This document shows positions 1 to 64,000 of a DNA stretch of 64,000 nucleotides, piece after piece. The notes under the pieces are model-generated. The model saw nothing but the letters and a program-made list of their open reading frames with translations. It searched no databases and was not told where the DNA came from. Position 1 is the stretch's first letter, and each line of letters begins with the position of its first letter. The DNA lies in IMG/VR virus record IMGVR_UViG_3300015241_000001, positions 36,816-100,815 of that record; one strand, given 5' to 3'. The position numbers were made by a program, and so were the translations under genes. Source of the DNA: a virus.

Positions 1-25
1 TAGTCCTTTCCGAGAGCTAAGCTAT

Positions 26-60
26 AGCGGGGATTCGGGCTCTCAACCTTGGTCCCCGCT
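26..60 (-). terminator. Hairpin after the leftmost capsid-block gene
   Basis: An 8-bp perfect stem, AGCGGGGA (26-33) with TCCCCGCT (53-60), lies just beyond the stop codon of the minus-strand gene ending at 68. There is no clear U-run after it, so it may be a weak terminator or a processing or stability hairpin. Confidence 0.4.
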
Positions 61-67
61 TTAGGAG

Positions 68-727
68 TTAGCTACCCCAGAAGGTATCGCCGAAGTCACC
101 GACAATGATGTCAGCAGTGAATCCGCCTGTAACTGCTACGCCAACCGTTAGCTGACGACCCAGAATCGGAGTGATGACAGCGGGAATAGCAGCTGCGGAC
201 TGAGCTGTGAACGGGGTGCCTGCAGGAAGCATCGTGATGATGTTACCTACTAGACCTGCTGCCGTGCCGATAAGAGCACCAGACAGGAATCCACCAACCT
301 GAATCCAAACGCCGCTGCCATTCAAGCTGGGAGGAGCGAGTGGGGTATTGGTTGGGTTCGCAACAAGACCGGCAATGTCGGTCGAGTTGGGCAGGAGCCA
401 GCCAGCTACGAAGACGTTGGCAATAGGTGCTGTCTGAGGTGCCGCAACCGTTCCGCCCATAGCCTCAGCGAATACCGGAGTGACAGTCGTGAACGTTGAG
501 TCCTTCCAATAGACCGGTGCCGGAGCTACAACCGGTGGTGTGGTAAGCAGCGTTGGGTTGTAATAGACGTACTTGAGTACAGCCGGCGATCCCAGACCAG
601 GCTGCGTGCTTGGCAGAGCCTGATTGATCGGAGGCGCGTACAGCGTTCCGTAGGGGTTCTTGCCCGGCTGGGCATCCAGGATCGTGCGCGGGTTACCACT
701 GGTCAAACGAACATAAGGAGTGTACAT
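68..727 (-). CDS. Putative structural protein downstream of major capsid protein
   Basis: A 219-residue protein rich in Ala, Pro, Thr, Val and Gly, without membrane segments or Cys motifs. A GGAGG ribosome binding site sits 8 nt before the ATG. It is the last gene of the minus-strand head block, directly after the capsid gene, where head decoration, head-completion or fibre proteins are often encoded. I do not recognise a family. The Gly/Ala/Val-rich C-terminal half (about residues 125-215) would suit a beta-rich virion protein, but this is inference from position and composition. Confidence 0.75.
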   Translation of the reverse strand: MYTPYVRLTSGNPRTILDAQPGKNPYGTLYAPPINQALPSTQPGLGSPAVLKYVYYNPTLLTTPPVVAPAPVYWKDSTFTTVTPVFAEAMGGTVAAPQTAPIANVFVAGWLLPNSTDIAGLVANPTNTPLAPPSLNGSGVWIQVGGFLSGALIGTAAGLVGNIITMLPAGTPFTAQSAAAIPAVITPILGRQLTVGVAVTGGFTADIIVGDFGDTFWGS

Positions 728-841
728 AGTGTTGCCTCCGTTTGGTTACTGCTGCCAGACTTTCGGACGCTGGCGGACCGGTTGCGATACGGAGGCAAGC
801 GAGGAAGGCTATTGCTAACCGACCTCGCTCACCCCTTACTC

Positions 842-1828
842 TTAGGTGTTCTGTACAGCGCTCAGAACAAAGCTGACCCTGGGCTGGCTGTTGACAATGT
901 CCCCGAGGAACATGGTTTGGCCAGCGCCGTCAACGGAATCAGGCAGTTCCTTGAAGCCGGTGAAGCCGAACTGGAAGAGAGGGTCCTCGACCACGTAAGC
1001 CTTCAGGAACTCGTCGCGGACGCCGAATACATAGCCGGGGCTAATATACTGGTCGACCATGACGCGCTTGTTGCCGTAGAACTTCAGGGACGTCGGGCCA
1101 AAGCTTGTGGTCCCTGGATCGTCATCCATGATGCGCTGCGCCGGGAACATACGCATCCATAGCGTGTCCCAGATGTTCTGCGTGGTGAAGACCAAGTTCG
1201 GCTGGATGTTGCCGAAGCTGCCGTTACCGATGGACTGCTGCAGGAGCTGAACCGAGATAGGAGCGTTCACAACCTGAGCATAGCCGTTGATGCCAGCGTT
1301 CGGACCGGTGCCGATACCTGCACGAGCCAGGCCGCCATATTGCGGATAGGTCGTACCGTCATCGTTGGCAGCCAGGAGACCGTCGAGAGCGTTCACACCC
1401 GAGACAACACCCTGACCGTCACGGAAGGTGTCCTGAGCGAGATACTGCATCATAGACTGATACAGGTTCGTCATCTGGACCTGAACGTAGGAGAGCGCTG
1501 CTGCCTCGCCTTGGTTCAGTGCGATCCGCTTACGGCTGAGAGTGACCGAGGTGTAGTACTCCTTCGGCTGGAAGACCATCGCGGTGTCGGTCTCAGCTGC
1601 CGAGATGTCAAACGTGCCACCGTCAACAGTGGGACCACCCTTGAGAGGTGCGTATTGCAGAGGTACCTGAATGTTCGTGCCGCTGAACACTTCGAAATTG
1701 CCTGGACGAAACAGGAACGGGAAAATGGTGGACACCTTGAAATACACGTCCTGAATCGTCGGCAGGATGTGTTGATACGTGATCGAGGTGAGGTTGTCGT
1801 AGAGCTGCTGGTTTCCCTGAAAGGGCAT
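842..1828 (-). CDS. Major capsid protein, HK97-fold type
   Basis: The 328-residue length and the layout suit an HK97-fold capsid protein: an N-terminal stretch predicted helical (residues 8-35), a region that could form the E-loop (about 50-110), an Ala/Gln-rich helix around 115-150, and a C-terminal domain that ends with a strand-rich segment. It follows the scaffold-like gene on the same strand, and the portal lies further upstream, the usual head-gene order. The start is set by a GGAGG site 7 nt before the ATG. The product would form the icosahedral shell. The assignment rests on sequence character plus neighbourhood; a structure prediction would settle it. Confidence 0.8.
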   Translation of the reverse strand: MPFQGNQQLYDNLTSITYQHILPTIQDVYFKVSTIFPFLFRPGNFEVFSGTNIQVPLQYAPLKGGPTVDGGTFDISAAETDTAMVFQPKEYYTSVTLSRKRIALNQGEAAALSYVQVQMTNLYQSMMQYLAQDTFRDGQGVVSGVNALDGLLAANDDGTTYPQYGGLARAGIGTGPNAGINGYAQVVNAPISVQLLQQSIGNGSFGNIQPNLVFTTQNIWDTLWMRMFPAQRIMDDDPGTTSFGPTSLKFYGNKRVMVDQYISPGYVFGVRDEFLKAYVVEDPLFQFGFTGFKELPDSVDGAGQTMFLGDIVNSQPRVSFVLSAVQNT

Positions 1829-1970
1829 ATTCGGTCCTCCGAGTTTTGCCAGCGGCTTGAGGCGGCTGGTTCTAAATTTTGAAGCTACAACTTTGCTGCC
1901 TTACTGCTACTACGACTGCGTGGAGCTAACTACTTTCAGCCGACTCAAGCCTTAGCGATGTTGCTGCTAC

Positions 1971-2759
1971 TTAGGCTCTCATCAGTTTTCTGAAATCTGC
2001 GACCATGGCGTCCTTTTGGTCGCCGGTCATTGAACCTGGTTGGTCAGTAATGCCGGTTACCTTGGCATTGGCCTGAACCATGCGAGCCAAAGGCGTATCG
2101 AGAGTAGAGAGTGTGCCGGGAACGTTAGCCGTAGCCCGAGCTGCAACACCTTCTTCGATACCGTCCTTGACGCGCTTTGTGATGCGGTCTTCGCTGACGA
2201 AAGCATCGTGCGCCTTGGTCATCGAAGGAAACTTGCCTGCGTTCTCGGGAGCGTTTAGAAACTCCTCGAACTTGGTTGTGTCGAGCTCTGTGCCGAACTC
2301 GCGATCGTGGCTGCGGTGAATGCGGATCAGCTCGTCGCTGCCCTTGATGGTTTTGCCCAATAGGCCAGCCTCGAATTCAGCAGCTTTGCTATTGAAGAAC
2401 TTCTCAGCCGCTTTCTCCATGATGGCCTGAGCGTCAGCAGACTTGATGCGCTCATCGATTTTGGGAATGTACTCGTCGGACAGGCGCTTATCGATCTTGT
2501 TCATCAGGAGATCGAGCTGAAGCTGGATCTCGCCTGCAGAGAGACCACCGCCGGTGCCTGTGCCTGTGCCTGTGGTTCGCTCACCGAGCTTAGGCAGCTG
2601 GGACTCGTCGCCGCGCACAAACGCATCGTATAGCGTGGCCTGAGCTTCAGCTTGCTGCCGTGCATCCGGGTTGCGCTCTACGAGTTGCTCGAACACTGCT
2701 TTATCCTCAGGTGTCGTGAACCGGTTCATCAGATCTTGTAGTGCTGCTGGTATAGCCAT
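1971..2759 (-). CDS. Putative capsid scaffolding protein
   Basis: A 262-residue hydrophilic, mostly helical and strongly charged protein lying immediately upstream of the capsid gene, where phage scaffolds are normally encoded. An N-terminal helical part (1-60) is followed by a Thr-Gly repeat linker (about 63-73, from a 6-bp repeated unit in the DNA), a coiled-coil-like charged middle and a short basic C-terminus (KLMRA), a typical capsid-binding end of scaffolds. No protease motif is seen. A GGGAG site precedes the ATG. The role is inferred from position, charge and helicity, not from a recognised family. Confidence 0.65.
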   Translation of the reverse strand: MAIPAALQDLMNRFTTPEDKAVFEQLVERNPDARQQAEAQATLYDAFVRGDESQLPKLGERTTGTGTGTGGGLSAGEIQLQLDLLMNKIDKRLSDEYIPKIDERIKSADAQAIMEKAAEKFFNSKAAEFEAGLLGKTIKGSDELIRIHRSHDREFGTELDTTKFEEFLNAPENAGKFPSMTKAHDAFVSEDRITKRVKDGIEEGVAARATANVPGTLSTLDTPLARMVQANAKVTGITDQPGSMTGDQKDAMVADFRKLMRA

Positions 2760-2820
2760 TGTGTTTCTCCCTTAGTGCCGGTGCGGGTTAGTGGTGCGTT
2801 AGACTGCCTCGTTTGAGTAC

Positions 2821-3234
2821 CTATGCTGCTGCTGTTCCGCCGCCTGCGCCGCCCAAGCCTGTTCCCAGATCCGGTGGAGCGCCTACGGTTTGATCCGCGG
2901 TTGGTGTCGTGCCTGGAACCATGGAACTGTCAAAATCTACGCCCATAACCTGCTTGAAGCCTTCCTTGAGAGCGTCCGCTGCGGCTTGGGTGTATTTCGT
3001 AATGTCCTGACCTTTAGGCTTCATGCTGCCGATTGAACCCAACAGGGCAATCAGCTTGGTTATGGTATCGACGTAGTTCTGCGTGTCCTTGTCGTTACCG
3101 CCGGCTCCGGCCGTTGCAGCTTGATCCGCCGGCGAAGTGCCCGGTCCACTCGACTGCTGCGCCATCATCTGACCCTGTTGGGAGTAGATACTTGGCGGTG
3201 CGCCGTTCTGTGGTGTTGCCGTCGGTTGAGCCAT
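2821..3234 (-). CDS. Hypothetical protein in the head block
   Basis: A 137-residue protein with disordered Gln/Pro/Gly/Ala-rich ends and one predicted amphipathic helical core (residues 50-100, with the segment TITKLIALLGSIGS). It lies between the scaffold-like gene and a small acidic gene on the same strand, with an AAGG-type site before the ATG. It could be a minor head or head-assembly protein. No family is recognised. Confidence 0.6.
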   Translation of the reverse strand: MAQPTATPQNGAPPSIYSQQGQMMAQQSSGPGTSPADQAATAGAGGNDKDTQNYVDTITKLIALLGSIGSMKPKGQDITKYTQAAADALKEGFKQVMGVDFDSSMVPGTTPTADQTVGAPPDLGTGLGGAGGGTAAA

Positions 3235-3323
3235 TGGTCAGTAGCCTTTCAAGTAAGTCAGGTTGCAGTTGAAGTTTGCTAAGGCTGAGGCTGAAGTCTT
3301 GCTGTCAGCCCCTACCTGCAAAC

Positions 3324-3560
3324 TTAGTGGCTCTTTGGCTGATTCTTCCGGTTGTCATCGATCGAATCCTGGAAGCAGATGTCGCGCTTCGGAACGAGCG
3401 GTGTCGCCGTGGTCGTCGATCCAGCCAGTTCGCCGAAGTTCACAAACGTGCCCTTGACCATGGACGGCTCGGGAACTTCCTCGCCATAGCTTGGCTTCAG
3501 CTCGGGATCGTCTGGGATCTCGTGGCCGGCATTGATGGAGTGGTGAGAGTGGCGTGCCAT
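3324..3560 (-). CDS. Small hypothetical protein
   Basis: A 78-residue protein, His-rich at the N-terminus (MARHSHHS), acidic and Pro-rich in the middle, with no recognisable domain. An AAGGAG site lies 8 nt before the ATG. It belongs to the short transcription unit downstream of the terminator at 3953-3981. Confidence 0.55.
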   Translation of the reverse strand: MARHSHHSINAGHEIPDDPELKPSYGEEVPEPSMVKGTFVNFGELAGSTTTATPLVPKRDICFQDSIDDNRKNQPKSH

Positions 3561-3664
3561 CGGGTAGTCTCCTTAGTTTGGTTTTGGGTCCCTGGTCGAG
3601 TTATCGATCAAGAACCCGATTGTTTGACGGTTGAGGCCAGATCCGAAGTTCGGATGCCTAAGGC

Positions 3665-3790
3665 TTAGCGCTTCTTGCGCTCCGAGGTCTTACGCTCGTG
3701 ACGCTTCTCTTCACGCTTTACCTTGTGCTTCTTCTCTTCGCGCTTGTGCTCCTCACGCTTCTCTTCTTTAGCTTCATGTTCCTTGCGCAT
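3665..3790 (-). CDS. 41-residue Lys/Glu/Arg-rich micro-protein
   Basis: A 41-codon reading frame whose product is almost entirely Lys, Glu, Arg and His, giving one predicted continuous charged helix with no hydrophobic residues apart from single Val, Ala and Met. An AGGAG site stands about 9 nt before the ATG, and the gene fills the space between two other minus-strand genes. Function unknown; nucleic-acid or capsid-interior binding are possible guesses. The composition could in principle be a chance product of a purine-rich strand, but the start signal and position favour a real gene. Confidence 0.55.
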   Translation of the reverse strand: MRKEHEAKEEKREEHKREEKKHKVKREEKRHERKTSERKKR

Positions 3791-3905
3791 CGGGTTTTTC
3801 TCCTAGAGGGTACGAACTAGCGATGGCCAAAACCACTGCTGTCATGGCTATAGCAACAGGCAGGGGAGGGTTGAGGCAATGGTTTTTAGGGTTTTTCTGA
3901 GGGAG

Positions 3906-3923
3906 CTACATGAAGGCGTGTAA
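3906..3923. promoter_or_regulatory. Copy 1 of the 18-bp palindromic operator
   Basis: Reads CTACATGAAGGCGTGTAA, matching the window consensus CTACAYGNNNNCRTGTAA. It lies between the terminator of the portal unit and the downstream minus-strand genes. Read on the plus strand it is followed by TAATTT as a possible -10, but no -35 is present, so it may act purely as an operator. Confidence 0.65.
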
Positions 3924-3952
3924 TTTAGTAGAGGAAGTCTGCTTCAAGACAC

Positions 3953-3981
3953 AAAAAAGAGGGCCTACACTCAATAGGCCC
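3953..3981 (-). terminator. Rho-independent terminator after the portal unit
   Basis: On the minus strand a perfect 7-bp stem (GGGCCTA/TAGGCCC, 7-nt loop) is followed by TCTTTTTT. It lies downstream of the gene ending at 4056 and would end transcription coming from the portal operon. Confidence 0.85.
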
Positions 3982-4055
3982 ATCGCAGAATAAACATTGG
4001 CTTCCCACAACACAGGTAGAGTAGCACACGAGCGAGCGCGTGCATGCAAGATATG

Positions 4056-4343
4056 TTATTTGCGATTTACTGAGCGGACTCCGGCTGTGCGCTGCTTGGG
4101 AATGCTTGGACCGCCAGCTTTGCGCGGTTTGGTGCCGCGGGTGGGCAGCTTTTTGGCGGGTGCGGTCACGCGCGGCGCGGTGGTGGCTGAAGTTGAGCTG
4201 TTGCGTGTTGAAGTTACACGATTGGGCAGCTTTTTGATGTTGGGCGTGGCGGCAGCCCATTCTTTGGGCATGGACTTGGGCAGGTCACCGCGAGCGGCGG
4301 CGGCGAACATGAAACGTTGCTGGGCTTTTGACTTGAATGGCAT
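4056..4343 (-). CDS. DUF3008-like small basic phage protein
   Basis: A 95-residue very basic protein. Its first 35 residues (MPFKSKAQQRFMFAAAARG, then a PK-x-W-A-x-x-T-P pattern) match the start of small proteins common in phages and prophages of the DUF3008 kind. The rest is a Thr/Ser/Lys/Pro-rich tail without structure. It sits 12 bp downstream of the portal gene and is the last gene before a strong terminator. Function unknown; DNA binding is possible from charge. Confidence 0.65.
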   Translation of the reverse strand: MPFKSKAQQRFMFAAAARGDLPKSMPKEWAAATPNIKKLPNRVTSTRNSSTSATTAPRVTAPAKKLPTRGTKPRKAGGPSIPKQRTAGVRSVNRK

Positions 4344-4355
4344 GGTACGCCTCCG

Positions 4356-6176
4356 TTAGTGCGGTCCTTGTGGTCCTTGTTTCGCCTGCGCCGCAGCGGC
4401 ATTCGCCACCATAGCCAGCTTCAGCTTGTCCAGCGCCTCTTCCTTGAGCTCTCGCTCGTTCTGGTCCATGTCCACGTTCGCATCAAGCACGCGGAACAGG
4501 TTCTTACGGCTGAGGTCGCCAGTGCGGCGAAGCACAGCTGCCATCTGGACCCTGGTTTCCTTGTCAAAGGTCAACGCAGAGCCGGGCCGGATCGAGAATT
4601 GGAATTTTCGTACTACTTCTTCAGGCCGAGTGCCGGAGTGCGTGTTCAGCATGGAGCCGTATAGAGGCTGGAAATCGCTCGGCATGATGCCGTCCTCGCC
4701 AAGGATGGCAACGCGGTGGCCCACAGTGTAGAACTGCAGCATGTTCGACATGACGAGCTGGCCGGCTTTGGTCATGAAACGCTCTAAGGCTCGGCCCATG
4801 ACCCGGACCAGGGCCGAGCGCGAGTTGTTGATGAGTTCCAGCGAATCATGCGACGGAATTTGGTCCTTGGCAGCAGCATCGTTGATCGCAGAGCTGCCGG
4901 TAGACTTGTCCATTTCGTCCTGAATCATCTGGGCGAAGGGCATGGCCAGGCTCGGAATCTCAGGTTGCGGTCGGAACGTAGGTGCCGAGCCAGAATTCTG
5001 GTTGAATTCGAGCTTGCCTCCAGAGATCGTGGTCGAGATATTGTCCAGATCGCCGCGGGAGACGGAGTTGCGCGGCGCGATGATCGTTGGCGTCAGGCCA
5101 GCCTTGATGGTTTCGAGGAGGCCAGACATGATCCGGTTCAGGACATCCTGCGGACCGATCTGGTTGCCCATAACCGACATGCCTTCAGCGGCCCACGGTC
5201 CCTTGAGAGGCTTGAAGTCCACGTAGGGATGATGCTGGTTGTAGAAATATGGGTTGCAGGTGTCGTCCAGGACCTTTTTGCCTGCGGTCACGACGAGTCG
5301 GCCGCGAGGGTAGAGTGGTTGGCCGGGAGCGACCTTGTAGCCCCAGTTGGCCTTGGCTGGACCCATCTGAATGGTCTCGCCAGTCTCGTTCAGGCTCGGG
5401 TCAAGCATCCAGAACTGGCGCATCATCGCCATCGGATAGAGTTGTTCGGAGCCGTTGGCACCGCCGGACTTGACGCCGAGGACGCGACGCATCTGTGGCG
5501 AGAGTTTGGACCATTCAGCCGAGGAGAGCGAGCTGGGTCGCATCGGCTGAGCCAGAGCTGTGATCCCAGGCGCTTCAGGTTCAACGTCGCGTGCCAGGTC
5601 GCCGTAGCGTCGGATCAGGGAGGCTATGCTGACTAGGTCCTTCTCGATGACGCACTCGGATTTTTCCAGGCTGCCATCGCCGCCGAGAATACTAAGCTTC
5701 ATCGGATTGATCGAGATGATCTCGGTGTCGCCGTAGCCACCCTTGAGCTTGGGGTTCCACTGGACTTTGCCGAAGCCACGGGCGAGGAGTCCCATGCCCA
5801 CGATGTCTTGGAGGGCTTCGGGATAGCCAGGATCGGTGGCCCAGAATTGCAGGAACTGCGTCAGCTTGGCCTGGATTGTAGAGAAGTCGTTGTGTCGGTC
5901 CCAGACCTTGATCTGAGGTTCCGGCTTGCCTTCGGTCAACAGGGATACGAGTTCCCAGTACTGCCGGAACATATGGTTTGTGACGGGGCGCGCAGAGCCA
6001 TAGGCTGTAGGCCGGTTGGGCCACTGATTACCGCACAGATATTGGATGATCTTGGGAAACAACTTCAAGGCAGGCGACTGCGAAGTCTCTTCTTCGGCCT
6101 GGCGGACTGCTAGCTCTGTCCAGGCAATCACTTCGGCTTCGAGTTTGGCTGGCGGTATCGTGCTGAACTTTGGCAT
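4356..6176 (-). CDS. Portal protein
   Basis: A 606-residue protein with features of a phage portal: an N-terminal helical region with aromatic residues (about 35-90), a strand-rich wing, a long central helical stretch (about 395-470) and a helical C-terminal stem region ending in an Ala/Gln/Gly tail. The portal dodecamer forms the DNA entry channel of the capsid and is the docking site for the terminase. It lies upstream of scaffold and capsid genes on the same strand. It is longer than HK97-type portals and nearer the size of P22-type or related podoviral portals. I cannot see which subfamily it belongs to. Confidence 0.8.
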   Translation of the reverse strand: MPKFSTIPPAKLEAEVIAWTELAVRQAEEETSQSPALKLFPKIIQYLCGNQWPNRPTAYGSARPVTNHMFRQYWELVSLLTEGKPEPQIKVWDRHNDFSTIQAKLTQFLQFWATDPGYPEALQDIVGMGLLARGFGKVQWNPKLKGGYGDTEIISINPMKLSILGGDGSLEKSECVIEKDLVSIASLIRRYGDLARDVEPEAPGITALAQPMRPSSLSSAEWSKLSPQMRRVLGVKSGGANGSEQLYPMAMMRQFWMLDPSLNETGETIQMGPAKANWGYKVAPGQPLYPRGRLVVTAGKKVLDDTCNPYFYNQHHPYVDFKPLKGPWAAEGMSVMGNQIGPQDVLNRIMSGLLETIKAGLTPTIIAPRNSVSRGDLDNISTTISGGKLEFNQNSGSAPTFRPQPEIPSLAMPFAQMIQDEMDKSTGSSAINDAAAKDQIPSHDSLELINNSRSALVRVMGRALERFMTKAGQLVMSNMLQFYTVGHRVAILGEDGIMPSDFQPLYGSMLNTHSGTRPEEVVRKFQFSIRPGSALTFDKETRVQMAAVLRRTGDLSRKNLFRVLDANVDMDQNERELKEEALDKLKLAMVANAAAAQAKQGPQGPH

Positions 6177-6278
6177 GCTGTCGCAGATCCTGTTGAAGCT
6201 TCAGAGGTAGAGTCGCATGGCGGTGCGGTGCACGGCAAGGTTTTTAGCCGGAAGTTTTTGGCTGGCTGCCGAGTAGTC

Positions 6279-7040
6279 CTACCTGCGGCTCAGATCCTGA
6301 GGCTTGGCGATGTGTGCGATTGGCGATACAGCGCCTGCAGGGAGCGGCTTCGGCCGAGGCGGCGGTGGCTGGTTGGAGGCAGCCTGCGGCTGTTGGTGGT
6401 AGTACTCAGGATCGTCAGGGTCGATGATCTGGGGAAACTGGGTTTGCGGTGGCAGAGCGAGTGAGTCGGGGTCAATCGCAGGCTGCTGGCTGCCCGTACC
6501 AAGTAAGGCACTCAGAGCGCCAAGGCCGTTGGTGGCCTGCTGTCCGCCACCAAGTGCGCCGATGAGTTTCAGGACTGGTTCCAGGACCTTTTGCTGCATG
6601 CGCGCTTCGTCCAGGGACTTTTTGACTTCGATATAGGCTTTGGCTAGGCCCACGATATCGCGTCCCTTGGTAATCGTCATGTTCAGTTCTTTGCTCAGGT
6701 CGGCGAGCTCACGCGCATACTGGCCTTCGAGGAGGACGGTATCGTCATCGACGAGCGCGTGAAAGAGGGCACAGAGGGTTGTTTGGAGGTTCACTGGGAA
6801 TTTCGATTGGAGGGTAGCGAGGTCGCTGGGGTAGATCCACATCGGCTGCGCTATGGTGTTCGGGGGCTGCTTCTCGGCCATAACCATCTGCTGCATGCGT
6901 GGCTTGCGGGCCATCAGGGTCTGGTACTCCCACTGATGCTTGTTGACCTGGCAGAACATGCCTTTTTGCTCGTTGATGATCAGCGAATCGATGCCTTGAC
7001 GGTCGCATGCTGGACAATATATGCCTGTGTGCTTGGACAT
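6279..7040 (-). CDS. Hypothetical protein with N-terminal Cys knuckle
   Basis: A 253-residue protein with a probable zinc knuckle at the N-terminus (CPACDRQG at about 9-16, then Cys30 and His35), a helical middle (about 95-160) and a Pro/Gln-rich disordered C-terminus. It is the first gene of the portal unit, with GAGGAA before the ATG and an operator copy only 13 bp further upstream. The role is unknown. Cys knuckle plus helices could suit an accessory packaging or head-assembly factor, but this is speculative. Confidence 0.65.
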   Translation of the reverse strand: MSKHTGIYCPACDRQGIDSLIINEQKGMFCQVNKHQWEYQTLMARKPRMQQMVMAEKQPPNTIAQPMWIYPSDLATLQSKFPVNLQTTLCALFHALVDDDTVLLEGQYARELADLSKELNMTITKGRDIVGLAKAYIEVKKSLDEARMQQKVLEPVLKLIGALGGGQQATNGLGALSALLGTGSQQPAIDPDSLALPPQTQFPQIIDPDDPEYYHQQPQAASNQPPPPRPKPLPAGAVSPIAHIAKPQDLSRR

Positions 7041-7052
7041 GTGGTTCCTCAG

Positions 7053-7070
7053 CTACACGTTATCATGTAA
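7053..7070. promoter_or_regulatory. Copy 2 of the 18-bp palindromic operator
   Basis: Reads CTACACGTTATCATGTAA and lies directly upstream of the ribosome binding site of the minus-strand gene starting at 7040. No convincing -35/-10 pair is seen in either direction, so it looks like an operator or a transcription roadblock for the portal operon. Confidence 0.65.
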
Positions 7071-7091
7071 AGCCGGGTGAGGGAAGCAGGT

Positions 7092-7283
7092 TCAGCGCAG
7101 CAGGATCGTACCGTGACCAAGGCCGCCTGTCAGCAACTCGATCAAGGCTACGAGAAAAGTCACAGCTACGATCAGGCGTACGATCCAGACGAACTGAGGC
7201 GGGATCGGAATCAAGCTGACGATGTAACTGATGATGCCGAAGATGATGAACAGGATCAGGAGCGAGATCAGAAAGCTGAGCAT
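7092..7283 (-). CDS. Small two-segment membrane protein
   Basis: A 63-residue protein with two long hydrophobic segments (about 1-24 and 31-55), separated by a short Pro-containing turn, and a short polar tail. The inner ATG at 7283 is chosen because GAGG stands 9 nt before it; a longer start at 7298 has no such site. Small two-helix membrane proteins in phages include holins, but this one is not next to the lysozyme gene at 62.6-63.2 kb. Confidence 0.65.
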   Translation of the reverse strand: MLSFLISLLILFIIFGIISYIVSLIPIPPQFVWIVRLIVAVTFLVALIELLTGGLGHGTILLR

Positions 7284-7335
7284 GGCTAGAAACCTCATAT
7301 GGGTCGGATGCAGCGTGCGGAAGCTGGGTTGGTTA

Positions 7336-7364
7336 TTGACATGTTACATGAATCGATGTAAAGT
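7336..7364 (+). promoter_or_regulatory. Sigma70-like promoter with embedded operator (copy 3)
   Basis: TTGACA (7336-7341), a 17-bp spacer and TAAAGT (7359-7364). The spacer is occupied by the operator TTACATGAATCGATGTAA (7344-7361). The predicted start of transcription falls on or next to the ATG at 7371, which has no ribosome binding site, so the mRNA would be leaderless. Confidence 0.75.
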
Positions 7365-7370
7365 CGTGGC

Positions 7371-7757
7371 ATGTTGAAGCCTTCTAAGTCCGATGAAGTC
7401 CACCCAGAAGTGCAGCATATGGTCGATCTGCACCGCAGGATGTCGTTGTTGGGCGCAGATGTTGATCGCAGCCGGCATGACAACACGCAGCATCTGGAAG
7501 ATATCAAGGAAATTGTGTTGACGATTCAGGAGTGGCAGAGGAAGCAGACTTGGTGGGCGGTGGGCACGGTGTTGGCGTTTGGCGTTGGGCTATCGCCAGC
7601 GTGGGCTAGAGAGGTGGAGATCGCTTTTGGTGGGACTGTACTTGGGACAGGACTTCTGATATGGATCCTTATCGCGGCGGTAGATTTTATCAAGGATGCC
7701 GTGCAACACCGCAAGGAACGTAGGGCGGCAGAGCCCGGAAAGGCAGGTCAGCCATGA
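7371..7757 (+). CDS. Membrane protein with N-terminal coiled-coil
   Basis: 128 residues: a polar, predicted helical N-terminal region (1-60), then two hydrophobic segments (about 61-80 and 85-108) and a basic tail. It is the first gene of a plus-strand operon and overlaps the next gene by 4 nt (ATGA). No Shine-Dalgarno sequence precedes its ATG, fitting leaderless expression from the promoter at 7336. The coiled-coil plus membrane layout is seen in several phage lysis or exclusion proteins, but no family is recognised. Confidence 0.65.
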   Translation: MLKPSKSDEVHPEVQHMVDLHRRMSLLGADVDRSRHDNTQHLEDIKEIVLTIQEWQRKQTWWAVGTVLAFGVGLSPAWAREVEIAFGGTVLGTGLLIWILIAAVDFIKDAVQHRKERRAAEPGKAGQP

Positions 7758-8248
7758 TGTTTTTTAAGGTTCCGATGGTAGATGGTGGCAAGGTGGATGA
7801 TGAGTGGGAGTTTGGCGAGACCAATGGGTCAGACGGTGATCTGGAGGAAGTCAGGAGCTTCTGGGGCTTACTGTGCAACTGGGTTGTGGCTGGATCGATT
7901 TTAGTCGGCGCTGCTGCAGCAGTTTGGACGTTTGTACTGAAACCAATACCAAACTGCACGATCATAGTCTCCGCTACGGGGTATCGCCAGGAGTATGTGT
8001 GGATTGGCCAAGGCAGTCGAGAGTGCGGTCGAGTCTGGCACAACACCAATGATGCGATTTGGCATGCACGGCTTAGTTTTCCCCGGCAGGATCGAGAGTT
8101 TACGAGTATCGGCAAGACTTTCCTATATATGAACAGTCACTGCACGCCACAGGGGCCTTACAGGGTACAGATGCGCGACGACGGCAGCCATCCTGAAGTG
8201 GTCTGGGATTTTGCTGGAGACAAGGTTCATCCGCGGGCGGATAAGTAG
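7754..8248 (+). CDS. Single-pass membrane protein with extracytoplasmic domain
   Basis: 164 residues with an acidic N-terminal part (1-35), one transmembrane segment (about 41-63) and a C-terminal domain of some 100 residues holding three Cys (about 73, 95 and 131). The start overlaps the upstream stop. It is probably anchored in the cytoplasmic membrane with the C-terminal domain outside. Function unknown. Confidence 0.65.
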   Translation: MMFFKVPMVDGGKVDDEWEFGETNGSDGDLEEVRSFWGLLCNWVVAGSILVGAAAAVWTFVLKPIPNCTIIVSATGYRQEYVWIGQGSRECGRVWHNTNDAIWHARLSFPRQDREFTSIGKTFLYMNSHCTPQGPYRVQMRDDGSHPEVVWDFAGDKVHPRADK

Positions 8249-8422
8249 ATGAAGCGCTGGCTGCGTTGGGCAAAGGCGTTGGTGGGTGATATCAAGTTCG
8301 CCTGGCGCTATCGAGGCTATCAGATTTATGTGGAGCATTTTCCAGTCAGTGCGTGGGTGTTGAGGACTTATATCAGACGTCATGGAGAGGTTGATTGGTA
8401 TGCGATACGGAAAGAAAAGTAA
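8249..8422 (+). CDS. 57-residue basic, Trp/Tyr-rich protein
   Basis: A short reading frame starting directly after the preceding stop codon (TAG-ATG), giving a basic protein with many Trp, Tyr and Arg (MKRWLRWAKALVGD at the N-terminus). Back-to-back placement suggests translational coupling. It overlaps the next gene's start at 8400 by 23 nt. Function unknown. Confidence 0.55.
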   Translation: MKRWLRWAKALVGDIKFAWRYRGYQIYVEHFPVSAWVLRTYIRRHGEVDWYAIRKEK

Positions 8423-9263
8423 GGCTGCTGAGGCTGCTGAGGCTCTGGAGTTGGAGAAGACTCGGCTTAGCGATAATGCCGCTGCGGCTGAACATGCACG
8501 GTTGATAGAGAAGGATGTACTGAACTTCGCCAAGGCCAAGTCTAGCGGCGTGATTGAGTATTGGACTGAAGCTGAGCTCAAGGCGATTGAGATGGCTTTG
8601 CACGATCTGCGACAAGCGCATCGGTACGGTATTGAGGAGAAGGTTGAAGTCAAGCCGAGGCCGGAGCGCGAGCCGGTATTCGCGCATGCATCAGAAGTCG
8701 GGTCATGGCCAGCGGACTTCGGCGATCACTGTCCAGCGTGTGTGCTAGGCCAGAGTGCTGAGAAGGGCGAAGGCACGCATTTAGAGGGAACTATTGAGCA
8801 TCCTGATGTGCCTGATGCTTTAGCCGATCTGAATCCTAGACCGTCATGGTGGACCGAGAATGTTGCTGCTCAAGCTGAAGTTGCGGCGGCTGCACAGAAA
8901 GCTCGTGCGCAGGCTGTTCGTCCTTTGACTGACTCCAAGATGAATGTGGTCTACAGCCAGATTCGTAATGCGGTTGAAGAGTACATGGAGAATCAGAAGA
9001 TGATTGAGATGTTGTCAGGGGTTGGATCCGGTCAGACTGGTGCCGTAGGTCGCGCGAAGTCCGTAGCCGATCTCACCGATCATGGCAACCCCTGGAGGGA
9101 AGCTGATGAGCTGCGCGCTGAGGTGCAGAAGCTCAAGCAGGAGCTGATGAACGCAAAGTCTGTGTCCGCAGCTCGGCAAGCTGATATCGACTACATGGCA
9201 GTCGAGCTGACTAGGCTGACGAATATGCTGAAAGCACCGAAGGCATTGCTAAGGGAGAGTTGA
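8400..9263 (+). CDS. Coiled-coil hypothetical protein
   Basis: A 287-residue helical, Ala/Glu/Lys-rich protein with coiled-coil-like stretches (about 5-75 and 230-275). A CPACVLGQ motif near residue 112 could be half of a metal site, but no second pair is seen. The ATG at 8400 is chosen over 8382 because GGAGAGG lies 9 nt before it. Probably a structural or scaffolding-type helical protein; no family recognised. Confidence 0.65.
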   Translation: MRYGKKSKAAEAAEALELEKTRLSDNAAAAEHARLIEKDVLNFAKAKSSGVIEYWTEAELKAIEMALHDLRQAHRYGIEEKVEVKPRPEREPVFAHASEVGSWPADFGDHCPACVLGQSAEKGEGTHLEGTIEHPDVPDALADLNPRPSWWTENVAAQAEVAAAAQKARAQAVRPLTDSKMNVVYSQIRNAVEEYMENQKMIEMLSGVGSGQTGAVGRAKSVADLTDHGNPWREADELRAEVQKLKQELMNAKSVSAARQADIDYMAVELTRLTNMLKAPKALLRES

Positions 9264-9264
9264 C

Positions 9265-10206
9265 ATGATGTTGATAGTTGCAGGTTTAGTAGCTGGGATG
9301 TTGATGCAGGTCAAGGCAAGCTCAGATCAGATAACGCTTGCTGAAGCCAAGGCCGCAGGGAACGTGATCTATTACGTAAACTGTGCGACGAACGAGGTGC
9401 TGCCGAAGGGCAAGACGTCGGAGTGTTGGTTTGCCAATGACGGTACGGTAGCAGTGCCTGCGCCAGGCTATGTTGCTACACCATTCTTCGGCGGAGTTGC
9501 CGACCGCCGGATCATAGGCGCTGAGGATAAGTCGACTCCTATCATCATCGAAGGCGGCAGCTATGGCGGCATGCCGATCACGGTGCCGAAGGGCAGTTAT
9601 GTTGTGGTGATCACGCCGCCGTCGTCTCAGTCTAAGATCAAGGTGGCTCCAGCTCCTGAGCCGAAGCTGCATGACTGGAACGGCCAGCAGTGGCAGGATC
9701 ACGGCATGCCGAACTGTCTCAATCCAGATTTCAAGAATGGCGGCAATCAGCCTTGCGTCACGTATGGGCCTGGTCAGGAGCAAGGTGGTTTCATTGATCA
9801 TGGCTATAGCACTTGCGTTTACCTGACCGGCAAGTCTGATCCTTGCATACCGATGGGCGTTGGTGGAGCGCCGCCGCCGCCGCCGCCGCAGATTCCAACA
9901 GCTACGATTATGGTCACCGCCGACAAGGCTAAGTCGCTGCTGACAGTGGCTGTGGCGTGCCCAGCGGGCTACATAGTCAAGATGCCGTTGCTCAAGGAAA
10001 CGCCGTCGGACAAGAACGTTGCTGAGAGTTTAGAGGCTATGTTCGGCTCGACGTGCTCGAACTCAGGAGGTGTGCGCGCGGGCGAAGTGACACCAACGAT
10101 CACATACACGTTGGATCTGTGGAAGACCGCGCTGGAGTGGTCGAATCAGCATTGGATCGATATGAATCTGAGCGGTAGTGGCAAGCCTAAGCAGAAGGAG
10201 AAGTGA
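9265..10206 (+). CDS. Secreted or periplasmic protein with signal peptide
   Basis: 313 residues. The first 19 residues form a signal peptide (hydrophobic MMLIVAGLVAGML, then VKASS with a possible cleavage after Ala). The mature part has several Cys spaced as if paired in disulphides, and a Gly-Pro run (about 196-203, PPPPPP) separating two domains. AAGGGAGAG precedes the start. Export of the product out of the cytoplasm is inferred from the signal peptide; its role, for example in the envelope during infection or lysogeny, is unknown. Confidence 0.65.
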   Translation: MMLIVAGLVAGMLMQVKASSDQITLAEAKAAGNVIYYVNCATNEVLPKGKTSECWFANDGTVAVPAPGYVATPFFGGVADRRIIGAEDKSTPIIIEGGSYGGMPITVPKGSYVVVITPPSSQSKIKVAPAPEPKLHDWNGQQWQDHGMPNCLNPDFKNGGNQPCVTYGPGQEQGGFIDHGYSTCVYLTGKSDPCIPMGVGGAPPPPPPQIPTATIMVTADKAKSLLTVAVACPAGYIVKMPLLKETPSDKNVAESLEAMFGSTCSNSGGVRAGEVTPTITYTLDLWKTALEWSNQHWIDMNLSGSGKPKQKEK

Positions 10207-10211
10207 TCGCA

Positions 10212-10304
10212 ATGTTGCAGCGAGTCGTATGGTTGTTGTTCGGTAAGCCGGGCCAGTTATCAGGCAGTAGGTATGAAGCGTTGAAAGGGTTAGTTCGACA
10301 ATAA
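10212..10304 (+). CDS. 30-residue micro-protein
   Basis: A 31-codon frame whose stop overlaps the next start (TAATG), with GGAGAAG before its own ATG. The product is basic and carries a short hydrophobic stretch (VVWLLFG). The tight coupling on both sides is the main evidence that it is translated. Confidence 0.4.
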   Translation: MLQRVVWLLFGKPGQLSGSRYEALKGLVRQ

Positions 10305-10681
10305 TGGATATACATCAAATCCCGACGGAGTTTCCTGTGGTGCTGGACAGGAGTGTTTGGGTTCCTGTTAGGGTACGTCCTATAAGCGGCGCGCTAGAAG
10401 TCGGCAGCTATAACTATGCGGATCCGCTGCGATCCGGCTACGAAGTCAGCGCTATTCCTTTTGAGCTGATTCTGTACACGAGTCCGCACAGAATCGCTGG
10501 GCTGTGGGTGCAGGATAAGTGCAACACGATATATAGGACGGACAGCACGATAGCGGACACGTTCTTCCATGCAGGTTATCTATGTGGCTCGTGCAAGCAG
10601 GTTTTTATGTTGCGTGAGGGAGTAACGATCCGAGAGAGCATGAACCATAATTGTCTTGACCGGTTACACGGAACCGTGTAA
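10304..10681 (+). CDS. Hypothetical protein with C-terminal Cys/His cluster
   Basis: 125 residues with a putative zinc site near the C-terminus (YLCGSCKQVF, then HNC). Its stop codon TAA forms the last three bases of the operator copy at 10664-10681, so the coding sequence runs into the promoter of the next gene. Function unknown. Confidence 0.6.
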   Translation: MDIHQIPTEFPVVLDRSVWVPVRVRPISGALEVGSYNYADPLRSGYEVSAIPFELILYTSPHRIAGLWVQDKCNTIYRTDSTIADTFFHAGYLCGSCKQVFMLREGVTIRESMNHNCLDRLHGTV

Positions 10682-10684
10682 ATT
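10656..10684 (+). promoter_or_regulatory. Sigma70-like promoter with embedded operator (copy 4)
   Basis: TTGACC (10656-10661), 17-bp spacer, TAAATT (10679-10684). The spacer holds TTACACGGAACCGTGTAA (10664-10681), a perfect inverted repeat. The predicted start coincides with the ATG at 10691, which lacks a ribosome binding site. The element overlaps the end of the preceding gene. Confidence 0.75.
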
Positions 10685-10690
10685 TCAGTT

Positions 10691-11098
10691 ATGTTCAGGT
10701 TTCTTCTATATCGGCTTACTCCACCGATGGCCGTGCAGTCATTGTTTACGTTGCTACGGCATCCGACGCCGACGTACTGGAAGCGATATTTCAAGCTGCC
10801 AAGTGAGCCTCGCACATGGTCGTGGAAAGTATTTGGAGGCTGGCGTGAGCCTTACGATAGTGTTGATTTACGCGGCACAGTAACCGGCCGTCGATCTGAT
10901 GATGATGAATATTTTTACATGGGCGGCACGATCCATAATCTAGAGATTGCTTGCAGGTCACGCCTAGCTGCAGAGGATTACAAGAACAATATGAGATCTG
11001 AACTGGAGAAGTGCCTGGATGAATATATAGCTCCCAGATGCAGATGCAAGTACAACTGGCATTACAAATGTGAGTTGCATGAAACTTGGAGGAACTAG
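10691..11098 (+). CDS. Hypothetical protein with C-terminal Cys cluster
   Basis: 135 residues, ending in a Cys/His-rich stretch (CRCKYNWHYKCELH, about 117-130) that probably binds zinc. It is the first gene behind the operator-promoter at 10656 and is probably translated from a leaderless message. No family recognised. Confidence 0.6.
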   Translation: MFRFLLYRLTPPMAVQSLFTLLRHPTPTYWKRYFKLPSEPRTWSWKVFGGWREPYDSVDLRGTVTGRRSDDDEYFYMGGTIHNLEIACRSRLAAEDYKNNMRSELEKCLDEYIAPRCRCKYNWHYKCELHETWRN

Positions 11099-11104
11099 AT
11101 TCAG

Positions 11105-11374
11105 ATGCTGACCTTGACCTATCTTAGTGACCCGGCTGAACTCAAAGAAGCTAGACTGCTGTCGAATTTACTCGCTGCACTGTCTGTAGGCCAGGAGCTG
11201 CAGTTTCCAGTAGCTGTGGACGAGAAGACGATCGAGTATGTGCATATGCTGCTGCGAGGCTGGGGTGACAACAGAGTGTGGAAGTTCGAGCGCGAAGTAG
11301 TGGTCAGACGCTGGTGGGTGTTCAAGTGGGATTCGCTCACGGAGAATGTGTTAGCAATTCAACGAGTAAGGTAG
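11105..11374 (+). CDS. Hypothetical protein
   Basis: An 89-residue mixed alpha/beta protein with a Trp/Arg-rich C-terminal part (VVVRRWWVFKW). Six base pairs separate it from the upstream gene. GGAGGAACT before the upstream stop may serve as its ribosome binding site. No function can be given. Confidence 0.55.
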   Translation: MLTLTYLSDPAELKEARLLSNLLAALSVGQELQFPVAVDEKTIEYVHMLLRGWGDNRVWKFEREVVVRRWWVFKWDSLTENVLAIQRVR

Positions 11375-11385
11375 AAAGGTCAGTC

Positions 11386-11685
11386 ATGGTCCCAGTATCG
11401 CCAGTGATGCCCGGCAGCCAGCCGATCGAGATTCAGCTTGGCGAAAGTCAGGCTAGATATGTGACTGTGCCGACTGTGGTCATGGAGACTGAGACCGGAA
11501 CGTATATGAGTAGGTGGCGGCTATGCGACGAGGAACGGCGGATCGTGGCGGCGGGCGGCGACATTGTACTGCAGCAACTGACGTTCAAGAATCCGTTTCA
11601 GCCGGTGAACTTGCAAGTGGTCATGCCGAACCAGATGCCGTTGATCGCTGAAGATTATCTAGAGGTCCCTGACGATGAAGACTAG
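11386..11685 (+). CDS. Hypothetical beta-rich protein
   Basis: 99 residues, Val/Thr/Pro-rich with alternating hydrophobic pattern suggesting a beta-fold. GAAAGG precedes the ATG at 11386; in-frame upstream starts would overlap the previous gene. It overlaps the next gene by 11 nt. Confidence 0.55.
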   Translation: MVPVSPVMPGSQPIEIQLGESQARYVTVPTVVMETETGTYMSRWRLCDEERRIVAAGGDIVLQQLTFKNPFQPVNLQVVMPNQMPLIAEDYLEVPDDED

Positions 11686-11986
11686 GTGGACGGAGCGAGT
11701 CAGGCGCGTGAACCCGGTTCGGCATCGCTGGCACTATGTGTCGGAGGAGCAGCCTGGTCAGTATGAATTGTATCGTGGCTGGGTTATAGGCCTGAGCGCA
11801 GATGGTTGGGTTGGGCCGATTGAAGTCAGGCAGCATTCGAGCCAAGGTCAACCTTACGTGGTGTTCTATCCTCATGAGGACTGGCGCGGTGGCATGGTTA
11901 TGGCTTGGATGCCAATGCCTGATCCGCCACGGACTCGCTGGAGAAAGTTGAAGTGGCAGATCAAGAGGTTGTTGAAATGGAACTGA
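11675..11986 (+). CDS. Hypothetical Trp-rich protein
   Basis: 103 residues, basic at both ends, with many Trp and Tyr (WHYVSEEQPG, YRGWVIGLSADGWVGPI). The central part suggests a small beta-sheet domain. It overlaps both neighbours. No family recognised. Confidence 0.55.
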   Translation: MKTRWTERVRRVNPVRHRWHYVSEEQPGQYELYRGWVIGLSADGWVGPIEVRQHSSQGQPYVVFYPHEDWRGGMVMAWMPMPDPPRTRWRKLKWQIKRLLKWN

Positions 11987-12246
11987 CCAAAGTCAAAGAT
12001 GATTCGTTTACGAGGGAGCGGCTGGAGCATATAGCCAAGCGTGCGGATCTGTATGACGGGATCACGCGGTCGCTGGCGATGAACATGCTGCTGTTCGGCT
12101 TCATCATCGAGAAGCACGTGCGGCCGGATATGGCTGCCGCGGCGTTGCTGGAGGCGATGGTGCGGATGACGATGGAGCACGGGATCGAGCTGGTTGAGAT
12201 GGACCCGATGGATCAGATAGGCGATGTGAAAGGGATGGTGCAGTAG
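11977..12246 (+). CDS. Hypothetical helical protein
   Basis: 89 residues, mostly helical and Met-rich. AAGAGG lies 8 nt before the ATG at 11977; an upstream GTG in frame is less likely. Its neighbour at 12248 has a similar layout, with a short charged start, a helix beginning RxRLxxI, and an Ala/Glu-rich helix ending in a Met/Val/Glu-rich tail. The two may be diverged tandem duplicates. Confidence 0.55.
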   Translation: MELTKVKDDSFTRERLEHIAKRADLYDGITRSLAMNMLLFGFIIEKHVRPDMAAAALLEAMVRMTMEHGIELVEMDPMDQIGDVKGMVQ

Positions 12247-12247
12247 C

Positions 12248-12493
12248 ATGGCAACGGTCAGTAAGAGCAGGTTTGATTATGATGATGCGGATCTAGCGGT
12301 TATTATCCACGACGCTCGGTCGACCAAACGCGAGCGGCTGCTGGCGATCAACTTGCTGATCCATCGGCATGCGCTGGAGGCGATCGCCGAGCCGCAGTTA
12401 GTCGCTGAAGCTTTCTTCAAGGCTACTGATAAGGTTCTGGATGACTTGGGGATTCCGCATGTTGTGGAGTTTGAGAATGAGGTGGTGCAGTGA
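12248..12493 (+). CDS. Hypothetical helical protein, possible paralogue of its neighbour
   Basis: 81 residues. The pattern KRERLLAINLLI, followed by a helix with EAIAEPQLVAEAFFKA, parallels RERLEHIAKRAD and the Ala-rich helix of the preceding gene. One base separates the two genes. Function unknown. Confidence 0.55.
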   Translation: MATVSKSRFDYDDADLAVIIHDARSTKRERLLAINLLIHRHALEAIAEPQLVAEAFFKATDKVLDDLGIPHVVEFENEVVQ

Positions 12494-12663
12494 TGTCGAA
12501 GCCAAAGCTATTAGCAGAAGCGCAGATCTTGCGAGCTCGGATCAAAGAGCTGGAAGGCCAAGTCAAGACTTTATCGGAGACGCTGAAGCTGATGCAGAAG
12601 AGTCTGGCTTGTGATATGCCGGAGCCGGGAAGTGCCATTACAAAGGAGAACCACAATGAATGA
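12493..12663 (+). CDS. 56-residue coiled-coil protein
   Basis: The start overlaps the preceding stop (TGATG). Residues 5-38 form a probable leucine-rich coiled coil with Leu, Ile and Val at heptad positions; the tail is short and polar. It overlaps the next gene by 8 nt. Possibly an oligomerising regulator or an adaptor. Confidence 0.5.
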   Translation: MSKPKLLAEAQILRARIKELEGQVKTLSETLKLMQKSLACDMPEPGSAITKENHNE

Positions 12664-12829
12664 AACACCGTTGAAGCAAACGATAGTACTAACGATCCCC
12701 AGAAGCTCAATCAGCGAAGCCGATGAGAAGGCCGCTATCGATAAGTTAGAGGCGGCAGGTTTGCAAGTGGTTGTGCTTCGGTATAACGCCAGCTTGCCCA
12801 TTCCATCTGTTATGTTACTGCCAAGCTGA
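12656..12829 (+). CDS. 57-residue hypothetical protein
   Basis: AAAGGAG stands 7 nt before the ATG. The product has the pattern strand-helix-strand (TIVLTIPRS, EADEKAAIDKLEAAG, LQVVVLRY), like a small ferredoxin-like half domain. Function unknown. Confidence 0.5.
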   Translation: MNETPLKQTIVLTIPRSSISEADEKAAIDKLEAAGLQVVVLRYNASLPIPSVMLLPS

Positions 12830-12837
12830 TAAAGGGC

Positions 12838-12866
12838 TTGCCAGGCTACATGAATCCGTGTAAGCT
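12838..12866 (+). promoter_or_regulatory. Sigma70-like promoter with embedded operator (copy 5)
   Basis: TTGCCA (12838-12843), 17-bp spacer, TAAGCT (12861-12866), with operator CTACATGAATCCGTGTAA at 12846-12863, the best match to the consensus. It drives the XRE-like gene at 12882 and leaves a leader of about ten bases without a ribosome binding site. Confidence 0.75.
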
Positions 12867-12881
12867 GGCTTCTAGATAACC

Positions 12882-13157
12882 ATGACCCCTACGAAGTCAG
12901 CTACGACCGCCCAGAAGATGACCGTCCACGAGAAGATGCGCCTGAGCACGAAGCTGCTGACGGAGAGCGAGGTGCTGGCACAGTTGAGGGATGAGATCAG
13001 CGCCAGTACGTTGACGGAAACCGCTGAGAAGTATGGTATCAAGCCGAGTCAGATCAGTGATGTGCTGTATGGCAGGGCGAATCTGTCAGCGCGGATGCTG
13101 TCGAGAATGCGGCTGCGGATGCACAAGTTCTATGAGCGGGTTGCTGCGAAAGGTTGA
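12882..13157 (+). CDS. XRE/Cro-like helix-turn-helix DNA-binding protein
   Basis: A 91-residue basic protein. A helix-turn-helix is visible at about residues 44-70: TLTETAEKYGIKPSQISDVL, then YGRANLSARML, the layout of Cro/C1-type domains. It is the first gene behind operator copy 5, so it may bind this operator and regulate itself and the other copies. That link is inferred from position only. Other possibilities are a repressor of one promoter or a nucleoid-type protein. There is no dimerisation or protease domain, so it is Cro-like rather than CI-like. Confidence 0.7.
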   Translation: MTPTKSATTAQKMTVHEKMRLSTKLLTESEVLAQLRDEISASTLTETAEKYGIKPSQISDVLYGRANLSARMLSRMRLRMHKFYERVAAKG

Positions 13158-13171
13158 GGTTAGGTTAGGTT

Positions 13172-13504
13172 ATGAATATGGAAATGCCAATCTCGATAGA
13201 CAACCTGCTAGAGAAGATTGCAGAGTTTCGCAGCAAGTATTCTGAGCCTGATCAAGTGTCTGAGAGCCGGTACTACGTAAACGAGGCTACTTTTAGGAAG
13301 ATTCTGGCTAGGTGCGTTCCCCAGCAGCGAGAGGGCGATCTGATTCCCAGCCACTTCAATCGGTTCAGCTTTGGCGGCTTCATGATCGAGATCGACCATC
13401 GACTGCCTGATGACTACTACATTCCGGGCAGTGTATACGACAAGCTCAAGGAAGCCAGATGGCCACAGACAACGTCACCTTCGAAGATTACCTCGGACAA
13501 GTAA
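13172..13504 (+). CDS. Hypothetical protein
   Basis: 110 residues, mixed alpha/beta with a Phe/Tyr-rich middle. A GAGGTTAGG-type purine stretch before the ATG may serve as ribosome binding site. Its 3' end overlaps the next small gene by 46 nt. No family recognised. Confidence 0.5.
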   Translation: MNMEMPISIDNLLEKIAEFRSKYSEPDQVSESRYYVNEATFRKILARCVPQQREGDLIPSHFNRFSFGGFMIEIDHRLPDDYYIPGSVYDKLKEARWPQTTSPSKITSDK

Positions 13505-13620
13505 CTGCAGAGCTGGGATTCAATCCTGACCCTGAGACGGTGCGGTACTACTACAATCAAAAGTTCTCCTGGCGGTTCACTGCCGGGTATTTGCTACATG
13601 TTTATCAGAAAGAGATCTAG
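13459..13620 (+). CDS. 53-residue hypothetical protein
   Basis: A short frame overlapping the end of the previous gene and ending 3 bp before the glycosyltransferase gene. The product is rich in Tyr and Phe, with an acidic first half. GGAAGCC before the ATG is a weak ribosome binding site. Real but uncertain. Confidence 0.45.
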   Translation: MATDNVTFEDYLGQVTAELGFNPDPETVRYYYNQKFSWRFTAGYLLHVYQKEI

Positions 13621-13623
13621 CCA

Positions 13624-14928
13624 ATGTCTCAAGCTCAGCCAGTTCCTTTACTTATTCTTTCCGATGCGCCGACCGCAGCTACAGGCCTGGGCCGGATTAC
13701 GCGCGACCTCGCTACGCTGATTCATAGTGTGCTGCAAGCTGAGTTCCGTATTGGCACGCTTGGTATGGGCGGAACTACGACTCGTCATCTGCCCTGGCAG
13801 CAGTACACGATAGTGCCGCGGCCGGAGATGGGCCTCGGGCCGCATGTCGTGTTCGATCTGCCGCGTGTATGGAAGGATTTCGCAGGCGACGAGCCTGGCA
13901 TCGTGCTGACGATCTGGAATCATAGCTGGCTTGGATGGTTCGCTGACCCGGCAAAGTATCTGCCTGAAGGTACGCCGCTGCGGGACTGGCTGCTGAGCAT
14001 GAGCGAGTCCGGCAAGATGCAGAAGTGGGCCTACCTGCCAATTGACGCAAGCAATAGTCAAGGCGGGTTGCACCCAGCACTGGCGGGCATACTGCCATGG
14101 TTCGATCGGTGCCTGGCGTATTCGGAGTGGGCTGCCGATGCGATCGAGAAGACGTTGGGCAGGGATAGCATATGGGTGGATGGCGGGCCGGAATTCCCGC
14201 CGTGCCGAGCTCTGCCACACGGTATCGACACCACGAGATTCTGGCCGATGGACCAGCAGTATATGCGGAGCTTTTTCAGGACGACGATCGCAGGTCGCGA
14301 GGAGCCGGGGATTCTGCCCACGACGACGCTAGTGGGCTGTGTAGCGACGAACTCGCCCAGGAAAGATTGGCCGTTGGCGTTTGAGACATGCGCGAAGATG
14401 CAGCTGTGCTCGGGCGTGGAGAAGGTAGCGCTGTGGGCGCACACGAACTCTGTTGATAAGCATTGGGATCTGGAGGATCTGGCCAAGCAGTACGGCATGT
14501 CGGACAGGTTGATATTGACCACAGGTGTGTTCGAGGATGCTGTGATGGCGCAGTTGTATAGTGCGTGCGATGTGACCTTGGGCATTGGGCGCGGCGAGGG
14601 CTTTGGCTACCCGATATTTGAGAGTCTAGCGTGTGGCGTGCCGGTGCTGCACTGCGAGTACGGCGGCGCTGCTGAGTACATGCCGATCACGATGCGGATT
14701 AGGCCGGTAGCGTATCAGATTGAGGATATGTGGGGGCATAGACGGCCAGTGAGCGATGCTGGCGACTGGGCGCGGGCTGCTGCGAGGTTGGTGCGGGATA
14801 ACAAGTCAAGCCGGGAGCATAGAAGGTCGTTGCTGCCGCCGTATCTGAGTTGGCAGGTACTGCGGAGGAGTTGGCTGAACTGGTTGAGGGCTGGCCTGTG
14901 GAAGGCTGCGGAAGAGGTTGGGCAATGA
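13624..14928 (+). CDS. GT-B fold glycosyltransferase (GT4-like)
   Basis: 434 residues with GT-B layout. The N-terminal Rossmann-like domain has a Gly loop (PTAATGLGRI, about 18-27). The C-terminal domain has the donor-binding signature GEGFGYPIFESLACGVPVL (about 321-339), where the second Glu of the E-x7-E pattern contacts the nucleotide sugar. The enzyme would move a sugar from an NDP-sugar to an unknown acceptor. It heads a cassette with a sugar C-methyltransferase and a GT-A enzyme. Targets could be a capsid or tail protein, a modified DNA base, or a host surface glycan. Confidence 0.85.
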   Translation: MSQAQPVPLLILSDAPTAATGLGRITRDLATLIHSVLQAEFRIGTLGMGGTTTRHLPWQQYTIVPRPEMGLGPHVVFDLPRVWKDFAGDEPGIVLTIWNHSWLGWFADPAKYLPEGTPLRDWLLSMSESGKMQKWAYLPIDASNSQGGLHPALAGILPWFDRCLAYSEWAADAIEKTLGRDSIWVDGGPEFPPCRALPHGIDTTRFWPMDQQYMRSFFRTTIAGREEPGILPTTTLVGCVATNSPRKDWPLAFETCAKMQLCSGVEKVALWAHTNSVDKHWDLEDLAKQYGMSDRLILTTGVFEDAVMAQLYSACDVTLGIGRGEGFGYPIFESLACGVPVLHCEYGGAAEYMPITMRIRPVAYQIEDMWGHRRPVSDAGDWARAAARLVRDNKSSREHRRSLLPPYLSWQVLRRSWLNWLRAGLWKAAEEVGQ

Positions 14929-15116
14929 AGATCACACTGACTTGGCTGGAAGCTATGGACCGACTTACGGAACATATTCGAATGACAGATAATCTGACGG
15001 TGATTGGGCCTCCAGTGTGTCGAAATGATGGCTATGGCTATTTTGAGGCGCTGCCTGAGATCATCGAGTTCGAAGTCAAGCATGTGGAGAGGACTGACAA
15101 TGGCCTCCCCTACTGA
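14925..15116 (+). CDS. 63-residue hypothetical protein in sugar cassette
   Basis: ATGA overlap with the glycosyltransferase stop and a 17-nt overlap with the methyltransferase start point to translational coupling. The product is a small acidic alpha/beta protein without a known motif. Confidence 0.5.
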   Translation: MKITLTWLEAMDRLTEHIRMTDNLTVIGPPVCRNDGYGYFEALPEIIEFEVKHVERTDNGLPY

Positions 15117-16293
15117 GGAACGTCCGTGTCCGATCTGCAACCTGGTTTGGGGCAAGCTGATCTATAAGCATCTGCTGACTTACGGCAACGAGTTCCAGAT
15201 GGTTCGGGAATGCGAGAACTGCGGCATGGTTTATAGCAGTCTGCCAGAGAAGGCGCTGAACTATGACGGGGATTCGATTTATGCTGGCGCTGCAGCGACT
15301 GGCTCGGGAGTAGCGCCGCATGACCAGCACAGGCTGAAGCTGACTGCGCAGCGGATCAAGCGTATGTGCAATAGCTATGACACGATTATTTTGGATGTTG
15401 GATGCGCCCAAGGCGGCTTGTTGAAGGAACTCAGGAGTCTGGGGTTTAGGAACCTACATGGCATCGATCCCAGTCTGAAATGTGTCGAGACCTGCCGTCA
15501 ACAAAATTTAGAAGTGTACAAAGGCTCTATCACAGAACTTGCCGAGCGAGATGTGTATTTCAGTCATGGCTACGATGTTGTGGTGCTGAATCATGTGCTA
15601 GAGCATATACCGGATGTGGCGGGTGCCCTGGAAGCCGCAAGGAAGCTGTTGAAGCCTGGCGGGCTGTTGTATATCGAGGTGCCGGATGCGAACAGGTATG
15701 ACACGCACAAGCTGCCATGGCTGGACTTCAATATAGAGCATATCAATCACTTTAGTCAGAATCTGTTGTATCAGTTGGCAGTGAATTGTGGCTTCGTGAT
15801 CGAGAAGAACGGGCCTTGCAGGCTGAAGCTGCCGAGTGATGGCAAGGGCAAGTTGAGCTATCCGGCATTCTGGATGGTCGTGCAGAAATATGGGTTCAAG
15901 CGGCAGCGGCGTGTGGTGCGTGATGCGCGGTTGCCTCTGCACGTAAAGAAGCATCTAGTAGCGTCGAAGGCTGCGTGGCAGACGATGCAGCATAAGTTGA
16001 TGCAGGAGCTGTTCGATGCCAAGGTTAGTGAGGTAGCCGTGTGGGGCTGTGGGAACTACGCTGAGCATGTTGTAGCAGCGCTGCAGTATGGTGGCTTGCG
16101 GATTGCACAGGCGATCGACGGCGATGTAGGCAAGCATGGCAAAAAGTTGTCATGTGGGGTGTATGTGCAGTCACCGTATTTTGTGTCGTTGCCTATAGTC
16201 ATCGCGTCACCACTGCACCATGATGCGATATTGAAGGTGATTCGTGGAATGTATCCAGACGCGAGAGTGTTTGGGCTGGAGGCGGGGATCTGA
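15100..16293 (+). CDS. Sugar C-methyltransferase-like SAM enzyme
   Basis: 397 residues with the three-part layout of NDP-sugar C-methyltransferases (TylC3-type). An N-terminal zinc-binding part has CPICNL (about 10-15) and CENCGMVY. A class I SAM methyltransferase domain follows, with motif I DVGCAQGG (about 101-108) and an acidic post-I residue in GIDPS. The C-terminal Rossmann-like domain contains VWGCGNYAEHV (about 312-322). GGAGAGG precedes the ATG at 15100, which overlaps the previous gene. It would methylate a ring carbon of a ketosugar, giving a branched sugar; substrate unknown. Confidence 0.8.
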   Translation: MASPTEERPCPICNLVWGKLIYKHLLTYGNEFQMVRECENCGMVYSSLPEKALNYDGDSIYAGAAATGSGVAPHDQHRLKLTAQRIKRMCNSYDTIILDVGCAQGGLLKELRSLGFRNLHGIDPSLKCVETCRQQNLEVYKGSITELAERDVYFSHGYDVVVLNHVLEHIPDVAGALEAARKLLKPGGLLYIEVPDANRYDTHKLPWLDFNIEHINHFSQNLLYQLAVNCGFVIEKNGPCRLKLPSDGKGKLSYPAFWMVVQKYGFKRQRRVVRDARLPLHVKKHLVASKAAWQTMQHKLMQELFDAKVSEVAVWGCGNYAEHVVAALQYGGLRIAQAIDGDVGKHGKKLSCGVYVQSPYFVSLPIVIASPLHHDAILKVIRGMYPDARVFGLEAGI

Positions 16294-17084
16294 TGGCATA
16301 CGACTACGACAAGACCAGGACTTTGGCAGTGCAGTTGACGACGTATAACAGTCTGGAGCTGCTGAAGGCTGCGGTCGAGTCGGTGTATGCGCAGGACTGC
16401 CAGGCGATCGACCATGTGTATTTAGAGATCACGAACAACGGTAGCACGGACGCCACGATGAACTGGCTGAACAGCTATGACGTGGCGGATGGCGACGATG
16501 CACTGGTGGTGTCGAATCAGCTAGTCAATCAGTCGCCGGTGAAGTTGGCGAATAACGCGCTATGGAGGCTGTTCAGTCAGGAAGGTTTCAGCGAAGTGCT
16601 GATGATGCCGAATGATGTTGTGCTGCCGACGGACTTCGTAGGCCATCTAAGGTCGTGGCCGAGAGGTGTGGTGACTGCGAGTATGTCAGGCGAGATGCCA
16701 ACTGGAGAGCTGACGTATGGCGTGCAGGCGATTAGCGAGAACACGCCGATGGCTGTAGTGCTATGGCGGAAGTGGTGCTATGACGCTGTGGTGGCGGAGT
16801 ACGGGTATTTTCTGGACGAAGGGTTCTGGTTCTATGGATCGGATTGTGACTTGGCGTTGAGGATGGCCGCGCTGGGGATTCGCGGCGTGCAGCTCGACCT
16901 GCCGTATTGGCACTATGGCTCGGCGTCATGGAAGACAGCGCCTGAGACCGAGAAGCAGATGATGCTGATCCAGGCGGATGTTGATAGGGAGTACTTCGAG
17001 AAGAAGTGGAACTTTAGAGTTGACGATCCCGAATACTCTCGACTAGCCGCTGATCTAAACTTCAAAGGACGGCGGATCGGATGA
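16293..17084 (+). CDS. GT-A fold glycosyltransferase (family 2-like)
   Basis: 263 residues. The N-terminal strand-loop VQLTTYNSLELLKAAVESV (about 13-31) and NNGSTDAT (about 48-55) are the nucleotide-binding part of GT2 enzymes. MMPNDVVLP (about 107-115) stands at the DxD position, and GSDCDLALRM (about 182-191) matches the catalytic acidic motif. The start overlaps the methyltransferase stop, and the end overlaps the next gene by 4 nt. It probably adds a second sugar in the same modification pathway as its neighbours. Confidence 0.8.
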   Translation: MAYDYDKTRTLAVQLTTYNSLELLKAAVESVYAQDCQAIDHVYLEITNNGSTDATMNWLNSYDVADGDDALVVSNQLVNQSPVKLANNALWRLFSQEGFSEVLMMPNDVVLPTDFVGHLRSWPRGVVTASMSGEMPTGELTYGVQAISENTPMAVVLWRKWCYDAVVAEYGYFLDEGFWFYGSDCDLALRMAALGIRGVQLDLPYWHYGSASWKTAPETEKQMMLIQADVDREYFEKKWNFRVDDPEYSRLAADLNFKGRRIG

Positions 17085-17500
17085 GCTATAAAGACCTACC
17101 TGAGTTTCGTGTACGCCTAGAGAACATCAAGCAGCGCATTCGTGCTGGCGAAATGGTCAACGCGAATCGCCAATCCGGCAAAACTACAGCGATCATGGAA
17201 GTGATTCATGAAGACTATAGTGCGCAGAGTTTGCAGGCTACCGTTCTCGTGCCGTGGTCGGATCTGGGCACTATGTTCATAAAGCAGTACATGACTCGCT
17301 GGCCGGATGATGTAAAGCCAAGGATGTTGTATGGCACAGCAGTGCATGATTGGGAGCGCAAGCTTCGCGGCTACGACTGGAAAGGTAAGTTGTTCGCGGA
17401 TGCTTTGTCAGCACTGGCTTACAAGCCTCAGTACAGCTGGGAAGAATATGAAAAGGTTGAGAGATTTGTCTTTGAGTACAACGTACGAGGCTGCTGGTAA
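17081..17500 (+). CDS. Mini P-loop protein (ATPase fragment-like)
   Basis: 139 residues with a Walker A-type loop ANRQSGKTTAI (about residues 26-36), followed by a strand-rich stretch (TVLVPWSDLG) as in SF2 helicase or terminase ATPases. GKLFADAL (about 101-108) could serve as a short Walker B. The protein is far shorter than any helicase or terminase ATPase, and the sensor motifs and arginine finger are not visible. It overlaps both neighbours and stands between the sugar cassette and the terminase genes. It may be a degenerate ATPase, a regulator of packaging, or an ATP-binding accessory. Confidence 0.65.
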   Translation: MSYKDLPEFRVRLENIKQRIRAGEMVNANRQSGKTTAIMEVIHEDYSAQSLQATVLVPWSDLGTMFIKQYMTRWPDDVKPRMLYGTAVHDWERKLRGYDWKGKLFADALSALAYKPQYSWEEYEKVERFVFEYNVRGCW

Positions 17501-17916
17501 TGGCCGGAGTCGTTGGCGCACGCAAGCCTAAGGTTATATTGCATGACGCTGCCGATCAGGCCGAGCATCTACAGGAGATGCAGAGGCTGGAGCGCAGGTT
17601 GGAGTTGGTACTGAAGGATCTCAGGGTTCTGAGGACGAGTCTGCAGCGAGACGTGGCCACGCAGGGCGTGCTGGGCAGTCGTGGCCTGACGCAGTTTATA
17701 GTGGAGACGTTGCGGGACAGTGTAATCAGGCATGGTGCGAATCACGGAGCGAACGTGCCGTGGTTGTTGTTGCAGGCGGAGCAGGCAGGGTACGCGATAC
17801 CGCTGCCGAGGACGATGTCGAAAAGGTTGACTGAGAGGAGTTATAGGGTGAGAGATATAGCCTGGAACAAGGAAGCAGAATGTTGGTACTGGTGCAAGAC
17901 GGAAGACGCAGAGTAA
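17500..17916 (+). CDS. Helical hypothetical protein
   Basis: 138 residues, with a coiled-coil-like segment (about 18-52, LEEMQRLERRLELVLKDL type) and a basic C-terminal half with several Arg and Trp. It overlaps the preceding stop by one base. No family recognised; it may act with the adjacent mini P-loop protein. Confidence 0.6.
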   Translation: MAGVVGARKPKVILHDAADQAEHLQEMQRLERRLELVLKDLRVLRTSLQRDVATQGVLGSRGLTQFIVETLRDSVIRHGANHGANVPWLLLQAEQAGYAIPLPRTMSKRLTERSYRVRDIAWNKEAECWYWCKTEDAE

Positions 17917-17954
17917 GGTAAGTAGTAAGCCGAGAGATTGAGGAACGAAGACTA

Positions 17955-18176
17955 ATGACGCAAGCAGAGCTGGCCGCTGATACACGCAACTATCGCACGA
18001 TCAACTTAGACGAAGCAGCAGACCGGAAGCGATGGTTAGCGACGCATAGGCACCAGCGGCATGCGGTGCGGGACGAGACGACAGGCAAGATGTGCTACTA
18101 CGTCGAGCTGACCGAGGTTACTATAACTGGGCTGCAGGCGTGGTTGACTAAAAGCTACCGAGGGGTGACGGGATGA
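17955..18176 (+). CDS. 73-residue hypothetical protein
   Basis: A basic alpha/beta protein (HRHQRHAVRDETTGKMCYY in the middle). Its stop overlaps the next start (ATGA). No domain is recognised. Confidence 0.55.
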   Translation: MTQAELAADTRNYRTINLDEAADRKRWLATHRHQRHAVRDETTGKMCYYVELTEVTITGLQAWLTKSYRGVTG

Positions 18177-18916
18177 ATGCAGCAGGTGCAGGTGCAGGGA
18201 GCAATTTTACAGCGATAGGTCTGGCGATGGCTGGGCTGTTGTTTGGCGTGCTGCTGACATTGTTGGCGGCGGGCGTCATTGGCGTGCTGTGGGCAACCTG
18301 GCAGCAGCGCAAGGAAGGAATTGCGGCGCGGACGTTGATCAACCAAGTGATTGCGCGGAACACGTCAGCGATTGCGTTGCTGAAGACTGAGGTAGCTATG
18401 GCCTTGAACCGGATGGATGCGGACCGGATCCACGATGCGGGCATGGCTATACAAGCTGGCGTGAAGTCCCTGCACGGGTCGGTCCAGACTCTGAGCAAGT
18501 TGCTATATGCAACGCCGGGCGCAGGCGCGGGCACGGTCGATCAGTACGGCATCAGTAACTCGGGGCTGACCGGCATGGCAGGCATGGTGGGCAACAACAC
18601 GCCGATGGACGAGGAAGCTGAACAGGACGCACTGCAGGATGAGCAGTGGTCGGCACGGCCGAGGCAGGTGCAGGATATGTATAGCACTAAGCCAGCGTGG
18701 GCACAAGGGATCGCAGCGCAGACTGAGAATCCGTTCGAGGCTTATCGCGCGGTGCAGCAGGCTAAGGAAGACGCGGCGCAGGGTCGGTCGAGTCCTGTGC
18801 CTATCAGCGTGCTGCCGGATGTCGATGAAGGTCATGACTTGGATGCACAGCAGGGTTCGGAGCTGAGCTATTTGGCGACGAGTCAGGTGCCTGGGTTTAC
18901 GGAACGGCCGGAGTAG
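18173..18916 (+). CDS. Membrane-anchored protein before the terminase
   Basis: 247 residues. One long transmembrane segment (about 17-46, Gly/Leu/Ala-rich) is followed by a helical part (50-115) and an acidic, Gln/Ala-rich tail. It overlaps the gene before it, and the small terminase gene starts 17 bp after it. Function unknown; membrane-anchored helical proteins of this layout occur among phage lysis and entry factors. Confidence 0.65.
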   Translation: MNAAGAGAGSNFTAIGLAMAGLLFGVLLTLLAAGVIGVLWATWQQRKEGIAARTLINQVIARNTSAIALLKTEVAMALNRMDADRIHDAGMAIQAGVKSLHGSVQTLSKLLYATPGAGAGTVDQYGISNSGLTGMAGMVGNNTPMDEEAEQDALQDEQWSARPRQVQDMYSTKPAWAQGIAAQTENPFEAYRAVQQAKEDAAQGRSSPVPISVLPDVDEGHDLDAQQGSELSYLATSQVPGFTERPE

Positions 18917-18932
18917 GATAGGGGCTAGGGTT

Positions 18933-19721
18933 ATGGCACACACATCTGCAGGAGCGGGTAGCAGAGGACGGCAGCGGCGGTCGGGGGGCCACGCTGCCGT
19001 CGAGTCGTCTGGTGCTGCACCAACAGCTAAGGATCAAACTCGGTACTTTGATTGGCGTGCCGGTGTCAGCATGGAAGAGCTGGCGACGCGCGAAAATGTC
19101 AGGCTGGCTACGGTGCGTTCTAGCATCGAGAAGATGCGAGCGCAGGCGGCGAAGTACTCGGCGGAGCAAGCTGAGATTGCGACCCGGCAGATGTATATCG
19201 AGGGACTTCCGCATGGCGGCCAGGCTTTGATTGCTGCACTGCAGGCGACGCGGACCGAGTACAAGTCTGAGATGGAGTTGGTGTATGACAAGGAAACGCA
19301 GGAGCCCAGCTGGAAAGAAGTCAAGACTGCGACTGAGCTGCCGGACCATGCGGTCAGGTTGAACGCTGTCGATCGGCTGACGAAGGTGCTGAGCACGATC
19401 ATTCCGAAGACGCCGTTGGTGAGCAACAATACCAATGTGGATGCCAGGACGCAGATTGCTGGGAACGTTGGCGGAGGTCAGGCGCTCGCTGCACCACAAC
19501 ATCAAGGGGCGCTGTCAGCTGAGAGTATTATTCGCCAGATCCGCCAGCAGCGAGGCTTGGACACTGTAGAGGTTGTCAAGCAGTTGACGCCGGGAGCGGA
19601 GCTGGCCGATAAGGACTTTGAGCTGGAGCGTGAACTGGCTGAGGAGGCTGAGGCTGAGGCTGGTGAAGGTGAGTATGTTGAAGGCGACGGCGGCGCTGAA
19701 CCTGAAGGAGCACCTGACTAG
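18933..19721 (+). CDS. terS: Putative terminase small subunit
   Basis: A 262-residue protein directly upstream of the large terminase gene. After a basic, Gly/Ala/Ser-rich start, residues about 35-60 carry a helix-turn-helix-like segment (WRAGVSMEELATRENVRLAT). Long helices follow (60-160), as in the DNA-binding and oligomerisation parts of small terminases, and then an acidic Glu/Ala-rich tail, typical of a part that contacts the large subunit. It would recognise phage DNA and load the motor. The call relies on position and layout. Confidence 0.65.
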   Translation: MAHTSAGAGSRGRQRRSGGHAAVESSGAAPTAKDQTRYFDWRAGVSMEELATRENVRLATVRSSIEKMRAQAAKYSAEQAEIATRQMYIEGLPHGGQALIAALQATRTEYKSEMELVYDKETQEPSWKEVKTATELPDHAVRLNAVDRLTKVLSTIIPKTPLVSNNTNVDARTQIAGNVGGGQALAAPQHQGALSAESIIRQIRQQRGLDTVEVVKQLTPGAELADKDFELERELAEEAEAEAGEGEYVEGDGGAEPEGAPD

Positions 19722-19740
19722 GGTCCGCGCTCTACCCTCC

Positions 19741-19761
19741 CTACGTGACTCCGTGTAAACT
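19741..19761 (+). promoter_or_regulatory. Operator copy 6 with -10 element before terL
   Basis: Operator CTACGTGACTCCGTGTAA (19741-19758) overlaps TAAACT (19756-19761), but no -35 is present at the expected place. The predicted start is at the ATG at 19768, and no ribosome binding site lies between, so the terminase message would be leaderless if this promoter is active. Confidence 0.65.
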
Positions 19762-19767
19762 GCTGGC

Positions 19768-21975
19768 ATGTATGTAAATCGCAAGTCCAAGCTTCTAAAC
19801 GAGGCACTGGAAGCCTTGGATCAGAAATACTTCGAGGCGAAGCGCCAGCTGCCGAAAGGCGGCATTGAGGACCATACTGCTCTGGCATGGACGTTGTTGA
19901 CGCCGCTGGAGCTGCAGTTCGCTATAGAAGAGATCGATAACTGCATCAAGGATAGAACATACTACCTGCAGAACTTCCATACGATTGTCACTGAGCAAGG
20001 TCTGGCTACGTGTTTGTATCCCATGTTCGATCTGCAGTGGATCGTTGAGAATGCTATTGCCAAGGAACGCGAGGAGACCGGCCAGTCGAAGGTGATTGTG
20101 CTGAAGCCTCGGCAGGCTGGGATCACAGAATACGCTACTGGGACAATGTGCTGGTGCTCGTTCTTTGCACCGAATGCTTATACGGTTTCTGTGGCGCAGG
20201 CACCGGACGTTTCAGCTCACGTGCAGCGCAAAGTCAACATTGCATATAACGGCCTGCCCTGGTTCATGCGGCCTGAGCGTCAGTATCACTCGAAGGGCGA
20301 GTACATCGAGTTCAACAGGAAGGATCTGAGTGAGCGGGTAACGAATCCTGGCCTGGGCTCTGTGTTCATAACGACGCATGCGCAGCGCGGGTCGGGAATT
20401 GCTATTGGCCGAACCGTGCGTAACCTGCACATGACTGAGGTCAGTCGATGGGCGAGCACGGAGGTCTACACGGCTGACTTGGAGCCGAGCATGAACGCCA
20501 GCGACACGATGGGCATTAGCGAGAGTACAGCCTTGGGTTCGGATGGCCTGTTCTACAACATGTGGCAGGAAGCTGAAGAAGGCGACTCGGATTGGGTGCC
20601 GGTGTTTCTACCTGTATACAAGGCGAAGAAATTCTCGCTGCCGCTGAAGCCAAGTCAAGTGCCTTTTTTGCTGACGCCATTGGAAGCTGCAGCTCGGGAA
20701 CGCGTCATGGCCGAGGAGGCTGGGTTCAAGATCACCGATGAGTTTTTTAACTGGCGCAGGCGGAGGCTGAAGTCGGCGATCAAGCGGACTGGCTATCCGT
20801 ATGCGCATTACGAGTCTTATCCGATGACGCCGCAGGAGGCTTTCCAGTCGAGCGGTCTGTGTGCGTTCCCGCGACACAAGCTGGACGAGCAGAGCCAGTC
20901 GCACATGCGCCGGCCGGTCAAAATAGGCGAGATGATGTTTGGCGGGCTGCATGCAGTGCCGAAGCCGTTGATGACTGTGGTCAAGCCAGGTCAGGCGCTG
21001 GAGAAGAGGGAAACCGAGAACCGGTTCTATATGTGGGAGGACCCAAGTCCGATGGCGAGTTATTATCTGTCAGCGGACACAGGTGCAGGGCTGGTCGGAG
21101 GCGATCCACTGGTGGCGGTGGTCTGGCGCGCTGGCGTTGGTGCGAACCCTGATGTGCAGGTTGCGGACTGGGTGGGGTTCGCACCGCCGACTGAATACGC
21201 CAAGATTCTGTATGCGATCGGCATGTACTACAACAAGTGCGAAGTGGCGGTCGAGTACGCCAAGGAGGGTATGATCACGGCGGTGTACCTGCAGAATCAG
21301 TTGGAGTATCCGAATCTGTATCGGCCGCGGGCGGAGGACCGCGTAGGCAAGCAGATGGCCAACTACCTGCACTGGCAGACGACGAGCAAGACGAAAGCGT
21401 TGATGGTCGGGCGCATGGGCGAGGCCTTGTTGGAGGATAGTGTTGTCATTCGCTCGGAGTATATCTTGAAGGAGATGTACAAGTTCAGCAAGGATGGAGC
21501 TGGTTACTCGGGACTGGGCAGCCACGACGATGGCGTGATAGCGATCATGATCGGGCTGTATGCGTTGCGGCAGACGATGCCGGAGTTGCGGAGTCCGGCG
21601 GCTAAAGAGGATGCAGGCAGGCAGACACCGAGTCGGGGAGCTAGGCCGAGTGGCGGTGCTGTGTTGTACGGGCTGTATGACGAACTGTGCAGGATGCGGG
21701 GCCAGACGCCGGTGCTGGCGAAGGCCGAGGAGTATGTGGCGGCCAGGCCGGGCTGGATGGTCAAGCCGATTATGGTCAGCAAGGCCAACACGGCTTATAG
21801 TGTCATCCATCACGGCGGTGGCATCGAGAACGAGCTGTTGAGGCGCGAGGGTATGGATCAGTGGGATATTACGCCGGGAGTGGTGGCTGCGTGGCGCGGG
21901 GCCAAGAGTAATGACCAGGGCCAGGAGGCGGAGGAGTTTGCGAGTCTGCTGGCGGGCGAGAGCTGGGCTGAGTAG
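19768..21975 (+). CDS. terL: Terminase large subunit (DNA packaging motor)
   Basis: 735 residues. The ATPase domain has a variant Walker A, LKPRQAGIT (112-120), the form K-x-R-Q-x-G-[IV]-[ST] seen in many phage terminases, and a Walker B ending in the catalytic Glu of MTEVSRW (Glu224). The RNase H-like nuclease domain has three acidic positions: Asp437 in SADTGAG, Glu496 in VAVEYAKEG and Asp587/588 in GSHDDGV. It pumps DNA into the prohead through the portal and cuts it. The C-terminal part (about 600-735) is longer than in many relatives. The gene is on the opposite strand from the portal and some 12 kb away from it. Confidence 0.93.
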   Translation: MYVNRKSKLLNEALEALDQKYFEAKRQLPKGGIEDHTALAWTLLTPLELQFAIEEIDNCIKDRTYYLQNFHTIVTEQGLATCLYPMFDLQWIVENAIAKEREETGQSKVIVLKPRQAGITEYATGTMCWCSFFAPNAYTVSVAQAPDVSAHVQRKVNIAYNGLPWFMRPERQYHSKGEYIEFNRKDLSERVTNPGLGSVFITTHAQRGSGIAIGRTVRNLHMTEVSRWASTEVYTADLEPSMNASDTMGISESTALGSDGLFYNMWQEAEEGDSDWVPVFLPVYKAKKFSLPLKPSQVPFLLTPLEAAARERVMAEEAGFKITDEFFNWRRRRLKSAIKRTGYPYAHYESYPMTPQEAFQSSGLCAFPRHKLDEQSQSHMRRPVKIGEMMFGGLHAVPKPLMTVVKPGQALEKRETENRFYMWEDPSPMASYYLSADTGAGLVGGDPLVAVVWRAGVGANPDVQVADWVGFAPPTEYAKILYAIGMYYNKCEVAVEYAKEGMITAVYLQNQLEYPNLYRPRAEDRVGKQMANYLHWQTTSKTKALMVGRMGEALLEDSVVIRSEYILKEMYKFSKDGAGYSGLGSHDDGVIAIMIGLYALRQTMPELRSPAAKEDAGRQTPSRGARPSGGAVLYGLYDELCRMRGQTPVLAKAEEYVAARPGWMVKPIMVSKANTAYSVIHHGGGIENELLRREGMDQWDITPGVVAAWRGAKSNDQGQEAEEFASLLAGESWAE

Positions 21976-22080
21976 TGGAGCTGCTAGGCTGCGACGGGGC
22001 AATAGAAAACCTGCCGATTTGAGCGTCCGTGGGGGACTAAGCTTGGCAGGTGTATTAGGCATACTATAACAGCATTTCAG

Positions 22081-22109
22081 TTGACTCACAACATGGATTC
22101 ATGTAACTT
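22081..22109 (+). promoter_or_regulatory. Sigma70-like promoter with embedded operator (copy 7)
   Basis: TTGACT (22081-22086), 17-bp spacer, TAACTT (22104-22109). The spacer contains CAACATGGATTCATGTAA (22089-22106). Unlike the other copies it is followed by about 110 bases of structured leader before the first ATG at 22221. Confidence 0.75.
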
Positions 22110-22114
22110 AGTAG

Positions 22115-22204
22115 TTGCCCGGTCTGGAGGCTTCGAGCCTCGCGTCGACGAACACTCCTAAGAAAGCCAGTACCAGTAGTTGGCGATTCTGAGCAGGCCG
22201 GGCG
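22115..22204 (+). other. Structured 5' leader RNA candidate
   Basis: Directly after the predicted start of transcription, GCCCGG (22117-22122) can pair with CCGGGC (22198-22203), closing a domain. Inside lie a perfect hairpin GAGGCT-TCG-AGCCTC (22127-22141), the palindrome CGTCGACG (22143-22150) and a weaker GCCA/TGGC stem (22166-22184). The 3' side ends just before the GCAGGAG stretch and ATG of the next gene. It could be a regulatory leader, a small RNA, or a processing site; no known riboswitch class is recognised. Confidence 0.45.
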
Positions 22205-22220
22205 CAGGAGCTCTAAGGTA

Positions 22221-22541
22221 ATGGCCAAGCCGAAGTCAGTCCGTACAGGTGTCTATGTCGAGCGTGACGGCAGTCGGCACAAAGGACCGCTGATCTTGCT
22301 GACGCCGATGCGTGTGACGGTGCTGCAGACGCATGCCAGGTTTATTAAAGATGCCAAGTCGAATGCGGGGCCGCCAGGGGATGTGTTCAGTCCAGTGGTG
22401 GTGTTTCGCAGGTTCGGCTATACCGATGGCTGTCTTATAGGTAGCGAGTTGTACGTAATGCTGCAGGCCGAGTTCCTGCGCAAGTTCAAGTGGGCGGGCA
22501 GGCTGAAGACGATCGTGCGGACGACTGAGGAGGTTTGGTAG
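22221..22541 (+). CDS. Hypothetical protein, tandem paralogue A1
   Basis: A 106-residue basic protein with mixed strands. Its C-terminal segment LYVMLQAEFLRKFKWAGRL matches VYVMPKAEFLERYERLGRL in the next gene, and a GVY motif near the N-terminus is also shared, so the two genes are tandem duplicates. It is the first gene of a four-gene unit after the operator-promoter at 22081. Confidence 0.6.
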   Translation: MAKPKSVRTGVYVERDGSRHKGPLILLTPMRVTVLQTHARFIKDAKSNAGPPGDVFSPVVVFRRFGYTDGCLIGSELYVMLQAEFLRKFKWAGRLKTIVRTTEEVW

Positions 22542-22543
22542 TT

Positions 22544-22843
22544 ATGCCGAAAGGTCAACGAGTGGCACCAGGCGTATACGGCGAACGAGCGGACTGGCTG
22601 ACGGAGCACAATTTCAAGGCGATCGATTGCCACCACGACTGCGGCCTAAAGGTTGTCGTCGAGAGCAATGAAGTGCATCTGTGCGTTAGAGACGTGCTGG
22701 ACAAGGGCGTATGGTTTAGGCCTTTTAGATGGCCGGGAGGCAGGGCTGTCATGGTGTATGTGATGCCTAAGGCCGAGTTTCTGGAACGGTACGAACGGTT
22801 GGGACGGTTAGTAAAGGTACGTGGCCAGGAAGAGGTTGGGTGA
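22544..22843 (+). CDS. Hypothetical protein, tandem paralogue A2
   Basis: 99 residues, similar to its upstream neighbour over the last 30-40 residues and at the N-terminus. GAGGAGG before the ATG at 22544 is a strong ribosome binding site. Two Cys and several His (CHHDCG, about 29-34) may bind metal and are not in the sister protein. Function unknown. Confidence 0.6.
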   Translation: MPKGQRVAPGVYGERADWLTEHNFKAIDCHHDCGLKVVVESNEVHLCVRDVLDKGVWFRPFRWPGGRAVMVYVMPKAEFLERYERLGRLVKVRGQEEVG

Positions 22844-23103
22844 TGCGCAAGTACAAGGGAGACGGTAAGGCACACGAGCTAGTAGAGTGCATAGCTGAAC
22901 CTGAGGACAAGGTTGTGGCGTTGTACGTCAATGACTATCAGTGTTTGGCCAGGTTCCTGCAGCAAATGGCAGGCTGGTTTGCGCGGCGGCCGCAGGACGA
23001 GGTTGAGGTTGAGGTTGAAGCTGTGTTGCGCGTTCGCGGGCGGGACGGTGTCGTGGCGGAGTACCGGTGGGGAGCCGATTCTGGCGCTGGCGAGGGGCTG
23101 TGA
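22843..23103 (+). CDS. Hypothetical protein, tandem paralogue B1
   Basis: 86 residues. It overlaps the previous stop by one base (TGATG). Its C-terminal segment AVLRVRGRDGVVAEYRWG matches VVVLVRGHNDSIVEYKWG of the next gene, so these two are a second tandem pair. Function unknown. Confidence 0.6.
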   Translation: MRKYKGDGKAHELVECIAEPEDKVVALYVNDYQCLARFLQQMAGWFARRPQDEVEVEVEAVLRVRGRDGVVAEYRWGADSGAGEGL

Positions 23104-23450
23104 TGCGAGGGCACAAGGATGGCAAAGGTGAGTCAGTAGTCGAGTACTTCAGGAACTTCCTGAGGGATATGCCGGTTGTGGAGTTCATGGACGCGGTCGG
23201 GCGGGTGTTGGCTGCGGACGAGGCGGCTGGAACTAAGCCGTTGGAGGTGGTGGTGCTGGTGCGCGGTCACAACGACAGCATTGTCGAGTACAAGTGGGGT
23301 CAAGCTCCTGCTGTGGGCCGGGACCTAGTGCGGGAAGCTGCATGGACTAGGCCTTTTCAGATAGGTTCGTCGGAGCCATCGGTGCTGTGGTGGTCGAAGC
23401 CCGTTGGCGCGCAGTTGGCTTGGCCGGAAGAGCCTGTTGACGAGGACTAG
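23103..23450 (+). CDS. Hypothetical protein, tandem paralogue B2
   Basis: 115 residues, similar to the preceding gene product in its middle strand pair. The stop codon TAG shares the tetranucleotide CTAG with the stop of the convergent minus-strand gene, so the two genes overlap by 4 bp. Function unknown. Confidence 0.6.
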   Translation: MRGHKDGKGESVVEYFRNFLRDMPVVEFMDAVGRVLAADEAAGTKPLEVVVLVRGHNDSIVEYKWGQAPAVGRDLVREAAWTRPFQIGSSEPSVLWWSKPVGAQLAWPEEPVDED

Positions 23451-23992
23451 AGTTCTGGTGGCGTACGAAAATGCCGCAGCCGCGGAGCCGACTTCTTCGT
23501 TGTTCTATCGGACCGTGGGCGATCCAGAGGTCTATCCCGAGGGTTGAGCTGACTCGGGTGAGTGACGTAGGGTTCGGTTACCTGTCTCCAGTGGTCTAAA
23601 GCTGCCAGCTGTTCTTCAGGTGTGCCTCGGTGGCAGAACAGAGGCGATATGAGCAGGCTAGAGCCGCCCAGTCGGCGCAGTAGCTCAAGCTTCTCTAGCA
23701 TGCGCAGTAGCTTGCTGACTCTGGACTTGTCGACACCGAGCTCTGCGGCAAAGTAAGTGTGCGGCCGAGCGCAGACTCCAGCGTAGCCAACCGCTTCGAC
23801 CAGAAGTAGCGCCAGCCTGTAAGCATCTGCTGGTAGCTTGGTGTGCGCTAGCTTCGATAAGTCAGTCAAGCCCATATATGAGAACCCTCCTGGAAAGTAA
23901 TAACGTCGACGTTTTGGCCCTGACACGGCCGCGTTGAGCTCGCCTAACGGTTGACCTTTGGAGTCGGTCACGATCAGCTTGTCAGCAGACAT
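23447..23992 (-). CDS. RepL-like winged helix protein
   Basis: 181 residues. Residues about 45-125 resemble the winged-helix domain of plasmid RepL replication proteins: a helix with TDLSKLA, a hydrophobic helix, AAELGVDKSRVSKLLRMLEKLELL as recognition helix, and a wing ending in SPLF. The C-terminus is basic and Pro-rich. It stands alone on the minus strand beside a gene-poor region with palindromes and G-tracts. It could be a replication initiator or a MarR-like repressor of divergent transcription. The protein encoded at 39722-40078 has the same layout. Confidence 0.7.
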   Translation of the reverse strand: MSADKLIVTDSKGQPLGELNAAVSGPKRRRYYFPGGFSYMGLTDLSKLAHTKLPADAYRLALLLVEAVGYAGVCARPHTYFAAELGVDKSRVSKLLRMLEKLELLRRLGGSSLLISPLFCHRGTPEEQLAALDHWRQVTEPYVTHPSQLNPRDRPLDRPRSDRTTKKSAPRLRHFRTPPEL

Positions 23993-24183
23993 TCAGGCTC
24001 CTCGAAGGCAAGCGCACGGCCTCTATAGATGTTGTACAGGCTTGCTTGAAAGTTGTCTACAGAGACCACAAAAGTGGTCGTAACTGTTGTGTTGTGTGGT
24101 AGTTAGTCCTATTCATATGAATATATAGAACACATGCATGCCGGCTGGAGCGAATAGAAGGCGAAGGAAGGGAAGGGATCCTC

Positions 24184-24201
24184 CTACATGAATCCGTGAA
24201 T
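24184..24201. promoter_or_regulatory. Partial operator copy 8
   Basis: CTACATGAATCCGTGAAT has the first 15 bases identical to the consensus copy at 12846 but lacks the final GTAA. There is no -35 or -10 at the usual spacing. It is either degenerate or a half-site. Confidence 0.5.
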
Positions 24202-24272
24202 AAATAGTAAATTTGAAAATTGGAATTTTGATAAAAAGTCCATGTGAGAGTCCAACGTTCTCGCAGGCGTCT

Positions 24273-24292
24273 CCCTACCCACCCCCACCCCC
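24273..24292 (-). other. G-quadruplex motif (minus strand)
   Basis: On the minus strand there are four G-runs of 5, 5, 3 and 3 with loops of 1, 1 and 2 nt, an ideal pattern for a parallel quadruplex. It lies next to the AT-rich palindrome in the control region. Confidence 0.6.
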
Positions 24293-24360
24293 TTGACTAG
24301 GCGCACGCGCGCGGGTGGAGCTTGCGCTTGGATGACGACGCGCGCACGAAGTGAAAGCTA

Positions 24361-24403
24361 GGGGGAAGGGGGAGAGTAGGCGTGGGGTCGAGCGCGGCGG
24401 GGG
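24361..24403 (+). other. G-tract array (plus strand)
   Basis: Four plus-strand G-runs of 5, 5, 4 and 5 separated by 2, 11 and 11 nt. It is a looser quadruplex candidate than the one on the opposite strand about 70 bp to the left. Confidence 0.4.
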
Positions 24404-24527
24404 AGTAGCCGAGGTAGTAGCAATGACTGCGACGACGGCCTAGGCGCACGCCACGGGCGGCGGCGGCACGACCGAGCACATGACTAGAAGGTAACGTTAC
24501 CAACACTAACTATGCTTGCGAATTGTG

Positions 24528-24556
24528 TTGACAATGGTTGCGCACAGTGGTGAACT
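24528..24556 (+). promoter_or_regulatory. Early-type promoter
   Basis: TTGACA (24528-24533), 17-bp spacer and TGAACT (24551-24556), a weak -10. The spacer begins ATGGTTGCGCA, which resembles the spacers of the promoters at 40363 and 46311. It would start the long plus-strand early region. Confidence 0.55.
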
Positions 24557-24614
24557 GTACCTGCAACATCGGACAGCGCAGCGTCCACACCAGCACCAGC
24601 ATGAGGTAGTCCAC

Positions 24615-24776
24615 ATGACACTCAACAAGCAACGCACAGCAATGGCACAAGCAATACGCGAAGCAGTCGGAGCAGGTAGGCCGATGACAGTCGTACATCC
24701 ATTGCTTACTACGGCAGTGAACTGGGTTCCGTGCCCGGATAGCCAGCTACAGACGTCCGTCGCGCCCAGCAGCTAG
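24615..24776 (+). CDS. Possible 53-residue protein
   Basis: A short frame with GAGGTAG before the ATG, giving a small protein with an Ala-rich helix (TAMAQAIREAVGAG). It stands between the early promoter and the first clear early gene. Weak evidence. Confidence 0.35.
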   Translation: MTLNKQRTAMAQAIREAVGAGRPMTVVHPLLTTAVNWVPCPDSQLQTSVAPSS

Positions 24777-24858
24777 CACGCAATCGCACGATCTTGCACG
24801 AAACTGCACGTTGACCACCACCACCACGAAGTCACTCACGTCACGAAAGAGGAAGACA

Positions 24859-25239
24859 ATGCAGACTAGCCAAGCCGCTTTCAATTCCATGATGGATCAC
24901 CGCAGTCTTACAGCATTGCCCGCAGCACGCGGCGAAGCTGCGTTGCTGCAAGCTCCGGGCACGCCTACCGTTACGCCAATCGTCTACCGTACTGCCGAGT
25001 CGCTCGCCGAAACGTTGATTGAGATGGCAGAAGCTGCCGTTGCTGAGGACTGCAACAACGTCCGGCTAGTAGCAGGGTTCCGTGTGCTGTTCGTGCTCGC
25101 GGGCGACCGTAGACTGGACGCCAACATGTTTTACTTCGTGTACTCAGGCGTGGACAACAAAGGCAATAGCCTAATCTCGGAGCCTATGCCATTGTCGGTA
25201 TGCGTGCAGTTGTTGCAGCAGTTGACGGCAACCTATTAG
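24859..25239 (+). CDS. Hypothetical protein, first clear early gene
   Basis: 126 residues, Ala/Leu-rich alpha/beta protein. The ATG at 24859 follows AGAGGAAG, part of a leader (CACTCAC...GAGGAAG) that recurs before several downstream genes. No family recognised. Confidence 0.6.
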   Translation: MQTSQAAFNSMMDHRSLTALPAARGEAALLQAPGTPTVTPIVYRTAESLAETLIEMAEAAVAEDCNNVRLVAGFRVLFVLAGDRRLDANMFYFVYSGVDNKGNSLISEPMPLSVCVQLLQQLTATY

Positions 25240-25378
25240 CCATTGACGTACAATCGCGTAACAGGCTTGCGGTTGAGCAAGTGGCAATCTAGCCACCAAC
25301 TTACAAGCTACCAACCAACAGAGGCAATGCAAGCGAGCGACATCGTTCGCGGGCCAATCCTCAGATAAGGTGGATCAC

Positions 25379-26446
25379 ATGAGCGCACAAATTGAGAACA
25401 ACCAACTCGCATACGTAGCAGTCAACGGCGCACCGTGGCATGGACTCGGCAAGCCAGTGGAGCTTGGCGCAACAGGCGAAGAGATGCTAGTAGCTGCCGG
25501 CTTGAATTGGCCTGTACAGTGCCGTCGCCTTGCCATGCGTGGCGTGACTGAACGCGTACTCGACTCCGGCGTTCGCATTCTAGCCGTAGACACGACGCGC
25601 GGTATGCTCACCGACCAGCTCAATGGTTTTCGCGCTGTAGTGCGTGGCGACAACGACCACGTGTTCCAGATAGCGAGCGATAGCTACCAACTGGTGCAAA
25701 ACCTTGAAGTTGTCAACTTCTTCAAGGAGTTTTGCGAAGCAGGCCACGCCACGATGGAAACTGTGGGCGCACTTCGTGACGGTGCAGTCGTATGGGCTCT
25801 AGCCAAGCTCAACACCGGTGCAGCGTTTAGCATCACAGACGCGCGGGGCGATGCAACAGGCGACGAGTTGGAATCGTTTATGCTGCTGGCTACGTCGCAT
25901 GACGGCAGCTTGAAAACTACAGGCGTGCCAACACAAGAGAGGGTAGTGTGCCGGAATACCTTGATGGCCGCGCTGCGCAATGGCGACGCGGTCAAAACTT
26001 TCTCGTTGACACATCGCAGCAAGTTCGACGATGCGGCCAAGTCTAAAGCTATGCGTGTGATGGAGATGGCACGGCATCAATTGGCTGATACCAACGACCT
26101 AGCGAATCAGCTTGCGCGTGTCACCATCGACCACGACGGATGGTTGGAGTTTATGTCCAAGCTCATGGGCGGCATGGATGCCGTGATCGACCCCAAAACG
26201 GCAGACTTGACGAAGACGGCGCGGGATATACAGGATGCAACCATGACGAGTCCAGGGAGCGGTCTAGCGTCGGCGCGCGGTACGCTCTGGGGCGCGGTCA
26301 ACGGTGTCACGTACTACGTTGACCATCAGGCACGTAGCCGTAGCGACCAAAACCGCCTATTCTCGGCATGGTTCGGCAACGGTTCCGAGCGCAAGACGGC
26401 AGCGGTCAAAGCTGCGGTGGAACTGGCAGGGATTGGAAGCTATTAG
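25379..26446 (+). CDS. DUF932 / TIGR03299 phage-plasmid protein
   Basis: 355 residues. The N-terminal part (AYVAVNGAPWHGLGKPVE, about 12-29) and the later pattern LRDGAVVWALAKL, with a VVCRNTL segment, are typical of DUF932 proteins (TIGR03299), which are widespread in phages and plasmids and have no established function. Length agrees with the family. AAGGTGG stands 6 nt before the ATG at 25379. Confidence 0.8.
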   Translation: MSAQIENNQLAYVAVNGAPWHGLGKPVELGATGEEMLVAAGLNWPVQCRRLAMRGVTERVLDSGVRILAVDTTRGMLTDQLNGFRAVVRGDNDHVFQIASDSYQLVQNLEVVNFFKEFCEAGHATMETVGALRDGAVVWALAKLNTGAAFSITDARGDATGDELESFMLLATSHDGSLKTTGVPTQERVVCRNTLMAALRNGDAVKTFSLTHRSKFDDAAKSKAMRVMEMARHQLADTNDLANQLARVTIDHDGWLEFMSKLMGGMDAVIDPKTADLTKTARDIQDATMTSPGSGLASARGTLWGAVNGVTYYVDHQARSRSDQNRLFSAWFGNGSERKTAAVKAAVELAGIGSY

Positions 26447-26721
26447 CAGGGCGCGGCTAGGCGCATATTACCTCATCGGTGGTGCGCGCCTAGCTCCGTA
26501 GTCCAACGCTAGTATCGCTCGACATTCCTAGACTAACGCTCACGGATGCCGAGTGAATATTAGATCTACAATCCAGCGTCAGCGACAGCCGTCCAGTACT
26601 TTAGTTTTATTAGCAACCGTAGTCACCAGGCAACGTATATACAAACCGTGTCGCGTAGTGTAGCGTAGTTGAAGTAGCACACAGCACGTCCAAGTCACTC
26701 ACCGAGAGGAAGACAACCGCC
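26447..26721. other. Intergenic stretch without a gene
   Basis: 275 bp between two early genes. I see no reading frame with a start signal and no clear -35/-10 pair. The last 35 bases carry the recurrent leader (AAGTCACTCACCGAGAGGAAG) of the next gene. Confidence 0.5.
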
Positions 26722-27714
26722 ATGAAAACCGTATTCAAAACCGCCGAACTGCCCCATCAATGGGCACATCAGCTAGCGCCAAAGGGACGCTCTAGCTCCA
26801 ATCAGAGCTTTGAAGGTGTGGACTACTACAGCTACGGCACTGTGATCGCTAGCATCGTCTTCAACGATAAAGGTGAGCAAGCTTACCTTGTGAGCACTGG
26901 CAAATACTCCGTGAGCACGTCTAGCCACCAGTCTTGTGTACGCTCCGCCATACCAATCGGCGCACGCAAATTCTTCGTGCCGGGCGTTGATCGTGGTGGG
27001 TGGCATTTCAGCACGCCTGTACGCATCCTCCGCGCATGGGCTGAACAGTTCAACCGACTGTTAGTTGAGTCTAGTAAAAGCCGCAATCCCAAACGTGACA
27101 GACTGCGACTCGAAGCGTGTGCGTTAGTCGATACCATGACGGAGTACGCTGCGTGGCTTGGCGAAGACCGCGAAGACTTTGTCATGCCAACTAAACCGAT
27201 GACAGACTTCGAAGTCACCCAAATACTCGCAGCTCAAGCCGAAAAGCGTGCCGCTTTGTATGCAGAACGTGACCGGAAAGAAAAAGAACAACTAGCAGAG
27301 CAACGCGTGCACTTTGCGGATGCGCGTACAGCGTGGCTTGCTGGTGTCGATAACGCTTTGTGGATGTGGTCGCATTACTTCGATACGGAGCTACGCGTTG
27401 CTGGCGGATTCGTAGAAACGTCGCGTGGCGTATCGTTCCCGGTTAGCCATGCACGGCGCGGCTTGACTCTAGTCCACAATGTAATAGCATCCGGCAAAGA
27501 ATGGCGCACCAACGGCCACACGCTCAAGCTAGGCAACTATGGCGTGGATAAGGTTACGACTGACGGCACGGTCTACGCAGGATGCCACGTAGTCAAGCTG
27601 GACGCGATTGAGCGTATCGCGGCGGAGCTGGACGCGGCCGTAGCTGGCACTGGCGTGGATGAATTCATGCAGGTTGGCACGTACGTCAATCCAGACGACC
27701 TAGTCAAGCTTTAG
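26722..27714 (+). CDS. Hypothetical early protein
   Basis: 330 residues with a central charged helix rich in Lys, Glu, Arg and Gln (about 160-200) flanked by alpha/beta regions. No Cys motifs or membrane segments. GAGAGGAAG lies before the ATG. It is one of the larger proteins of the early block; no family recognised. Confidence 0.65.
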   Translation: MKTVFKTAELPHQWAHQLAPKGRSSSNQSFEGVDYYSYGTVIASIVFNDKGEQAYLVSTGKYSVSTSSHQSCVRSAIPIGARKFFVPGVDRGGWHFSTPVRILRAWAEQFNRLLVESSKSRNPKRDRLRLEACALVDTMTEYAAWLGEDREDFVMPTKPMTDFEVTQILAAQAEKRAALYAERDRKEKEQLAEQRVHFADARTAWLAGVDNALWMWSHYFDTELRVAGGFVETSRGVSFPVSHARRGLTLVHNVIASGKEWRTNGHTLKLGNYGVDKVTTDGTVYAGCHVVKLDAIERIAAELDAAVAGTGVDEFMQVGTYVNPDDLVKL

Positions 27715-27767
27715 GCCAAGCAGTTCGGCAGTTCAACGCACCACTAACTGAGGAAGGGAGCACTACA

Positions 27768-28967
27768 ATGACCACTCAAGCAAGCAACAGCGCCGCATCG
27801 AAAGCGATCTACTTCACCACCAGCTTCTCAAGCTACGTTTCCGAGGGTGACTCAATCAGCGTGGAGCTGCCGTCTGGGTTCACGCTACTAGCCACAATCC
27901 ACAGAGACGACACGCAGGACTCGCCAGAAGAGCGCCAAGATGGCTTTTGGCCTAGCCTAGATCCTGAGAACGCTGGCTATGTAGGCGCGGGCGTCTCAGA
28001 GGAAGAGTTTGCCAAGCATCTAGCGTCTGCGCATCACGTCATGGAGTCATGGGAGCGTGACGAGTGGTTTTACGCTGGCGTAGACGTTCGCGTGTTCCGC
28101 AGTGGCGTGGAGCTGGTGAAGCATTACGAGCAGGCTTTGTGGGGCATTGAAGCGAACTATCCACAGCGCGATGATGCGCCGAATGACAACAGCTATTTGA
28201 CGGATACGGCCAACGAATTGATCGATGAGGCTTTGGAGTTGGCGCATCAGCGCATTGACGAGTTGCTGGCTAAAGCGCCTACGGTGAAGTTAGCGGAGCC
28301 GAAGCCGGAGCCGGGCATCTATTGGGACTTATTCGAGAACGAAGTCACGCGTTACATCTCAATCGAAGTGCATGGCGTGCGCGACGTGTCAGATCCTGTT
28401 ACACGTGAAACTCGCGGTACAGAAGTCGAAGTTGATGACCTGAACCCGGAATTCTACAGCGTGTACCTGCGCGAGTCGGTCGAAGCTGGTGGATGCGTAT
28501 ATTGCATTGGTGACTTCCGCACGCTGATAGAAGCTAACACTGCGGGTATGGAGATACAGCAAAGGTACCCGCAGTTAGCCTTTGAGCTTATGTTCAACCA
28601 TAAGGCTACGGATGCTTTTCTTGAGTATCTGCGGGCGGGCGTGTACAGCACGCGGACGGTGTACTTGTACTGCGAGAACCTTGCGCATGAGGCACGAAGG
28701 CTGATGCAGGTTGCGGAGGATGCGGGGAAGGCTTATGACACTGTAGTAGATCTAACGCCAGCGCCAGAGCCAGAGCCAGCCATCGAGACGACCTTTACGA
28801 ACGTCACCATCACAATCGCGTTGCCACCGCGTGAAGCCTACGACAAGCTTTGCGCATTACTCGCGGTTGGCGACCTAGCAGACTGGCAAACAGACAAATT
28901 CAAGACAACCGCTTACTACATGGACGAGGAACGGAAAACATCGGAGTTGTTTCCAGTTCAGGACTAG
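27768..28967 (+). CDS. Hypothetical acidic early protein
   Basis: A 399-residue acidic protein with alternating beta and alpha segments and Pro-Glu linkers (PKPEPG about 182-187, PAPEPEP about 330-336) that divide it into three parts. GAGGAAGGGAG stands before the ATG. Acidic multi-domain early proteins can be host-protein inhibitors or DNA mimics, but there is no direct evidence here. Confidence 0.65.
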   Translation: MTTQASNSAASKAIYFTTSFSSYVSEGDSISVELPSGFTLLATIHRDDTQDSPEERQDGFWPSLDPENAGYVGAGVSEEEFAKHLASAHHVMESWERDEWFYAGVDVRVFRSGVELVKHYEQALWGIEANYPQRDDAPNDNSYLTDTANELIDEALELAHQRIDELLAKAPTVKLAEPKPEPGIYWDLFENEVTRYISIEVHGVRDVSDPVTRETRGTEVEVDDLNPEFYSVYLRESVEAGGCVYCIGDFRTLIEANTAGMEIQQRYPQLAFELMFNHKATDAFLEYLRAGVYSTRTVYLYCENLAHEARRLMQVAEDAGKAYDTVVDLTPAPEPEPAIETTFTNVTITIALPPREAYDKLCALLAVGDLADWQTDKFKTTAYYMDEERKTSELFPVQD

Positions 28968-29029
28968 TAGGCCATCAGTCAACCACCACAGCAACTAAAC
29001 CACTCAACGAGGAAGGGAGCACCACCAAC

Positions 29030-29647
29030 ATGAGCAATCCAACAGTACAACTACCGGATCCGGACGGCAACAACGAATCCCGTGCGATTGCGGGCGGCGA
29101 CGCCTTACAGTACTTCGCATTCGAGCATGGCGAACGCACGGGCGAAGTCGGCGCATGGGGACTGACGTATGTAGATCCACAATCAGGCGCAACCACAGAC
29201 TTACGCTTGCAGAACCTTGCAGACCTGCTCTCGAACCTAGCTCACTACTGCGACGATGATGGATTGGACTTTGGTCACGCTATGGCGCGCGCAGCCATGA
29301 ACTACCTTGCTGAAACAGACGGAGCGGGCACACAGCTTGAGAATGAGTGTGGTTATCGTAAAACACCAGCATCCGCAGCCGAGCCGGACGAACACAGCGA
29401 CTCCACAGCCGCATCACTTACCTGCCCGTCCTGCAAGCTTGGCACTTTACTTTACATCGAAGACGCCACAATCTCCCAATCCGTAACAGGCGTCCGCATG
29501 ACTCAGAACGAGTGGGAGTTCGTTCTGGACGCGGACACGTCCACAGTCAACACCGTATACGGCTATGAGTCCGTACGTTGCAACGAATGCGACCAATTAT
29601 GGTTCGCGTGGGACGTTGCCGATGCGCAACAGAAAGCAGGTGAGTGA
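29030..29647 (+). CDS. Hypothetical protein with zinc-ribbon-like C-terminus
   Basis: 205 residues. The C-terminal part has CPSCKLG (about 134-140) and CNECDQLWF (about 184-192), two CxxC pairs about 50 residues apart, as in a zinc ribbon. The N-terminal part is acidic. The ATG at 29030 follows GAGGAAGGGAG and the recurrent CCACTCAAC leader. Confidence 0.6.
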   Translation: MSNPTVQLPDPDGNNESRAIAGGDALQYFAFEHGERTGEVGAWGLTYVDPQSGATTDLRLQNLADLLSNLAHYCDDDGLDFGHAMARAAMNYLAETDGAGTQLENECGYRKTPASAAEPDEHSDSTAASLTCPSCKLGTLLYIEDATISQSVTGVRMTQNEWEFVLDADTSTVNTVYGYESVRCNECDQLWFAWDVADAQQKAGE

Positions 29648-29892
29648 TGCAAGTACCAATGAGATTCCGTCGTGAAGCCAAACGCGCAGTAGGCATCATG
29701 CTGTTCGCTGCGATCTACACACTGCTGTGCTGCATAGGGCATGGTCAACCGCCAACCAAGATCCATATCAAGCCTGTAGCTGTGCCTGTAGTCCCGGCTA
29801 GACTACTCGCGCAGCCAGTGCACATCCGCCAGTCTAGAGTCATAGCCGTGCCCCAGCTCTCAGTCAAGCCGATACGGATACCACGCTATTAG
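29647..29892 (+). CDS. Small exported or membrane-anchored protein
   Basis: 81 residues. A basic N-terminus (MRFRREAKR region) is followed by a hydrophobic segment (about 16-32) with two Cys, like an uncleaved signal anchor. The rest is basic and Val/Pro/Ile-rich. It overlaps the preceding stop by one base. Confidence 0.55.
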   Translation: MQVPMRFRREAKRAVGIMLFAAIYTLLCCIGHGQPPTKIHIKPVAVPVVPARLLAQPVHIRQSRVIAVPQLSVKPIRIPRY

Positions 29893-29955
29893 TCAGTCAG
29901 CCCAGCAGCTCAACGCCAACGAACCACTCAACAAGAGGAAGGGAAGGACTACACA

Positions 29956-30474
29956 ATGCCATTGACTGAACAGTACACACCCGCAGCGCTAGCACTCGAA
30001 CATCAGGGAATCAAAATCTATCACGTATACAAACACAACATCATGGAGAATGGAAAACGCAGCTACCTCTTCGACGTGACTGAAGACTCGGATGAGAATG
30101 CGCAAACCTGTTTTGACATACGTGACCTGCTGACGAATGCCAAGCTCAGAGCATCTCTAGGAAGCCGGACGCAGCTTGGCACGAACGAGGATGTCTTTGA
30201 GGCTATTCGCCAAGCTATCGAATACCGCCTGATCGACTTGCACGATAAGCAGGAGTATCAACAGCCAGAACGCGCACAAGACATCAAAGGCCCGCTGAAC
30301 GTTACTCAGCGTCAAGCGAATATCATCCTTGCCGCGCTCCGCAACTACCAGCTCGACATCGACAACGACATTCTGGTGACTGAGATTGAGACGATAGCCA
30401 CGAATGATGGTGACTATCCGGCAGTCAAGCAGGATGAGATTGACGAGCTGTGTGCGATGGTGAATTTCGCCTAA
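29956..30474 (+). CDS. Hypothetical early protein
   Basis: 172 residues, acidic and helical in the C-terminal half, with no Cys motif or membrane part. Preceded by the recurrent CCACTCAACAAGAGGAAGGGAAGG leader. No family recognised. Confidence 0.6.
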   Translation: MPLTEQYTPAALALEHQGIKIYHVYKHNIMENGKRSYLFDVTEDSDENAQTCFDIRDLLTNAKLRASLGSRTQLGTNEDVFEAIRQAIEYRLIDLHDKQEYQQPERAQDIKGPLNVTQRQANIILAALRNYQLDIDNDILVTEIETIATNDGDYPAVKQDEIDELCAMVNFA

Positions 30475-30534
30475 GCCGAACACGACAACGAATCCACTCA
30501 ACAACACCACCACAACGAGGAAGGACAACAGCCA

Positions 30535-30858
30535 ATGCCATTCGCCACTCAAGCCCAGAAGGACTACACAGCGGCCATCCATGACTACGCAGCCGCCGAT
30601 GTGGATCTAACCCACAACCTAGAGCTAGCCATGCGCGCCTACACAGTGTTCTATTCGCTGGCAGCTGCGTCGTCTGCTGTCGAAGCAGGCAGCCGTAGCC
30701 AGATGCCGACGCTTGACCGCGCCGAGGCCCAGCTCATCATTGATATCGTCAGCGATGTACGGGCAGGTCAACGCACGACTCTGTTCGACTGCTTACTCGC
30801 CCAGCAACTTTCCTCAGCCGTGCTCGACTTCGTAGTAGATGGGATGTTCCCGCGATGA
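30535..30858 (+). CDS. Helical hypothetical early protein
   Basis: 107 residues, an almost entirely helical, Ala-rich protein. Leader with CACTCAAC and GAGGAAGG. Its stop overlaps the next start (ATGA). Confidence 0.6.
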   Translation: MPFATQAQKDYTAAIHDYAAADVDLTHNLELAMRAYTVFYSLAAASSAVEAGSRSQMPTLDRAEAQLIIDIVSDVRAGQRTTLFDCLLAQQLSSAVLDFVVDGMFPR

Positions 30859-31190
30859 ATGAACCAAGATACAAGCTCTACGTATGGCGTGGCGAAGGCG
30901 TACTCGAAAACTACACCACAGGCATGGTCGTTATCATAGCCACTAGCTACTTCAACGCCTGGATGAAGCTATCCAAAGCTGACCCTGAAGCCTATTACAA
31001 CCTACGTTCCGGCGGCGTCTGCCGGAGTCTATGGGTTTCAACCGAAGACAGCGCTGCTGAATGGCAGGAAGCCTACGAGGATTGGAAGCGGGAGCAGCGG
31101 GAGGACGGCTATCAGATCCTGTCACCAATCACACCAACAGAATACGAACTAGACCAAGCACCTGTATCGGTGCAGAGAGGCGGAGGATAA
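30855..31190 (+). CDS. Hypothetical early protein
   Basis: 111 residues with a Trp/Tyr-rich N-terminal domain and a charged helix EAYEDWKREQREDG (about 74-87). Coupled to the previous gene by ATGA. Function unknown. Confidence 0.55.
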   Translation: MNEPRYKLYVWRGEGVLENYTTGMVVIIATSYFNAWMKLSKADPEAYYNLRSGGVCRSLWVSTEDSAAEWQEAYEDWKREQREDGYQILSPITPTEYELDQAPVSVQRGGG

Positions 31191-31454
31191 ATGGCAGGCA
31201 TGAATTTCGAACAGCTATGGAACAGCTTTCACGATGAACCCAAGCCGAAAACAGTCCGCGTACGTCTCCTGATCTACAAAGGCGACAAGCAGGAGATCGA
31301 GCGCAGGCGCAACTCAGACGGTGTCAAGGGGACGATGTGCATCGGCGACAAGTACAGCATCACTGCAATCGAGCTGGATCCAACACGGCTAACCATACGT
31401 GAGCTACTGCGGGTACTGTTCCGCCGGGAAAGTTCAAGTACTGACAGTGAGTAA
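31191..31454 (+). CDS. Hypothetical early protein
   Basis: 87 residues, basic middle part (RVRLLIYKGDKQEIERRRN). It starts directly after the preceding stop with GGCGGAGG before the ATG. Function unknown. Confidence 0.55.
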   Translation: MAGMNFEQLWNSFHDEPKPKTVRVRLLIYKGDKQEIERRRNSDGVKGTMCIGDKYSITAIELDPTRLTIRELLRVLFRRESSSTDSE

Positions 31455-31725
31455 CGGCAATAACGACAGCTATCGCACCAACCACGGCATCTTCCACCAG
31501 CTACTCGGCACGCAGCATAACCGGCATTACAACTATCACCTGATGTCGGAGGCTAAGTTGAAATGGCATAAGCACTACCTGGAGCATGAACAGGAACTGC
31601 ACCGGCAACAGCAGCACGCAACTAGATGGTTCCGGCGAGTCCGCAACACAGTTGTGGCAATAGTCTTCCTCGCGGGCGGATTCCTGCTGCTACTCACCTT
31701 ACTTATAGAAGGAGGTCACCGATGA
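31447..31725 (+). CDS. Small membrane-anchored protein
   Basis: 92 residues from a GTG start (an inner ATG at 31543 is an alternative). The N-terminal part is rich in His, Tyr and Asn; a basic helix leads into one transmembrane segment (about 69-88), followed by a short tail. It would sit in the cytoplasmic membrane with the N-terminus inside. Confidence 0.5.
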   Translation: MSNGNNDSYRTNHGIFHQLLGTQHNRHYNYHLMSEAKLKWHKHYLEHEQELHRQQQHATRWFRRVRNTVVAIVFLAGGFLLLLTLLIEGGHR

Positions 31726-32021
31726 GCTACAGCGAAGACACAGACGACCTGGAACAAGTCTCCCGCGCAGACGAGGACGCAGACTACTACGAACGCACCC
31801 GCGAGGCCATGATGGCACGGTACGACCGGAACCTGAAGCTACTGGCTGACCCGAAGCTTTGGCCGCAGTTCAACGTACTGTTCACCTGCCCGACATGCGA
31901 ACAGCAATTCGTCAAACGTCAGGCCGCACAGAAATTCTGCTCGAAATCCTGCAAGAACCACTACTGGAACGTCGTGCGATTCGAGCCGGAGCACCACCAC
32001 CGAGGAAGGAAGGAAGTCTAG
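31722..32021 (+). CDS. Zinc-finger protein (CxxC...FCSxxC type)
   Basis: 99 residues. The C-terminal half has CPTCEQQF (55-62) and AQKFCSKSC (69-77), a four-Cys zinc site. The pattern C-x2-C-x3-F-x6-AQK-[FY]-C-S-x2-C is shared with the protein at 43306-43653. GGAGG precedes the ATG. The N-terminal half is acidic. Nucleic-acid or protein binding is likely. Confidence 0.65.
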   Translation: MSYSEDTDDLEQVSRADEDADYYERTREAMMARYDRNLKLLADPKLWPQFNVLFTCPTCEQQFVKRQAAQKFCSKSCKNHYWNVVRFEPEHHHRGRKEV

Positions 32022-32023
32022 CT

Positions 32024-32260
32024 ATGTTCAGCCCAGTTCTAATTGTCAGAACTAATCCGACGCGGTTATACAACGCAGTTCCACTTTCAGCAGTCGTTCG
32101 CATAGCTGAAACTATGAACGGGTCAAATATCTATCTTACGGATGGAACCCGCATACATGTGGAGGAGAGCTTGGACAAGATCCTAGCGCAGATCCCTAAC
32201 GTATACGAAACCACCAAAGAAATTCTGTCTGTGTTGATAAATCACGGAGTGATCGCATGA
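32024..32260 (+). CDS. FlbD-like small protein 1
   Basis: 78 residues. The pattern YNAVPLSAVVRI, then NGSNIYLTDGTRIHVEESLDKIL (shown here in part), is that of FlbD-type small proteins (strand, helix, two-strand hairpin ending in xDG/NGxxxxVxES, helix). FlbD is known near flagellar genes, but similar folds occur in phages. The next gene has the same layout, so the two are likely tandem duplicates. Confidence 0.55.
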   Translation: MFSPVLIVRTNPTRLYNAVPLSAVVRIAETMNGSNIYLTDGTRIHVEESLDKILAQIPNVYETTKEILSVLINHGVIA

Positions 32261-32514
32261 GTCCACGCAAATACATTCGTCTGTTCGGTTTCGAGATAGA
32301 CAGCCGAGACGTGCCTATAAAATCTGGGCCAGCTCAACACTTTCTGCTATTCGCCGACAAGCTTGTCAACATCACACCGAGCGAGATTATAGGTGGTGTC
32401 ACGACTATTACAGACACCAACAACAGGACGTACGCGGTAAAGCACACCGTTGACGAGATCCTAGCCAAGATTTTCATGAAACCTGAGAAGGCGGAGGAGG
32501 CCACCAATGGATGA
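32257..32514 (+). CDS. FlbD-like small protein 2
   Basis: 85 residues. NITPSEIIGGVTTITD, a hairpin TNNRTYAVKHT and the helix VDEILAKIF parallel the preceding protein. ATGA overlap on the left, 8-nt overlap on the right. Function unknown. Confidence 0.55.
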   Translation: MSPRKYIRLFGFEIDSRDVPIKSGPAQHFLLFADKLVNITPSEIIGGVTTITDTNNRTYAVKHTVDEILAKIFMKPEKAEEATNG

Positions 32515-32908
32515 CAAGTTCGACTTAGACATCAACGACGAGCGGTTGTCGCAGCAGCACGAGGCGGCAGGCCCGCAGCCGGAACCTGAGCCACCACCAT
32601 CACCAATCGCACGCCCGCTCGAAGTTATAACCGGAGCGCACATCGACATCGAAGTCCGGCCATTCGCCTACTCATTCCTCGGCCTGGGCCACGGTCCAAA
32701 AGCGCGTGAAGTCCGTAACGCTATCTGGAAGTCCGATGCCGAGGAACTGAAAGCGTACGTGCATTCCTTCCGGGGCATCACCGCTAAGATCGTCTACGAC
32801 CGGAGTTATGAATGCTCGGAATGCAAAGGTGTGTACGAGTTCGACCCAGCAACCGGCCTGACCGCGTGCTGTGGCCTGCCTGTTGCTGAGGAGCCTGCCA
32901 AGCTATGA
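32507..32908 (+). CDS. Hypothetical protein with zinc knuckle
   Basis: 133 residues: a disordered Gln/Pro/Glu-rich start, a folded middle, and CSECKGVYEF with ACCGLP near the C-terminus (about 104-125), a probable zinc ribbon. It overlaps both neighbours. Confidence 0.6.
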   Translation: MDDKFDLDINDERLSQQHEAAGPQPEPEPPPSPIARPLEVITGAHIDIEVRPFAYSFLGLGHGPKAREVRNAIWKSDAEELKAYVHSFRGITAKIVYDRSYECSECKGVYEFDPATGLTACCGLPVAEEPAKL

Positions 32909-33147
32909 CCCCCACCGCAGCAGATCATCTAACTGTAACCCTCAATGGAGCTGAGATTCTAATCCTTGAGGATGCACTCAACGTTCGAGCTTGCGAACTG
33001 AAAGAAGCGCGTAAGCAGTTCGACCGAGCACTGGCAGCAGGCACACTGACCGCCGAGAAACATGACTTCAAGATGACACGGTTGTCGAGCAAGCTGTATA
33101 AGATCCAACAATTGAAGATAAAGCTAGGACGAGCGCAAGAATTGTGA
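32905..33147 (+). CDS. Small coiled-coil protein
   Basis: 80 residues, predicted all helical with heptad-like Leu spacing. ATGA overlap with the preceding gene. The promoter at 33148 begins right at its end. Confidence 0.55.
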   Translation: MTPTAADHLTVTLNGAEILILEDALNVRACELKEARKQFDRALAAGTLTAEKHDFKMTRLSSKLYKIQQLKIKLGRAQEL

Positions 33148-33176
33148 TTGACAACCATAGTCAACCATGAGACACT
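33148..33176 (+). promoter_or_regulatory. Early-type promoter
   Basis: TTGACA (33148-33153), 17-bp spacer and GACACT (33171-33176). The -35 is perfect, the -10 weak. Its leader contains AAGGGAGAAGAGG before the ATG at 33215. Confidence 0.55.
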
Positions 33177-33214
33177 AACTTCAACATACAGACAAGGGAG
33201 AAGAGGAAAGCGAT

Positions 33215-34039
33215 ATGGCAGAGTACGAGTTGGAAAACGGCGATACATACAACACGGCAAACGACGACGCGCGAGACGAGAACGATTTGCTGGATAACGG
33301 GACTGACGTGGCCGAGGTCACACCGTCAGAAACTGTCAAGGCAGTTCTAGACGAATGCCGCGCTTATGAGGCCGAGCACGAAGCGGAGAGCCTTGCAGCA
33401 GCCGAGGAAGCTGAGTTCAACCAGACCATCGACGACGCGCGACTGACTGCAGTCTCATCCGACGATAACCTGGAATCTGAAACCATCCTGCTCCGATACT
33501 TAGGGATTGAGGAGCTTGTTGAGGAGCTTGCTGCCGAGCCGGAGCCAGTTCCCGTCGAAGATCCCGAAGCCAAAGCTCGCCGCGAGTTCATCGCTGGCCT
33601 GCGCGATCTAGCCGACTTCTTCGAACAGAACCCTGAGATCGACAAGCCATACAGCGGATGCACACTGACCCTGTACGTATCCGACAAAAAGAAGTTGGCT
33701 AAATATGCCCGCGCGTTCGGCCATGCAGAAAAGGTAGTCGATGACTACTCATTCCGTCTGAGCAAAGAATTCGGCACAACCGGCGTCAAGGTTGAGACCT
33801 ACTCGTCTCGGCAGTCAGTCTGTGAGCGCGTGAAAATCGGCGAGGAGTTCGTGCCGACTCACAAAATCGCAGCCACCGAGGAGCGCTTCGTAGAAGGCCA
33901 CATGAAAGATATCTACGAGTGGAAGTGCCCAAGCTTACTGGCGATTGCTGGCGAGGATGCTGTTGAAGCTGATGCTGTAGTCGAGCCGACAACCGAAGCC
34001 TCAGCGTCACAACCGGAACGGGGTATTAGCCTACCATGA
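33215..34039 (+). CDS. Conserved phage-type hypothetical protein
   Basis: 274 residues. An acidic, low-complexity N-terminal half (1-125) is followed by a folded domain (about 128-245) with FIAGLRDLADFFEQNP, a strand pair and VCERV...CPSLLAIAG. This pattern is familiar from uncharacterised phage proteins of actinobacteria and others; no function is known to me. It is a likely cytoplasmic early protein. Confidence 0.6.
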   Translation: MAEYELENGDTYNTANDDARDENDLLDNGTDVAEVTPSETVKAVLDECRAYEAEHEAESLAAAEEAEFNQTIDDARLTAVSSDDNLESETILLRYLGIEELVEELAAEPEPVPVEDPEAKARREFIAGLRDLADFFEQNPEIDKPYSGCTLTLYVSDKKKLAKYARAFGHAEKVVDDYSFRLSKEFGTTGVKVETYSSRQSVCERVKIGEEFVPTHKIAATEERFVEGHMKDIYEWKCPSLLAIAGEDAVEADAVVEPTTEASASQPERGISLP

Positions 34040-34293
34040 AACTCGTTGACCCCAGAATCGCGCACCTGATTCCCGGCATTGAACGCTACGTGCACAACCG
34101 CGTCCGGCCTGGTGGATTCCTGTACGCGGTTCTGACCAACGATCTGCGGCAGGCCATTAGCATGGCCGACGCTGACAATATCAACTTGCTGCCGGAGATC
34201 GTTAAGTACCTCTACAACGAGATCCCATACGGCATCTGGGGCTCAGTTGAGGCCGTCGAGCAGCATCTCATGAAAGGTCAAAGGTTAGTCTGA
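34036..34293 (+). CDS. Hypothetical protein
   Basis: 85 residues, mixed alpha/beta, coupled to both neighbours by overlapping stop and start codons. The hypothetical product has no motif. Confidence 0.55.
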   Translation: MKLVDPRIAHLIPGIERYVHNRVRPGGFLYAVLTNDLRQAISMADADNINLLPEIVKYLYNEIPYGIWGSVEAVEQHLMKGQRLV

Positions 34294-34616
34294 TGCCCTA
34301 TGTCTACCAAATCGGCGACCTCACCCTAGCAGTCATCGCTGCGGCCATTCTCGGAGTTCAACTCGGAGCCTGGTGGGGCCGCACAGACATCGAAGACCGG
34401 CTGAACAAACTATTTGGAGGCACGCCGCTGCAACTCTGGGCCAAGCTCCGAGCTAAGCCAAAAGACCTTATCTCCCTTGCCTCAGTCATCCAACTCCTCC
34501 AGCAGCACAACGAGGACGACCGCAAGCTCATCGACCGTTGGGATCATGACGCAGGCCGACGGTATTGGTTGCGGCGAGACATCATCGCAATGCTTGAGAA
34601 AGTCGAGACGCTATAG
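34293..34616 (+). CDS. Membrane-anchored helical protein
   Basis: 107 residues. An N-terminal hydrophobic segment (about 7-26, LTLAVIAAAILGVQLGAWWG) is a probable membrane anchor; the rest is helical and charged. It overlaps the previous stop by one base. Confidence 0.55.
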   Translation: MPYVYQIGDLTLAVIAAAILGVQLGAWWGRTDIEDRLNKLFGGTPLQLWAKLRAKPKDLISLASVIQLLQQHNEDDRKLIDRWDHDAGRRYWLRRDIIAMLEKVETL

Positions 34617-34618
34617 CC

Positions 34619-34876
34619 ATGCCGACACCCAATCCATACTCGTTCAACTACTTCCACTCCAAAGTCAGATCCACATCGCCAACCACATCAACCGTCAAGA
34701 TCTGGCATGGAGGCATTGTCATAGACCGGATAGTCCACCGGATTAGCTTTCGCCGCGCGGTGACTCAGCAGATAGCCGTCTACGTCAGAGACAAATACGG
34801 CAGCCATGCTTCCCTGTTCCAAGCTCAGTACGTAGCTGCACAGCTTCTGAAGAAGCAGAGAGCGATTATTGTATGA
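34619..34876 (+). CDS. Hypothetical protein
   Basis: 85 residues with a Ser/Thr-rich start and a helical C-terminal half (RDKYGSHASLFQAQYVAAQLL). ATGA overlap with the following gene. No domain. Confidence 0.5.
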   Translation: MPTPNPYSFNYFHSKVRSTSPTTSTVKIWHGGIVIDRIVHRISFRRAVTQQIAVYVRDKYGSHASLFQAQYVAAQLLKKQRAIIV

Positions 34877-35256
34877 AGCCATTCAACCTAGCCGAAGCTT
34901 TAGCCGGAGCGCCTGTCTGCACGCGCGACGGTCGCAAAGTCCTAGAGCTGCATCTGTATGCCGCGCTGCTCCCCACTAACAAGTTCCCTCTCGGTGCTGT
35001 GCTCGAAGGATCTGACGGCGACGATGGGCCGTTTGCATTGCACTACCGTGAAGATGGCACACGTCTCGGTCCGGTAGACGAGCCAATAGAAAGCCGCACA
35101 GACTTGTTCATGGCCTCAACCAAGCACACCATCTACCTCAACATCTATCGTGAACCAGACGGTCGCGCATACGGTTACCAGTCCCAGGAAGAAGCTGAAC
35201 GATTTGCAGGCGGGAATGCTCTAGCCATAGCCATCCCCGTAGAAGTGGAGTACTAG
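34873..35256 (+). CDS. Hypothetical beta-rich protein
   Basis: 127 residues with alternating strands and turns, no Cys motif beyond one residue near the start. Function unknown. Confidence 0.55.
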   Translation: MKPFNLAEALAGAPVCTRDGRKVLELHLYAALLPTNKFPLGAVLEGSDGDDGPFALHYREDGTRLGPVDEPIESRTDLFMASTKHTIYLNIYREPDGRAYGYQSQEEAERFAGGNALAIAIPVEVEY

Positions 35257-35261
35257 CCGCC

Positions 35262-35594
35262 ATGCCCCTGCCCGCCTATACCATCGCGTTCACCGTCGCT
35301 CTCATCGCAGGCCCGCACCATACAGCGCATGGCCACCACTTCCTACAAGACTTCAGCAACGCAGGTCTGCACGTCACCGACTGCACAGCCACCTTGCCAC
35401 ACGCCGAAGACTTCCCGCTCTACACTCGCTTGTACTGGATCATTGACCCTAATCGCAGAACGCCAGCGACCGTAGATGTTTTTATAACGCCGCCGGAAGA
35501 AGTCATGAACCTCAAGCCGACGCCCGCGCTGCATATGCCTAAGAAGGTTTACATGGTTTGTAACTACAACTTCGACACTCGGCCAGGAAGGTAG
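35262..35594 (+). CDS. Hypothetical protein
   Basis: 110 residues, His-rich near the N-terminus (GPHHTAHGHHF, about 17-27), which could bind metal. A following region is Pro/Thr-rich. Function unknown. Confidence 0.5.
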   Translation: MPLPAYTIAFTVALIAGPHHTAHGHHFLQDFSNAGLHVTDCTATLPHAEDFPLYTRLYWIIDPNRRTPATVDVFITPPEEVMNLKPTPALHMPKKVYMVCNYNFDTRPGR

Positions 35595-35603
35595 CCCATA
35601 GCT

Positions 35604-35729
35604 ATGATCATCTTCCTCACCCTCGCGGTCGCCTACCTGTTCATCGACAGCTTGTTCGCTACGCACTGGATACAGAAACTGGAACGCCGCATTATCGACT
35701 TAGAGCTTGATCAAAGGCAAGGAGACTAG
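35604..35729 (+). CDS. 41-residue membrane protein
   Basis: One hydrophobic segment at the N-terminus (IIFLTLAVAYLFI) followed by an amphipathic charged helix. GGAAGG before the ATG, and AAGGAG for the next gene is embedded in its end. Probably a small single-pass membrane protein. Confidence 0.5.
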   Translation: MIIFLTLAVAYLFIDSLFATHWIQKLERRIIDLELDQRQGD

Positions 35730-35731
35730 TT

Positions 35732-35917
35732 ATGCAGCTAGGCGGCCCACTCATCATGATCTGGATCTTCTGCGCGATCTGGGGCGTGTTTTCCCTGATC
35801 GACCGGCATTACATCACTGGCGTGCTGTGCCTAGCAGTGTTCCTGACTCCTATAGCTGCATTCGCATCGCTGTACTTCACACCACGCGCGCGCACGCGCC
35901 AGAAAGGATCGAAATGA
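35732..35917 (+). CDS. 61-residue membrane protein
   Basis: Two hydrophobic segments (about 4-22 and 27-48) and a basic tail ending in ARTRQKGSK. AAGGAG precedes the start; ATGA overlap with the next gene. Confidence 0.55.
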   Translation: MQLGGPLIMIWIFCAIWGVFSLIDRHYITGVLCLAVFLTPIAAFASLYFTPRARTRQKGSK

Positions 35918-36336
35918 CAATCGAAGAAGCATTTGCAATCGCCAGAACGCTCACTAATGGCTACATAAGCCTCTCGGAGAAGCTACATTACTATCCTGTC
36001 GGTAAAGTCTCAGAGCGCTGGTGCGAAATAGACTTGGATGGAGTCCGTGCCGAGGGCAGCACCTGGGAGAACGCATTGCAAACAGCTACGGGGCCGAATG
36101 GTTGGAACCGGTCTCTTGCCGACTACCCAATCGTCCCCGACTACCTCCACTCGCCAATCGTCTTCATCGATCCACAGACCAAACCTGATCGCATCCTATT
36201 GTGTGCATTCTGGAACAGGGAACGATGGTTGTTCCGCGTCGTCAACGGAGCCTGGGTGAGCACGCGACGAGCTGAAGTAGAAGACTACGACAGCATTCTG
36301 AACGCTAAGAGACTAGAGGTGGTACGACGGGCATGA
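35914..36336 (+). CDS. Hypothetical protein
   Basis: 140 residues, a Trp-rich alpha/beta protein. The start at 35914 is supported by the ATGA overlap and GAAAGG upstream. No family recognised. Confidence 0.55.
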   Translation: MTIEEAFAIARTLTNGYISLSEKLHYYPVGKVSERWCEIDLDGVRAEGSTWENALQTATGPNGWNRSLADYPIVPDYLHSPIVFIDPQTKPDRILLCAFWNRERWLFRVVNGAWVSTRRAEVEDYDSILNAKRLEVVRRA

Positions 36337-36395
36337 CCACTTTCATCGTATTCATAATCGACACACTTAAAGGAAAGGTAGGGACAGCGGACTAA
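36333..36395 (+). CDS. Possible 20-residue micro-protein
   Basis: A 21-codon frame linked by ATGA to the gene before and by TAATG to the gene after, with a hydrophobic first half (TTFIVFIID). AAAGGTAGGG for the next gene lies inside it. It may only serve translational coupling. Confidence 0.35.
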   Translation: MTTFIVFIIDTLKGKVGTAD

Positions 36396-36688
36396 TGAAA
36401 CGCATCTGGAAGTATCAAATCGACCTTAACTCAGGCTCTGCATACGCAGTCATTCTAGTCCCACCTCAACGTGTCTTCCGTGCCGCAGCTATGCAAGGCA
36501 GTGGCATCATCGCCTTATGGTTCGAGGTAGATAACGATGCCGTTTACCAAGCGGAGGAGCTGAACCTGCACGTCTATGGCACCGGCCACGTAATTCTTCC
36601 CACGCACTTCTATCTCGGCACAGTCTTCGACGGTCCATTCGTCTGGCACGTCTATGAAGGCCGCAGTGGATCGGAGCCCTCACGATGA
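36395..36688 (+). CDS. Hypothetical beta-rich protein
   Basis: 97 residues with a regular alternation of hydrophobic residues suggesting a small beta-barrel or sandwich. It overlaps the next gene by 4 nt. Function unknown. Confidence 0.55.
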   Translation: MKRIWKYQIDLNSGSAYAVILVPPQRVFRAAAMQGSGIIALWFEVDNDAVYQAEELNLHVYGTGHVILPTHFYLGTVFDGPFVWHVYEGRSGSEPSR

Positions 36689-36933
36689 AACTCTACTTCG
36701 TAATCCCCAAGCACGCTGAAGTTACGCCTGCTAACTTCTCGCCCGCTCTCTCCTGCATAGACCTCGACGGCAACCGCACCCTGGACGCCGTCAAAGCATT
36801 CACCAAGCTCAAGTACGCCAAAGCATTCGTGCGCAGCCAATACCTCTACAACAAGCAAGCACGCGAGACGAAGCTGGAGATCGTAACCACGCTTTGCATC
36901 CCAGTAGGCCGCCCAAGAAAGGCAAGCAAGTAA
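36685..36933 (+). CDS. Hypothetical protein
   Basis: 82 residues, basic C-terminal half. Coupled to the next gene by TAATG. No domain. Confidence 0.5.
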   Translation: MKLYFVIPKHAEVTPANFSPALSCIDLDGNRTLDAVKAFTKLKYAKAFVRSQYLYNKQARETKLEIVTTLCIPVGRPRKASK

Positions 36934-37307
36934 TGCCGATGCCGATACCGACGACTAAACTCTCCCCGCGCCAGCTCAACATCCTCCGCGAACTAGGCAT
37001 GGTCTGCTACGACAAGCATCCTACCCTGCTCATAACTCCAGGTTGGCTTGGCGGTCGTGACGGATCGCACCACTCGCACACCCTGGCCCAGCTCTGCCGC
37101 AAAGGCCTAGCGCACCGAACTAAATGGGGCACGACCGGAGCCTGTAACTGCCGCTGCGGCTCAACAGCGCAGTTCGGCCACCGCTGCAAGGGAAGCTTCA
37201 GCTATGACATCACGCGCGACGGCGTAATGGCGCTGGCTGATGACGATGTGTTCAAACGGTTCGTGGCCAGACGTGTAGCGAAGGAGGAATCCAATGCCAG
37301 CGCCTAA
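36933..37307 (+). CDS. Winged-helix-like protein with Cys cluster
   Basis: 124 residues. LSPRQLNILRELG and TLAQLCRKGLAHRTKW look like the first and recognition helices of a winged-helix domain. A wing is interrupted by a Cys/His cluster, CNCRCGSTAQFGHRC (about 70-84), that could bind zinc. A DNA-binding early regulator is plausible. Confidence 0.55.
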   Translation: MPMPIPTTKLSPRQLNILRELGMVCYDKHPTLLITPGWLGGRDGSHHSHTLAQLCRKGLAHRTKWGTTGACNCRCGSTAQFGHRCKGSFSYDITRDGVMALADDDVFKRFVARRVAKEESNASA

Positions 37308-37641
37308 GAACTACCACAACCAAGATCCGTTCATGACGAATCCTGCATACACGCGCGAGGCTCTGCGCATCGAGCACGCAGCTTTCGAAAAAGCCGAGCG
37401 TGCTACGGGCAAAGCTTGGCATGATATTCCTACGCTGACTGATTGGGTGCTGCTACGCCTGCAAACCGCCGAAGACTCTCTCGCCAAGCTAAAGGAGAAC
37501 GCGTGCTCTGTGCCAATTCCGGCAGCTACACGCCTTACAGGTGCATGCAAATTCTGTGGCTACCTACTTGACGATCACCTGCTCGATCAGGACGGCACCT
37601 GGTTCTGTCCACCGCCAACAGCAGCGAAGGCCAAGCCATGA
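37294..37641 (+). CDS. Hypothetical protein with C-terminal zinc ribbon
   Basis: 115 residues. A helical N-terminal part is followed by CKFCGYLLDDHL (about 86-97) and WFCPP near the end, a short zinc-ribbon-like motif. It overlaps both neighbours. Confidence 0.55.
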   Translation: MPAPKNYHNQDPFMTNPAYTREALRIEHAAFEKAERATGKAWHDIPTLTDWVLLRLQTAEDSLAKLKENACSVPIPAATRLTGACKFCGYLLDDHLLDQDGTWFCPPPTAAKAKP

Positions 37642-37865
37642 CCCTTGCTGACTACCTATTTATCGCTTGGCTCATCAACTTCGTTGTAGTCCTCATCATG
37701 ATCCGTCTGGCCTACGCGCGCACGAACTTCTACGATCGGTTCTCAGTCCAGACCGACAACTGGATCAATACATTCCTGATCACGTTCATCCTGCAGACTG
37801 CATTCATGGTCACCTACAACTTCGCCCGTCTAATCCATCTCTATCATCTCCACGGAAGGTCCTAG
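37638..37865 (+). CDS. Two-segment membrane protein
   Basis: 75 residues with two transmembrane segments (about 3-25 and 44-66) joined by a polar loop. ATGA overlap with the previous gene. Function unknown. Confidence 0.55.
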   Translation: MTLADYLFIAWLINFVVVLIMIRLAYARTNFYDRFSVQTDNWINTFLITFILQTAFMVTYNFARLIHLYHLHGRS

Positions 37866-37872
37866 CCTAGCC

Positions 37873-38568
37873 ATGCCCAACAATCCCGCCAACCTCCATC
37901 ACTGTCATCTCGTCACACCGATGACTAACACACTCAACAAAACTCTCTGTGGCTTGAATATCATCCACAGCATGAGTCCAACTCAGGGACCCCCCAGTAC
38001 CTGGCGCACTTACCGGACTAGCGATGTCACCTGCAGCGATTGCATCCAGATCCTCAAGGATAAGGATATGTGGAAGGAGTCGGAGCCGGGGCCGAAATCA
38101 GAGGACAATCCATACCTCAAGGAAGACTATGTAGCTAAATCCGAAGCCGACCACAGCCGACGCTTCAACGTGGATTATATGATGGCCCCTGCTGTGCCGC
38201 CAGCGCTCTCCACCTTCGAGCAGAAACTACTCGCCTCCGCTCAGCAGCAGATCCTCAAGATGTTCTCAGACGGCAGTCTCGTCATGCCAGACTACGCCAA
38301 CCGTATCAAGATCCCAGCTGACCTCGTCCAGAAAATCTACTCCTTGATCGACTACGACCAAGTCCTGGAACTCCTGCGACCTAAAATCAACGAGCTCGTC
38401 GCCAAAAAGATCCTACACGTACTCACCGAGGAACTCAGTGCCGACGTCAAAAAGACTATGTCCACCGGCCCGATCCGCGACAAGCTCAAAGCTACTCTCA
38501 CAGTCGAGCTGGCTAAGGTCGTGCATGTCGCCGACGAACTTGCCAAGCTGAAAGCCCGCCAGCCATGA
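37873..38568 (+). CDS. Hypothetical protein with N-terminal zinc site and helical tail
   Basis: 231 residues. The N-terminal part contains HHCH, LCGL and VTCSDC (about 10-60), a possible zinc site. The C-terminal 120 residues are helical and Leu/Lys-rich with heptad spacing, and probably oligomerise. Coupled to the next gene by ATGA. Confidence 0.6.
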   Translation: MPNNPANLHHCHLVTPMTNTLNKTLCGLNIIHSMSPTQGPPSTWRTYRTSDVTCSDCIQILKDKDMWKESEPGPKSEDNPYLKEDYVAKSEADHSRRFNVDYMMAPAVPPALSTFEQKLLASAQQQILKMFSDGSLVMPDYANRIKIPADLVQKIYSLIDYDQVLELLRPKINELVAKKILHVLTEELSADVKKTMSTGPIRDKLKATLTVELAKVVHVADELAKLKARQP

Positions 38569-38765
38569 CCGAACTCCTTTCCTATACACGCTTCTGGTTC
38601 GCCAAGTTCCTCGTTGAACTCTGCCTGACTATTGGTATGCTGGCTACAATCTTATTCGTGGTCTGTGTGCACAACTTCATCGAACGTCACAGAAAGGATC
38701 GTGCTGACCTGACAGAGCCTGACTCGGATCTCGGCTGGGACGACGACAAATGGTGGCATAACTGA
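38565..38765 (+). CDS. Single-pass membrane protein
   Basis: 66 residues with one long hydrophobic segment (about 8-38) and an acidic tail (LTEPDSDLGWDDD). It overlaps both neighbours. Confidence 0.55.
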   Translation: MTELLSYTRFWFAKFLVELCLTIGMLATILFVVCVHNFIERHRKDRADLTEPDSDLGWDDDKWWHN

Positions 38766-38992
38766 TGACTATCTATGTTCGACGAATGTCTGTGCAGGAC
38801 ATGTACAACACCGTCAACCGGCAGCTTACTCTCGTCCCGGCTTGCGACGAGACAGACTTCGCTAAAACCATCCTAGGCGTGCTGTGCGAGATGGCGTCAC
38901 GGTACATCCAAGAGTCTAACGACGAAGGCGAGCAGCAGCTCATGCACAAGCTACAGGCCCTGCCGCCTGTTGACCCGAAGGATATGAACTGA
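38765..38992 (+). CDS. Hypothetical protein
   Basis: 75 residues, helical, with single Cys residues and no motif. Linked by overlapping stop and start codons to both neighbours. Confidence 0.5.
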   Translation: MTIYVRRMSVQDMYNTVNRQLTLVPACDETDFAKTILGVLCEMASRYIQESNDEGEQQLMHKLQALPPVDPKDMN

Positions 38993-39159
38993 TGCCCGAG
39001 CCTAAGATTAGAGACTATCCCGTGATCCCGTCCGAGGCTGTTCCGCCCGGCGAGATCTGGTTCGCCACACCTGAAGGCATCACGCACAAAATCATTGGTG
39101 TCGACTCAACCACGCCCACTGTAGATGACTTACTAGAGACCTCCGATGACTCCGACTGA
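38992..39159 (+). CDS. 55-residue hypothetical protein
   Basis: It starts in the overlap TGATG with the previous gene and runs 14 nt into the next. Pro-rich start, acidic end (LLETSDDSD). Its tight packing supports translation. Confidence 0.5.
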   Translation: MPEPKIRDYPVIPSEAVPPGEIWFATPEGITHKIIGVDSTTPTVDDLLETSDDSD

Positions 39160-39532
39160 AGCTCGTAGCATAGTCCGCCGCGAGCTCCCCAACGCTCAAC
39201 ATAACTCGAACGACTTCAACTATCACTGGATCGAGCCTGGCCCGCCAATCTCGGAAGCCTTCCTTGAAGACGAAGCCGAAACCGAAATCTGGATGAACCT
39301 AGCCCGTGACGGTCACGACCGCACAGACGAGGAACACTTGGCATCCTTCAACATGCTAATGAAGATCCAACAGGACGCCGAAGACCGCGCCTGGATCAAC
39401 GCAGCCGAGCGTATCCTCACCCAAGCCAAGCTCAAGCGCACTAAATTCTGGAATCGATTCTTCGATGTAGTAATCGGTCTAGGATTCATATTGTTCATCA
39501 CCGACTTCCTCATCCGACACGGAGTTATCTAG
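39146..39532 (+). CDS. C-terminally membrane-anchored protein
   Basis: 128 residues, mainly charged and helical, with one hydrophobic segment close to the C-terminus (about 107-122). This tail-anchor layout would place the bulk in the cytoplasm. Confidence 0.55.
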   Translation: MTPTEARSIVRRELPNAQHNSNDFNYHWIEPGPPISEAFLEDEAETEIWMNLARDGHDRTDEEHLASFNMLMKIQQDAEDRAWINAAERILTQAKLKRTKFWNRFFDVVIGLGFILFITDFLIRHGVI

Positions 39533-39534
39533 CC

Positions 39535-39975
39535 ATGCGAACAACTCACACCACAACAATCCTGACCTGCGACCGCTGCCGTTGCGTCACATCAGACCTG
39601 CGCCGGATCTATCGGCTCGACACCGAAAACGGTAGCATGTCCTATTCCACTTACTGTCAGCATGAACTACTATCCGAGCTATGCTTGACCTGCACGGCCC
39701 AGCTCAACCACTTCCTCAATCCTAGCGAGACTGCGCCTGTAGACCCGCGCCTGACAGAAGCTTCTCCCGCTGAACCTGCTCCAGCATCTCCTGCTCCACA
39801 TCCTCAACCCTCAGCTGAGGAAGCAACGCAGCCGGAAGCAACCTCACCGCCAGCCCAGTCCCCTGTGCCGACCACTCAACTAGACCAATCCCCGACAGAG
39901 TGGCTACGGTCTTGGCTAAGGTCCCCCGAGACCAACCGAACCGTCGCTCCACCAGATCAGGACGAAGAAGTTTAG
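39535..39975 (+). CDS. Zinc-finger protein with Pro/Ala/Glu/Ser-rich tail
   Basis: 146 residues. The N-terminal domain has CDRCRCV (about 13-19) and CQHELLSELCLTC (about 42-54), a probable zinc site. From residue about 60 onward the protein is low-complexity Pro, Ala, Ser, Thr and Glu. This tail lies exactly opposite the minus-strand winged-helix gene at 39722-40078, so its composition may be imposed by that gene. Confidence 0.55.
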   Translation: MRTTHTTTILTCDRCRCVTSDLRRIYRLDTENGSMSYSTYCQHELLSELCLTCTAQLNHFLNPSETAPVDPRLTEASPAEPAPASPAPHPQPSAEEATQPEATSPPAQSPVPTTQLDQSPTEWLRSWLRSPETNRTVAPPDQDEEV

Positions 39976-40078
39976 TCCGGTAAAGGTTATAGCTGCTAAT
40001 TAGCTGTAGCGCCTGCTGACACTGCTGTGGCTTCAACCCGGCGATCTGCTGCAACGCATAGCTACTGTACATCGTCAT
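39722..40078 (-). CDS. Antisense RepL-like winged-helix protein
   Basis: 118 residues from the ATG at 40078 (a GTG at 40114 is the alternative). Helix 1, a Gln-rich helix, ERRFGWSRGTLAKTVATLSGIGLVEW as recognition helix and a short wing ending in LLPAALL follow the same order as the protein at 23447-23992. It overlaps 254 bp of the plus-strand gene 39535-39975, and no strong ribosome binding site is seen. The domain-like order speaks for a real gene; expression is unproven. Confidence 0.5.
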   Translation of the reverse strand: MTMYSSYALQQIAGLKPQQCQQALQLISSYNLYRTKLLRPDLVERRFGWSRGTLAKTVATLSGIGLVEWSAQGTGLAVRLLPAALLPQLRVEDVEQEMLEQVQREKLLSGAGLQAQSR

Positions 40079-40095
40079 GAAAGGATGATACTCGA

Positions 40096-40344
40096 ATGGC
40101 CCGCACCTGCGCACTTATCCTCACCTGCCCGACCTGCGACGCGCAGCCTTACCAACGCTGTTGGCAGACTGACCCCAGGTCGTTCTTCGGCCAGAAGATA
40201 CTCGCTACGGGTAACTATCATCCAGCACGCCTGGCTGCAGCGCGTAGGCAGGAACGTAACCAGAAACTACAGCCGCAGCCGCAGCCGCAACCCCTCCCCG
40301 ACCCTGACTACATCGACATTGCCGACCAGTGGGGAGACTACTGA
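40096..40344 (+). CDS. Small zinc-finger protein (CPxCxAxP...C...H type)
   Basis: 82 residues with CPTCDAQPYQRC (about 11-22) and GNYHPARLAAARR (about 39-51). This is the C-x2-C-x-A-x-P-x3-C ... H-x2-R pattern of small phage and actinobacterial zinc-finger-like proteins, and it recurs at 61629-61838. The tail has a PQPQPQ repeat. GAAAGG precedes the start. Confidence 0.6.
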   Translation: MARTCALILTCPTCDAQPYQRCWQTDPRSFFGQKILATGNYHPARLAAARRQERNQKLQPQPQPQPLPDPDYIDIADQWGDY

Positions 40345-40362
40345 TTATTTTCCTTCAGAGGG

Positions 40363-40390
40363 TTGACAACGGTTGAGCATGGTGTACACT
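40363..40390 (+). promoter_or_regulatory. Early-type promoter, leaderless arrangement
   Basis: TTGACA (40363-40368), 16-bp spacer, TACACT (40385-40390). The ATG at 40398 lies about 7 nt after the -10 with no ribosome binding site, so the message is probably leaderless. Confidence 0.65.
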
Positions 40391-40397
40391 ATCCTAC

Positions 40398-40877
40398 ATG
40401 GACAACGATAACTTCGACCGACCCGCCGCCGCCAACGCCGCTCTCAAAACTCTAACTGATGCTGAAGAGAGCGTGCACGCTCGCCTGACCGACCTTACCG
40501 CTCGCCGCAAAACCGTCGAAGACGCTGTGACCATGCTGCAGCTCTGGTACGCGGACCCGACCAACATCGACATCCTGGCTGAGTTCCAACCCGGCGACCC
40601 AATCTTCTCCGAGATCGCATCGAACTCCTGGAAGCTGGAGCCTGCAGGCAAGGTCACCAGCATCTACCTCGAACCGGCATACCCACGTTTCTACGTTCGC
40701 TCAGTCGAGCCTACAATCTGCTACGCTTTCGACCGCGCACCTGGCTATCGATACGGCGACAACACCCACTCCTCGAACGGTTGCTCCAGGTACTTCGGCG
40801 TGGACGAGTACAACAGCAAGATTCGGTCCGAGATTGATTCACTGCAACGCAAGCTCAACGTCAACGTGAAAGGTTAG
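40398..40877 (+). CDS. Hypothetical protein preceding RNA-repair genes
   Basis: 159 residues. Helical, Ala-rich N-terminal part (1-55), a beta-rich middle and a helical C-terminus (about 137-156). It is first in the transcription unit that contains the RNA-repair enzymes 10 bp downstream and has a promoter of its own. It could be connected with RNA repair, but there is no sequence evidence for this. Confidence 0.6.
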   Translation: MDNDNFDRPAAANAALKTLTDAEESVHARLTDLTARRKTVEDAVTMLQLWYADPTNIDILAEFQPGDPIFSEIASNSWKLEPAGKVTSIYLEPAYPRFYVRSVEPTICYAFDRAPGYRYGDNTHSSNGCSRYFGVDEYNSKIRSEIDSLQRKLNVNVKG

Positions 40878-40887
40878 CCACACTCCA

Positions 40888-41775
40888 ATGCCCAAGCTCA
40901 CTCTAATGCGCGGTCTGCCTGCGTCCGGCAAGACCACCAAAGCACGCGAACTCGTCAAGGCCAGCGGCTCGGCCGCGCGCATCAACCGTGACGACCTGCG
41001 CGCCATGCTGTTCAACTCTTCCTGGTCCGGCAAGCGCGAAGAAATCATCATCGCAGCGGAGAAAGCTCTCGTCGCTGTCCTGGCCAAGCACAACCACAAC
41101 GCCATCATCGACGATACCAACCTCTCGACGAAGCACGTAGACATGTGGCGGAACGTGGCCAAGGAAACCTACGGCGAGAACAGTTTCGTCATAGAATCCT
41201 TACTCGACGTGCCTCGCTACGAATGTGTTCGTCGTGATCACGCTCGCCAATTCGATCACGATAGCAAGTTCGTGGGCCGTGCTGTGATTGACCGGATGGC
41301 CTTAGCCAACGACCTGATCGACTGGAACAACCGGCCGATAATCCTGGTCGACATAGATGGCACTCTCGCAGACGGAACCCACCGCCAGCACTATGTCACC
41401 CGTCCCGAAGGCGAGAAGAAAGACTGGGACTCCTACTACGAAGCTCTCAGCTACGACGAGCCAATCTCGTTCGTAATGCGATGGGTACGAAAGCTCGCTG
41501 AAGACCACACGATCTGCCTAGTCTCAGGCCGTCCTGACACCTACCAGCGTGAAACCATGAACTGGCTGATCAAATGGGCTGTGCCTTACGACTACCTGTT
41601 CATGCGGAGTGGGGGAGATCATCGCCCAGACACCGAAGTCAAGGCGAAGATCCTGAAGCATATCCCTCGGGACCTGCTGCAGTTTGTAATCGATGACCGT
41701 CCACAAGTGATACGTATGTGGAGGGAAAACGGAGTGAAAGTCTACCCAGTTCGAGGAGCATGTGATGAGTTCTAG
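40888..41775 (+). CDS. pnk: Polynucleotide kinase / 3'-phosphatase (T4 Pnkp type)
   Basis: 295 residues with the two domains of T4 polynucleotide kinase. The N-terminal 5'-kinase has P-loop GLPASGKTT (9-17) and INRDDLR (about 32-38), which matches the substrate-binding region. The C-terminal HAD-type phosphatase has VDIDGT (154-159, nucleophile Asp155, general acid Asp157), SGRP (213-216) and IDDRPQ (268-273). It removes 3' or cyclic phosphates and phosphorylates 5'-OH ends, preparing cleaved RNA for ligation. The 3' end overlaps the RNA ligase start. Confidence 0.93.
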   Translation: MPKLTLMRGLPASGKTTKARELVKASGSAARINRDDLRAMLFNSSWSGKREEIIIAAEKALVAVLAKHNHNAIIDDTNLSTKHVDMWRNVAKETYGENSFVIESLLDVPRYECVRRDHARQFDHDSKFVGRAVIDRMALANDLIDWNNRPIILVDIDGTLADGTHRQHYVTRPEGEKKDWDSYYEALSYDEPISFVMRWVRKLAEDHTICLVSGRPDTYQRETMNWLIKWAVPYDYLFMRSGGDHRPDTEVKAKILKHIPRDLLQFVIDDRPQVIRMWRENGVKVYPVRGACDEF

Positions 41776-42904
41776 ATCTACCCATGCTGCGAGTCACATC
41801 CACGATCTATTCTCAGACGCTGATTTCCAGATTCAACGCGACCTTGGCATGGTCAAGGTCACCAAGCATCCTATGCTGCCGCTGTTCATTTATAACTACA
41901 CGCAGCGCGCGCAGTTCACGCCCGAGCATTGGAACCACGTGACTGACTTGTGCCGCGGCCTAGTCGTTGACTCGCTCGGCTACATCGTCGCACGTGGCTT
42001 CAAGAAATTCTGGAACATCAATGACGCGCGTCATCCTGAAACGATGATGGAGAACTTGCCCGCCACGCCGCCCACCTTGACCACGAAACTCGATGGCTCA
42101 CTCGGCATCGCTTTCCGTTACTACAGTGAATGGCATGTAGCAACCCGAGGCTCATTCGACTCGCCACAGGCTATCTGGGCGACTGCATGGCTACGTGCCA
42201 ACGTGCCAGACCTTACTGCTCCCCTAAACACGACCTTGCTGTTCGAGATCGTCTATCCTGCGAATCAGATTGTAGTCAAATACGATTGGTCTGGCTTAGT
42301 TCTGCTTGCAGCAATCGACAACAACAGCGGATGCGAACTCCGCTATACCTATCTCAAGAAATATGCACAGGCCCAGGGATTATCGATTGTTACGCAGCAT
42401 GCCAAGCCTCTAACCGAAGCCATCACCGAGGACATCGACAACGAGGAAGGCTATGTAGCGACCTGGCTGAATGCTGCTGGCCCGCCGCTCAAGGTCAAGA
42501 TCAAATACGCGACCTACTGCCGGCTTCATCGCATGCTGACTCAGACCTCGCCGCTCACAGTTTGGGAAGCTCTGCGCGACAACCTGGACCTGGACAAGCT
42601 GTCGGCTGATTCGCCTGCCGAGTTCCAGACCTGGGTCGGCAGCGTGATCCGTGACCTTCGAGGCAAATACGCAGCCATCGAGCAAGCCGCGCTGGACGCA
42701 TACCTGACCTATAAACCAGACCCCAACCTTCCCGAAGACGTAGCTGCCTACAAGAAACATTTTGCTGAGTATGCTAAATCACAACCTGCCAACATTACGC
42801 ATCTGCTGTTCGCCCTGCAGTCTCAGAAAGACCTTGCACCTCAAATCTGGAAGCAGATCCGGCCGACGCAGCAGTACGTTTTCAAAACCGACATTGATAC
42901 ATAA
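41765..42904 (+). CDS. RNA ligase, T4 Rnl1-like
   Basis: 379 residues with the nucleotidyltransferase motifs of ATP-dependent RNA ligases. Motif I is KLDGS with the AMP-accepting Lys108, motif IIIa is in LLFEIVYP (about 160-167), motif IV is EEGYV (227-231) and motif V is KVKIKY (243-248). The C-terminal about 120 residues form a helical domain as in Rnl1. It joins 5'-phosphate and 3'-OH RNA ends made by the kinase-phosphatase encoded just upstream, the classical repair of tRNA cut by host anticodon nucleases. GAGGAG precedes the ATG at 41765. Confidence 0.92.
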   Translation: MSSRSTHAASHIHDLFSDADFQIQRDLGMVKVTKHPMLPLFIYNYTQRAQFTPEHWNHVTDLCRGLVVDSLGYIVARGFKKFWNINDARHPETMMENLPATPPTLTTKLDGSLGIAFRYYSEWHVATRGSFDSPQAIWATAWLRANVPDLTAPLNTTLLFEIVYPANQIVVKYDWSGLVLLAAIDNNSGCELRYTYLKKYAQAQGLSIVTQHAKPLTEAITEDIDNEEGYVATWLNAAGPPLKVKIKYATYCRLHRMLTQTSPLTVWEALRDNLDLDKLSADSPAEFQTWVGSVIRDLRGKYAAIEQAALDAYLTYKPDPNLPEDVAAYKKHFAEYAKSQPANITHLLFALQSQKDLAPQIWKQIRPTQQYVFKTDIDT

Positions 42905-42922
42905 CCTAAGGAGAATACGAAG

Positions 42923-43288
42923 ATGACGAAGAATCTGACCAACATGGCCCTTGCACTAGCATTGGCCACTACTACTTGCATCCACGCACAGACCGCTAAG
43001 CCAGCAGCTCCAGCCGCCACGCCAGCTCCTATGCCAATCACCATCCCCGCAGACTCCTTCAAGGAACTGAACTACTACATCCTTCAGGCCGAGAACCTCG
43101 ACCTCAAGGCCAAGCAAACCCACGCTGACATCGACAAACAAGTAGCACAACAAATGCAGCAGATCCAAGCGCAGGCTAGCCCAATAATCGAAAAACTACG
43201 CAAGGATCTGAAAGTGCCTGCCAACTTCGTGCTTGACCAGACTAAGCAGGCGTTTGTTCCTCCACCACCAGCGTCCGCACACAACTAA
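42923..43288 (+). CDS. Secreted or periplasmic small protein
   Basis: 121 residues with a clear signal peptide (about 1-23, LALALATTTCIHAQT, cleavage near Ala-Gln). A Pro/Ala linker and a helical, Gln/Lys-rich domain follow. AAGGAG precedes the start. An exported protein inside an RNA-repair cluster is unexpected. It may act in the envelope; its role is unknown. Confidence 0.6.
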   Translation: MTKNLTNMALALALATTTCIHAQTAKPAAPAATPAPMPITIPADSFKELNYYILQAENLDLKAKQTHADIDKQVAQQMQQIQAQASPIIEKLRKDLKVPANFVLDQTKQAFVPPPPASAHN

Positions 43289-43305
43289 GGGAGCTTATCT
43301 CAGCC

Positions 43306-43653
43306 ATGACCATCGCCCAACAAAATCTCGACCTAGCTCTATCGCTCTTGACTGACATGTCTATGGCTGACCTGGAGACCTTGCTCCGCCACACCAAAAC
43401 CGAACTGAGCTACAAGAAATCCCTACGCGTCTGCAAGCTCTGCTCGGCGCACTTTCAGCGCATCCATCAGGCTCAGAAATACTGTAGCCTAGCTTGCGTT
43501 GAAAAAGTCATGCAGCAGGGTAAAAACGACTGGTGGCGTAAGCACGGAACTGAGTGGCGGGATCAAGTCCGTACGCCAGAACAGAAAGAACGACTGCAAG
43601 TCAAACGTGCTACTCGGGCCACGCTCAAACAAATAGAAGGGATGATCGACTAG
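43306..43653 (+). CDS. Zinc-finger protein (CxxC...YCSxxC type)
   Basis: 115 residues. CKLCSAHF (about 44-51) and AQKYCSLAC (58-66) form a four-Cys site of the same pattern as in the protein at 31722-32021. The C-terminal half is basic and helical, which suits RNA or DNA binding. It lies between RNA ligase and nucleotidyltransferase genes. Confidence 0.65.
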   Translation: MTIAQQNLDLALSLLTDMSMADLETLLRHTKTELSYKKSLRVCKLCSAHFQRIHQAQKYCSLACVEKVMQQGKNDWWRKHGTEWRDQVRTPEQKERLQVKRATRATLKQIEGMID

Positions 43654-43655
43654 CT

Positions 43656-44732
43656 ATGAACCACAACGACTTCAGCCACCTTAACCAGATCGTCTACATG
43701 GACTTCGGCAGCCATCTCTATGGCACCATGACTCCGACGTCTGACTTCGACTTCAAAGGGATACATATCCCCACAGCCCAGGAAATCCTGCTGCAGCGCG
43801 TCCAGGAATCTGTCAGCAACCGGCAGTCGAAGCAGCCTGGCGAAAAGAACTTGCCCGGCCAGTCCGAATGCGAGTCCTACGCACTGTCTAAATTCCTCAA
43901 GATGGCAGCCGAAGGCCAGACTGTCGCGCTGGACATGCTGTTCGCACCGGTAGAGCACTGGGGCGTCTCCAGCCGTCTCTGGGAGGTCATTGTCAATAAC
44001 CGTGAGAAGTTGCTGACGTCGCGCACAGCTGCGTTCCTCGGCTATTGCCGTCGTCAAGTCAACAAGTATGGCATCAAAGGCTCGCGCGTCAAAGCTGCTG
44101 AAGACGCCATGCTGCTCTTCTATGCACTATGCAAAGCCGATCACTACAACGACCCTATCAGTGAAATCGATCATTGGCTACGCGGCAAGGGCACCTCAGA
44201 GCACTCCAGCGTCATCGAGCATCCGATCGGCCCAACTGGAGAGCTTGGATTGTTCTATGAAGTTTGTGGGCGCAAAATCGCATACAACACCAGAACCCAG
44301 GAAGCCTATAAGATCTGCGAGCGCATCTACAACGAATACGGCCACCGCGCCCACCTCGCCAAAGACAATTCAGGCGTCGACTGGAAGGCAGTTTCGCACG
44401 CCGTCCGCGTCGGCTACCAAGCGATCGAGCTGCTAACAGATCACCACATAACCTTTCCGATCCCACAAGCCGCTCAAGTCACTCGCATCAAGCTCGGCGA
44501 GGTTCCATTCGACACCTGCGCTCAGCTAATCGAGGAGCTTATGCTTGCGGTCGAGCACGCTGCAGTCGGCAGCACTCTGCCGGAGGAACCCGACCACCAG
44601 TTCATCCAGGACCTCATCATCAGCTCGAACATGCTTACCGTGCTCAACGCTGGTGAACCTGACCTGGCTCACGCGATCTACAGCGACGACTGGCCGACAG
44701 TCGTGCAGACCGAGTACGACGAGAGCTATTAG
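43656..44732 (+). CDS. Pol beta-superfamily nucleotidyltransferase (COG3541/YcgL type)
   Basis: 358 residues. GSHLYGTMTPTSDFDFKG (18-35) is the GS-x10-DxD signature of the polymerase-beta nucleotidyltransferase fold (Asp30, Asp32), in the form used by the YcgL/COG3541 family. A helical C-terminal part follows, with several His. It is third in the RNA-repair cluster. A CCA-adding or other 3'-end nucleotide transfer during tRNA repair is an attractive guess; the true substrate is not known from sequence. Confidence 0.8.
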   Translation: MNHNDFSHLNQIVYMDFGSHLYGTMTPTSDFDFKGIHIPTAQEILLQRVQESVSNRQSKQPGEKNLPGQSECESYALSKFLKMAAEGQTVALDMLFAPVEHWGVSSRLWEVIVNNREKLLTSRTAAFLGYCRRQVNKYGIKGSRVKAAEDAMLLFYALCKADHYNDPISEIDHWLRGKGTSEHSSVIEHPIGPTGELGLFYEVCGRKIAYNTRTQEAYKICERIYNEYGHRAHLAKDNSGVDWKAVSHAVRVGYQAIELLTDHHITFPIPQAAQVTRIKLGEVPFDTCAQLIEELMLAVEHAAVGSTLPEEPDHQFIQDLIISSNMLTVLNAGEPDLAHAIYSDDWPTVVQTEYDESY

Positions 44733-44758
44733 ACTACTAGTTAGCTCGCGAACACGAC

Positions 44759-44791
44759 AAAGCCCAGCAGGATTGGAAGCTGCTGGGCTTT
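44759..44791. terminator. Bidirectional terminator between convergent genes
   Basis: A 12-bp perfect stem (AAAGCCCAGCAG / CTGCTGGGCTTT, 9-nt loop) with A- and T-runs at its ends. It separates the plus-strand early/RNA-repair block from the minus-strand genes ending at 44816, and can work in both directions. Confidence 0.85.
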
Positions 44792-44815
44792 GTCTGGTAC
44801 AAGGTGCTACTGCTA

Positions 44816-45391
44816 CTAACTAGTCTGCGTAATCACAAACGCAGCCACAACACCACCAGCAGCCAGGAACGGTACCGGCGTGCTGCCCGTCGGCGTAGTT
44901 CCGTCCGCCAGCACTGCGCTCACCGTCAGTGTAAACGTAGTACCCGTTGGCGCAGTTGGCAGCGTAGTGATACTCGCCGACAGACCATCCGCAGCAACTA
45001 CAACCGGAGCATTTACTGGGTCACTTGAAACAGCCGTAGGGATAATTCCTGCAGGCAGAGCAATCGCAGTACCGTCGGCCTCAACTGGAGTGAACAGAAA
45101 AGTTCCAGTTGCGCCGGCTACAATACCAATAACAGGGGCTTGAATAGGCATGGTCGTATCTCCTTCAGGGTTAGGGATCTGGGTGATCACGAAATGATGG
45201 ACCTCGTTGGTCGGTGGCGTAGCAACTAATTCCTGATAGATCTTGGTCAGCACCACCAGCGATTTAGCCTGGAGCTCCAACGATCTCTCCAACAGCTTCT
45301 CAATCTCACGTAGCTGACGATCGGCAACGAAGATCCACATACTGAATAAGACGAGGATAGCAACCGGTACGATGCACGCTAGAGTGAACAT
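44816..45391 (-). CDS. Membrane-anchored protein with Ig-like domain and internal start
   Basis: 191 residues: an N-terminal membrane segment (about 2-24), a helical stalk (25-57) and, from residue 81, a Gly/Thr/Ala/Pro-rich beta domain resembling bacterial Ig-like folds. In frame at 45151 there is an ATG with AAGGAG 8 nt upstream, so a 111-residue form with only the beta domain may also be made. The short string FVITQ occurs both before the internal start and at the C-terminus. It may be a virion surface or envelope protein. Confidence 0.6.
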   Translation of the reverse strand: MFTLACIVPVAILVLFSMWIFVADRQLREIEKLLERSLELQAKSLVVLTKIYQELVATPPTNEVHHFVITQIPNPEGDTTMPIQAPVIGIVAGATGTFLFTPVEADGTAIALPAGIIPTAVSSDPVNAPVVVAADGLSASITTLPTAPTGTTFTLTVSAVLADGTTPTGSTPVPFLAAGGVVAAFVITQTS

Positions 45392-45424
45392 TTAGAGAAT
45401 AATCCTCATGGAAGGCTCTCCAAC

Positions 45425-45787
45425 TCACATGATGATGGCATAGGCTATGGGGTCTAGAATCTCATCGTAAGGTTCAACTACACGCTGTACGTATGTGCAA
45501 ATAGGGCAGCATATCAATGCGCAGGACAACTGCGTAACGTAATCAAATTCCTTGTAGATCTTCCAGAATTTGACTGAGTGCAGGCAACCCGGCGGCCACC
45601 AGGGCTGATACTCGTTGATGACTTCACCAATAACCGGATACTCGACCCAAGGCTGAGCGTTTTGCTGACTTGGGAACACTTGAGTCCCGACTCCCCCAGG
45701 CTGGGTGAAGAACGGTAGACCGCTGACCAATCCACCCTGATACATAGCTCCGACCGTCCAGCGATTTGTACCAACGATAGGCGGCAT
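45425..45787 (-). CDS. Hypothetical protein with CCPIC motif
   Basis: 120 residues, rich in Pro, Trp, Tyr and Gly. The C-terminal part has CALICCPICTYVQRV (about 90-104), which could be a metal site or a short hydrophobic patch. No family recognised. It lies in a minus-strand group of four small genes. Confidence 0.55.
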   Translation of the reverse strand: MPPIVGTNRWTVGAMYQGGLVSGLPFFTQPGGVGTQVFPSQQNAQPWVEYPVIGEVINEYQPWWPPGCLHSVKFWKIYKEFDYVTQLSCALICCPICTYVQRVVEPYDEILDPIAYAIIM

Positions 45788-45814
45788 CAGCAGCTCCTAG
45801 CTCTCAGCCTAAGC

Positions 45815-46045
45815 CTAGCACTGATCGCCATACTTACGAAGTAATTTCCAGGCCAGTGCAGGGCCGCGATACAACTTCCCTGACGGACTCTGCCAGACCG
45901 TTCTTCCATGCTCCCCAGGCTGCTTCCAGCCGGCAGCTCGCAGCTCAGCCCGCGCCGCCACCGAATCAAACTCAGGCCAAGGCTCATGCACGGACCTCGC
46001 CGCCACATCCTTGATCGCCACCGGCCCATGTTTCATCTTAGTCAT
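45815..46045 (-). CDS. 76-residue hypothetical protein
   Basis: A basic protein with ARAELRAAGWKQPGEHG and a short C-terminal segment GKLYRGPALAWKLL. The ATG at 46045 is taken as start; an upstream TTG in frame at 46090 would overlap the preceding gene. It may be functionally linked to the ribbon-helix-helix-like gene 13 bp upstream. Confidence 0.55.
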   Translation of the reverse strand: MTKMKHGPVAIKDVAARSVHEPWPEFDSVAARAELRAAGWKQPGEHGRTVWQSPSGKLYRGPALAWKLLRKYGDQC

Positions 46046-46058
46046 TGGTATGGCTGGC

Positions 46059-46262
46059 CTAGATCCCGATATAACTACGCAGAGCATCATTCGCCACCTG
46101 CTGCAGCCACTCCTCCACGCCGATCCCCTGTGCCTGCGCCTGGTCCTCGACGGCCATTCTGATATCTAGGTCCAGGACAAAGCTCACGCGCCCCGTATGG
46201 TCGATCCTGGCGCGATCCTGCTTGGCTATAGTTGTCGTGCTGGAATGAACTGAAACTGGCAT
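46059..46262 (-). CDS. Ribbon-helix-helix-like DNA-binding protein
   Basis: 67 residues. RVSFVLDLDIRMAVEDQAQ, then a second helix VEEWLQQVANDAL, have the strand-helix-helix layout of Arc/CopG-type repressors. GGAGG lies 8 nt before the ATG at 46262. An operator copy is 23 bp further upstream, so this is a second candidate for a regulator of the operator family. Confidence 0.55.
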   Translation of the reverse strand: MPVSVHSSTTTIAKQDRARIDHTGRVSFVLDLDIRMAVEDQAQAQGIGVEEWLQQVANDALRSYIGI

Positions 46263-46284
46263 AAGAAAAGCCTCCCTCAACTAG

Positions 46285-46302
46285 CTACACGGTATCACGT
46301 AA
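46285..46302. promoter_or_regulatory. Copy 9 of the 18-bp palindromic operator
   Basis: Reads CTACACGGTATCACGTAA and lies between the divergent ribbon-helix-helix-like gene (minus) and the promoter at 46311 (plus). It could control either direction. It is followed on the minus strand by TAGCTA, a weak -10, without a clear -35. Confidence 0.65.
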
Positions 46303-46310
46303 AATAAATG

Positions 46311-46339
46311 TTGACAAGCGTTGCCTATGGTGTAACACT
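46311..46339 (+). promoter_or_regulatory. Early-type promoter
   Basis: TTGACA (46311-46316) with spacer AGCGTTGCCTATGGTG and TAACAC or AACACT (46333-46339) as -10. The end of the spacer, TATGGTGTA, matches CATGGTGTA in the promoter at 40363. It starts 9 bp after the operator at 46285. Confidence 0.6.
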
Positions 46340-46408
46340 GTTGCCACTTCAACAATACCGCAACTTGTATAGTCCAGTTCAACAGATCGTCAAAAGGAGC
46401 CTTACCTT

Positions 46409-46843
46409 ATGCTTGTAGCCCACCACACCACTGCTGCCGACCACGCCCAAGGCGAATCCTTCAATCGCCCTCTCGAATCGATCATTGTCAGCGACGGCCA
46501 GCAAATCAACAGCCTGAGCCGGGAACTCGACAACAGCATCGACACCTACAACCCGGATTCCAACGACCGCTATGGCCGCTCCATGCGTGTCCGCAACCTC
46601 CAGGTAGCTTCCGCCCCTCCCCCGCAGCAGTCCACCCCTGAATCCCGTCTGTGGTCCTCCATCCTCCTCCAGATCTACAAAGAAGTGTCCCTCGGCGGCA
46701 TCAACTCGAAAGCCTACCGCGAGTCCCTGGTCAACCTCGACGCCATGAACTGGGTGATGGACTGCCTGGGGTACCTAGATAGTGACGCTTTTGGAAAACT
46801 GCTCGATCGGGCCGTTCTGGAGTTTGAGCTCGCCAAAGGCTGA
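46409..46843 (+). CDS. Hypothetical protein beside the origin candidate
   Basis: 144 residues. A polar, probably disordered first half and a helical second half (about 80-142, WSSILLQIYKEVSLGGINSK at its start). AAAAGGAGC lies before the ATG. It is the only plus-strand gene between the operator at 46285 and the iteron array, so a role in replication control is possible, but no family is recognised. Confidence 0.6.
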   Translation: MLVAHHTTAADHAQGESFNRPLESIIVSDGQQINSLSRELDNSIDTYNPDSNDRYGRSMRVRNLQVASAPPPQQSTPESRLWSSILLQIYKEVSLGGINSKAYRESLVNLDAMNWVMDCLGYLDSDAFGKLLDRAVLEFELAKG

Positions 46844-47406
46844 ATTTGGTTGCCTATAGTTGCTCACGAAAGCGCAACCTGTTGGTTGCATATAGGCCTT
46901 CTAGGCGCATTTCAACTCATCCATGGGGTAAAAAACTAAGTTGTTGATTTTAGGGTAGTTAGGTGCAGCCTAACTACCCCCCTACCCTCTGCCATCCTTT
47001 TAATGGCGGTAATCGACCTAACCCCATGATTCCAAACGACTTTAATTCCGCCAACCTCTCTAACGGTAATTGGCGGGCATGTCGGTAATAGGCGTTTCTT
47101 TCCCATATTTATTACCGCCATTACCGCCAATTACCGCCAATGCCATTTGGCGGTAATAACTATATTTGTTTTGTGTGTTTTAGGGGATTACCGCCATTAC
47201 CGCCATCACTATATATATATATACTTATAACTGAACCTGTTTTTGGCTCGGTTTTCGGTGACGTCGGGAGCCCTCAAATCTGGACTCTTGACTGATGGTT
47301 GCACTATAGCACGTGTGTGGAGAATTGCAATAGAGTGGGAAGAATTATTTTAGGTGGAACCTTGAGGGTGGCTCGAACTGCCTTCCCCTTTAGCTAACGC
47401 GCCGGC
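46844..47406. repeat. Iteron array with AT-rich element, candidate replication origin
   Basis: A 563-bp gene-free stretch. The 9-mer ATTACCGCC occurs exactly at 47111, 47120, 47130, 47187 and 47196 on the plus strand and as GGCGGTAAT at 47005 and 47149; near copies are at 47045, 47062 and 47082. Beside the last copy is an (AT)n run, CACTATATATATATATACTTATAA (47207-47230, partly quoted), suited for unwinding. The RepA-like helicase gene ends 177 bp further on. This layout is that of an iteron origin. Confidence 0.65.
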
Positions 47407-48492
47407 TTAGTTCATAAAAGGCTTGCGGTACTTCCGGGTGCGATTGTTGCCGATCTTCTCCAACATGCCTAGCTCGTCTGAGGCCCTGGAGGCTATCCAG
47501 CGCTCCAGTGTCCTGAAAACGATAGATAGCTCGTCTGCCCATGCTGCGAACTCGTCCTTGCCCCATTCTGTGCCATGCTCGGCCTTGTCCAGCTTGTCGT
47601 CGAGCATGGCAAACGTAGGCGAATCTGAATTCTGCGTGCTGGGGTCCATAATCACCAGGCGATGCTGCTCGTCAAAGTCGACATATAGCAACCTGCTAAT
47701 AGATTTGTTTTTGGATTCGATGCGGACTTTGCGATATCGGGGGCGTTTCTCTTCAGGTAAGTCTAGCCGAGTATGTTCGATCCCGATCAGGGTACTGGCT
47801 TCCTGGGACCAGGCTACGGACCCGAAAACCCGATCGGCCAGTACCGGATATGACTCGCCCTTGCGCATCTTGGCCATGCCAACAGTTCCCAGAATGGTCA
47901 CATGATGTTCAATACAGAACTTTTGCAGGGTTTGATAGTAGAAATCGCGCACGGCCCGCGAATCGTTGATCTTGCCGCCGCCTTCCATCATGTACTGCAG
48001 GCCTTCGATGAACAGGAAGTAGACTGGCTGTCGAGCTTGGTGGCAAAGTTCGCCATAAAGCCTTTGCAGCGTTTCCAGAGGGGTCTCACTGGAGCCTGGG
48101 TCCCAATCTCTGACCGGGAACTTGATAGGGTTGCTTAGCTCCTCCATCTCCATGTGGGCTATGCGGTCGAACAGGATGTCCCAGTTGCCAGAGCAGACGA
48201 TAGCCCCGCATTGGTGAGGTTCATCGCCGTCTTTGACTGCGTAGTCTAGGAAGGTACCGCTGGCAATGTAGGTTTCGAGGCAGCTCAATGCCAGGGCAGT
48301 CTTGCCAGAAGTACTGCTACCTATCATCAGATTGACGGAGCGGAGCGGAAATAGCCCTGGCACGCACGGCTTAGGAGCACGGTGCACTAGCTCAGGGCTG
48401 AGCTGATCGCGTGGGACTTCACGAGTATCGATTTCAAACATGTCTAAATCGAGTTCAGCAGGCGGAGGGGCAGGGGAGCGACGTTTAGCCAT
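47407..48492 (-). CDS. RepA-like hexameric helicase / AAA_25 RecA-fold ATPase
   Basis: 361 residues. Walker A GSSTSGKT (58-65), Walker B YFLFIEG (158-164) with Glu163, and a later loop with GSVAWSQEASTLIGIE (about 226-241) that resembles the RSF1010 RepA-type (AAA_25) family. The C-terminal about 60 residues look like a small winged-helix domain (WADELSIVFRTLERWIASR). It may be the replicative helicase or a helicase-loading ATPase. Its gene lies alone on the minus strand beside the iteron array. A DnaB-like gene is not present in this window. Confidence 0.75.
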   Translation of the reverse strand: MAKRRSPAPPPAELDLDMFEIDTREVPRDQLSPELVHRAPKPCVPGLFPLRSVNLMIGSSTSGKTALALSCLETYIASGTFLDYAVKDGDEPHQCGAIVCSGNWDILFDRIAHMEMEELSNPIKFPVRDWDPGSSETPLETLQRLYGELCHQARQPVYFLFIEGLQYMMEGGGKINDSRAVRDFYYQTLQKFCIEHHVTILGTVGMAKMRKGESYPVLADRVFGSVAWSQEASTLIGIEHTRLDLPEEKRPRYRKVRIESKNKSISRLLYVDFDEQHRLVIMDPSTQNSDSPTFAMLDDKLDKAEHGTEWGKDEFAAWADELSIVFRTLERWIASRASDELGMLEKIGNNRTRKYRKPFMN

Positions 48493-48838
48493 GGGAAGCC
48501 TTTCAGCGGTAGCGGTACGGGTCAGGGAGGGTCGGTGAGGGTGTGGTGGAGCGAGCTGGAGCGCTACTGAGCGACACAGGCGTAGAGTCGCAAATAGGCC
48601 TGAAAAAACCTATTGCGCTGACGTCTCGATTGGATCTAGTATGAGTGTCTACCAAGTTGGCTGCCCGCTTGATCTGGTAACTATGCTGTGTAGTGTATCA
48701 GATATTTGTGGTGTTGGGTAGCCCTAAGTGATAGAAAGTTTAGCGCGGTTTCGCACGGTGGCAGATGGTGGTTGACAGTTGCCTGGAGTGTGTGTAGAGT
48801 AAGTTTTGTTGACAGCGGAAGGGAGTCCGCGAGCAAGC
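48493..48838. promoter_or_regulatory. Intergenic region with divergent starts
   Basis: 346 bp between the divergent helicase and Cas4-like genes. The plus-strand promoter TTGACA-17-TAGAGT (48772-48800) is clear. The plus ribosome binding site GGAAGGGAG lies in a small hairpin (GCGGA/TCCGC, 48815-48830). For the minus-strand gene only a GAAAGG site is seen and no convincing promoter. No other gene is visible. Confidence 0.6.
48772..48800 (+). promoter_or_regulatory. Promoter of the recombination/replication operon
   Basis: TTGACA (48772-48777), 17-bp spacer and TAGAGT (48795-48800). It reads toward the Cas4-like nuclease gene. Confidence 0.65.
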
Positions 48839-50821
48839 ATGCCGATGAATTTTATCCCTGAGGTTTCTGACGATCTATCCGGATCTGCAACGCAAGTGAT
48901 TCCCGAGAAGCGCAGGATTTATGTCGATCGCACGCGGCACAAAGATCGGCAGCGATGCAAGCGGCTTAGATGGTTGGGTTATCACGCCGGCGCAACGTCG
49001 AATGGCATCCAGCCCAAGCGCAAGTCGATCCACTTAGTCATCGGCTCAGCAGTGCATGTAGGCATGGAGCGCCTCCTCTGGGGCATGCAGGATTACATCA
49101 ATCAGCACAACCTAACAGTCGATGAAGGGTTCGCAGCGATCTCTGGGATCAACACTCAGAAGGTCTGTGAGTTTATTGAAGACCAAGCTGTCGAAGCTGC
49201 CTTACGCGACCTTGTGGCCATGACTGAGTTTGGCGTCGAGCTGGACGACCAGGAGAAGTTCGCAGCAGAAAAGGCTAAGACTGCACTGACGACTGGGTCG
49301 CTGAACTCAGCAACGGCTGCCGCTGGTGGCGACTCGATGATCGAGATCACGTTTGAGGATATGCCGCTGCCCACGCCGCTGCCTGTTCCCGAGCAAGCTA
49401 TTAAGTTTGCTCAGACCGTGCAAGCTAGCTTGGATATGCTGTCAGGAGCCAACGCCCTGTCTACCGTTGACTGGGGAGCGCCGATCTATCCAGCATCCAA
49501 GAACCTGGTCGAGATCATGGAAGGCAATGACCCGGCGATGATTCTTAGCGATCCAGCACTCGCCGCTATCGAGATCAACGTCCCCAGCGAGCAAGCAAAC
49601 GCCATGAAAACCGCCGGACTCGACAACTACCTGCTGGAAGAACTGGCCGCCCAGATCGAAGCCCTAGTCCGTGCCTATGCGCGTCGTCGCTGGAAGCCAC
49701 TCCTCGATCAGTTCGAGATCCTCGAAGTCGAGCGTGAAGGCGAATGGCAGTTAGGCAAGATCGAGTACGATCGCTGGGTTATCGAGCCTGCAATCACATC
49801 CGCACCGGGAGCTGTAGACCCTTTCTATAGCCAGACTCTGAAGAGGTATGTTGACCAATACGAAATCTGGTTCATGTCCCGGCATGATGCGCTGTTGAAG
49901 GAACGTCAGACAGGATACCTATACCTGCAGTCATATAAAACTACCGGCTCATGGGACCGGCGCAAGGAAGCTGACGCACAAATAGACATGCAAGGCCTCT
50001 CCGAAGCTGTCGATGTCGAGAAGCGATTCTCGGAAGCCTGGCATATCATCCAACGCAGTGGCGGGCCAATCACAAGCATTGACAACCTGGCCGATCAGAT
50101 GGGCGATGGTCAGCAGCTAAATCGTCTAGTGAACCTGCGCACGGCTAATTGGCTAGCCACGCTCCCAGAGCCACCACGCATCCTGGGTGTCCGCTATGAG
50201 TACATGAACAAGGGCGCACGTCGTCAAGACAAGAACGATACTGAGATGCCGAATCGATACGTGGCCGATACGCCGCTGATCCGGGCCTATAAAACCGACG
50301 GCATCACCGCCGATGATCGCAAGTGGGGTTGGTCTTACGAAGTCTGCGATGCCTACGGCAAGTCCAAACGTCTCGACTACCGCACCTGGAAGAAGGCACC
50401 GGTATGGCGGTTCATGACGATCAAGCAGTGGATTGATTTGCTCGATGCGGACAAAGTCCAGCCTGAGTCCTATGACAAGGAAGGTAACCGGCTAGACGCG
50501 CTTGCTGACCAGTTCATGACACCGATTCATGTCTACCGCAACGAAGATGACATGCGGGACATGTTGGAGCAGCTCCAAGCGGAAGAAGAAGAGAATGCGC
50601 GAGACGTGCTGGCGGTTTACGCTGTCCGTTCCGACCCGGGCAAGATGCGCTCCGAGCTCAACAAGCGCTTCTCGCAGAACCGCGCCAGCTGTTCGTACCC
50701 CGGCAAATGCCAGAACCATGAGATCTGCTATGGCAGCTCCGAGATCCGTCGTGACCCTGAAGGCAGCGGCCTGTATCAGATCCGTGTAGCCAACCATCCG
50801 CAGGAGAATTATCAACCGTAG
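48839..50821 (+). CDS. Cas4/RecB-like PD-(D/E)XK nuclease with Fe-S cluster
   Basis: 660 residues. Cys40 and a C-terminal group Cys618, Cys624 and Cys630 could hold a 4Fe-4S cluster as in Cas4 and AddB. The RecB-like nuclease motifs are GSAVHVGME (His73), an Asp in RHDALL (Asp350) and QSYK (Gln364, Lys367), where the usual Glu is replaced by Gln. The middle part is unusually large. It should act as a single-strand exonuclease in phage recombination or DNA turnover. The start is ATG 48839, or 48845. Confidence 0.75.
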   Translation: MPMNFIPEVSDDLSGSATQVIPEKRRIYVDRTRHKDRQRCKRLRWLGYHAGATSNGIQPKRKSIHLVIGSAVHVGMERLLWGMQDYINQHNLTVDEGFAAISGINTQKVCEFIEDQAVEAALRDLVAMTEFGVELDDQEKFAAEKAKTALTTGSLNSATAAAGGDSMIEITFEDMPLPTPLPVPEQAIKFAQTVQASLDMLSGANALSTVDWGAPIYPASKNLVEIMEGNDPAMILSDPALAAIEINVPSEQANAMKTAGLDNYLLEELAAQIEALVRAYARRRWKPLLDQFEILEVEREGEWQLGKIEYDRWVIEPAITSAPGAVDPFYSQTLKRYVDQYEIWFMSRHDALLKERQTGYLYLQSYKTTGSWDRRKEADAQIDMQGLSEAVDVEKRFSEAWHIIQRSGGPITSIDNLADQMGDGQQLNRLVNLRTANWLATLPEPPRILGVRYEYMNKGARRQDKNDTEMPNRYVADTPLIRAYKTDGITADDRKWGWSYEVCDAYGKSKRLDYRTWKKAPVWRFMTIKQWIDLLDADKVQPESYDKEGNRLDALADQFMTPIHVYRNEDDMRDMLEQLQAEEEENARDVLAVYAVRSDPGKMRSELNKRFSQNRASCSYPGKCQNHEICYGSSEIRRDPEGSGLYQIRVANHPQENYQP

Positions 50822-50850
50822 TTGACAAAGGTTTCGCGTAGTGGTATTGT
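50822..50850 (+). promoter_or_regulatory. Strong promoter
   Basis: TTGACA (50822-50827), 17-bp spacer, TATTGT (50845-50850), the best -35/-10 pair of the early-type family. It starts directly at the stop codon of the nuclease gene and drives the next operon. Confidence 0.7.
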
Positions 50851-50945
50851 AGCTCCTGAGAGCAAGACAACAGAGACAACAGATAAGTAAATGATCCTCT
50901 TCAGCACCCTCTTCTCCATTACCACACATTTCAGAAGGAGCACCA

Positions 50946-51182
50946 ATGCCCAGCGAATACCGCAACCCGAAGCTCAGCAAGAGCGACCCAATGGTGGTCG
51001 AGCATATCAAGATTCCGAAGTCAGTTCTAGCCTCATTGAACATCTCAGCCGCAAGCCGTCAACGTCATCGCTCGTTTGTAGTGCGCGAGATCCTGGAAAC
51101 ATGGAAGGTACAGTTCGATAAAGACATGGCTGCGAATGCAGTAGCAGCAGCTAAGTCGAATAAGAAAACTTCAGCGGCTTAG
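50946..51182 (+). CDS. Ribbon-helix-helix-like small protein
   Basis: 78 residues. VEHIKIPKSVLASLNISAAS followed by HRSFVVREILETWKVQF gives the strand-helix-helix order of ribbon-helix-helix proteins. Basic Ala/Lys tail. Preceded by AGAAGGAGC. Probably a DNA-binding regulator of the recombination operon. Confidence 0.6.
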   Translation: MPSEYRNPKLSKSDPMVVEHIKIPKSVLASLNISAASRQRHRSFVVREILETWKVQFDKDMAANAVAAAKSNKKTSAA

Positions 51183-51265
51183 TTAGACCGCAACGTAGCA
51201 CAGCTCACAACACAACACAACACAACACAATAACGCTTACCTAATCGCAGAAGGAGCATTACTTC

Positions 51266-52303
51266 ATGGCACGTTCGGGAGTCATCTATGGAGCCTCAGG
51301 CACATTCAAATCGACCGCAGGCAAGCACTTCTCCAGGTACATCTACAAGAAAACTGGCAAAGCCACGCTACTATTCAGTCTGGATGGCGGCGGCTGGGGA
51401 CCAATGGAGCCTGAGATTCGTGGTGGAATCATCCTTCCGTACCGCGGCAACACGCAAGTCCCTCTGCCAGTGCTGCGCAAGATAAGCCAGGGCTACTGGC
51501 CTGAGGATTCCGGCGAGACTGAAATCAGCAAAACCAACCTGCGCTCGATTGATTGGGCACGGTTCGGAGGCTTGTTCGTGGAAGGTCTGTCGTCTATCAG
51601 CCAAGCCTTGATGCGGCATCTAGCCGACCAGCAGATCAAGACTGGCGAGGAAGCTACTAGTCCGTTCTCGCAGCGTGTGGTCGTCGAAGGCCAAGTAGTC
51701 ACTGAAACGTTTGCCGGCAACAGCAAAGCGCACTATGGCTTTGTCCAAAACCAGCTCTATTCCCTAGTCACCAACTTCACCTCTCTTCCCCTTGAATACG
51801 TTTTGTTCTCTGCACTTGAATCACGTACTGAAGAAGATGATCGCTCGACGATCTACGGGCCACAGGTCGCAGGCAAAAAGGCTACCGCACTCGTTCCGTC
51901 CTGGGTCGGCGACTGTCTCCACTCTGAAGCTTACCCAGTTGAGAAGTTCATCCAGGTCCCTGATCCCAAAGACGCGACGAAGAAAATAGAAACCAGAGTC
52001 GTCGAGACTCTAGTCCGCACGTACTTCGTCAAGCATCCAGACCCTAGCACTGGAATCATGTTCCCGGCGAAACCTCGAATCGACTCTGAGAAAGTCGGCG
52101 AACTGATGAAGCTATTTCCAGGCGGATACTATGAGCCGTCGCCGTCCCATGGCCTCGACACCTATCTCGAAGCTATTGACTCATTCAACGAGTCCTCAGG
52201 AGATGACGCTGGTGACTGGCGTGCTGAAGTCGATAAAAAGTTTGGTCGTGTGACTGTGGCTGGACCGATTGCCACAGCTTCACTTCCTAAAGCCACCAAG
52301 TAA
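51266..52303 (+). CDS. Sak4-like RecA-fold ATPase (AAA_24 type)
   Basis: 345 residues. Walker A GASGTFKST (about 9-17) near the N-terminus and SLDGGGWGP plus FVEGLSSIS (about 111-119) as Walker B-like segments. This layout is that of phage Sak4/AAA_24 proteins, RecA-related annealing or recombination factors. The protein is longer than typical Sak4 and ends in a Ser/Asp-rich and then Ala-rich tail. It is followed by a putative ssDNA-binding protein, the usual partner. Confidence 0.7.
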   Translation: MARSGVIYGASGTFKSTAGKHFSRYIYKKTGKATLLFSLDGGGWGPMEPEIRGGIILPYRGNTQVPLPVLRKISQGYWPEDSGETEISKTNLRSIDWARFGGLFVEGLSSISQALMRHLADQQIKTGEEATSPFSQRVVVEGQVVTETFAGNSKAHYGFVQNQLYSLVTNFTSLPLEYVLFSALESRTEEDDRSTIYGPQVAGKKATALVPSWVGDCLHSEAYPVEKFIQVPDPKDATKKIETRVVETLVRTYFVKHPDPSTGIMFPAKPRIDSEKVGELMKLFPGGYYEPSPSHGLDTYLEAIDSFNESSGDDAGDWRAEVDKKFGRVTVAGPIATASLPKATK

Positions 52304-52394
52304 GACAGAGACAGAGAACCTGCTGCTTGCTGTGCTGCCTTGGTCAACGTTGACCTGAAGTAGAACCATCAACCTGAAGAAAGGACCGAACCTA

Positions 52395-52634
52395 ATGACA
52401 ACCGAGAATGAAGTCGTAGGAGTTGGAGCACCGGCACCGACAAGCATTACCGCAACACCAGCTTCGACAGCCTCAGTAACTACATCGCTGCCAAAGCAGA
52501 ACACTACCGTTTCGATCACACTGGACGCTGATGTTTATGCATACTACGCTGCAAAGGCTAAGGAAGACGATCGTAGCCTGGCCAAGTATTTGCAGCGCGA
52601 GCTGAAGGCTAAGTTTGAAGTAGCTGAACTCTAA
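52395..52634 (+). CDS. Ribbon-helix-helix-like protein with Thr/Ala/Pro-rich N-terminus
   Basis: 79 residues. The first 40 are low complexity; the C-terminal 40 have TVSITLDADVYAYYAAKAKE and SLAKYLQRELKAKF, the ribbon-helix-helix order. Lies between the Sak4-like and ssDNA-binding genes. A regulator or small DNA-binding partner. Confidence 0.6.
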   Translation: MTTENEVVGVGAPAPTSITATPASTASVTTSLPKQNTTVSITLDADVYAYYAAKAKEDDRSLAKYLQRELKAKFEVAEL

Positions 52635-52719
52635 GCCAGTCAGCAGCTCAGACTAGGCAACCCAACCCTCACCGCTCAGCCTGTCTGAGCCATAACAGCA
52701 CCGAAAGGAAGCACTAACA

Positions 52720-53439
52720 ATGGCTACCAATCCCGCAACTGATTTTGCATCACCCGTATACATGGAAGAGACGGCTGGCGACGCATCTCTCGCTGACGTA
52801 GTCGTAGTCGACCTCAACGATCCCAATCTGCTGCTGGCAGAGTTCGACACCAACTCTGACATCGATCCATATGCAGCTCCCCCGCCAGTTGCTGACGGCA
52901 CTTACCTCGTCAAGATCAAGCAGATTGACGTCAAGGGACCGAACGGCGAGCTGGTACGTCACACTGTACGCACCGGCACCGGCGAGAATGCCAAAGCCTA
53001 TGCGTTCACGGCTCTCGAAGCGCGCATCATCGATCCTGGCGCTCCGTTCGATAACTTCGTTGTTTTTGACCGGTTTGTCAGCACGCTGCCTGCCCGTAAC
53101 GGTGGCGTGCCGATCGTGCGCATCCTTACCTGCCTGGGCGTACAGCTTCCGGCTCGTATCAATGCAAAGATCTTGCTCGATGCATTCTTCAATGCAGTAG
53201 CGAGCGAACCGGAACTTCGCATCGAGACCGAGTGGGAAGGTTCTGTGAGCAAGGAAGATGCTGACAAGCTGTATGCCGCTGGCGTGGACAAAAAGAAGTT
53301 TCCACGGGTTTATGGAATGCGTAAGTTCCCACAAGACAGCAAGGGTAACCCGATTCCTGAGATCGTTGTTGATTCGCCGATTGGCAAACTGGAGCTGCGA
53401 GCGAACGTTCGCATTACAGGGTACTTTCCTAAGGCGTAA
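52720..53439 (+). CDS. Putative ssDNA-binding protein
   Basis: 239 residues, with an acidic N-terminal 45 residues and a beta-rich core (about 55-215) with alternating hydrophobic strands. The last strand LRANVRITGYFPK ends the protein. Its position directly behind a Sak4-like ATPase and before helicase and polymerase genes suits a phage single-strand-binding protein. It does not have a typical acidic SSB tail at the C-terminus. Function inferred from context. Confidence 0.5.
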   Translation: MATNPATDFASPVYMEETAGDASLADVVVVDLNDPNLLLAEFDTNSDIDPYAAPPPVADGTYLVKIKQIDVKGPNGELVRHTVRTGTGENAKAYAFTALEARIIDPGAPFDNFVVFDRFVSTLPARNGGVPIVRILTCLGVQLPARINAKILLDAFFNAVASEPELRIETEWEGSVSKEDADKLYAAGVDKKKFPRVYGMRKFPQDSKGNPIPEIVVDSPIGKLELRANVRITGYFPKA

Positions 53440-53485
53440 CCAAGATTGGCGAGCAGTGGTGTGCAAGCTGATGAAGTGAACCGAA

Positions 53486-53516
53486 GTGAGGTCTAGTCCT
53501 AAAGGCTAGGCCTCAC
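53486..53516 (+). terminator. Strong hairpin after the ssDNA-binding gene
   Basis: An 11-bp stem (GTGAGGTCTAG / CTAGGCCTCAC, one G-T pair, 9-nt loop). No U-run follows, so partial termination or mRNA processing is more likely than a full stop, since the genes after it are on the same strand. Confidence 0.5.
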
Positions 53517-53544
53517 CTCTATAACTCGGACCCGGAGCACGAGC

Positions 53545-53799
53545 GTGGGATATAACAACATAGACGAAGACTCAGCGCAGTCTGCAGCAGACAGGGAATC
53601 CGAAGCTATCAGGATTCTGAACCGGATCGGCGACACAATGGTCCACCTGATGCATTCAGGCGAATACGTTCCAGGAGTGTCGATGAATGCCCGAATCTTT
53701 GTATCTGAGCTAGTCGATACACTGGAGCTTACAGGACGCCTGACAATATCGGTCAAGCAGTTGTGGTGGTTGCGCGACCTCAACGAGAAGGTGGACTGA
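53545..53799 (+). CDS. Hypothetical helical protein
   Basis: 84 residues from a GTG start with GGAG 6 nt upstream. Helical, with an acidic N-terminus; no family recognised. It is followed after 7 bp by the HNH gene. Confidence 0.55.
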   Translation: MGYNNIDEDSAQSAADRESEAIRILNRIGDTMVHLMHSGEYVPGVSMNARIFVSELVDTLELTGRLTISVKQLWWLRDLNEKVD

Positions 53800-53806
53800 T
53801 TCAGCC

Positions 53807-54187
53807 ATGGCTAAATTCGCAGGCGGAGTCAGCGTCGACAAAAAAGGCTACCTGGTGATCAAGGCCGGGAAGCATCGAGACCGTAGAGTTCATATCATGA
53901 TTGCAGAGGCGATGCTGGGCCGGGAGTTACTGCCTGATGAAGATGTGGATCATAGAAATGCGGACAAGCTCGACTGCGACTGGCGTAACCTGAAGGTTAT
54001 CAGCAAGGCTGAGCACGGTGCTGTCTCGAACCGCCAGCGATGGTTCCTGGAAAACCGAGCCGAGCAAGAACGTGCTGAATGGGAAGCTTGGATACACAAC
54101 GGCGGCAATCGCCCTGATGAAGGCCAAGACGTAGATATAACAGACGAAGACATAAAGTTCAACCCAGAGGATTTCCCAAATGCCTAA
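53807..54187 (+). CDS. HNH endonuclease
   Basis: 126 residues. VHIMIAEAMLGRELLPDEDVDHRN (about 27-50, quoted in part as VHIMIAEAML and VDHRN) and DWRNLKVIS (about 57-65) are the His-Asn-His core of HNH_3-type nucleases of phages. A basic Arg-rich helix follows. It overlaps the helicase start by 8 nt. It may be a free-standing homing enzyme or a nicking enzyme used in replication or packaging. Confidence 0.8.
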   Translation: MAKFAGGVSVDKKGYLVIKAGKHRDRRVHIMIAEAMLGRELLPDEDVDHRNADKLDCDWRNLKVISKAEHGAVSNRQRWFLENRAEQERAEWEAWIHNGGNRPDEGQDVDITDEDIKFNPEDFPNA

Positions 54188-55724
54188 CGATTACGATCTT
54201 GACCTATACCACGATGATGAGCCTGCTGAAGTAGCTGCAGCACAGCCTCACGATCCGGCTCTGAACCTGACCTTGGCTGATGTAGCTGTAGACGAAGTCA
54301 GTGCGGTGCAAGCCTCTACCGAAGACCTCTACATCAACTTCGACGAAGACGGCGATGGTTCGACCTCGTTCGATCCACAGCAAGGCACGCTACGAGAAAC
54401 CGAATGCAGTTTTATTACGGGGTGTGCGGGTTCTGGCAAGTCGTATACCCTCCGTCAAAGGATCGCTGAAGATGCCAGTTATGCAGTGCTAGCGGCCACA
54501 ACCGGTATATCGGCTATCAACCTAAACGCGGCCACGATTCATTCTCTGCTGGGTTTTCGAGATACCGATTCGCTCCGTGACGCCTACATCAGCGGCAGCG
54601 CACAAGGCAAGCTCAAAAAGATCGTTGGCGAAGGCTACAAGAACGTTGTGATTGATGAGGTCAGTATGCTCAGTCATGAGGCCCTGGATCTGATTGTCAA
54701 GATATTTGATAACGTCAATCAGAACCTGGCTTACCGCGAAAAAACGATTGGCCTGATCCTGACTGGCGATTTCTGTCAGCTACCTGCTATTCCAGACAAA
54801 CCGCGTGTTCCCGGCAGCAAAGTCAAGATGCCGACGCCATGGGCTTTCGATGCCCAGTCATGGAAGCGGTTCGATAAGAACACACTGAAGCTGACAAAGG
54901 TGTGGCGGCAGTCGGACGAGCGATACCTGGCAGCCTTGAACTACGCACGCCAGGGCAAAGGCGACATGGCCGCTGGCGCACTCGTTTCCGCTGGAGTCAC
55001 GTTTGCCGGGACCTCAGATTCTAACTTCGACGGCACAACAATCGTAGGCAAGAACGAACAAGTGGACCGGTTCAACGAGGCGTCGTTGATGAAGCTGCCT
55101 GGAAGGTTGATTGGACTGCCGTCACGCCGCTGGGGCCGCGAAAGATCGGAATGGAAGAACATTCCAGTACAGACTAAAATCCGCGAAGGTGCTTATGTCA
55201 TGCTGCTGGTCAACAAGTACAACGGCTTTCAGGATCTAGAGTATGCCAACGGAGACTGCGGTCACGTGCGAGGCATTCAGCCGAGTCAGAATGGTGCGCC
55301 ACCACAGGTAATGGTAGAGCTGGCTCGCAATAACCGGATTGTATATGTGTCAGCTATTATCCGGGCTGTGGAGACCAAGGACAAGCCGGATGACATGACA
55401 GGTGAGATTGATATCAATCTGCGTGATGACGTGGGTGGGTATATTCCACAAGCGCATTATCGATGCAACGCGAGGAAATATGTATCGGGGCAGCTGGAGT
55501 ACTTTCCAATCCGGTTGGCGTATGCCACGACATGCCACAAAGCTCAGGGGTTGTCGCTGGATCGCGTACAGATCGACATGCGCGATTGGATGATGAAGAG
55601 TCCTGCGATGACGTATGTGAGTTTGTCTCGGTGCAGGACGATCGAGGGTCTACGGATTATAGGCCGACCAGATGACGTGCGTGACAAGTGCAGGATTGAT
55701 CCGAGGGTGCTTCGATGGCTATAG
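54180..55724 (+). CDS. SF1B DNA helicase (RecD2/Dda/Pif1-like)
   Basis: 514 residues. An acidic N-terminal 70 residues precede motif I GCAGSGKS (81-88). Motif II is VIDEVSML (157-164), motif III GDFCQLPAI (about 196-204), and motif VI region YATTCHKAQGLSLDRV (about 446-461) with VSLSRC following. These are the motifs of 5'-3' superfamily 1B helicases. Its role is probably origin opening, fork restart or recombination, as for T4 Dda. It lies in the replication operon before the polymerase. Confidence 0.88.
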   Translation: MPNDYDLDLYHDDEPAEVAAAQPHDPALNLTLADVAVDEVSAVQASTEDLYINFDEDGDGSTSFDPQQGTLRETECSFITGCAGSGKSYTLRQRIAEDASYAVLAATTGISAINLNAATIHSLLGFRDTDSLRDAYISGSAQGKLKKIVGEGYKNVVIDEVSMLSHEALDLIVKIFDNVNQNLAYREKTIGLILTGDFCQLPAIPDKPRVPGSKVKMPTPWAFDAQSWKRFDKNTLKLTKVWRQSDERYLAALNYARQGKGDMAAGALVSAGVTFAGTSDSNFDGTTIVGKNEQVDRFNEASLMKLPGRLIGLPSRRWGRERSEWKNIPVQTKIREGAYVMLLVNKYNGFQDLEYANGDCGHVRGIQPSQNGAPPQVMVELARNNRIVYVSAIIRAVETKDKPDDMTGEIDINLRDDVGGYIPQAHYRCNARKYVSGQLEYFPIRLAYATTCHKAQGLSLDRVQIDMRDWMMKSPAMTYVSLSRCRTIEGLRIIGRPDDVRDKCRIDPRVLRWL

Positions 55725-55939
55725 CTGAAGCTGAACGTAAGACAATCCTGCACGTTCGCCCTCGGGAATGTTCTTGCTGCCTTGAGTTTGAAACAGTCGA
55801 TGTGACTGAGGGCGAAGCGTATGCACAATTTATATCCTCGCTGAATGTGTCGGCGGATAAGTTAGAACTGGCTATAGAACTCTGGAAGGGCGTCTATCCA
55901 CATGGAGTTGTAAAACGCCACGATGTCACAGTGAATTGA
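55715..55939 (+). CDS. 74-residue protein with Cys pair
   Basis: An acidic protein with ECSCCLEFE (about 18-26). It overlaps the helicase stop by 10 nt. Function unknown. Confidence 0.55.
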   Translation: MAIAEAERKTILHVRPRECSCCLEFETVDVTEGEAYAQFISSLNVSADKLELAIELWKGVYPHGVVKRHDVTVN

Positions 55940-55942
55940 ACT

Positions 55943-56689
55943 ATGAAGCATAGCGAACTCAAACTAAAAGATCGCAGCTCGGGCATGACTACACTGGCAT
56001 GGCACGACGCCTGCAAAAAGGAAGCTGAGGAATCTATGGCGGAACATGAAGTGGCTGGAATCGATCCGCAGAAACTAGTCGTTCTGGAAACGATCGAGGA
56101 TAAAAACGTAGCTGAGTACATCCGTCAGCAGATGGTCACCTCTATTACTGAGTTACAAAAACAGATCGTCTACGATCACCACCAAGACATGATGGATACT
56201 GAAAGAGGACTTGTGAGCCCGGACAGTTACACGCACGATCAGGCTGTTGAAGATGAAGCTAAGAGTTCAGTTGTGATTGATGCGAAGGCTGAAGCAGTCG
56301 AGGCTGAAGCTGAAGATGGCATCCCAGCTCACCTGCTAGACGTTCCACCGCATCTCTGGCCAACGTACGGTGGCATCGAGCGCAACAGCATGCCTAATCC
56401 TAACCAGCTGCCGGACTGGACGGCTGAGGCCCCGCCACAAGCTCATCGTCGCGTCCGCACTGAGCCACGCGCCAAGCACGTTCAGTCAGCATTCAACAAG
56501 ACGTTTACGCGTGACAACCCGAAGCGGCCAGGGATGAACCTGCCAATCAAGCGTGCCGAGAGTAAGAACCCTGAAGGTTTGACGGGTCGGCAGTTGAAGA
56601 AGGCACGCAAAGCTTTACAACGTGAACAGAAGGCTGTTGATTTAGCACGAACAGAGATGTTCGAGAAAGTAACTGAGGGGGTAGAGTAA
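55943..56689 (+). CDS. Charged hypothetical protein in replication operon
   Basis: 248 residues: a helical acidic N-terminal part (1-115), a Pro-rich linker (about 125-160) and a basic, Lys/Arg-rich helical C-terminus (about 195-240). The stop overlaps the MazG-like start by one base. Perhaps a DNA-binding accessory of the helicase or polymerase; no family recognised. Confidence 0.6.
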   Translation: MKHSELKLKDRSSGMTTLAWHDACKKEAEESMAEHEVAGIDPQKLVVLETIEDKNVAEYIRQQMVTSITELQKQIVYDHHQDMMDTERGLVSPDSYTHDQAVEDEAKSSVVIDAKAEAVEAEAEDGIPAHLLDVPPHLWPTYGGIERNSMPNPNQLPDWTAEAPPQAHRRVRTEPRAKHVQSAFNKTFTRDNPKRPGMNLPIKRAESKNPEGLTGRQLKKARKALQREQKAVDLARTEMFEKVTEGVE

Positions 56690-57138
56690 TGGCATTGGAC
56701 GCAGATGATTGGGGAGTAGCTGAAGCAACTCCAAGTGACCGTGAGATCGAGGAACACGATGCGGGTTATGCGATTACGCGTCTAGTCCAGCTCGTGCATG
56801 AACGCAACGTAGCAGTTGGCTGGTGGTCGGATCTATATACAAACATGCCGTTGGATCGCAACGTCGGCGAGATGCTGATGCTAGTCGTGTCCGAGATCTC
56901 CGAGGCTATGGAAGGCCATCGCAAGAGTCTATACGACGATCACATTATCGGCAGGCCTATGGTCGAAGTCGAACTCGCGGACGCACTGATTCGCATCTTC
57001 GATATCGCAGGCGGGATCAAGTTCAACGGTCAGCCTTTGGACCTGGGCGGCGCTTTCGAGGAGAAGATGGCTTATAACCGAGAGAGATTGGATCACAAAG
57101 CAGCAAGCCGTTTGGAAGAGAACGGTAAGAAGTACTAA
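56689..57138 (+). CDS. MazG-like nucleotide pyrophosphohydrolase
   Basis: 149 residues. SEISEAMEGHRK (about 66-77) and VEVELADALIRIFD (about 88-101) give the ExxE ... ExxD metal-binding pattern of the all-alpha NTP pyrophosphatase (MazG) superfamily. It could hydrolyse non-canonical dNTPs, or lower ppGpp as proposed for phage MazG. It is immediately upstream of the UDG-polymerase fusion, whose glycosylase part would also guard against uracil in DNA. Confidence 0.8.
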   Translation: MALDADDWGVAEATPSDREIEEHDAGYAITRLVQLVHERNVAVGWWSDLYTNMPLDRNVGEMLMLVVSEISEAMEGHRKSLYDDHIIGRPMVEVELADALIRIFDIAGGIKFNGQPLDLGGAFEEKMAYNRERLDHKAASRLEENGKKY

Positions 57139-57227
57139 CAGCCGCGGCCCGCACAACTTTCCATCAACACTCAAGCCGTGCTAACGTAGACGGCCTAGCC
57201 CTTGTACGTTTGAAAGCTGACCTGCTT

Positions 57228-60200
57228 ATGTATCGGACCAAACCTTCGTCTTGTGGATCTTGCGTGTTGTGTTCTCATGGCAACGACTTCAGTCAACCTG
57301 AAGGTTTGGGTTTGCTGGGGGTTGCTATCGTCGGTGAAGCATCAGGCGAGAAGGAACAGAAGGATCTCCTGCCATTCCGTCCTTATGCGCCTGCAGGCAT
57401 GGTGCTCGAACGGTCGCTACGTAGGCTAGGCTACACACGCGATCAGTTCGCTATCACTAACATCATTCGCTGCAGGCCGATTGATAATTTGCTCGATGGC
57501 ATGTACTACGAGCAGGAAGCTATCAGGCAGTGCTCGGCTAACCTCAAAGCATTCCTGACCAAGTTCCAGCCTAAGGTTGTCGTAGCATTAGGTAATGTAG
57601 CTTTCCGCACGCTCACCGGCATCTCAGGCGAGAAGCGCACGATTAGTCATATGCGTGGCTATGTATTCCGCGCGCTGCCGGAGTTCTGCGAGGCGGCAGG
57701 CATCAAGGATCTGCTGGTCGTGCCAACGTACCACCCTTCGTTCATTCGGCGCGGCAGCACACATCTCATGGGCGTGTTTTGCCGAGACATTCAACGCGCT
57801 GTCAACATCCGCACAGGAAAAGATAAGTCGTTCATTCTCGACCTACCTGATTTCGCTGGAGCCGAGATCAAATGGATTGAGAACCCTGATAACAACGAAC
57901 CGTTCGGGTCACCTCCGCCAGAGTTCTATCAGCAGATTGCTGAGACATGGCTAGCGAAATATAACCTGCGCTACCAACTCAAGCCGAACCTGCGCGACCT
58001 AGACATCTTCTGCCGAGACATCAAAGCCAAGTCAGAAGCTTATGCAGCACAAACCCCAGACATGAAAGCAGCGGATCTGCTGGCGCTGTCGTGGGATCTA
58101 GAAACACACGAGTCCGACTCACTCGACGAAGATGCAAGCGATGGCTACACGAACACCGAGATCAGGTTGTTTCAAGCTAGCATTCAACCCGGCACCGGCA
58201 TCGCCATGCCCTGGGAAGGGAACTACATTCACGCTGCCCGGTTCTTGATGAAGCTCGCGCTGCCTAAAGTCGGACACAACTCCTGGCTGTTCGATCAAAA
58301 GGTAATGCGAGCTGTCGGTGAGCGTGATTTTGGTAGCCGCGCCAACCTCCAACTGAGCGGTGTTAGTCATGATACGATGCAGATGTTTCATTACTGGCAG
58401 CCGGATCTGCCCGCGCATCTGCAGTATGCCTCGTCGTTCACGCAGTTCCCTTTCCCATGGAAGCATTTCAATGGCTCCAATCTAGAGCTATACGGCATTG
58501 CTGACGTAGACGCAGCTTTACGGCTGTATATCGTCATGCGCAAAACAATGGAAGACCGTCAGATCTGGTTTGACAATGAAAACCCGCAGCGTCAGGCAGC
58601 TGGTTACTTAGCGATGGTACAAGACGTGCGGCCGATTCTTGCTGACATGGAAGACCGTGGCCTGCCTGTAGACGATGAGCGGCGGATAGCTCTCGATAAG
58701 GATTTTGAAGAAGTCCAAACCGAGTTGATGGTTTACCTGGATGATAAGTTTCCCGATGAGGCCCGGAAGCTGACTCCCAAAGAAGGTTATAAAGGAATGC
58801 CTGCGCGGGTAAAGGAGTTGTTGGAAGAGCTACGGCCTACCATGATCCCTGAAGTCGAAGGCGTGAAGCCTGGCAAGGCTCCGACGAAGAAGGCAATAGC
58901 CGAAGCGAGCAAGATAGCATTCGCATCACGTTACGCGAGTCTACAACCTGATGAATGGGAACTGATCCGCTCAACTAAATTCTTTGATCCACCGACCAAG
59001 AACGAAGAAGGCGAAGAAGAGCCTGGCGAAAGTTATTTCTTCGACCAGCGTGTGTTTGGGCAACAACAACTGGACAACGGATTGAAAACTGAAGGCAAAA
59101 CTCTCTGGTGCCGTGTCTATCAGTTCTCTCCGAACTCATCACAACAGCTCATGAACTACATGCGGTTCCGTGGGCATAAAGTCCCGACTAAGAAAGGCGG
59201 CGGCGAAACCACAAACAAGACAGAACTAGTCAGGCTGAGCTCGAAGCACGGCGACGATTTCTATACGAAGGTGATCGAGTGCCGGGAACTGGGCAAGATG
59301 CGCGGAACCTATATCGAAGGCTTCAAGCCGCATGCTGATGGCAGAGTACATTCCACTTTTACGTTTGACACGGCAACAATGCAGTTGAGTTCACGCAATC
59401 CAAATACGCAGAACGCGCCGAAGCATGGCAGGCTTGCTAAGGCCGTCAGGTCGATGATCCGGCATCCTGGCACTAAGCAGATGGTTGAGTGGGATTTCAA
59501 GGCTTATCACGTGCTCACTACAGGATTCGAAGCTCAGTCAGCAAATTATATGCGCTTGGCTCGGCTAGACATGCACAGCTTCGTAGCCGGCCACTTCAAC
59601 AAGAACTGGAATGCATTCAACTTGTTTTCGGAGTCTGACGAAGAGTTGCTGGCGAAATTCAAATGGTTCAAGTCTGACGATGCGCGGAAGGTGATCCGGG
59701 ATAAGAAAGCCAAGCCGAGTATCTTAGGCATTGGCTTTGGTCTAGGCGTAAAGAAGCTCTATGATATGAACCGCGAGTCGTTCGCTAATCTCAAGGAAGC
59801 TGAAAACCTGATGAACCTGATCAAGGATCTGTTTCCTGAGGTTTTCAGGTGGCAGAATCAGATTAGGGAGCTGGCGCATAAGCAACAGTTTCTGCGTAAC
59901 CGGTTTGGAGCGATACGTTGGTTGTATGAGGTTTATACACCGGACGGTCGCGGTGGCTGGGCTCCCGGCGAGCAGTCTGAACAGGCGATTGCGTTCTTGC
60001 CGGCTAGTTCGGCATTCGGAAACATCCGAGAATGCATGAAGGCGATGGACAGGAAAGGGTTGCTGGAAAAGTGGGAGATGGTCAACACTGTGCATGACTC
60101 GTTTGTGTTTCTGGTTGAGCCGGAGTTGATGCCACAGCATATCGCTGAGATGTATCCTGTGCTGAATGCTCCGAGTAAGGTATTGATCGATCCAGTATTG

Positions 60201-60305
60201 GCACCAGAAGGGTTGCAAGTTGATGTTGAGTGCTCAGTTGGAGCTACCTGGGCTGACCTGAAAGAGATCAAGATTCCGCAGGAGGTTTTAGCCTCATCGG
60301 TTTAG
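57228..60305 (+). CDS. Uracil-DNA glycosylase / DNA polymerase A fusion
   Basis: 1025 residues. Residues 1-200 are a family 4-like uracil-DNA glycosylase: Cys pair(s) at 9/12/15, Cys82 and Cys102 for a 4Fe-4S cluster, motif A GEASGEKE (36-43) and motif B HPS (169-171). A 3'-5' exonuclease domain follows: DLE (290-292), HN-x4-D (350-356) and Y-x3-D (422-426). The polymerase has motif A WDFKAYH (755-761, catalytic Asp756), motif B K829-x3-L833-G-x2-F837-G and motif C HDS (956-958). Positions equal to E. coli Glu710, Phe762 and Glu883 are His, Leu and Ser. Start ATG 57228; a TTG at 57210 is an alternative. Confidence 0.9.
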   Translation: MYRTKPSSCGSCVLCSHGNDFSQPEGLGLLGVAIVGEASGEKEQKDLLPFRPYAPAGMVLERSLRRLGYTRDQFAITNIIRCRPIDNLLDGMYYEQEAIRQCSANLKAFLTKFQPKVVVALGNVAFRTLTGISGEKRTISHMRGYVFRALPEFCEAAGIKDLLVVPTYHPSFIRRGSTHLMGVFCRDIQRAVNIRTGKDKSFILDLPDFAGAEIKWIENPDNNEPFGSPPPEFYQQIAETWLAKYNLRYQLKPNLRDLDIFCRDIKAKSEAYAAQTPDMKAADLLALSWDLETHESDSLDEDASDGYTNTEIRLFQASIQPGTGIAMPWEGNYIHAARFLMKLALPKVGHNSWLFDQKVMRAVGERDFGSRANLQLSGVSHDTMQMFHYWQPDLPAHLQYASSFTQFPFPWKHFNGSNLELYGIADVDAALRLYIVMRKTMEDRQIWFDNENPQRQAAGYLAMVQDVRPILADMEDRGLPVDDERRIALDKDFEEVQTELMVYLDDKFPDEARKLTPKEGYKGMPARVKELLEELRPTMIPEVEGVKPGKAPTKKAIAEASKIAFASRYASLQPDEWELIRSTKFFDPPTKNEEGEEEPGESYFFDQRVFGQQQLDNGLKTEGKTLWCRVYQFSPNSSQQLMNYMRFRGHKVPTKKGGGETTNKTELVRLSSKHGDDFYTKVIECRELGKMRGTYIEGFKPHADGRVHSTFTFDTATMQLSSRNPNTQNAPKHGRLAKAVRSMIRHPGTKQMVEWDFKAYHVLTTGFEAQSANYMRLARLDMHSFVAGHFNKNWNAFNLFSESDEELLAKFKWFKSDDARKVIRDKKAKPSILGIGFGLGVKKLYDMNRESFANLKEAENLMNLIKDLFPEVFRWQNQIRELAHKQQFLRNRFGAIRWLYEVYTPDGRGGWAPGEQSEQAIAFLPASSAFGNIRECMKAMDRKGLLEKWEMVNTVHDSFVFLVEPELMPQHIAEMYPVLNAPSKVLIDPVLAPEGLQVDVECSVGATWADLKEIKIPQEVLASSV

Positions 60306-60315
60306 AAGAAACCAC

Positions 60316-60344
60316 TTGACACTTAGCTCAACTTGAGCTACCTT
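60316..60344 (+). promoter_or_regulatory. Promoter with a different embedded palindrome
   Basis: TTGACA (60316-60321), 17-bp spacer and TACCTT (60339-60344). The spacer and first -10 base form the perfect palindrome AGCTCAA-C-TTGAGCT (60325-60339), unrelated in sequence to the 18-bp operator family. It drives the small genes after the polymerase. Confidence 0.65.
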
Positions 60345-60375
60345 ACCTCTAGACCTTTGAGGCTTCTAGCCAACC

Positions 60376-60735
60376 ATGATCATCCAAACATATGCCGAGA
60401 CAAGACTTGAACCAAGCAGTGGGATCTCAACCAGTGAAGCTGTTTGCCGCTTATGCGAGCACCGCTATGACGCTGATGACGAAGCCGGATACACGGAAGG
60501 CTGCTGTGACCAACACGGACGCTGCCAGCAGGCAGAATGCCTGGAGTCATCTCATCCTAAGTCTGATGAAGGGTTTTGTGCCTGGCATGCTTTGCTGGAT
60601 GCCACGGAATACGTACAGCGGATCATTGCTGGTGAGGAGCCCAGCGATAAGTACATTCCAGCCAAGCACCAGGAAAGCGTCTGGGCCGGCAGAGTCTGGG
60701 AACTGAACAAACTGGGTCGACAAATTCAACACTAA
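60376..60735 (+). CDS. Cys/His-rich hypothetical protein
   Basis: 119 residues with about ten Cys: CRLCEHRYD (about 24-32), CCDQHGRCQQAEC (about 43-55) and FCAWH (about 67-71). It is likely to bind two zinc ions. The C-terminal part is helical. It stands directly behind the promoter at 60316. Confidence 0.6.
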   Translation: MIIQTYAETRLEPSSGISTSEAVCRLCEHRYDADDEAGYTEGCCDQHGRCQQAECLESSHPKSDEGFCAWHALLDATEYVQRIIAGEEPSDKYIPAKHQESVWAGRVWELNKLGRQIQH

Positions 60736-60757
60736 CCGAAGGGAGTATTATTCCGCC

Positions 60758-61000
60758 ATGCCGAGATTCGATATCAGCACTCTAGAGGATCTACGAAATG
60801 CCAGCCGCGAAATCAACAAACCTGCCAAGTTCCCTGACGAAGCTATCGTCCTGGTTCTCCACCCTTTCAGCGCTCCCAAAAACTCTCGCCACAAGAACCT
60901 TCCCCGGACTAACCCAATTCGGTGTTTTGTCTCCAAAATCGATGAGCTCCCCGGATTCCTCATCCAAGTCCCTTGCGATTCCAGGGGATGTGCTATCTAA
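60758..61000 (+). CDS. Hypothetical protein
   Basis: 80 residues, basic alpha/beta protein. GAAGGGAG precedes the ATG, and this decides for this frame over a longer overlapping frame starting at 60798. Confidence 0.55.
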   Translation: MPRFDISTLEDLRNASREINKPAKFPDEAIVLVLHPFSAPKNSRHKNLPRTNPIRCFVSKIDELPGFLIQVPCDSRGCAI

Positions 61001-61103
61001 GTTCGACGTCAATCCCTTTGAAGCGAGTATGCCGTATCTCAATCTCGCAGCAGTTCCCACAACTTCACCGCCAACCCCGCAACCGCACCAGGAGATCCAA
61101 CCA

Positions 61104-61487
61104 ATGAGCTTTCTCACCTCTGTAATCTCTGGCCTTTCCAAGGCTGAAAACTTCCTCATCAGCATCTTCACAAAGGCGTCCGCCGTGGCTAAAGTTATTA
61201 CCTCTGTATCGCCCAAGACTCTGGCTGCAGTTCTGGCCGTTTTCTATGACATCACGAAGCTGATTGCGAGTGAAGGTGTTGCGGTGGCTGATATCAGCTC
61301 GGGCAAGTACCAGCAGGGTGTAGGCGAGTTGTTTAGCCCGACCACGCAAGCATTGCTGACCGCGATCGCGGCTGACATCAAGGATCTGGACAGCACAGTC
61401 ATCGACGATCTGAAGAAGCTCGGGATCGCTATCAACCCGCCTGCAGCAGTCGCGCCAGTCGCCGTAACTCCCGTAGCTACTGCCTAA
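61104..61487 (+). CDS. Small helical Ala/Val-rich protein
   Basis: 127 residues, strongly helical and moderately hydrophobic (FLTSVISGLSKAENFLIS at the start, TLAAVLAVFYDITKLIA in the middle) with a Pro/Ala/Val tail. CAGGAG before the ATG at 61104 sets the start. It may associate with membranes or be a minor virion protein; no family recognised. Confidence 0.55.
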   Translation: MSFLTSVISGLSKAENFLISIFTKASAVAKVITSVSPKTLAAVLAVFYDITKLIASEGVAVADISSGKYQQGVGELFSPTTQALLTAIAADIKDLDSTVIDDLKKLGIAINPPAAVAPVAVTPVATA

Positions 61488-61572
61488 GTTCTAGCCGAGG
61501 CCGCAGGCCTCCTTCAGCTAGTTATCCTGCAATACGAAAGGAGACCGGCGGAGAAATTGCCAGAGCACGAAG

Positions 61573-61602
61573 AAGGTCACCTGATAACCGGGTGGCCTTT
61601 TT
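61573..61602 (+). terminator. Rho-independent terminator of the replication operon
   Basis: A 9-bp stem AAGGTCACC (61573-61581) / GGTGGCCTT (61591-61599) with one G-T pair and a 9-nt loop, followed by T-run to 61602. It closes the plus-strand unit that began at 60316. Confidence 0.75.
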
Positions 61603-61628
61603 CATTGGAATTCTTCGTTGGATTATGT

Positions 61629-61838
61629 ATGACCGCACTTGAAATCGCATGCCGAGTTTGCTCGGCTCAACCTGGAGAACCTTGCGCCAGCACAGCCTCC
61701 CTACAACTTCAACCTGGCGAGTTCCATCATGAACGTGGCGATGATGCTGCTTTCTGGTCGAACGTCGGCTCGTCCGAAGCGGACTCCGCCAAAGTTACCA
61801 AAGTGATAGCTGAGGTCGCAGCCGATGAGCTATTCTAA
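61629..61838 (+). CDS. Small zinc-finger protein (CxxCxAxPGxxC...H type)
   Basis: 69 residues. CRVCSAQPGEPC (about 8-19) and FHHERGD match the same C-x2-C-x-A-Q-P-x3-C ... H pattern found at 40096-40344. The ATG at 61629 is chosen since upstream in-frame starts would place the terminator stem inside the gene. Confidence 0.5.
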   Translation: MTALEIACRVCSAQPGEPCASTASLQLQPGEFHHERGDDAAFWSNVGSSEADSAKVTKVIAEVAADELF

Positions 61839-61866
61839 TCCCCTACTCACTGCAAGAGGTACCACT

Positions 61867-62061
61867 ATGTCTAACCCTCATCTGCCTCGGGTTCAGCCTG
61901 CAACCGGCATGCTGGATCCTCTATACGACTCGACTAGCCACTGGGACGATGAAGATATAGGGTCGAACCCGCCAACGATTATAGCTATAGCTGTGGTTTA
62001 TATTGTGTTCCTGGTTGGAGGCATTGCAGGTTATTTTCTGCGCATGCTGGTTCATGCCTAG
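61867..62061 (+). CDS. Single-pass membrane protein
   Basis: 64 residues with one transmembrane segment near the C-terminus (about 37-59). AAGAGG lies before the ATG at 61867; a start at 61825 is an alternative. Its stop shares CTAG with the stop of the convergent holin-like gene. Confidence 0.55.
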   Translation: MSNPHLPRVQPATGMLDPLYDSTSHWDDEDIGSNPPTIIAIAVVYIVFLVGGIAGYFLRMLVHA

Positions 62062-62591
62062 ACAGTAGGCGGAGCTGGTGGCAGTGGAGCTATTGGCGGC
62101 TTGGGCAGCTCAGCAGCGATCGCCGCAGCCACAGCAGGCGGTGCCTGAGCGACTGTAGTCGTTGTAGTGACCAACGAGCCGTCTGGAGCGTGTTGCGTCG
62201 TCTGGCTAGCCACCAGCGCCTTCCAGGCGGCCTTAGTACGAGGATTCCTGATCCAGGCATAGAACGCAGCCGTCGTCAGTCCGATCTCTTTGAGCCAGTG
62301 CGGCAGGATCGACCAGATCCAATCGAACATGTGAGTGAACGGTGGAAAGAATGTATAGCCGAAACCGCAGCCGAGGATGGCTACGGTGCCGACGTGCGTA
62401 AACCCACCGTGAGTTGTGACCCAGGTCTTGATCCACAGCAGATGCTTGGTCAGGAAGGTTTTGAAGGATGACGCGGTTGCGGCTACAGCGATAGCCGTAG
62501 CTGGGATCGTCGTGGTCGTGGTGATGGTTTCAACGGTCACAGGCGTTGGCGTAGCGGCAGCAGGCAGGGAAGACTTCACTTCATCAGGCAT
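62058..62591 (-). CDS. Putative holin-like membrane protein
   Basis: 177 residues. A Thr/Ala/Val-rich N-terminal part (about 1-45), two or three hydrophobic segments between about 40 and 125, and a Pro/Ala-rich tail. The start overlaps the lysozyme stop by 8 nt, so the two are co-translated. Membrane character and coupling to the endolysin favour a holin or other lysis protein, but it is larger than most holins, and this could also be a virion membrane protein. Confidence 0.6.
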   Translation of the reverse strand: MPDEVKSSLPAAATPTPVTVETITTTTTIPATAIAVAATASSFKTFLTKHLLWIKTWVTTHGGFTHVGTVAILGCGFGYTFFPPFTHMFDWIWSILPHWLKEIGLTTAAFYAWIRNPRTKAAWKALVASQTTQHAPDGSLVTTTTTVAQAPPAVAAAIAAELPKPPIAPLPPAPPTV

Positions 62592-63198
62592 TTGGTACCT
62601 CCAGAGGTGCAACAATGGATGCATCTAGAAACTCATTCTTGGTCCATAAGTTACGCTCAGCGAACCCTTTATCGTTGACGTTCCGAGCGCATTGTTGGGA
62701 TGCGGTCAGCCAGTCCCGCTTAGCCACAGCAGCATTGAACAAGGGGTACTTAGGCGGCGCAAGCTTGACCGGGCCGAGGTTGTACCGCATGTCGATCAGC
62801 GCGATCTTGGCCGGATCCGGCATGGAGTCGTAGCCTGGATAGATCCGCCTGAGATCCGTCTCGCAGGAGTTGACCTGGCTGACCAATAACCTATGCTGCT
62901 CCACATCCGGCAGCAGTGGGCTCGTAGCTGACTTATAGAACTTAGCCCCGAACTGCTGGCCATAAGGCATGCCTCGGACCCTGGCATAGTCATTCTCTAT
63001 TTCTGCGGGAGTCGCCGGCCGGCTGCCGTCGGGAGACATGAACTTGAGATTGAGTGCAGCCAGCGCTGACACAACCTGCAGGCCGATAGCGGTTGTCACC
63101 CAGCCTTTGATGTCAAGGTACAGCCAGGCTATCGGTGTCTCCCAGTTAGTCAGCCAGTGATAGCTCTCGTCCAAGTACGTCGGCGTAGGCGTTGCCAT
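62584..63198 (-). CDS. Endolysin (phage lysozyme, GH24-like)
   Basis: 204 residues. The region ALIDMRYNLGP (about 128-138), FNAAVAKRDWLTASQQCAR and ERNLWTKNEF (about 180-189) matches the C-terminal half of phage lysozymes, with the characteristic RN near the end. The N-terminal 50 residues contain a hydrophobic stretch (about 30-50, TTAIGLQVVSALAALNLKF) and could act as an export or anchor signal. It would cleave the glycan strands of peptidoglycan at lysis. GGAGG precedes the ATG. Confidence 0.75.
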   Translation of the reverse strand: MATPTPTYLDESYHWLTNWETPIAWLYLDIKGWVTTAIGLQVVSALAALNLKFMSPDGSRPATPAEIENDYARVRGMPYGQQFGAKFYKSATSPLLPDVEQHRLLVSQVNSCETDLRRIYPGYDSMPDPAKIALIDMRYNLGPVKLAPPKYPLFNAAVAKRDWLTASQQCARNVNDKGFAERNLWTKNEFLDASIVAPLEVPNA

Positions 63199-63282
63199 CA
63201 GCAGTTACCTCCGTGCGTGCGCCGAGCGCAGCTCAGTCGTTATTATCTTCCCACAAGCGGGCTAGAACTATAGCATGTTTCT

Positions 63283-63759
63283 ATGGATAACTTTTGGCTA
63301 GCCGTTACATTCTCTGCACACTGCCTGTTCCTCTGGATCGTGTTCAAGCGCAAGTTCCAAACCTTGATCCCGTTCCTAACCGGTCTGATCATCTGTCGCG
63401 TGATCGAGACGCCTATTGAGTCCTGGGCTTATCATCACAATAACTATCTGCTGCATTGGAATCTGTTCTGGGGTTTTGGCGTTTTCAATCTGCTGCTGCT
63501 GGCAGCCTCGTTCGCCGAGACCAGGAAGATCCTGCCTGCGGTTGCCTGGACGATTGGCATTTACCTGGTCCCCAAAACTATCGAGTACGTAACCCTAGTC
63601 AGCTGTGAAGAGAAGCAATGGCCGAGCCTGGCTGCCAGTCTGATGCGCCCAATGAATTTGCTATGCGTCCTGTCTTGGTGTTATATCCTTAGGCCCAGGG
63701 CACCTAAGCCTAAGAAGGAGAACCTAGATGATGGAGCAAGCAGTTCAGCGCATGGATGA
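63283..63759 (+). CDS. Polytopic membrane protein
   Basis: 158 residues with four or five hydrophobic segments (about 2-20, 26-42, 57-78, 82-100, 118-138). A TATAGC sequence (63269-63274) stands 9 bp before the ATG without a ribosome binding site, which again would give an almost leaderless message, though the -35 is poor. Function unknown. Confidence 0.6.
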   Translation: MDNFWLAVTFSAHCLFLWIVFKRKFQTLIPFLTGLIICRVIETPIESWAYHHNNYLLHWNLFWGFGVFNLLLLAASFAETRKILPAVAWTIGIYLVPKTIEYVTLVSCEEKQWPSLAASLMRPMNLLCVLSWCYILRPRAPKPKKENLDDGASSSAHG

Positions 63760-63886
63760 CACTGGCGGTCCGCCGCCCCGGCCGCCTCATAGCGGCAACG
63801 TAGTTGAGCAGGAACCTGAAGGTCTGATCGAGGACGAGGTTGTAGTCGTCGACGAGGCTGAAGAGGATAAGGAAGACGACGAGTAA
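63728..63886 (+). CDS. 52-residue acidic protein
   Basis: AAGGAG stands 6-7 nt before the ATG. The product is Pro-rich in the middle and strongly acidic at the C-terminus (Asp/Glu in the last 15 residues). It overlaps the previous gene by 32 nt. Acidic small phage proteins may mimic DNA or regulate host enzymes; unproven. Confidence 0.55.
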   Translation: MMEQAVQRMDDTGGPPPRPPHSGNVVEQEPEGLIEDEVVVVDEAEEDKEDDE

Positions 63887-63893
63887 CTAGGGA

Positions 63894-63928
63894 GCTGGGT
63901 CAGCGAGGAACGATCCTCCTGATCCAGC
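63894..63928. terminator. Long hairpin between convergent genes
   Basis: GCTGGGTCA (63894-63902) pairs with TGATCCAGC (63920-63928) with one G-T pair, and GAGGA/TCCTC pairs inside. There is no U-run on either side. It lies between the plus-strand gene ending at 63886 and the minus-strand gene ending at 63929, and probably works as a terminator. Confidence 0.55.
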
Positions 63929-64000
63929 CTACCCGAGATGCACTCCCTTACCCAGCATCAGAATAATGCCCCAGATCGTGGTTATGATCAGGCACAGCAA
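63929..64000 (-). CDS. C-terminal fragment of a membrane protein, cut by window edge
   Basis: 23 codons and a stop at 63929-63931, open to the window end. The visible part, ending in IWGIILMLGKG, is hydrophobic and looks like a transmembrane helix. The start lies outside the window. Confidence 0.45.
   Translation of the reverse strand: MLCLIITTIWGIILMLGKGVHLG

Follow-up and report, generated by a model that had tools for sequence, protein, structure and literature searches.

A palindromic array of short repeats beside a RepA-type ATPase gene as the probable replication origin of a large tailed phage

Results

Genes and features at the locus

Two convergent genes are separated at their 3' ends by 563 bp of intergenic DNA, within which lie an array of short repeats and an adjoining (TA)n run. 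The window, that is, the whole 64,000-nucleotide stretch of DNA analysed, comprises bases 36,816-100,815 of a 100,815-bp virus record. The features of the locus and the other genes considered are as follows (window positions).

19768-21975: large terminase gene, about 25 kb from the array
46059-46262, minus strand: gene for a 67-aa protein, ribbon-helix-helix-like by eye only; alternative repeat-binding candidate, within 1 kb of the array
46409-46843, plus strand: gene for a 144-aa protein, convergent with the ATPase gene
46844-47000, no strand: hairpin-forming stretch, with a perfect 11-bp stem at 46953-46979
47001-47205, no strand: array of (A)TTACCGCCA repeats, an imperfect palindrome of about 200 bp centred at 47100, with seven exact and four near copies
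47001-47090, minus strand: left half-array, degraded (copies at about 47004 -, 47044 +, 47061 -, 47071 - and 47080 -; one of the five exact)
47110-47205, plus strand: right half-array, intact (copies at 47111 +, 47120 +, 47130 +, about 47148 -, 47187 + and 47196 +; all six exact)
47145-47245, no strand: candidate unwinding element, with (TA)n at about 47207-47223; overlaps the right half-array
47407-48492, minus strand: RepA-type (AAA_25) ATPase, 361 aa, candidate replicative helicase and candidate initiator; its 3' end faces the array
48806-60305, plus strand: replication/recombination block, encoding a nuclease-like protein (by eye), Sak4, a possible SSB (by eye), HNH, a Dda-like helicase, a MazG-like pyrophosphatase and a UDG-PolA polymerase

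The record represents a complete genome of about 100.8 kb, since its ends repeat over 77 bp and a contig of a near relative crosses the join. The virus is a tailed phage, as judged from its terminase, portal and major head protein genes. Among the 128 predicted genes of the genome, profile searches gave no integrase match. The UDG-PolA polymerase (57264-60305, plus strand) carries a uracil-DNA-glycosylase-superfamily domain (PF03167, 3.2e-18) at its N-terminus, joined to a family A polymerase domain. ACAAC units form a short tandem run at 51206-51229, just 5' of the Sak4-like gene. The near relative, which is about 92% identical, is represented by the contigs IMGVR_UViG_3300012926_000004 and _000015. 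One contig ends at the equivalent of window 47582 and the other at that of 46433, so that the array falls between them, as though assembly had been interrupted there.

Anatomy of the repeat array

The initial annotation of this DNA had counted seven exact copies of the repeat (five plus, two minus) within 200 bp and at least three near copies, followed by an (AT)n run, and all of this was borne out. In the whole record, ATTACCGCC has seven exact copies, all within 47004-47205: at 47111, 47120, 47130, 47187 and 47196 on the plus strand and at about 47005 and 47149 on the minus strand. Four further copies with up to 2 mismatches to ATTACCGCCA (47044 on the plus strand; 47061, 47071 and 47080 on the minus strand) bring the total to 11. 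With seven copies in 300 bp, this is the densest 9-mer cluster of the genome, without a comparable non-trivial one in any other stretch of 300 bp; in 20 simulated genomes no 9-mer exceeded four. A short-repeat cluster unique in the replicon, as expected of iteron origins, is present here.

The array is a dyad rather than a simple direct-repeat array. Its halves (47001-47090 and 47110-47199) align as inverted repeats with a score of 71, while the maximum in 300 dinucleotide shuffles was 37. The reverse-complemented left half follows the order of the right half: tandem copies, inverted copy, spacer and outer copy. No promoter in the genome is linked to a copy, the exact copies being confined to the interval between the convergent 3' ends. 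Blastn searches with the array against plasmids and phages returned nothing, or short matches at chance level. A second word, GTTGC(N)TATAG, occurs exactly or in near copies four times within 1 kb around the array (46320, 46849, 46885 and 47298), against only about three occurrences in the rest of the genome.

Candidate melting element, hairpins and GC skew

By nearest-neighbour stacking energies, the 100 bp starting at 47145 are the least stable of the whole genome. The 30-bp and 80-bp stability minima also fall at this element, and its 50-bp stretch ranks second in the genome. The array is adjoined by an easily melted, AT-rich element of the kind expected at an iteron origin. No DnaA boxes were found in the genome. 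The hairpin-forming stretch at 46844-47000 is not a clear intrinsic terminator because no T-run follows the stem. The largest predicted non-coding gap (23451-24858, 1.4 kb) contains the second least stable region of the genome and lies near the GC3-skew maximum at 24.9 kb.

The raw cumulative GC skew, plotted on the circular genome, is lowest at 47,237 and highest at 28.7 kb; a bidirectional origin at the array would give this pattern, which lends it weak support. The GC-skew check at 47 kb proposed in the initial annotation gave partial support: the minimum is a plateau, with near-minimum values extending to about 54 kb. A two-replichore fit placed the breakpoint at 47.2-47.9 kb without a transcription term, at 53.2 kb with that term and at 7.2 kb when a free intercept was allowed; the breakpoint thus depends on the model.

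The adjacent ATPase and neighbouring genes

The ATPase gene ends 202 bp from the nearest repeat copy. Its product matches Pfam AAA_25 (PF13481), the family that includes RSF1010 RepA, at 7.6e-5 and 22.8 bits, below the curated cut-off of 27. A distant ortholog, L167:1710-2858, scores 41 bits, above this cut-off, and aligns with the ATPase over its full length (40.7% identity, E about 2e-96). Once this ortholog is taken into account, the predicted protein is of the RepA type, and its initial description as RepA-like is right because a full-length, 41%-identical ortholog clears the AAA_25 cut-off. The ATPase is the sole AAA_25 match in the genome and is under purifying selection (dN 0.008 and dS 0.28 against the near relative). 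The absence of DnaB, first stated for the window, holds for the complete genome, in which DnaB_C (PF03796) has no match.

Profile searches also gave no match to the primase families DnaG zinc ribbon, Prim-Pol and Toprim_3 or to the plasmid initiator families Rep_3 and RepA_N. The ParA expected in a ParABS system (PF13614) was absent at E ≤ 1. A tblastn search with the ATPase against phages and plasmids returned nothing at 1e-5; at E ≤ 10 the matches were weak and non-significant, those in phages being to primase-helicases. Single-protein scans of IMG/VR found the near relative alone, and an alignment-guided scan added only primase-helicase-like relatives.

By eye only, the C-terminal 75 or so residues of the ATPase resemble a winged-helix DNA-binding domain, and ERWIASR is identical in the window protein and its L167 ortholog. 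A winged helix was supported neither by Pfam nor by the single-sequence model: AlphaFold run on the single sequence gave an all-helical domain without a significant PDB match, and a pLDDT of 36 for the whole protein. Pfam gave no supported family for the 67-aa protein.

Related arrays in other viruses

Viral contigs were scanned with the inverted pair TTACCGCCA N4-30 TGGCGGTAA, which matched 21 contigs. The motif was the search key and its presence is therefore not evidence; the neighbouring genes, the position relative to orthologs and the palindrome are. At least five exact copies of TTACCGCCA within 250 bp were found in two of the 21 (L167 and L168), and in both an AAA_25 gene ends just before the array. 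The linkage of an array to a replication protein gene, that of an AAA_25 helicase, was consequently seen in three viruses (the window phage, L167 and L168), among which the copy spacing varies.

L167 belongs to G013, a genome of 99,275 bp with a 127-bp end repeat, in which 44 of the 128 genes of the window's phage were matched (identities: head protein 88%, Sak4 74%, PolA 59%, RepA about 41%). The G013 array lies in the orthologous interval, between the RepA gene and the gene for the 67-aa-protein homolog, which is kept beyond the array. Six of the seven TTACCGCCA copies of G013 lie in it, so that the cluster is again unique in its replicon. It is palindromic as well (score 64 against a shuffle maximum of 34), is flanked on either side by the second least stable 50-bp and 100-bp stretches of that genome, and also lies upstream of a small gene. 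Motif, symmetry and position are conserved in this distant relative; elsewhere in the intergenic region the two phages cannot be clearly aligned. No match to the 144-aa protein was found in G013, and therefore the array goes with RepA and not with the 46409-46843 gene. In the GC skew of G013, nothing sharper than a broad turn was seen, at about 63-67 kb.

L168, an 11-kb contig, encodes an AAA_25 helicase (39.6 bits) without direct BLAST similarity to the window ATPase; relatives of this helicase are annotated as replicative helicases or primases of Gram-positive phages. The L168 array, with five exact and two near copies, starts 44 bp past the helicase stop. No array was found in three phages with helicases related to that of L168. 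Three exact TTACCGCCA copies each were present at L163:530-563 and L172:193-274; an AAA_25 match is absent from the L172 record, and the one in the L163 record is weak and distant from the copies. These copies may reflect chance or another use. A tandem scan (ATTACCGCC twice) was rejected as an array finder, as examples among the matches listed resemble Gly-rich coding repeats, and a scan of viral contigs for out-of-frame tandem motifs found none. Among the papers listed by a literature search (PMC), none connected TTACCGCCA with an origin.

Discussion

We consider it likely that the region at 46.95-47.25 kb is an iteron-type replication origin with a P4/PICI-like layout, located 3' of the helicase gene. 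The array, its dyad, its uniqueness, the instability of the DNA and the position 3' of the helicase gene were read directly from the sequence. The strongest evidence for the putative origin is comparative: this is the probable start site of genome copying because the word recurs at the corresponding place in a distantly related virus. As first proposed, an iteron-type origin next to a RepA-like helicase gene remains the best-supported reading, with a dyad replacing the simple direct-repeat array. The dyad symmetry and its conservation in the distant virus are new.

The chief rival is that the repeats serve as a platform for a small DNA-binding protein, for example the 67-aa protein, in transcription regulation or genome segregation, like pSM19035 omega/ParB. 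Binding of a dimeric protein to contiguous short repeats, direct or inverted, is known (PMC9499535), the 67-aa candidate is encoded within 1 kb and conserved in G013, and the G013 array is upstream of a small gene. However, the window array lies between convergent 3' ends with no copy at any promoter, ParA has no match, the arrays accompany RepA-type helicase genes in three viruses, and the window array adjoins the least stable DNA of its genome. We therefore regard such a platform as rather unlikely.

It is quite improbable that the palindrome acts as RNA, as a bidirectional terminator or a structured transcript between the convergent genes. Its folding is predicted to be strong (DNA z -5.9), with an 11-bp hairpin at 47130-47157, and the convergence of the genes would suit such a role. 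However, a hairpin does not require head-to-tail copies of 9-10 bp, G013 keeps the array without a convergent partner gene, terminator-like sites are at chance level without a clear T-run, and there was no Rfam match. Least probable is a packaging (pac/cos) recognition site or a palindromic mobile-element remnant: repeat arrays are known at some pac sites and an inverted duplication could have produced the palindrome, but in the window phage and G013 alike about 25 kb separate the array from the large terminase gene and the element occurs only once, inspection by eye showed no target-site duplication, and the place beside RepA is kept while other intergenic DNA is not clearly alignable.

If the array is a replication origin, binding of an initiator to the TTACCGCCA sites would come first. 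For this role we favour the C-terminal domain of the adjacent RepA-type ATPase as a candidate, with the conserved 67-aa protein (gene at 46059-46262) as the alternative. Binding to the dyad would then melt the adjoining AT-rich/(TA)n DNA, and RepA-type hexamers could load onto the opened strands. The mirror-image half-arrays would suit the loading of one ring per direction. The UDG-PolA polymerase of the phage would then carry out extension, and primers would be made by the host or by a protein not recognised as a primase.

A broader proposal is tentative and, in our view, doubtful as a whole: the stand-alone RepA-type helicases of large phages might define an undescribed replicon type that crosses lineages, with a shared TTACCGCCA word, palindromic arrays 3' of the gene and recognition by the C-terminal domain. 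The protein would be both initiator and self-loading bidirectional helicase, with no need for DnaA, a separate Rep initiator or DnaB.

Little is known of how replication starts in large phages that lack both DnaB and any recognised initiator. The 200-bp candidate with its conserved 9-bp word and adjacent helicase gene makes this question directly testable. If the RepA-type helicase does bind the dyad, origin recognition and helicase loading in both directions would fall to a single protein, an economy that, to our knowledge, is documented chiefly in satellites such as P4. In addition, TTACCGCCA would serve as a marker for locating origins in unannotated viral contigs.

Several known systems share parts of this layout. 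The lambdoid O protein origin, ori-lambda, is a phage origin with iterons adjoining AT-rich DNA; in lambda, however, gene O itself contains the iterons and the host supplies DnaB, whereas the window array lies between genes and the phage encodes a helicase of its own. The oriV of RSF1010 (IncQ) is served by RepA, RepB' and RepC, and its iterons are direct repeats of about 20 bp beside AT-rich DNA. The RepA-type helicase and the iterons beside AT-rich DNA are common to both. The window units, in contrast, are 9-10 bp long and occur in both orientations, and no RepC-type initiator or RepB-type primase was recognised in the window phage with general primase and Rep profiles. The locus is not a demonstrated RSF1010 replicon, and its layout fits P4/PICI better.

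A phage-encoded helicase of the RepA/AAA_25 type is also known from Lactococcus phage F13, whose gp46 is homologous to RSF1010 RepA and was shown to unwind DNA (PMC8965321). That paper, unlike the present analysis, describes no iteron array (the term "iteron" is absent from its text). The pSM19035 omega/ParB system uses contiguous short repeats in direct and inverted orientation (PMC9499535), and those of the window array also occur in both. It differs in that the window phage has no ParA match and its array is linked to a helicase gene and AT-rich DNA.

In P4, the gene for the alpha protein, a helicase/initiator, is followed by the origin, which has ori and crr. In PICIs, with the order pri-rep-ori, the origin comes straight after the 3' end of the initiator gene and has iterons on either side of AT-rich DNA (PMC6092414). 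An origin at the array would likewise lie immediately 3' of a candidate helicase/initiator gene in the window phage, L167 and L168, and the window phage also shares the short iterons with AT-rich DNA. The window phage differs in having a RepA-type AAA_25 ATPase instead of Pri-Rep or the alpha protein, in having no recognised primase-bearing initiator (none of the primase families was matched), in its 200-bp dyad, and in being a phage of full size (100 kb) rather than a satellite. The different type of ATPase and the lack of a primase match place it outside the P4/PICI group. Because their origins lie directly 3' of the initiator gene and their iterons flank AT-rich DNA, P4 and the PICIs may nevertheless be regarded as its nearest functional analogue.
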